A DNA stretch of 21,841 nucleotides from a virus. A program made the translations under genes and the position numbers. Numbering within the stretch: position 1 is the stretch's first letter; each line of letters begins with the position of its first letter. Below are positions 1-21,841 of the stretch, in pieces. The stretch covers positions 1 to 21,841 of the IMG/VR virus record IMGVR_UViG_3300033149_000281; one strand, written 5' to 3'. Below the pieces are notes generated by a model. That model made no database searches. It saw only the letters and a program-made list of their open reading frames with translations, and was not told where the DNA came from.

Positions 1-39
1 TACGTATGGAATGCAATTATTAATTAAACCAAAACAAAG

Positions 40-207
40 ATGATGAGTAAAGAAAAAAAGATATACACATACGGATGTAATAGCTGCGAGGAGACATATG
101 AGTTCTCTCACGCACAGTCGTACAAGAACTGCAACAAGTGTGAGGAGAGGGGAGAGATACGTCTACGATCAATCGAGGTAATTGATGAGGAGGTAGACGA
201 TGAATAA
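40..207 (+). CDS. Small zinc-ribbon protein (55 aa)
   Basis: A short complete ORF beginning with two adjacent ATGs (40 and 43). The product has two Cys-x2-Cys knuckles, C13/C16 (CNSC) and C31/C34 (CNKC), which is the pattern of a small zinc ribbon, followed by an acidic tail rich in Glu and Asp. The A-rich leader before it (about 16-39) has no Shine-Dalgarno sequence, as in other genes here. Its stop codon overlaps the ATG of the next gene (200), so the two are probably co-translated. Small zinc ribbons in phage early regions often bind nucleic acid or host transcription factors, but nothing here fixes the role; function is unknown. Confidence 0.7.
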   Translation: MMSKEKKIYTYGCNSCEETYEFSHAQSYKNCNKCEERGEIRLRSIEVIDEEVDDE

Positions 208-334
208 ATTTCACATATGCTACATGATAGGCGAGAACCTATGCACTGGAGAGACGATCAATGCGTTAAGTTACCAAGACGCAATTAAAAAGTTTGGTAA
301 GGATTGTAACATTATATACATATCTAAGTTATGA
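200..334 (+). CDS. Small hypothetical protein (44 aa)
   Basis: Unrecognised 44-residue protein starting inside the end of the zinc-ribbon gene (8-base overlap) and ending with an ATGA overlap with the next gene, both signs of translational coupling. It has three cysteines and a central segment INALSYQDAIKKF followed by a hydrophobic beta-like stretch (IIYI). The same order, an 'AL-Y' helix and then a short hydrophobic strand, occurs in the following gene product, so the two could be diverged tandem copies, although the resemblance is weak. No signal peptide or membrane helix is visible. Confidence 0.55.
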   Translation: MNKFHICYMIGENLCTGETINALSYQDAIKKFGKDCNIIYISKL

Positions 335-516
335 CACACAACAAATCATTCGCACTGACATTCACCCTGAACGGTGAGAAGTCATACACAAAAATACACT
401 GCGAGGACGACCTAACGGCACTCAACTACTTCAACTTCTTCTTCCCAGAGGCAGTGTTGATAGACATAGAGGAGAGTAAAGTGCAAATAGTCATCGAGGA
501 GATAAATCAAAACTAA
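331..516 (+). CDS. Small acidic hypothetical protein (61 aa)
   Basis: A 61-residue acidic protein whose ATG overlaps the stop of the upstream gene (ATGA at 331-334). It reads as alternating beta and alpha: an N-terminal strand pair (SFALTFTL), a helix with an aromatic patch (NYFNFFF), and C-terminal strands (VLIDI and VQIVI). The small alternating fold, acidity and position in a chain of coupled genes fit the small host-modifying proteins common in phage early regions. No family is recognised and no catalytic motif is visible. Confidence 0.65.
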   Translation: MTHNKSFALTFTLNGEKSYTKIHCEDDLTALNYFNFFFPEAVLIDIEESKVQIVIEEINQN

Positions 517-517
517 T

Positions 518-691
518 ATGATATCAATAACTTCAATACTAACATTCGGCCTATCGCTCTGGCTTTTACATCTGGCGATGGACAACATACTGAGCATAGC
601 CGTCAGGTCGATTGTTATACCAACGCTAATGTGTTGTATGTTCGGCTCATGCATCGCATTATTTTTATCAATTTTAAATTTAATAGTATGA
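518..691 (+). CDS. Small two-helix membrane protein (57 aa)
   Basis: A 57-residue, almost wholly hydrophobic protein, too short for most gene callers. Two likely membrane helices lie at about residues 3-20 and 30-56, separated by a short turn containing Asp, Asn and Arg. It starts one base after the previous stop and ends in an ATGA overlap (688-691) with the start of the exported protein that follows, so the two are probably made together and may act together at the inner membrane and periplasm. Size and topology would suit a holin-like or superinfection-exclusion protein, but no endolysin is next to it, so the role stays open. Confidence 0.6.
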   Translation: MISITSILTFGLSLWLLHLAMDNILSIAVRSIVIPTLMCCMFGSCIALFLSILNLIV

Positions 692-1077
692 AAAATGTAA
701 TTTTAATTATGGTGCTGATGTTCAGCACTAATTCAATAGCACAACCATTTAATGTCCCAAAAGGGTTTACATACATGGGCGATGCAGAGTATCTATGCAG
801 AGCAGACGATAAGGCCGAAGCCATAGATATATGCAGAAAGGTATATGACTTCTATGACGTCAATATGGATGACTTTGACGTAGATAAAAACTCAAAGGTT
901 TTGATTTTTAAATACCTTAATAGTGACAGAAAGAAACACGTTTACATACTGTTTGCTGTAGAGTACAAGGATGACTATGACGTGGTACTGAGAGAGATAA
1001 AGGATAAAGATACCTACTTCTTTAGCTATGATGACTATGACGGATATACCTATGACCTAATATACAGGAAACAATGA
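688..1077 (+). CDS. Exported Asp/Tyr-rich hypothetical protein (129 aa)
   Basis: The open frame extends upstream to 631, but the start at 688 is preferred. It makes the ATGA overlap with the membrane-protein gene and places a good Sec signal peptide at the N terminus: a Lys at residue 2, a hydrophobic core (VILIMVLMF), then a signal peptidase I-like site ending SIA before Gln. The predicted mature domain of about 110 residues is rich in Asp and Tyr, with repeated DDYD-type segments near the C terminus, and has two cysteines. It should act in the periplasm or at the envelope. It resembles no family I recognise; its pairing with a small membrane protein suggests an envelope or superinfection role. 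Confidence 0.7.
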   Translation: MKNVILIMVLMFSTNSIAQPFNVPKGFTYMGDAEYLCRADDKAEAIDICRKVYDFYDVNMDDFDVDKNSKVLIFKYLNSDRKKHVYILFAVEYKDDYDVVLREIKDKDTYFFSYDDYDGYTYDLIYRKQ

Positions 1078-1460
1078 AGGCCTGGGATGACTTGGTAAAT
1101 GACGAGGAAAAGTCATTATACTGGACAGAAAACAGCGACTGGTATCTGGACATGGGTGTCAAGATAGAGAAGTTTCACGAGGATGGACGTATAGAGATAA
1201 AGAACGTGATGACCAGGACGGATAAGTTTGAGGATGTAGAAGGAAAGAGTCTTAAGGTATTTAAGGATGAGGGATGGTTCATGGGATGTGTTAAGCTAAA
1301 CATAGAAGTTCATCAACGTAAACTACTGAGAACAAACGAGTTAATACGCATAGGCATATCCAACGGTAATGAGAAGGTGGTAGACATGTTCAAGCGCAGG
1401 AGAGAGGATCTCCAAAAAAAAATCCACAAATACCGTAACTTATTAACAAATAATTATTAA
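1074..1460 (+). CDS. Hypothetical protein with basic C-terminal helix (128 aa)
   Basis: Starts by ATGA overlap with the stop of the exported protein. The product is 128 residues, cytosolic by appearance. The N-terminal half looks like a small beta-rich domain (repeated short strands such as VKIEKF and GRIEIKNVM). The C-terminal third is a strongly basic helix (FKRRREDLQKKIHKYR) that could bind nucleic acid or form a coiled coil. It is the last gene of the coupled small-gene run; a 26-base A/T-rich gap follows. No known family or catalytic motif is recognised. Confidence 0.7.
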   Translation: MKAWDDLVNDEEKSLYWTENSDWYLDMGVKIEKFHEDGRIEIKNVMTRTDKFEDVEGKSLKVFKDEGWFMGCVKLNIEVHQRKLLRTNELIRIGISNGNEKVVDMFKRRREDLQKKIHKYRNLLTNNY

Positions 1461-1486
1461 TATTGTAACCCCTAATTTAATTTAAT

Positions 1487-1978
1487 ATGCACTGGAGAAA
1501 TTTAATGAAAGACAACAAGTACCTCGGATCATGGGACTTGGAGGTCAATGGAAAATATGAGCCCAAGCTGGTAACTATCAAGAAAATATACCAAGACGTC
1601 TTCGTAGGCGAGATGGGTAAGGAGGACAAGGTCTTCCTGATGATGAATGAGTTCGACAAGCCAATGGTTTGCAACCGATCAAACTTCAAGAGGTTGGAGA
1701 AGTTCTTTGGAACATTCGACTACAACGAGTACATCGGTAAGCAGATCGTCCTAAACACCGAGAAGGTCAAGTCACCGCAGGGAATGGTAGACGCACTGCG
1801 TTTTAGCACCAGGCCACTGCCTAAGAAGACCAAGAAGGTACTGACAGATGATCAGATGGAGAAGGCGGCTGAGTCCGTATCAAACGGACGGTCAACACTG
1901 GCAAAGATATCTGCCGTTTACGAACTGAGTGATTCACAAATTAAAACCTTGAAAGATGCTGAAAATAAGAGCAAGTAA
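1487..1978 (+). CDS. Conserved phage protein next to the recombination exonuclease
   Basis: A 163-residue protein whose core (YLGSWDL, then alternating strands, then an IGKQIVL segment and 'VDALRF') matches a family often seen in phages directly upstream of a PD-(D/E)XK exonuclease and SSB. That recollection is from general knowledge; no search was possible. The C-terminal 50 residues look helical and include a possible helix-turn-helix (about 123-155: TLAKISAVYELSDSQIKTL). The true start may be the second ATG at 1505 (MKDNKYLGSW), where homologues usually begin. It overlaps the exonuclease gene by 23 bases. A role in recombination, such as an annealing or nuclease-partner protein, is inferred from position only. 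Confidence 0.75.
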   Translation: MHWRNLMKDNKYLGSWDLEVNGKYEPKLVTIKKIYQDVFVGEMGKEDKVFLMMNEFDKPMVCNRSNFKRLEKFFGTFDYNEYIGKQIVLNTEKVKSPQGMVDALRFSTRPLPKKTKKVLTDDQMEKAAESVSNGRSTLAKISAVYELSDSQIKTLKDAENKSK

Positions 1979-2720
1979 ATGTGCGGCCTTATTTACAGGT
2001 ACGGACGGCCTTACTGAAAAGCAGATGGAGGCCCTTTACGTGCTGATGAATAAGCCCAAACTTACAGAAAACCAGGCGGCCAAGCGTGATGAGTTGATAG
2101 CCAAGCGTGACGCACCAATAACATTGGGAGAGGGTGCCAGGACATTGATAGAAGAGGCCATCGATGAGGTAATGTACGAGTATAGTTTATCTATTGACAG
2201 GAGAGAGATGACGAAGGGAACGGATGTTGAGGACGAGTCTATCGAGATATACAACAGAATCTTCTTCACTGACTACCGTAAGATGGAGGAGTTCGACGAC
2301 CACTACTCACTTAGCTTTCTGTTTGCATCAGGTCACCCTGACATTGTTGATTGTGAAAGACTTAAGGTGATAGACATTAAGTCTAGCTGGTCAAAGAAGA
2401 CGTTCCCAAAACGTCCGCCAAAGAGCTCGGCATACGAGTGGCAGGTAAAGATGTACCTATACATGCTTACCAAGAAGACTGGAAAGCACTGGTCTGATGG
2501 TGAGATTGCCTACATACTCACGACCACTCCTGAGGAGTTGATACCTGATCATGAGGATGACAGTCTGCACTACATGGACGCACTGGAGGATAACCTACGT
2601 GCAACTATAGTAAAGATAGAGCTGACTGAGGATGACATCAAGCACATGGATGCGAGGATGTTTGCGGCAGAGATGTACGCAAAAGAATATGTAAATTTTT
2701 TAACAACCAAAAACAAATAA
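1956..2720 (+). CDS. YqaJ/RecE-like PD-(D/E)XK exonuclease
   Basis: A 254-residue nuclease of the lambda-exonuclease/YqaJ superfamily. The catalytic signature is present in order: E94 in the helix before the core (TKGTDVEDESIEIY), D129 in GHPDIVD, the D140-I-K142 strand motif (VIDIKS), and Q163 in the helix YEWQVKMYLYM. The N-terminal 'RASKCAALFTG' resembles the DNA-entry segment of phage YqaJ nucleases. Such enzymes degrade one strand of linear duplex DNA to give single-stranded ends for annealing recombination. It overlaps the upstream conserved gene and is one base from the SSB gene, forming a compact recombination module. Length is normal for the family, and all catalytic residues are intact. 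Confidence 0.88.
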   Translation: MLKIRASKCAALFTGTDGLTEKQMEALYVLMNKPKLTENQAAKRDELIAKRDAPITLGEGARTLIEEAIDEVMYEYSLSIDRREMTKGTDVEDESIEIYNRIFFTDYRKMEEFDDHYSLSFLFASGHPDIVDCERLKVIDIKSSWSKKTFPKRPPKSSAYEWQVKMYLYMLTKKTGKHWSDGEIAYILTTTPEELIPDHEDDSLHYMDALEDNLRATIVKIELTEDDIKHMDARMFAAEMYAKEYVNFLTTKNK

Positions 2721-2721
2721 A

Positions 2722-3066
2722 ATGAGTAATCAATTTAAAATGAAAGGTGTCGTGGAAAAGATCTTCGACACAGAACACGTAAGTGAAAAGTTTAAGAAGA
2801 GAACATTTGTACTGAACGATCAGGCAGAGAAGTATCCACAAACCATATCGTTCCAGACGGTGCAGGATAAGACGACACTTTTAGACTCTATTATAGAGGG
2901 TCAAGAGGTAGAGGTATCGTTCAACCTTCGAGGACGTGAGTGGACATCACCAGATGGTGAGGTTAAGTACTTCAACACACTAGAGGCATGGAGAATAGAG
3001 GGATCCTCTGAACCAGCTCCACAGCCAGTTACAACTGAAGAGAAGGACGGAGATCTTCCGTTCTAG
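2722..3066 (+). CDS. ssb: DUF3127-type single-stranded DNA-binding protein
   Basis: A 114-residue protein that looks like an OB-fold SSB of the DUF3127 type typical of Bacteroidota and their phages: an N-terminal 'MKGVVEKIFDTE' strand, 'KRTFVLND' and 'TISFQTVQDK' strands, then a 'VEVSFNLRGREW' core and 'LEAWRIE' as the last strand. The C terminus is a Pro/Thr/Glu-rich linker ending in the acidic tip DGDLPF, the classic SSB tail that recruits replication and repair proteins. It directly follows the exonuclease, with which it should protect and hand over ssDNA. A structured region and an intrinsic terminator come just after its stop codon. Confidence 0.82.
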   Translation: MSNQFKMKGVVEKIFDTEHVSEKFKKRTFVLNDQAEKYPQTISFQTVQDKTTLLDSIIEGQEVEVSFNLRGREWTSPDGEVKYFNTLEAWRIEGSSEPAPQPVTTEEKDGDLPF

Positions 3067-3191
3067 GCATTGTGTTTTCATGATGAAAGCAGTTAGGGTT
3101 CTGCTGGTTAGCTGACCATACTCAGTAAAAACTCTGTAGCATCGGCTGTATGGTAGTCGGTGCTTTTTTATAAACAATTAAATTAAATATT
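3067..3191 (+). ncRNA. Structured intergenic region, candidate small or regulatory RNA
   Basis: This is the largest gap in the window, 125 bases between the SSB and GldL genes, and it is clearly structured. Three hairpins follow one another: TTTCAT/ATGAAA (3076-3081 with 3083-3088, single-base loop), AGCAG/CTGCT (3088-3092 with 3101-3105), and the terminator stem at 3138-3164. The segment ACCATAC (3115-3121) is an exact complement of the whole terminator loop GTATGGT (3148-3154). Such an arrangement could be a 3' UTR-derived small RNA, an attenuator with an alternative fold, or simply a stable 3' end for the SSB message. That it is an independent RNA is inference. Confidence 0.4.
3138..3169 (+). 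terminator. Strong intrinsic terminator after ssb
   Basis: A 10-base-pair stem AGCATCGGCT/AGTCGGTGCT (two G-U wobbles, no mismatch) closes the 7-base loop GTATGGT and runs straight into six T residues (3164-3169). This is a textbook Rho-independent terminator for + strand transcription. It sits in the middle of the early operon, so genes beyond it (GldL, primase) need read-through, antitermination or their own promoter; I see no clear Bacteroidota promoter between the T-tract and the next start. Confidence 0.85.
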
Positions 3192-3737
3192 ATGAGTAAT
3201 ACTAAAAGTTTTTTTGAAAGTAAGTCATGGAAAAATATCATGAAGTACATATACGGATTAGGAGCAGCAGTTGTTATTATGGGTGCATTGTTTAAAATTA
3301 TGCACTGGCCATTTGCTTCTGAAATGTTGATTGTCGGTTTAAGTACAGAAGCATTAATATTTGTAATGTCTGTCATGGAACCAGTTCATCTGGATAAAGA
3401 TTGGTCTAGGGTTTTCCCAGAGCTAGAGGACACCGAAGGTAAAGGTGTTGATGAAATTGAAGGTGTAGGTCTTTATGACTTATTACAGACATCAAGTGGA
3501 AGTAATATAAATCCTATCAATGAATTAAATGACATTGATGTGGTTAATTTAAAAGAATCTATAAATGATTTGTCTGAAAAAATTAAAGATATATCATCTT
3601 CTTTAAACACAATTTCAGATGATCTTACGACATCTTCCTTGCATACACATACTTATAAAAAGTCTATGGAAGATTTATCGTATACCTTAAAAGATATAAA
3701 CACTAAGTACAGTTCGATGTTAAATATTTTTAAGTAG
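3192..3737 (+). CDS. gldL: Phage-encoded GldL homologue (gliding/T9SS motor stator-like)
   Basis: A 181-residue homologue of GldL, the inner-membrane ring protein that with GldM forms the proton-driven motor of gliding and type 9 secretion in Bacteroidota. Two membrane helices (about 19-37 and 44-62) carry the family signature YGLGAAVVIMGALFKIMHWP, then MLIVGLSTEALIF and MEPVH, followed by the typical D-W-(S)-x-V-(F/Y)-PEL. The protonatable residues known to matter in F. johnsoniae GldL (Y13, K27, H30, E49, E59, from memory) align with Y21, K35, H38, E53 and E63. The C terminus has the family's coiled coil and an ending like 'L..IN..Y..ML'. It is full length or nearly so. No GldM is in the window. 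The gene is more AT-rich and prefers GAA and ATT codons, unlike its neighbours, suggesting recent acquisition from a host. Confidence 0.92.
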   Translation: MSNTKSFFESKSWKNIMKYIYGLGAAVVIMGALFKIMHWPFASEMLIVGLSTEALIFVMSVMEPVHLDKDWSRVFPELEDTEGKGVDEIEGVGLYDLLQTSSGSNINPINELNDIDVVNLKESINDLSEKIKDISSSLNTISDDLTTSSLHTHTYKKSMEDLSYTLKDINTKYSSMLNIFK

Positions 3738-3743
3738 ATAACT

Positions 3744-3974
3744 ATGGAATATTTTTCATCACGTACAGATAAACTTGAGAAGAGAGACAAGGTGATCGAG
3801 ACCTTGAAGGCTCATTATGACAAAAGAAGTAGTGATGGTATCATCAAGTATGATACCACACTACATGAAAATAATGAGGATGACTTCCTTGTGCATCTGC
3901 TAGAAGAGTTGATGGATGCTACGGCATATATTACTAAACTTTTAATGCAGAGAAAGAATGATAACATACTTTAA
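3744..3974 (+). CDS. Small helical hypothetical protein (76 aa)
   Basis: A 76-residue acidic, helical protein 6 bases after gldL and overlapping the primase start by 17 bases. The codon style matches the phage core genes rather than gldL, so it belongs to the replication operon and is probably the original neighbour of ssb. The C-terminal helix HLLEELMDATAYITKLL recalls the Glu/Asp helix of small phage proteins related to MazG-like nucleotide pyrophosphohydrolases, but the protein is too short for a complete MazG fold and no second acidic motif is clear. I leave it without a function. Confidence 0.7.
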   Translation: MEYFSSRTDKLEKRDKVIETLKAHYDKRSSDGIIKYDTTLHENNEDDFLVHLLEELMDATAYITKLLMQRKNDNIL

Positions 3975-6312
3975 GACAATAAGCGAGACAGATAAGCCCT
4001 ACCACATAGACATAGATAGGGCGATAGATAGGATACGTGAAGGATCTTCAAAGGATTTAGTAGGTCAGGTTAGGTTAGAGGGAGATAAAGATGGTAGGAA
4101 TAAGTTAAAAAAACAACTCCCTGCCATCTGCTTCTCTGGTACCTTTTCAGATAGGCGTGACAGCTCCATTATTGAGCACAGTGGAATAATGTGCCTGGAC
4201 TTCGATGGATTCAGGGACGAGCAACACCTACACTCAAAGAGGTTGGAGCTGATGGAGGACGAGTTTACGTACTGTCTATTCACATCTCCATCTGGCAATG
4301 GTATCAAGACCCTGGTGCGTATACCTAAGGATGCTAAGAATCATAAAAAATATTTTAAGGCACTTGAGAAGTACTACGCATGCGATGAGTTCGACACCTC
4401 GTGCAAGAACATTTCCAGGGTATGCTACGAGAGTTATGACCCTGACATATATGTCAATGAGCTCTCATCTGTATGGAAGGACATGGAGAAGGAGACTGAG
4501 TTTGTAACCAAGTCAAAGGCAACCATAAAGATATCAGATAGCAACGAGATCATACGCAGGCTCTCATTATGGTGGGACAAGAAGTATGGTATGATCCAGG
4601 GTCAGAAGAATAACAACCTTTTTATTTTGGCGTCCGCACTGAATGAGTTTGGGATCAATCAAGACGAGGCATTTACTACTCTGAACTCATACGACTCAAC
4701 TGGTGAGAAGTCTTCGGAGATTATGGCTATAGTACGTAGTGCTTACAAGAATATATCTGGTCACAACACTAAGTTCTACGAGGACGTAGACAAGACATCT
4801 GCCATAGCCAGAGACATAAAGATGGGCGTACCCATTTCTGAGATAAAGGACAGTAATCAGGATGTTGATGTCGATGAGGTCGCTAAGACTGTAGACTTCA
4901 ATGAGTTTTGGATAAAGAACAGTAAGGGGAAGATTGATCTTGTACCTCATCTGTTTAGATTATACTTGCAGGACAATGGTTTCTACAAGTACTACCCCGT
5001 AGGTAGCAATAACTTTGTATTCGTCAGGGTGATTGACAACACCATATCTGACGTTAACGAGGATATGATAAAGGACTTCGTACTTGACTTCCTTCTAGGT
5101 ATCGACGACATGTCGGTATACAACTTCTTCGCACTCAATACAAAGTTTTTTCAGGAGACATTTTTAAATTATGTCTCAAGGATAGAGACAGACTTCATGG
5201 TTGATAACAATGATGAGGCTTATTTGTACTACCGAAACTGTGCTGTAAAGGTCACAAGGGATAGCGTAGAAACCATTTCTTATAAGAACCTAAAAGGACA
5301 TGTATGGGAGAAGCAAAAGATAGATAGGGACTTTATAAAGTCTGATTTTAAGGATTCAGAGTTCAGGTACTTCATTAAGAATATATCTGGAGACAGATCT
5401 GATAGCACAAGGTCTATGGAGAGTACTCTTGGATACCTTATGCACTCACACAAGCCAGCAAGCTACTGCCCTGCCGTCATACTGAATGACGAGATCATAT
5501 CTGATCATCCTGAGGGTGGAACTGGTAAGGGTATATTTGTCAAGTCGATAAGTCACATCAAGAAGATGGTTATAATTGACGGAAAGGGATTTTCATTTCA
5601 AAAGTCTTTCCCGTACCAGAGGGTACAGGTAGACACACAGACACTTGTGTTTGATGACGTCGCAAAGAATTTTGACTTCGAGAGACTTTTCTCTGTAATC
5701 ACAGAGGGCATTACCCTTGAGAAGAAGAACAAGGACGAGATACACATACCTTTCGAATACTCTCCAAAGATTGTTATAACTACAAACTATGCAATCAAGG
5801 GTGCTGGTAATAGCTTCGAGAGACGTAAGTGGGACCTGGAGTTCAAGCAGTACTATACTAAAAGCTTCACGCCTGAGAGTGACTTTGGCCACATGCTATT
5901 CAGCGAGTGGACAGATTCTGAATGGTCAAAGTTTGACAACTACATGATAGACAACCTTCAGCTATATTTGAAGAGTGGTCTTGTTGTATGCGAGTTCAAG
6001 AACCTTAAGGTTAGAAACTTTATTGCTGAAACTAATTCAGACTTCTGGGAGTGGGCTGACGGTAAGGATAACTACTACACGAACAAAGGTTCGGCAAGCC
6101 TGGGTATGGATCTTTACAACAACTTTACTGAGGAGTATCCAGACTATGGACCGTATGGAAAGTTCAAGCTTTCTCATAGTAAGTTTTACAAGTGGCTTGA
6201 TAGCTTTGGTAAGTTTAAGTACGATACCAAGCCGATTATAACCAGGAATGCGGCTGGAAAGATGATAGAATTTATAGAAACTGAGCCTGAACAGGTGAAA
6301 CTAAACTTTTAA
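3958..6312 (+). CDS. Primase-helicase: BT4734/VirE_N-type primase domain plus SF3 helicase
   Basis: A 784-residue replication protein that should prime and unwind phage DNA. Residues about 1-170 form a BT4734-like/VirE N-terminal domain typical of Bacteroidota elements, with a DxD pair (D81, D83 in CLDFDGF), the turn SPSGNGIK (110-117) and SRVCYESYDPDIY (153-165); this order resembles primase-polymerase active sites. A helical linker (about 190-265) resembles a primase C-terminal domain. The helicase core is SF3: Walker A GGTGKG (520-525, K524), Walker B FDD (D566, D567), motif C with N610 (VITTNY), and arginine finger R622/R623 (FERRKWDLEF). The C-terminal 100 residues look winged-helix-like. 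All key residues are intact. It overlaps the upstream gene and is 3 bases from the SNF2 helicase. Confidence 0.88.
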   Translation: MITYFKTISETDKPYHIDIDRAIDRIREGSSKDLVGQVRLEGDKDGRNKLKKQLPAICFSGTFSDRRDSSIIEHSGIMCLDFDGFRDEQHLHSKRLELMEDEFTYCLFTSPSGNGIKTLVRIPKDAKNHKKYFKALEKYYACDEFDTSCKNISRVCYESYDPDIYVNELSSVWKDMEKETEFVTKSKATIKISDSNEIIRRLSLWWDKKYGMIQGQKNNNLFILASALNEFGINQDEAFTTLNSYDSTGEKSSEIMAIVRSAYKNISGHNTKFYEDVDKTSAIARDIKMGVPISEIKDSNQDVDVDEVAKTVDFNEFWIKNSKGKIDLVPHLFRLYLQDNGFYKYYPVGSNNFVFVRVIDNTISDVNEDMIKDFVLDFLLGIDDMSVYNFFALNTKFFQETFLNYVSRIETDFMVDNNDEAYLYYRNCAVKVTRDSVETISYKNLKGHVWEKQKIDRDFIKSDFKDSEFRYFIKNISGDRSDSTRSMESTLGYLMHSHKPASYCPAVILNDEIISDHPEGGTGKGIFVKSISHIKKMVIIDGKGFSFQKSFPYQRVQVDTQTLVFDDVAKNFDFERLFSVITEGITLEKKNKDEIHIPFEYSPKIVITTNYAIKGAGNSFERRKWDLEFKQYYTKSFTPESDFGHMLFSEWTDSEWSKFDNYMIDNLQLYLKSGLVVCEFKNLKVRNFIAETNSDFWEWADGKDNYYTNKGSASLGMDLYNNFTEEYPDYGPYGKFKLSHSKFYKWLDSFGKFKYDTKPIITRNAAGKMIEFIETEPEQVKLNF

Positions 6313-6315
6313 GAT

Positions 6316-7554
6316 ATGAGACTACGTGACTACCAGGTTGACATATCCAAGAGGGGTGTCGACATACTGAACAGACTCAATATGGTTTGCCTTGCGATGG
6401 AGGTACGTCTCGGTAAGACCTTCACATCCTTAGAGATATGTAGGCTTGCTGGGGCGACCAAGGTTTTATTCTTGACAAAGAAGAAGGCCATATCATCCAT
6501 ACAGGCCGATTACGACACCATGGATCCAGGGTTTGATATAACTATCATAAACTATGAATCCATACACAAGATTGATGATGTGATGTTTGACGTGGTGGTG
6601 TGCGATGAGTCACACACCATGTCTGCATTCCCTAAGCCAAGCATAAGGACACGTCAGATAAGAAAAATGTTGTCCATAAACAATGCCAAGCTTATACTCA
6701 TGACTGGCACGCTGACTCCAGAGTCATACAGTCAGATATACCATCAGTTTTATGTGCATCCTGACAATCCGTTCAGGTCATATAAAAACTTCTATGCATG
6801 GTCTCATGACTATGTGAATGTATGGCAGAGAAAGATAAACAGTTTTATGGTCAATGACTACTCTCGTGGTATCGAGGACAAGATAATGGGTACTGTTGCA
6901 CCCTACGTGATTTCCTTTACTCAGAAGGAGGCTGGATTCTCTACAGACATAGAGGAGGAGGTTATGTATGTCAAAATGCAGGACAGGACGTACCAGATAT
7001 GCGATACACTATCAAAGGATCTTGTTGTAGAGGGTAAGGAAGAGGTGATACTTGGTGATACCCCTGCTAAGTTGATGCAGAAGCTACACCAGTTGTATAG
7101 CGGAACTGTTAAATTTGAATCTGGAAATAGCATGGTTATTGACAGAACAAAGGCTATATTTGTCAGAGATACATTTAAGGGAAGTAAGATCGGTATATTC
7201 TACAAGTTTAAAGAGGAGTTAAAGCTGATTCAGTCTGTATTCGGTGATAGCCTCACTACAGACCTAGATGAGTTTAACTCAAGCGACAAGTCAATCGCCC
7301 TACAGATCGTTTCTGGGCGTGAGGGTATATCGCTACGTAATGCAGCACACCTTGTCTTCTACAACATAGACTTCTCTGCCGTAAGCTACTGGCAGGCTAG
7401 GGATAGGATGACAACTATGGAGAGGACATTCAACAAGGTGTACTGGATATTTAGTGAGGGTGGTATAGAGGACAAGATATACACCGCAGTCAAGAAGAAG
7501 AAGAGCTATACTGTTAACATATTTAAAAAGGATTATGACAAGAGAAGAGATTGA
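6316..7554 (+). CDS. SF2/SNF2-type DNA helicase-translocase
   Basis: A 412-residue superfamily 2 ATPase of the compact phage SNF2-like type. Motifs seen in order: Q-like LRDYQ (3-7), motif I VRLGKT with K34, motif II DESH (97-100), motif III TGT (130-132), and motif VI QARDRM with R362 and R364. Motif I departs from the usual MGxGKT, having Arg-Leu before Gly, which is common in phage members. The length covers only the two RecA-like lobes with no accessory domain. It follows the primase-helicase by 3 bases; likely jobs are replication-fork remodelling or helping recombination. Its last codons overlap the next small gene by 20 bases. Confidence 0.85.
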   Translation: MRLRDYQVDISKRGVDILNRLNMVCLAMEVRLGKTFTSLEICRLAGATKVLFLTKKKAISSIQADYDTMDPGFDITIINYESIHKIDDVMFDVVVCDESHTMSAFPKPSIRTRQIRKMLSINNAKLILMTGTLTPESYSQIYHQFYVHPDNPFRSYKNFYAWSHDYVNVWQRKINSFMVNDYSRGIEDKIMGTVAPYVISFTQKEAGFSTDIEEEVMYVKMQDRTYQICDTLSKDLVVEGKEEVILGDTPAKLMQKLHQLYSGTVKFESGNSMVIDRTKAIFVRDTFKGSKIGIFYKFKEELKLIQSVFGDSLTTDLDEFNSSDKSIALQIVSGREGISLRNAAHLVFYNIDFSAVSYWQARDRMTTMERTFNKVYWIFSEGGIEDKIYTAVKKKKSYTVNIFKKDYDKRRD

Positions 7555-7708
7555 GGATAGGCTTATCAGCCTTAAAGAAAAGCTTGCAGGTATAAACATT
7601 AAACTATGCAAGCTTAACAATGACAAGTCAACCGTAAGGTCTAGCATTGAGCTGTATGAGGAAAAGTTAATAAATCAATTAGAGTTAGACTTTGATGATT
7701 GTGAATAA
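7535..7708 (+). CDS. Small coiled-coil protein (57 aa)
   Basis: A 57-residue ORF starting inside the end of the SNF2 helicase gene (20-base overlap) and filling the gap before the VRR-NUC gene. It is almost entirely helical with heptad-like spacing of Leu and Ile (IEDRLISLKEKLAGINIKL and then SSIELYEEKLINQLEL), ending in an acidic tip with Cys-Glu. A short dimeric coiled coil is the likely structure. Coupling with the helicase suggests a small accessory partner, but this is inference only; no family is recognised. Confidence 0.65.
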   Translation: MTREEIEDRLISLKEKLAGINIKLCKLNNDKSTVRSSIELYEEKLINQLELDFDDCE

Positions 7709-7723
7709 CATATAACTACTTAT

Positions 7724-7972
7724 ATGACTGAACAAAAGATACAGGCTAAGTTGATAAAGCAGTTGGAGTCGGATGGCTATTACGTTGTAAAGCTGTCCGT
7801 CACCAATAAGCCAGGGATACCTGATCTTATTGCAATACCTAAGGACTCGGACGCTGAGTTCTATGAGGTCAAACGTCCTGGTAAGAAGCCTAGGCCTCTT
7901 CAGGAATATAGAATTAAAGAATTAAAAAAACACGGAATAAAAGTATATGTATACGATGGAGAAATTAAATGA
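7724..7972 (+). CDS. VRR-NUC domain nuclease
   Basis: An 82-residue stand-alone VRR-NUC nuclease, a minimal PD-(D/E)XK fold. The catalytic set is complete: D34 in GIPDLIA, E48-V-K50 in FYEVKRPG, and Q60 in RPLQEYRIKEL, with the usual N-terminal helix (EQKIQAKLIKQL) and the closing strand KVYVYDG. Stand-alone phage VRR-NUC proteins cleave branched DNA such as Holliday junctions or flaps and are normally found in replication clusters, as here. Length is typical. The 3' end overlaps the next small gene by 17 bases. Confidence 0.88.
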   Translation: MTEQKIQAKLIKQLESDGYYVVKLSVTNKPGIPDLIAIPKDSDAEFYEVKRPGKKPRPLQEYRIKELKKHGIKVYVYDGEIK

Positions 7973-8126
7973 ATTGAGACAGGTAAAAGACAGTGTGTTT
8001 AATCATGATGTCAGTAACAAAAAAAATGTTATATCAATAGAAGAACTATGTAAGATGTATCCCAACGATGCAGATTTAGGTAGAGAGGTAAGAATATTAA
8101 TTAAAAACCAAAATAAAATAAAATGA
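7956..8126 (+). CDS. Small hypothetical protein (56 aa)
   Basis: A 56-residue ORF starting within the end of the VRR-NUC gene and ending by ATGA overlap with the next gene. It is charged and probably helical (MEKLNELRQVKDSVF at the start, IEELCKMYPNDADLGREVRILI near the end). Its 3' end coincides with the A-rich leader that serves the following gene, so its last residues (KNQNKIK) may be there mainly because of that leader. Overlaps at both ends support it as a real translated link in the operon; function unknown. Confidence 0.6.
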   Translation: MEKLNELRQVKDSVFNHDVSNKKNVISIEELCKMYPNDADLGREVRILIKNQNKIK

Positions 8127-8326
8127 GTATAGACAATCAAATATTTGCACAGTACAGAGAGAATCAAAAAAATGCTATGATGGACAGGTTAGAGCTTCAT
8201 GAGACATTTAAGAATGGCATGTCCGAGATATGGATAGATCCTGAGACTATGATTAAGTATAGGGTAGAACTTAGTAGAGACTTTGATAACATGAAGGAAT
8301 TAAAAAACGAAGAAGATGATAGATAA
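8123..8326 (+). CDS. Small acidic hypothetical protein (67 aa)
   Basis: A 67-residue acidic, mainly helical protein starting by ATGA overlap and ending 11 bases inside the DnaA-like gene. It has a short strand-like middle (SEIWIDPETMIKYRVEL), where an 'I-D-P-E-T...KYRVEL' hairpin resembles small phage proteins of unknown role. The A-rich leader before its ATG (8094-8122) closely resembles the leader of the first gene in the window. No catalytic motif, cysteine or membrane segment is present. Confidence 0.65.
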   Translation: MSIDNQIFAQYRENQKNAMMDRLELHETFKNGMSEIWIDPETMIKYRVELSRDFDNMKELKNEEDDR

Positions 8327-8684
8327 AATTTTGCACGTCATAGAGAGGGATAATCTAGCTACCAAAGACAGGGGTAGAGAGAAGATACATAAGAGAGCGT
8401 TTTTATGTGCCATACTGCGAGAGCAGAAGTACCCACTTAACTATATAGGTAAACTTTTTAATCGTAATCATGCTACGGTCATACATTCCATAAAGAACTA
8501 CCTGCACTGGAGTGAAACTGAAGATCCTTTATTTATGGAAGATGTTCAAGACTACAAGGTGTTCTTAGATTATTATGACAAGTACATACCTGAAAAAAGA
8601 GATATCATGGACGATGTGATGAGATGCACTGACATGGCTATGTTAAAGGTAATAAAGAGGAGGATTCATAATGAAAGGTACTAG
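8316..8684 (+). CDS. DnaA domain IV-like DNA-binding protein
   Basis: A 122-residue protein whose residues about 20-62 resemble the C-terminal DNA-binding domain of DnaA. Helices REKIHKRAFLCAILRE and YPLNYIGKLF are followed by NRNHATVIHSIKNY (49-62), the counterpart of the DnaA signature 'GRDHTTVLHA' that contacts the DnaA box. There is no AAA+ ATPase domain. The C-terminal 60 residues are acidic then basic and helical. Such orphan DnaA-C proteins may bind phage origin sites or mask host DnaA boxes. It overlaps both neighbours (11 and 14 bases), so it belongs to the replication operon. The domain call is good; the role in initiation is inferred. Confidence 0.72.
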   Translation: MIDKILHVIERDNLATKDRGREKIHKRAFLCAILREQKYPLNYIGKLFNRNHATVIHSIKNYLHWSETEDPLFMEDVQDYKVFLDYYDKYIPEKRDIMDDVMRCTDMAMLKVIKRRIHNERY

Positions 8685-8919
8685 AGGGGTCTACTGTGTA
8701 GACATAACCTTAGAGGCTAAACCTATATCCATGAGATCCCGTCTTCGTAAGGTAAACAAGACAATAACAAAGATACCGTTAGCACTTGACGACTCATTAA
8801 ATCCCTTAAATGAAAGGTTTATAAGTAGGTTTATTAAAATCGAAGATATTCACAAGTACACTGTTAAGTACTCAATGTCTAACAAGAAATACCTGTCAGG
8901 GCTTTGCTACGACATATAA
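8671..8919 (+). CDS. Basic hypothetical protein (82 aa)
   Basis: An 82-residue basic protein overlapping the DnaA-like gene by 14 bases. It carries a lysine/arginine-rich segment (MRSRLRKVNKTITKIPLAL) and an N-terminal strand (GVYCVDITLEA), with two cysteines. No family is recognised. The basic charge next to a DNA-binding gene could point to nucleic-acid contact, but no motif proves it. Confidence 0.6.
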   Translation: MKGTRGVYCVDITLEAKPISMRSRLRKVNKTITKIPLALDDSLNPLNERFISRFIKIEDIHKYTVKYSMSNKKYLSGLCYDI

Positions 8920-8933
8920 AATACATATATTTA
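8903..8933 (+). promoter_or_regulatory. Possible Bacteroidota-type promoter
   Basis: TTTG at 8903-8906 and TATATTTA at 8926-8933 lie 19 bases apart, close to the Bacteroidota sigma-ABfr pattern TTTG-N19-TAnnTTTG (one mismatch at the last base). Transcription would start within a few bases of the ATG at 8939, giving a nearly leaderless message for that small gene and a longer leader for the phosphoesterase. In AT-rich DNA such matches arise by chance, so this is weak. Confidence 0.25.
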
Positions 8934-8938
8934 CGATT

Positions 8939-9106
8939 ATGAGTCATGTAAATTACGTCAACGCTGTAATGTCTGAGATAAATAGCATGACCGATTCTAT
9001 ATATGAGGCGTTGATGGATGAGGATAATAGTGAGTTGAAAGACAGCATTCAAAATTTAATAAAAATTCTCAAAGATATACAAAAATCACATGAAAGCTTA
9101 CCGTAA
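8939..9106 (+). CDS. Small helical hypothetical protein (55 aa)
   Basis: A 55-residue ORF starting 19 bases after the previous stop and overlapping the phosphoesterase start by 17 bases. It is acidic and predicted fully helical, with a regular heptad-like run at the end (LKDSIQNLIKILKDIQKS). It covers the only gap between its neighbours, has phage-like codons and is coupled to the next gene, so I consider it probably real. Function unknown. Confidence 0.55.
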   Translation: MSHVNYVNAVMSEINSMTDSIYEALMDEDNSELKDSIQNLIKILKDIQKSHESLP

Positions 9107-10199
9107 CAGAGTACTTGAATTGTATGACGATCACACCACAAACAAGACAGAGATCTCAAGACTTATTAATAAAGAGTTTGGTCTAAATAGAAATCTTGAC
9201 TCCATAAGATGGAGTGTAAGAAACATAATAAACAACAGAGGTGTTCATGACGAATGCGAATCTGTTGGTATAGATCCAGAAAAAATAAAGCATTACTGGT
9301 ACAAGGGTAAGCATTACTCTATAAATGTATCAGGGAAGAATGAGTTTGATCCTGAATCATTTATATCTGAGCTGACTGAAGAAATATCAAAATGGAGTCC
9401 TAAGTATAAAAAGATCAAGAGGAAGAGGACAAAGGATCCTCACTGCCTTGTCTTTGATCCTGCCGACATCCACATAGGAAAGCTTTGCTCATCCTTTGAG
9501 ACTGGCGAGGAGTACAACAGTCAGATCGCTGTACAGAGGGTTAAGGAGGGACTTGAGGGTATCCTATCTAAGTCTGAGTCATGGAACATAGACAAGATAA
9601 TATTCATAGCTGGTAACGACGTCCTTCACACCGACAATCCCAGGAGGCAGACGACCTCTCAAACCCCACAGGATACCGATGGTATGTGGTACGAGAACTT
9701 TGTGACGGCCAAGAGATTGCTTATTGATATTATCGAGACCTTGATGTCTGTCGCTGATGTAGAGGTGGTTTACAACCCAAGTAACCATGACTATATGAGT
9801 GGCTTTATGCTACTTCAATGTATCGAGGCATGGTTCCGTAAGTCTAAGAACATCACGTTTGATAACGACATGTCTCACAGAAAGTACACGGTCTATGGGA
9901 AGAATCTTATTGGAAGCACACACATGGACGGTGCCAAGTCTCAGGACCTTCCGATGCTTATGGCACACGAGGCGTCAGAGAATTGGAACGATTGCAAGCA
10001 CAGGTATATTTATGGGCATCATATACATCACAAGACATCCAAAGATGTATTTTCGGTCTGTATAGAGACGCTTAGAAGTCCTTCAGGCAGTGACTCATGG
10101 CATCACCGCAAGGGATTTCAGCACGCTCCAAAGGCGGTTGAAGCCTTCATTCATAGTCCTGAGCATGGCCAGGTTGCTAGGCTTACTCACCTTTTCTAG
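9090..10199 (+). CDS. Mre11/SbcD-like calcineurin phosphoesterase with N-terminal HTH
   Basis: A 369-residue metallophosphoesterase. The two-metal motifs appear in order: D126-I-H128 (PADIHIGK), G175-N-D177 (AGNDVLH), N232-H-D234 (PSNHDYM), H278 (GSTHMDG) and the G309-H-H-I-H313 block (YGHHIHH). This layout is that of DNA-processing enzymes of the Mre11/SbcD group rather than small-molecule phosphatases, although the third motif has Ser instead of Gly before NHD. The first 60 residues look like a helix-turn-helix DNA-binding domain (TKTEISRLINKEFGLNRNLDSIRW region), giving a self-contained DNA-targeted nuclease; no SbcC/Rad50 ATPase is next to it. It is the last gene of the early block and ends tail to tail with the giant late gene, with no base between the stops. 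Confidence 0.82.
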   Translation: MKAYRNRVLELYDDHTTNKTEISRLINKEFGLNRNLDSIRWSVRNIINNRGVHDECESVGIDPEKIKHYWYKGKHYSINVSGKNEFDPESFISELTEEISKWSPKYKKIKRKRTKDPHCLVFDPADIHIGKLCSSFETGEEYNSQIAVQRVKEGLEGILSKSESWNIDKIIFIAGNDVLHTDNPRRQTTSQTPQDTDGMWYENFVTAKRLLIDIIETLMSVADVEVVYNPSNHDYMSGFMLLQCIEAWFRKSKNITFDNDMSHRKYTVYGKNLIGSTHMDGAKSQDLPMLMAHEASENWNDCKHRYIYGHHIHHKTSKDVFSVCIETLRSPSGSDSWHHRKGFQHAPKAVEAFIHSPEHGQVARLTHLF

Positions 10200-13100
10200 T
10201 TACCTTATCTTACCAAATGTTTTCTCGAACTTATCTATCTCTTCTTGAGATTTGTTAAGATAGTTTTTCTTGTAGTATATCTGGTATCCCTCTTTGAGTA
10301 TTTTGTTTCCTACCTTTGCAAGCTTAAATGACTGAGATAGTTCTTTTAATTCTTGATCATCTAAGCTGTCTCCATACCTTGAGTATAGTCTTGCCGCCAT
10401 CATCTTAGGGGATCTTTCGTAAATCATATCCGTCATTTCCTTAAACATCTCCTGACCTTTTAAATCTTTTCTAACGGTGTATGAACCGTAGTAAGGTCTG
10501 TCCTTTGTATTGACATCGTTCTTGTCAAGTATATCTTCAAGTTTTTTTAATTCACTTTGATACTCTTTACTATTGTAGTCTCCATTTCTAAGTACCTCTG
10601 AGTCTACATTTTTATTGATATCTTTTTTTATTTTTATCTTGGTTAGATATGCATCTGTATCTATACTTTTCTCAAGATCTTCTAATCTATCTTGGTTCTT
10701 ATATCTCAATAGGTTTGGATTTGTATGCCTTACCATTTTTTTACTAACCACATCTAGGAAATGTCCCATACCGTTATCAAACGTATCAGAATTTTCTTTG
10801 AATGCATCTGCTTCTGTATCAAATAATCCGTTTGTAAGAGCGTAAAATATAGATATACTAGGATTCGTACTCTCACTTGTTACAAGCTTTTCTACGGCAG
10901 CTTGGGATCTCTTTGGAGACATGTCAAGTGCAGGTGCAACCACCTTGTATATATCATTTACTCTGTCATCGTAAAGCCCCTCTGCATAAGGCTTTATCTT
11001 TTTATCTCTAGGCTCATAAAAAACCTTATCTCCTGTAAATGTATCCTCATTGTATGAGTATGTCAACCAAGCAGAAACAAGTGGGTTTCTTTTTGCAATA
11101 CTTCCAACTGCCTGAAGTACCGACTCGTCTCCCATAACAGGTCCTAGTACATCTAATGGTGCAGACATCTCTATAGACTTTTTTATAGATCTATCATCTG
11201 TGTTGTAATCAATACCTTGAGACTTTAAAAGATACTTTGTTGTGTACTGCTCTGTAGCTGTTCCAAGTATAGAAATTAGGGGAAGTTTTTTAATCCTGAC
11301 GTACTGATAGTTGCCGTCCTTATCCTTGTTCCCTGTAAATATTATATGATAGTTTGCCTTTTCATACATAGATACTGAATCCAATATGTCTTGAATTTTT
11401 TTCTTCTCCTCCTCATCGTCTCCTATCGCTCTGAGTAATGTTCCTAAAGAAGTCGCAGTCATACCTGCGGCCATTACCGCATACTGTACCACATTTGATG
11501 TAAAGCCTACTGGATTTTTTCTTACAAAGTCTAACGGTCTTCTAAGCCCCTGCATTGCAGCGTTGAAGTATGGCAGTGCCTGATCCATCTGCTTAACCCA
11601 TGTACCTCCCTGAGAGAAGTCAATGGTCTCCCTTGACTGTGCGGCTGCCTCAAACATTATATCCTCCATCTCCTGCTGGTTTGGAGATCTACCATTATCC
11701 TTCTCAAACTTCTTAATCTCTTCTTTCTTAACCCTTTCATATACAGCTAGTCTGAATGACATCTCACCAGTCTCTCCAACGTAAGACATAAATCTAGCAT
11801 ATGCGGCTAAACCTTTTTGAAAATTGTTAAGTATTCTATTTTTTAGCCTCATTTCCTGAACCATTCTAAGACCGTCTGTAGATAGGTAGTCCATAGCACC
11901 TCCGTGCTCCATAAACTCCATCTTAATCTTATTATAATTTTTTGTACTTCCAGTTTTTCTTAAAAAGTTTTTTACAAAGTCATATGCCAGCTGTACTGTT
12001 GCTAATGGCTTTATGGCTGAGTATACGTCTGAAAAGAATGCTATGTTTGCAAAGTCAACCGCAGTGTTACCAACGATGAACAATGGGTTACCACCCGTCG
12101 CAAAGAACCTTAATATATTTGCACCTGTTACCTTTCCTACACCTTTTAGCATGTTGTTTTGATTCTTCATGTCTAAAAGCTGTCTTGCATATTCTTCCTT
12201 CATAACCATCTCCTTCTCAACACCATCCTGGAAGTATTCAACCTTTCTGAAACCAGGAGGTAACTCCTTTACAGGCCCCTCAATTATAAAGTCTGATAGA
12301 GCTTCCTTGCCTGCCTTGTCTATGGATTCATATCCCTGAGCAAACTCATTCAGCATTTCATTTTCAAATGATCTTCTTACATATATATTAGTGTTCATCA
12401 TGAGAAGGAACCTTGCGTCGAATAGGATCTCATTCTTGTTCATGTCTGAAAGCTTCATTATATCCTTCTTGTTTACACCAAGCGTAGACACAGCATTGTT
12501 TATTTCCTCGTCAGTAATCGTATCTTTAGGTATCATATACTTTAGAGTCATGATCGGAGAGTACTCCACATCCTTAAGATCTTTATATGTCTCCTCAGTT
12601 ATTCGTCCAGATTCTCTAAGCATCTTAAGATTGTTCTTCATTGCCTTAAAATACAAATCTGCTCTTTCTGATAAAGCATCAAACTCTTTCTTCCCTAGAT
12701 CCTGCTCAAACTTTTCTAAGTTCTGAATTGCATCCTGCTCATTAAACCCATCCATACCTGTGTATGGGTTCTTCCCATTCTCACGTCTATTTTCATTGAT
12801 CGCAACGATACGTCTTGCGTATATTATAAGTTCAAGGTTTTCTATCTGGTCTGCTTTTAAACCTCCAAATATTTTCTTGTCATTCTGTTTAAATATTTCA
12901 TTTGCATATCCAGATGCACCAGCCTTTGTGACTATCCTGTTTATGATCTTACTCACCTTCTTAGGGTTGGGAACAAAGTCCTTTATGACTCTCTTTATGT
13001 CGTTCTGTCTGTCGAACAGTGATCTTCTTAGTCTTCTAAGTATAGGTCCCTTACCTTTGTTTGTCTCCTTGATCTTCTTGTCAGACTTCTTCTTCAGATT

Positions 13101-16100
13101 TCTGATGTCAATCTTTGGCTCTACAGGCCCGTCGTCCTTCTGCTTACGCTTTCTAAATATGCCAAGAAATCCTTTCTTCTCTTTAGGCTTTTGCTTACTT
13201 TCTACCTTCTTTTCTTTTATAGATATATTTTTTTCGTCTTCATACAGTAGTTTCTGATCTTTTATGTCGACATCCATGGTACTCTTAAGAGTCTTCTCTC
13301 TTCTTTCCTGAGGACTTAACTTTCTTCTTTTCTCTACATTTCTTGACATAGTCTCTCCAGCAAGCTCATCATATTTTTTATACCTATACTCTGCCTCCTC
13401 ATGCTTTGCATCATCTAGCTGCTTTTGAGTAGCCTTACCTTCTTCTAATAATTTTTTGGTTTCAATTATATTTTTTACTATATCGTTGTATTCGTTTTTT
13501 TCTTTGCTTGTAAAAGTTTTAGTTATCGTTTGAGCACTTCCTCCCATAGGGAATCCTGCAAGATCTGATACTGCATGTTGGATTTCATGTAGCACCTTTG
13601 AATTTAATTCATCGAGTCCTTTAGCTGTATCTATATCTGTTCTTTTATCAATTAAGGATTGAATGGATTTTATATCATTAAAGTATTCAATAGCTGATAC
13701 ATTGTTTTTATTTTTATATTCGTCTATTAATTTCTTGTTAATAATTCTTTGAGAAGAAGGATACACGCTTTCGGTTTCTTTTATCCATGTATCACTATTT
13801 CTGCTGACATTTTTGCTTTCTAATTCGTTTTCTTTCTTTAACAATCTAGCGTCTAATACAGCAGCATTTAAAACTTTATCATCCTTGCTGAGGCGTGACT
13901 GTGCCATCATACCCTCTATGTATTCTGAAAGGCCTATCTTAGAAAGATTAACCTCTATCAATCCCCTTTTAGGGAGGTATGCTGCCATTCCAGACTTTAA
14001 TGACTTATTAATAAATTTTATTTTTAATTTTTTTGCATCACCATATGCATCAAAAAGGCTTGGGAAACTAACGATTTCTTCTATGTTATAAACCTTATCT
14101 GTTTTGATATTTTTTACATCTATATCTATAACATCATTAAGCTCATAACCCCACTTGTTATCTGCACCTCTTTCCCATCCTGTGAGTAGTCTTATTTCTT
14201 CACGAGACTGACCCTTAGATTCCATCTCATTTGCCTGTAAAAGAAAGTCCTTGACGTTCTGTTTTAGATTTGCGTTCTCACCTATTACAATCTGCTTACG
14301 CTTTGCTGGGGATTCTTTAGCTCTCTCTATACCTTTCTTTAGACCGTCAGATGTGTATGCCGCATCTTCATTAGCTCCAAGCATCTCATACATTCTTTTC
14401 TCAAAGTCCCATATACGTTCCTGTATCATAGCTGGAGAGGTATCAAATGTCTTAGCCACCTCTTGAAATGCCTTGTCTGCAAGTCTTCGCATACGTCTTC
14501 CTTGCACTGTGCTCTCTGCCCATGGTATCTTTATAGCTCCCTTCTTTTTAGTTTTCTTGTTCTCTGCAACAAGATCCTGACCTGCCAGCCTAGCCATAGT
14601 CCTTGCGTACCACATATCTTTCGTTACAGTTGAAAAGTTTTGAAACCTATTGAGGATGTAAGAACCTAGTTTAGCTCCAGTCATACCAAACACTCCAAAA
14701 CCTCCATTTTCTTTAGACATATACTCATTCTGCTTCAACGCCTTAGGACCCTTCTCTGGTAATCCAAACATATCAGCTACCTCTTTGTAGGAGTGTTCAG
14801 ATGTTATCCAATCCATAGCCATATCTATATCTCCACCCATCTTATCGATTAAGGTGTTAAACTTATCAAGACCTGTCTGAGAGTAGGCTGGAGTTACTTT
14901 TGATCTCATAGGCTTCCCTTCCTTATCCAACCTAGGCTTCCCTGTATCTACACGTTTACCTCCAGGTAACGTCTTCCACTCTGTAGCTATCTTGTCTGAA
15001 TATCCAGACAGCTCACCAGTCTTCATGAATCTATCGAATATATCAAACCCTTTCCACGAGTCCATCTCAGGATTTGCAGATGGAGATGCAAATGCACTTA
15101 CCAGGTGATATAGTTTTACCTCTGTATTTGTAAGTGGTCTACCGTACTCTTTCTTTGCGTACTCTTGAAGTATGGGATTTGTCTTCTCAACTATATCTTT
15201 GTCGTAGAATGATACGTAGTCATCTTTTCTTACCTTCTCCCACGCTGTAAGCTCAAGAGTAATGTGATCTGCAAACTTATCTACAATCTCACTGTCAGAT
15301 AGATCTTTTACATCTTTATCAAATACTTTATTTTCTTTACTCCAACTATCAAGCCACTCAGCTACATCTTTAGTTGACTTTAATTTAGGTTTATCTTTAG
15401 ACAGAAATAAATCTTCAGCTTGCTTTCTAGCTGTGTCTGACATTTTTTCATCTACAACAGATTGAGGTATAACCTTAAGATCCACATCACTGATCTCCTC
15501 ACCGACTGCAACCTTTCCTGCTATTGTGTTCAACAGGTCAACCACCTCACCGTCAGTGAATGACTTCAGTCCGAACATCTTGGCCAGTCGATCTAAAAAC
15601 CTCTTGATCAGATTCTGGCTAGGCTTGTTCATCTGTGCATAGTTACCTGCTATTATACCTACAAGCTCGGCAAGCTTCTCCTCGCTTTGTATGTTCTCGT
15701 CATAGTTGGCAGCGAATGCGTCGAGTGCCTGCTTAACCTCAGGCATACCCTTAAGATTCTTTGATAAGGCCTTGATCATACGATCAGTAAGATCCTTTGC
15801 GGCCTGGTCTGTCTTAACCTTGTTTAGTAGTATGGCATGGAATACCTCGTGAGCTACCGTCCTGTTGTTAGCCCTGGATGTGTTTATGTGTATCTTCTTG
15901 GTCTTAGCGTTGTACTCACCACGAGATGCCTGCTTCTTGCTGTCCGTTTCGTTAGTCGCCTTCCTATATGAATCCTCGTTCTCATGAACCACGATCTCCA
16001 CTCCTGGTAGGATCTTAGCTATTGCCTTCCTTGCGTTATCTATCTGCTTGCGTATACCCTTCGCCTCCTTCTTTGGTGCCTCTTTAACAGGAGTTTTTTC

Positions 16101-19100
16101 AACCACCTCTTCAGTAACCTCAGTAGTGCGGGTATCTGTTATTTCGGAATACTGCTCTGGCAACAGACCTATTTTTTGTGGAGCAAAATCTCTTTCTCTA
16201 GCACTCTTGTATCCAGGATCTCCTTTCTTTAAAAGATTACCGTTGCTATCTCTCATTTGAGGACCAAAGTTTACCCAAGAATTTTGACCTCTTGTCTCAG
16301 CTGTCATCGCTCTTCTTGCTTTATCGGTAAACATTCTAGCATGAACATCCCATGCGTTCTCCTCTCCTTTAGCTCCAAAACCATTACCTCTTTCTGAATG
16401 TCCAAAGAAATCATGTACCCCTCTAAATAAATCATTTATTAACAGAGGCTTACCATTTTTATCCACGAACTCAGTCTCTGCAAGCATAGCATTTTCTTGA
16501 CGCTGCTGATCTGTTATTCCAGCTTCTCCATAACCTTGTTCTGTAGAAAAAATATACATGTGCTTATTATTAATAAGATCATCTATCATTTCTTGAGAAT
16601 TAGCGTATGGCTCTCCTTTGCCCTCGTAAATTTCAATCTCATATCCAGCATCAGTCATAGCTTTATACTGATCTATAGTTTCCTTAGCAAGAGCTTCGTA
16701 TGCTTCTTTTACTTCTGGATCATTAGGATTGTTTTCCATAGCTTCATAAGCATCAGCTATTTCCATAGATTTGTTAGTGTCAAGCTCAGTTATCTTTTCA
16801 CCAGCAGTTGTTTCTATACCCTTTTCTTTTTTATACTTAGCAGATATATCTGACGTCTCTGGATTAGGATCATTGAACAATCTTGCTCCTGGTTTAGCAC
16901 TTCTTCCTTGATCATCTACTGATTCTACTAATTGTTCTTGCTGTACTTCGGTAGCTTCTTCCCCTTGGGTGTCTCGCTGTCCCACATCTTGCAGTCCCAT
17001 TTCGGACTGTTCATCTGGTAGCACTTCCTTCTTTGTTTCTTGCTCTTGAATGGCATCTGTCTTGCTTATTTGTTGTAACTGATTATTTATCTCTGCGATC
17101 CTGTTTGTCTCCTCGACAACTAAATTTTTGTCTTTATCTTTAATTTTATTTTTTAAATCTGTTTGCTCTAAAAGAAGGTCATATGCCTGCTCCTTTTGAC
17201 TTGAAGATAACTCTGTAGGTATCTCCATCATTATTGGATATGCCTTGTTAAAGTTTTCTTTTATAGTAGTTGCATCCTGTTCAGATAGCTCTCCCTTTAA
17301 GACTTTTAAGTCAATCCTATCTATCATTAGATCTCTGGATTGATTGTCTGTCAAGGTGGAATAAACAGAATTAAAATCTAAACTTTTGTTTGATAAAAAT
17401 TCAGAAGCCTTAGACAGTCCTTGTGATGATACGTTTATAACACCACCGCTGAATGCTCCTAATTCAGCACTTTCCACAACAATTTCTGAAGCCTTTATGA
17501 TACCTGTGGCTGTTGTTATATCTGGAGCATCTTGAAATAAAGGGTGATCAAATATTTCTCTTATAAAATTTTTCTCTAGTATCTCTGCACCTGACTGACC
17601 TGCCTCTGTTAAGGCCTCGATAGCCATGGCCTTAGTTACTTTGCTTACAGCACCTCCAGCCATTTCATTTATAACTTTTTTTACTGACTGCTTCAAAGCC
17701 CCAAAACTTGCATCCTTTGGTAGATCCTTAAAAGCCCTTAATAGTATTTGTTTTTTAAGGGGTGTTAATCCTTGACGTATGGCACTCTGCATACCAAACT
17801 CTTCTAGCACAGCTTCAACCATAGCCATAGGGCCAACTAGACCTAGTTTTTCTAATGTAGATAAGTCCGAGTCTTCAAGCTCGTTCATTAATCTTCCTCC
17901 AGATGTAAGACCAAATGCAGCCTGTATACCTATTTTTGTTCCCCCACCAAAGGCCATTGTGGTTAATGAATTAAACGTTGTATTTAAGGCTTTAGTTAAA
18001 AACCCTGATTCGTTTATTGCTATCTGATCGGTCTTTGAAAGTCTACCTACAAGATTATCTAACTCTGCCTTAAATTGTTTTTTTCGTCTCTTTTGTTCGA
18101 TATCAACTATCTGATCTCTAGTTATTCCTCTACTCAACAACTCTTGTTCCTCCTCATCTGAAAGGTCTGTATAACCAAGTGCTGCAGAAAGATTTATTAC
18201 AGTATCTACTACAACTTCGTCAACTGAAGATATCGCAGTAGCTATTCCTTGACCTATAGCTGCAGCGATTCCTGTTCCCTTTTGTTTTTTTTCTTCAGCT
18301 ATAGCTCTTTCAAAATTATTAAGCTGTGATTCGATAAGGTTTATTGTTTCTTCAGGAACTAATTTTTTATCAGTTCTTGTTTGATCAAACATAAACTGAT
18401 TATTTCTTTCCACTCTGGCATATTCTATCATTGATCTTATTCCTTCTGGATCAACCATAAGATCGCTTTTAGCTCTTAATCCACCTAAGGTGAAATCGTC
18501 TGCTGAGTAGTCATACATACTTCCAAAAACTCCAGGGTTCATCGTTGCAAATAGAGCTAGCTTTATCTTATTAATCTTTCCATTTTCATCCACAAACTCT
18601 GACTCTTCTGGGTTGGTATAAAGAGTCATTAGTTTATCTTGAATGTATGCAGAAGGGTTTGCCTCAGACATCCATTTTCTAATCTTTCTTAAGGGCTCGT
18701 TTGATTCGTCTAGGTTTATCTGTATCGACTTTAACATCTCTCCAGCTACATAGGTCCTTATAGTTATAGCGTCCTGTCCATCAAGGTTTGTCTTAGAAAA
18801 TCTAAACATTAATGTATTTTCAGGAAATAATTCTTGAAGGTTTTCAAGTGTCTGATCTTCATCGTTTTCAACAACAGCAATATTTAATGGCGATACAGTG
18901 TTCTTGCTATTCTTTAAAGTCTCGTTATACATATCCATTGGAGTTATCTCTGGACCTAGTATTATCTTCTGTTCCTCAAACTCAATATCTCCATATTTTT
19001 TCATAAAATTAGAGGTGGCAATCCTTACGAGTTCATTCTGCTCTTCCTGTGTGTATATTTTATTTACATCAAGGTCAGGTACATTCTGTAGAATTAAATC

Positions 19101-20210
19101 ATTTCTTAATTGTAACTGATTCTTATCTATGCCATTTCTCTCATAGAATGAAGCATGTACCTTTGCAATAGGATCTTTTGTTATTATGCCTGTAAACATT
19201 TTTGCCAGAGCCTTGTCGTATTGCTCGTGTTTTTCAGGATTATATTTACCCTCTTTGTATACCGCCAGGTATTCTTCATCATCTAAACTTGACTGAAGGG
19301 CTGTGTTTACACTTTCAAAAACATCAAGCTCCTGTTGACCTTCTATTATGGGTTCAACATAATCAATATCAAACTCTCTAGCTCGTAAGTCTCTTTGCTC
19401 TTGTTCTAACTTTTCAGTGTCAACAAATTCAGCTGTTGGAAATTCAGCAGGAATAAAGTCTTCAGTAAATACAGATGATAACTTACCAATCTCACTTCTT
19501 GGTGTTTCTGTTTGATAGTCACTATCTTTAGCTAGCTTATCAAGATATTCTTGATCATTCTCAAGTTTTTTAATTTGCTCCTGTATTCTTCTCTTCTGAT
19601 TAAAGTCTGTAGCCTTGTCATACTCAGTATTTAGATCTTTAATTTTTTTCTGTACCTCTTTATCCTGAGATACCATATTATCATCATCAACTTTTTTCTG
19701 TTGATCAGCCTGTATATCTGTCTCGCTGAATAGGTTTGGAAACCTTTTCATTAGACCTACACGACTACCAATCGCATTTTTCCCAGAAGATATACTCTCT
19801 AAAATTTCAAGAGATGTTTTACCAGAATCAAGGCCTTCTTTATAAGTCTGTTCAACACGCTTATTATACTGGTTATCTTCTCTAAATAAATCTGAATACT
19901 CTTGTACTAATTGTAATCTTTGTATAGCAGATGTGTTTGGAAATAACTTGTTTACATCTCCAACATTTGCAGACATACCCTGCTGCTGCTGATATAGTCT
20001 GAAATTATCTACCGCTGACTTTATAGGATCATCCTGCTCAACTGTCTCCTTAGGTGGATCTATCTGTGCCTGATCACCAGGTATATAAAGAGTCGTTGTC
20101 GTAGTGGTCCTATTTGAATCCTCTAACGTCTCTTGATTCATCATATCCAACATCGGCTCGAATGCCGATTGATTTGGATCCAAGCCTTCTATCGGATTGT
20201 CTTCAGCCAT
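10200..20210 (-). CDS. Giant multidomain polyvalent virion protein (3,336 aa)
   Basis: A single unbroken frame of 10 kb, 2 bases after the 540-residue gene. Approximate layout: charged coiled-coil region (1-640); hydrophobic, Gly/Ala-rich helices (640-900) with the EALTEAGQSGAEIL type of repeat seen in membrane-active phage proteins; Gln/Glu-rich linker (1050-1105); a domain with GVHDFFGHSERG (about 1262-1273), ENAWDVHARMF and ETRGQNSWVNFG; a zinc-metallopeptidase-like domain with AHEVFHAILL (H1454, E1455, H1458); a domain with FGMTGAKLGSY and DMWYARTMARLAG (about 1600-1880); a LPD23-like domain with LHEIQH (H2208-H2212) and ELAGETMSRNVEKR; a Lys-rich linker (2330-2390); a helical region ending in a LPD38-like domain (GNPLFIVGNTAVDFAN, then TIDFSQGGTWVKQ and PYFNAAMQGLRRP, to about 2970); and a polar tail. 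Proteins of this kind are packaged in virions and ejected with DNA; ejection here is inferred. Confidence 0.85.
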   Translation of the reverse strand: MAEDNPIEGLDPNQSAFEPMLDMMNQETLEDSNRTTTTTTLYIPGDQAQIDPPKETVEQDDPIKSAVDNFRLYQQQQGMSANVGDVNKLFPNTSAIQRLQLVQEYSDLFREDNQYNKRVEQTYKEGLDSGKTSLEILESISSGKNAIGSRVGLMKRFPNLFSETDIQADQQKKVDDDNMVSQDKEVQKKIKDLNTEYDKATDFNQKRRIQEQIKKLENDQEYLDKLAKDSDYQTETPRSEIGKLSSVFTEDFIPAEFPTAEFVDTEKLEQEQRDLRAREFDIDYVEPIIEGQQELDVFESVNTALQSSLDDEEYLAVYKEGKYNPEKHEQYDKALAKMFTGIITKDPIAKVHASFYERNGIDKNQLQLRNDLILQNVPDLDVNKIYTQEEQNELVRIATSNFMKKYGDIEFEEQKIILGPEITPMDMYNETLKNSKNTVSPLNIAVVENDEDQTLENLQELFPENTLMFRFSKTNLDGQDAITIRTYVAGEMLKSIQINLDESNEPLRKIRKWMSEANPSAYIQDKLMTLYTNPEESEFVDENGKINKIKLALFATMNPGVFGSMYDYSADDFTLGGLRAKSDLMVDPEGIRSMIEYARVERNNQFMFDQTRTDKKLVPEETINLIESQLNNFERAIAEEKKQKGTGIAAAIGQGIATAISSVDEVVVDTVINLSAALGYTDLSDEEEQELLSRGITRDQIVDIEQKRRKKQFKAELDNLVGRLSKTDQIAINESGFLTKALNTTFNSLTTMAFGGGTKIGIQAAFGLTSGGRLMNELEDSDLSTLEKLGLVGPMAMVEAVLEEFGMQSAIRQGLTPLKKQILLRAFKDLPKDASFGALKQSVKKVINEMAGGAVSKVTKAMAIEALTEAGQSGAEILEKNFIREIFDHPLFQDAPDITTATGIIKASEIVVESAELGAFSGGVINVSSQGLSKASEFLSNKSLDFNSVYSTLTDNQSRDLMIDRIDLKVLKGELSEQDATTIKENFNKAYPIMMEIPTELSSSQKEQAYDLLLEQTDLKNKIKDKDKNLVVEETNRIAEINNQLQQISKTDAIQEQETKKEVLPDEQSEMGLQDVGQRDTQGEEATEVQQEQLVESVDDQGRSAKPGARLFNDPNPETSDISAKYKKEKGIETTAGEKITELDTNKSMEIADAYEAMENNPNDPEVKEAYEALAKETIDQYKAMTDAGYEIEIYEGKGEPYANSQEMIDDLINNKHMYIFSTEQGYGEAGITDQQRQENAMLAETEFVDKNGKPLLINDLFRGVHDFFGHSERGNGFGAKGEENAWDVHARMFTDKARRAMTAETRGQNSWVNFGPQMRDSNGNLLKKGDPGYKSARERDFAPQKIGLLPEQYSEITDTRTTEVTEEVVEKTPVKEAPKKEAKGIRKQIDNARKAIAKILPGVEIVVHENEDSYRKATNETDSKKQASRGEYNAKTKKIHINTSRANNRTVAHEVFHAILLNKVKTDQAAKDLTDRMIKALSKNLKGMPEVKQALDAFAANYDENIQSEEKLAELVGIIAGNYAQMNKPSQNLIKRFLDRLAKMFGLKSFTDGEVVDLLNTIAGKVAVGEEISDVDLKVIPQSVVDEKMSDTARKQAEDLFLSKDKPKLKSTKDVAEWLDSWSKENKVFDKDVKDLSDSEIVDKFADHITLELTAWEKVRKDDYVSFYDKDIVEKTNPILQEYAKKEYGRPLTNTEVKLYHLVSAFASPSANPEMDSWKGFDIFDRFMKTGELSGYSDKIATEWKTLPGGKRVDTGKPRLDKEGKPMRSKVTPAYSQTGLDKFNTLIDKMGGDIDMAMDWITSEHSYKEVADMFGLPEKGPKALKQNEYMSKENGGFGVFGMTGAKLGSYILNRFQNFSTVTKDMWYARTMARLAGQDLVAENKKTKKKGAIKIPWAESTVQGRRMRRLADKAFQEVAKTFDTSPAMIQERIWDFEKRMYEMLGANEDAAYTSDGLKKGIERAKESPAKRKQIVIGENANLKQNVKDFLLQANEMESKGQSREEIRLLTGWERGADNKWGYELNDVIDIDVKNIKTDKVYNIEEIVSFPSLFDAYGDAKKLKIKFINKSLKSGMAAYLPKRGLIEVNLSKIGLSEYIEGMMAQSRLSKDDKVLNAAVLDARLLKKENELESKNVSRNSDTWIKETESVYPSSQRIINKKLIDEYKNKNNVSAIEYFNDIKSIQSLIDKRTDIDTAKGLDELNSKVLHEIQHAVSDLAGFPMGGSAQTITKTFTSKEKNEYNDIVKNIIETKKLLEEGKATQKQLDDAKHEEAEYRYKKYDELAGETMSRNVEKRRKLSPQERREKTLKSTMDVDIKDQKLLYEDEKNISIKEKKVESKQKPKEKKGFLGIFRKRKQKDDGPVEPKIDIRNLKKKSDKKIKETNKGKGPILRRLRRSLFDRQNDIKRVIKDFVPNPKKVSKIINRIVTKAGASGYANEIFKQNDKKIFGGLKADQIENLELIIYARRIVAINENRRENGKNPYTGMDGFNEQDAIQNLEKFEQDLGKKEFDALSERADLYFKAMKNNLKMLRESGRITEETYKDLKDVEYSPIMTLKYMIPKDTITDEEINNAVSTLGVNKKDIMKLSDMNKNEILFDARFLLMMNTNIYVRRSFENEMLNEFAQGYESIDKAGKEALSDFIIEGPVKELPPGFRKVEYFQDGVEKEMVMKEEYARQLLDMKNQNNMLKGVGKVTGANILRFFATGGNPLFIVGNTAVDFANIAFFSDVYSAIKPLATVQLAYDFVKNFLRKTGSTKNYNKIKMEFMEHGGAMDYLSTDGLRMVQEMRLKNRILNNFQKGLAAYARFMSYVGETGEMSFRLAVYERVKKEEIKKFEKDNGRSPNQQEMEDIMFEAAAQSRETIDFSQGGTWVKQMDQALPYFNAAMQGLRRPLDFVRKNPVGFTSNVVQYAVMAAGMTATSLGTLLRAIGDDEEEKKKIQDILDSVSMYEKANYHIIFTGNKDKDGNYQYVRIKKLPLISILGTATEQYTTKYLLKSQGIDYNTDDRSIKKSIEMSAPLDVLGPVMGDESVLQAVGSIAKRNPLVSAWLTYSYNEDTFTGDKVFYEPRDKKIKPYAEGLYDDRVNDIYKVVAPALDMSPKRSQAAVEKLVTSESTNPSISIFYALTNGLFDTEADAFKENSDTFDNGMGHFLDVVSKKMVRHTNPNLLRYKNQDRLEDLEKSIDTDAYLTKIKIKKDINKNVDSEVLRNGDYNSKEYQSELKKLEDILDKNDVNTKDRPYYGSYTVRKDLKGQEMFKEMTDMIYERSPKMMAARLYSRYGDSLDDQELKELSQSFKLAKVGNKILKEGYQIYYKKNYLNKSQEEIDKFEKTFGKIR
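13440..13800. other. Very AT-rich island inside the giant gene
   Basis: Within the LPD23-like part of the giant gene the base composition drops sharply: four lines counted by hand (13441-13500, 13621-13680, 13681-13740, 13741-13800) contain 56 G or C in 240 bases. Two lines in the metallopeptidase part (15841-15960) contain 59 in 120. The frame stays open throughout. This suggests domain-by-domain assembly from sources with different composition. Confidence 0.6.
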
Positions 20211-20212
20211 AG

Positions 20213-21835
20213 TTATGATATGTTTTGATTGTTACCCCTTCCTAGGATACCGTTTGCTAGTCTTTGTAAAAAATTACCGCCCTGATTACTGGCCATCTGA
20301 TCGGCTGGCATCTCTTCTGTCTGCTCCTCCATCATTGCTATTTCTGGCTTTCCTGTTGCCTTGTAGAATGCTTCTCTCTCTGCGTTGTATGTAGCCTCTG
20401 GTTTAGTACCACCAGTCGCACCAGACTTTCCGTAGAAGTATGGAACTAGGTCTGTCAATGACTTTCTTTTATAAACTAATTCATTCTTAGGATCTCCAAC
20501 AGTATTTTCAGATATGTCGTACACATCTATAAAGCCATCTTGTCTAACCTCAAACCTTAGATCCTTAGCCTCTGGTGTCTTTCTGATATTTAAAGTCTCA
20601 GAGTCACCTTCTTTTATTGCGTTATACAATGCCTCGTACAGGTCATAGCTCACTTCTCCTTCTTCTTCTTTAGGAGTTGGAGTCTTTGTATCCTTGGGGT
20701 TAGGCGGCTTGGCTTCCACCTTTGAGTATCCAAGGTTAGACATAAATGCACTCTCTACAACTGCGTCAAGTGCCATCATTTGTTCTTGATTTAAAGATGG
20801 TTGAAATATACCCTGAGCGTCCGTAATGTTAGGTACAAGAAACCTGTCGTATTCGGCTATAAATCCACCAAGCTCTTTACCCTTTAATGGTTCCTCTCCT
20901 CTAATACGTCTGGCTCCGTTTTCTATCTCTATAAACTTATTCATCTTTTTCTGATAGTCTCCACCCTGTTGATCTTTAGGATCAAAGTAAGTTTCATATC
21001 TATTGTCAGACTGAGCAAGTGTGTTATAGGTAAGTCTTGGATTTGATTTTATATACGACTGAATCCTTGATATAGCATCAGGTACACCTGGATTCATGAC
21101 TGCTCCCTTTTCTGTCATGTATATGTTCTTTCTTATCCTACCATCTATCGTTTCTATATCCTCAACAAAAGCTTCCTCGTAAACACCAATGTTTTCTGTT
21201 CTATCTTTAATCAATCCGTCGAAGTTAAAAAAGTTATCGTTAACATTCATTGGCTTATTTAAACTTTTGACGTCATGAAGATTATTGTAGTCTGATATAT
21301 TTCCAGTCTCATCAAGGTCAGCTAAGAAAAACTTACCTGTATTAGGATCCTGATATATAGTTTTATTTTTTAAGTTCAATAGCTCGGAACGTCTTTCTAT
21401 TAAGTCTTCTTCATACTTAGATCCTGCTGGGAGCCCATCTTCTCCAGGCTGCTGTCTGGTAAGTCCATTCTGTATTGTCTGATCCAATGTCTTTGCAGTG
21501 GTTGCAAATGACTTCCAATCGTCATTGCTATTGTTTATAAAGTTTCTATAGTCGTTATGATTAATATTACCAGCCTTAACCGCCTTATTTATCTCATAAG
21601 TGTTGTTAACATTTTGAGATATAGCACCAGAAAGAAGTGTGTTTAGATCTTGAGTCTGAAAGTTTTCAGTCTCCCTAACGGCACTCATATTGTTACGCTG
21701 CAGTTCATCGAAGTATGCATCCTGTATACCTTTTCTTGCACCTATCTCCATAAGTCCCTGTGAGAACTCTGACGTCAACTTACCCCAATCAATCGCTGGG
21801 GCTGCCTTAAATCCTAAATAACTTTTTTCTGCCAT
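20213..21835 (-). CDS. Probable internal virion or structural protein (540 aa)
   Basis: A complete 540-residue ORF on the minus strand, 2 bases upstream of the giant gene, so the two are almost certainly one late transcription unit. The N terminus (AAPAIDWGKLTSEFSQGLMEIGARKGIQDAYFDEL) is a long helix like those of phage internal or ejection proteins. The middle is mixed alpha/beta with many Asn and Asp; a Pro/Lys/Thr linker (PPNPKDTKTPTPKEEE) separates a small C-terminal domain; the end is a short amphipathic helix (FLQRLANGILGRG). No enzymatic motif is seen. A structural role is inferred from the position and the company of a LPD-type giant; it might be a core, portal-proximal or tail-interior protein. 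Confidence 0.65.
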   Translation of the reverse strand: MAEKSYLGFKAAPAIDWGKLTSEFSQGLMEIGARKGIQDAYFDELQRNNMSAVRETENFQTQDLNTLLSGAISQNVNNTYEINKAVKAGNINHNDYRNFINNSNDDWKSFATTAKTLDQTIQNGLTRQQPGEDGLPAGSKYEEDLIERRSELLNLKNKTIYQDPNTGKFFLADLDETGNISDYNNLHDVKSLNKPMNVNDNFFNFDGLIKDRTENIGVYEEAFVEDIETIDGRIRKNIYMTEKGAVMNPGVPDAISRIQSYIKSNPRLTYNTLAQSDNRYETYFDPKDQQGGDYQKKMNKFIEIENGARRIRGEEPLKGKELGGFIAEYDRFLVPNITDAQGIFQPSLNQEQMMALDAVVESAFMSNLGYSKVEAKPPNPKDTKTPTPKEEEGEVSYDLYEALYNAIKEGDSETLNIRKTPEAKDLRFEVRQDGFIDVYDISENTVGDPKNELVYKRKSLTDLVPYFYGKSGATGGTKPEATYNAEREAFYKATGKPEIAMMEEQTEEMPADQMASNQGGNFLQRLANGILGRGNNQNIS

Positions 21836-21841
21836 GTTTAT

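Follow-up and report, generated by a model that had tools for sequence, protein, structure and literature searches.

The virus record analysed here, a stretch of 21,841 bases that we call the window, contains a giant gene whose product consists, as judged by nucleotide comparison, of a constant frame and two cargo slots, and among its relatives whole modules differ in frame through recombination. As far as our searches show, this slot-and-island organisation with recent in-frame exchange is new. The single frame of 3,336 residues described in the original prediction was confirmed at its position, and it lies on the minus strand, which had not been given before. The features are collected in Table 1.

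Table 1. Features of the giant gene and of genes discussed with it. Residue i of the giant corresponds to window position 20210-3(i-1); percentages are nucleotide identities.
Feature	Residues	Window position	Strand	Remarks
540-aa gene, directly upstream of the giant		20213..21835	-	candidate partner ejection protein
Giant polyvalent protein gene		10200..20210	-	ATG start, 3,336 aa
Conserved start island	1-52	20055..20210	-	about 90% in L015, L027 and L107; alignments end at CDS nt 154
N-terminal region	53-1023	17142..20054	-	very divergent alleles, 44-54% to relatives
Conserved island upstream of slot 1	1024-1096	16923..17141	-	83-94% in L015, L027, L107 and L012; 71% in L014
Cargo slot 1	1097-1377	16080..16922	-	holds the HDFFGH module
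HDFFGH module	about 1134-1345; motif 1266-1271	motif 16398-16415	-	phrog_3170
MPT1, constant zincin-like domain	1378-1582	15465..16079	-	HEVFH at 15837-15851; predicted third ligand Glu1511
Cargo slot 2	1583-2353	13152..15464	-	holds SL2A and LPD23/HEIQH
SL2A module	1605-1960	14331..15398	-	98% in L010, replaced in L015
LPD23/HEIQH module	1966-2330	13221..14315	-	HEIQH at 13575-13589
Lys/Arg-rich linker	2325-2395	13026..13238	-	border of cargo and C-terminal region; from sequence
C-terminal region (CTD), LPD38-like	2354-3336	10203..13151	-	DFSQGG at 2864
369-aa gene		9090-10199	+	
GldL homologue		3192-3737	+	

When the giant gene was compared with its relatives, dN/dS was about 0.07-0.36 for residues 53-1023, the zincin-like domain and the C-terminal region, showing that the gene is translated and under purifying selection. 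The two predicted HExxH sites were found as HEVFH at residues 1454-1458 and HEIQH at 2208-2212, and the HDFFGH motif begins at H1266. In shuffled versions of the protein the mean number of HExxH motifs was 0.012, and two motifs occurred in 0/1,000 shuffles. The proposed hydrophobic helices held only weakly. Mildly hydrophobic stretches are present, with an N-terminal one at about 640-1100 that falls partly within residues 53-1023 (NTD HMM match at 729-1078), but they do not qualify as clear transmembrane helices, the best 19-residue Kyte-Doolittle mean being 1.31.

The giant was predicted to be a polyvalent protein with several enzyme-like domains, and by its domain content it is indeed a phage large polyvalent protein (LPP). 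Disparate domains, namely LPD23, a phrog_3170 match, MPT1 and an LPD38-like C-terminus, are joined in one chain, and in the close relatives G003 and G001 the gene stands in a phage structural-gene neighbourhood. An NCBIfam search of the giant protein gave no matches. Phage LPPs with one to five zincin-like peptidases are described by Iyer et al. (2017, PMC5512222), and the class is therefore not new. The LPPs of phage type described there resemble the giant in uniting unrelated enzyme-like domains in one very long chain, in their zincin-like MPTases and structural-gene context, and in sharing LPD23, an LPD38-like region and the ART-PolyVal found in sister proteins of the giant. Compared with those proteins, the giant has as its own a module order seen once in our sample, the slots and islands with recent in-frame exchange traced at the nucleotide level, and the HDFFGH domain, which lies outside Pfam.

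Nucleotide alignments of the giant gene showed conserved islands (residues 1-52, 1024-1096, 1378-1582 with the HEVFH zincin-like domain, and 2354-3336) with unrelated or very divergent stretches between them. Alignments ended at CDS nt 154 in L015, L027 and L107 and at nt 4746 in L012, L027 and L107, and they started at nt 7059-7066 in L009, L010, L011, L012 and L014; the agreement of these breakpoints was taken from BLAST alignment ends. Between the window and L015, the start island was 91% identical (dS 0.32), residues 53-1023 only 48% (dS 2.1) and residues 1024-1096 again 90% (dS 0.34). The HDFFGH slot was 99% identical (dS 0.01) and was followed by MPT1 with 73% (dS 1.5). SL2A was replaced, the HEIQH module was 99.6% identical (dS 0.005) and the C-terminal region 93% (dS 0.25). 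The unequal divergence of adjoining segments means that the segments of this one gene have separate recent histories. The HDFFGH cassette was also 98% identical in L027 and was absent from L012, L014 and L107. In L010, which is cut at its 5' end, the identity of 98% extended to residue 1974 and resumed at 2354, without the LPD23/HEIQH module. L027 and L107 have the MPT1 of the window at 93-95% identity but an unrelated C-terminal third. From this pattern we infer that the conserved islands themselves are the recombination sites.

Nearly all relatives of the giant are metagenome contigs, and megablast found no nucleotide relatives among isolated phages. A census with HMMs built here gave 238 giants of at least 1,500 aa with the same modules in varying order; HDFFGH precedes MPT1 in some and follows it in others, and the order of the window, NTD-HDFFGH-MPT1-SL2A-HEIQH-CTD, was found once, counts that describe the sample and not phages generally, since the loci were fetched by module similarity and some contigs were repeated or cut. 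The claim of a new architecture thus holds for the exact order of the modules and not for the class. In other giants, Pfam identified ART-PolyVal (L009, L018, L107 and L127), DUF7178 (L012 and L014) and DUF3293 (L014 and L107) in the places where the window has HDFFGH, SL2A or LPD23/HEIQH. For the homologue alignments we used naturally extended homologues checked by motif position; a combined MAFFT alignment of short homologues misplaced modules.

No relative with complete sequence here lacked MPT1, which by this distribution belongs to the constant frame and is retained whatever the cargo. In 102 homologues the HExxH letters were conserved to 95-100% and the downstream Glu to 99%. Between the window and relatives, dN/dS of MPT1 was 0.10-0.28. 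In the AF2 model (pLDDT about 80-95) the motif lies on a helix spanning model positions 320-335, and the Glu on another at 376-397. When the model was searched against the PDB with Foldseek, the leading matches were mostly zincins (selecase, IrrE, the lethal-factor peptidase domain and jannalysin), none of them significant, with a best E of 0.24. The predicted structure is therefore no more than suggestive of a zincin fold. Phage domains of this kind were tied to zincins by profile methods by Iyer et al. (PMC5512222). No MPT1 was found when bacterial genome contigs were searched. The HEIQH module is missing from many relatives and is, by its distribution, optional cargo. With HEVFH in the constant frame and HEIQH in the cargo, the two HExxH sites are not equivalent and do not form a matched pair.

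For the HDFFGH domain, which had been predicted from its motif, the PHROGs search gave phrog_3170, a family of unknown function, at residues 1150-1318 (E 1.8e-15). Many polar residues are invariant in 86 homologues, and the AF2 model is mostly alpha-helical with pLDDT mostly above 90. The domain had no Pfam match. It strongly matches other predicted phage proteins, for example from mycobacteriophage Spud and from Gordonia phage Skog, and occurs in at least 537 viral contigs. One literature search for the motif found no publication; HDFFGH is enzyme-like, widespread and as yet without a name. The similar motif HELLGH is the site of aromatic amino acid hydroxylases; a relation to this site was unsupported, with no PDB match by fold (Foldseek) and none convincing by profile. 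In a Bixzunavirus mycobacteriophage and in Gordonia phage Skog (L025:1864-4960, L026:324-3462), a stand-alone HDFFGH gene adjoins a DUF7178-like gene. Since both are cargo modules in giants, their adjacency suggests a functional link.

In slot 2, the AF2 model of SL2A had a mean pLDDT of mostly about 80-97 per block, and no PDB match was found. A comparison by hhalign did not support placing SL2A in DUF7178 (34% probability over 34 columns). Among the 40 LPDs of Iyer et al. (PMC5512222) there may be one that matches HDFFGH or SL2A. The LPD23-like domain that had been proposed together with HEIQH was recovered by Pfam at residues 1988-2026, about 180 residues ahead of HEIQH (E 1.7e-10, 41 bits against a curated cut-off of 27), and the two form one module, as they do in many other phage LPPs. 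This cassette is 99.6% identical at the nucleotide level in L015 and absent from L010. In the model HEIQH lies on a predicted helix, and a GE..xRN motif follows HE-x-QH in 66 of 97 occurrences. The HEIQH module had no PDB match.

The C-terminal region had been described as LPD38-like. In the window protein itself no Pfam LPD38 match was found at E <= 1, but 8 of 14 homologous C-termini matched, the best with E 3.9e-12, so that the LPD38 homology of the window runs through its relatives only. A homology to the N4 C-terminal domain was not detected (hhalign probability 0.1), in a comparison of limited sensitivity because a single N4 sequence was used. Two loci, L027:4644-14639 and L107:3-11054, carry an alternative C-terminal type; they are 95% identical to each other in it and without a clear Pfam match. 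In the Cellulophaga phage phi46:3 the region is divided between the genes gp120 and gp121 (L021:6512-13031).

The window breaks off directly ahead of the 540-aa gene. Relatives of the 540-aa protein were found in 9 of 11 related contigs, and L290 and L291 have it at the equivalent place. In the close relative G003, TerL, portal and several virion structural families are followed by genes of 219 aa and 540 aa and then by the giant as the last gene of this operon; G001 has the same order. The best matches of the portal, 46-61% identical, come from Flavobacterium and Maribacter phages and a spring-water podovirus (MW202828), where the homologous portal is labelled 'P22 like'. The remaining genes of the window encode a PD-(D/E)XK-type protein, a BT4734-like/DUF5906 primase-helicase-type protein, a ResIII/SNF2-type helicase, VRR-NUC, a DnaA-C-like protein and the GldL homologue. 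Because the relatives and the GldL homologue point there, the host probably belongs to the Flavobacteriales. The phage is probably podovirus-like.

GldL is a subunit of the gliding and type 9 secretion motor. The phage homologue (Pfam GldL_N, E 9.7e-29) has retained the membrane part as well as the TEALIF glutamate, and at 181 aa, compared with 261-284 aa in bacteria, it is shorter in the C-terminal part. It is present in close relatives and missing from the wider set of giant-carrying contigs. Cellulophaga gliding proteins have been connected with phage adsorption and resistance (PMC13288928), which makes superinfection exclusion through an altered host motor a testable idea. The 369-aa gene runs towards the giant, and its last base adjoins the stop codon of the giant. 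It is kept in near relatives and by eye looks like a calcineurin-type phosphoesterase (GND, NHD, GHHIHH); a Pfam search gave no match.

The likeliest role of the giant, judging from gene order and homology, is that of an ejection (internal virion) protein, which probably enters the host with the phage DNA. Homologues in phi46:3 and the elemo phages, podoviruses of flavobacteria that have been cultured, are annotated as virion or structural proteins, labels that may rest on prediction. We propose that the giant and its upstream partners of about 540 and 220 aa would be packed into the head and leave it together with the DNA. The N-terminal region may help to form or follow a channel, and the C-terminal region may serve packaging. 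In the cell, MPT1 would act as a zinc peptidase that cuts linkers to free the cargo or otherwise processes the chain. The cargo, consisting of the putative HDFFGH enzyme, SL2A and the putative LPD23/HEIQH peptidase, and of an ADP-ribosyltransferase in sister phages, would then hit early host targets. By recombination through the conserved islands, related phages could swap cargo while the delivery frame stays unchanged. To this reading as a whole, an ejected LPP of a podovirus-like Flavobacteriales phage with a constant frame, exchangeable cargo, processing by MPT1 and cargo acting on early host targets, we assign a probability of about 0.6. According to Iyer et al. (PMC5512222), the N4 virion RNA polymerase has an MPTase domain and is packaged unprocessed; self-cleavage of the giant is therefore uncertain and should not be assumed before packaging.

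The same unprocessed N4 protein would suit a different view, in which each HExxH domain is an effector cleaving host proteins, the chain stays whole and the constancy of MPT1 reflects a universal host target. The possibility is raised by Iyer et al. (PMC5512222), and HEIQH does behave as cargo. However, MPT1 is fixed between the slots and kept whatever the cargo, a pattern more in keeping with a role in the frame, though not decisive, and we consider the effector view unlikely. Another reading, in which peptidase activity was lost from the HExxH domains or never present in them and the giant is mainly a structural or channel part of the virion with degenerate domains, seems to us distinctly improbable. 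It finds a parallel in N4 gp50, whose C1 domain has an HExxH motif and whose CTD autoinhibits transcription, while the passages on it report no protease activity (PMC12633501), and it would agree with the lack of a significant PDB match for either HExxH domain. Yet HExxH and the downstream Glu are near-invariant in the 102 homologues and under purifying selection, and HDFFGH retains many invariant polar residues, all of which speaks against this reading.

The mosaic itself might be thought an artefact of metagenome assembly, since conserved islands can cause mis-joins of different phages and the comparison draws on metagenome contigs almost throughout. This is hardly credible, because contigs of separate metagenomes have the breakpoints at CDS nt 4746 and 7059-7066 in common, the reading frames of the giants run on without interruption, and the divergence of the islands from contig to contig (dS about 0.2-1.5) is too high for a single shared sequence.

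Several known proteins share parts of this organisation. Flavobacterium elemo gp18 (3,694 aa, 'structural protein') has an MPT1 of 48% identity, is the last gene of its structural operon and follows a gene of about 450 aa, but it has no blastp similarity outside MPT1 and carries DUF3293. In gp120/gp121 of Cellulophaga phi46:3 and in the protein of Maribacter phage Panino the C-terminal region is recognisable at 27-29% identity, and their genes lie at the end of the structural gene block, but the proteins are shorter, and divided between two genes in phi46:3. As an analogy only, the N4 virion RNA polymerase gp50 is an ejected chain of about 3,500 aa in which an HExxH domain precedes a C-terminal region that is large and mostly helical (PMC12633501). 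Unlike in gp50, no single-subunit RNA polymerase domain was found in the giant with Pfam, PHROGs and NCBIfam. In the Bixzunavirus mycobacteriophages and Gordonia phage Skog, HDFFGH is the same domain by sequence and predicted fold, but there it is a separate gene, beside the DUF7178-like gene whose kind is cargo in L012 and L014, and not a cassette in a giant chain. With P22-like ejection proteins the giant was compared by operon position only; in G003 and G001 it closes a head/structural operon that includes a P22-like portal.

Polyvalent proteins are thought to carry the first-strike enzymes of phages, and changes in their architectures have mostly been inferred from distant comparisons. Such proteins with zincins, LPDs and ARTs were already known; the domain order and the attention to HDFFGH are new, as far as our searches show. 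Near-identical cassettes among frame segments that have diverged to very unequal degrees, together with shared breakpoints, provide a testable model of effector trading within one gene. They also set the frame with its HEVFH zincin-like domain apart from the cargo (HEIQH, HDFFGH and ART), and HDFFGH is an abundant enzyme-like domain worth purifying. Tentatively, and with more doubt than confidence, we suggest that the giant is a platform for cassette exchange. The short islands including the zincin would be anchors for homologous recombination, the zincin would free the installed cargo after ejection, and at least one cargo, HDFFGH, would represent an undescribed enzyme family, perhaps a metalloenzyme. 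If this is true, the giant would be a phage counterpart of polymorphic toxins, with the cargo in internal slots.
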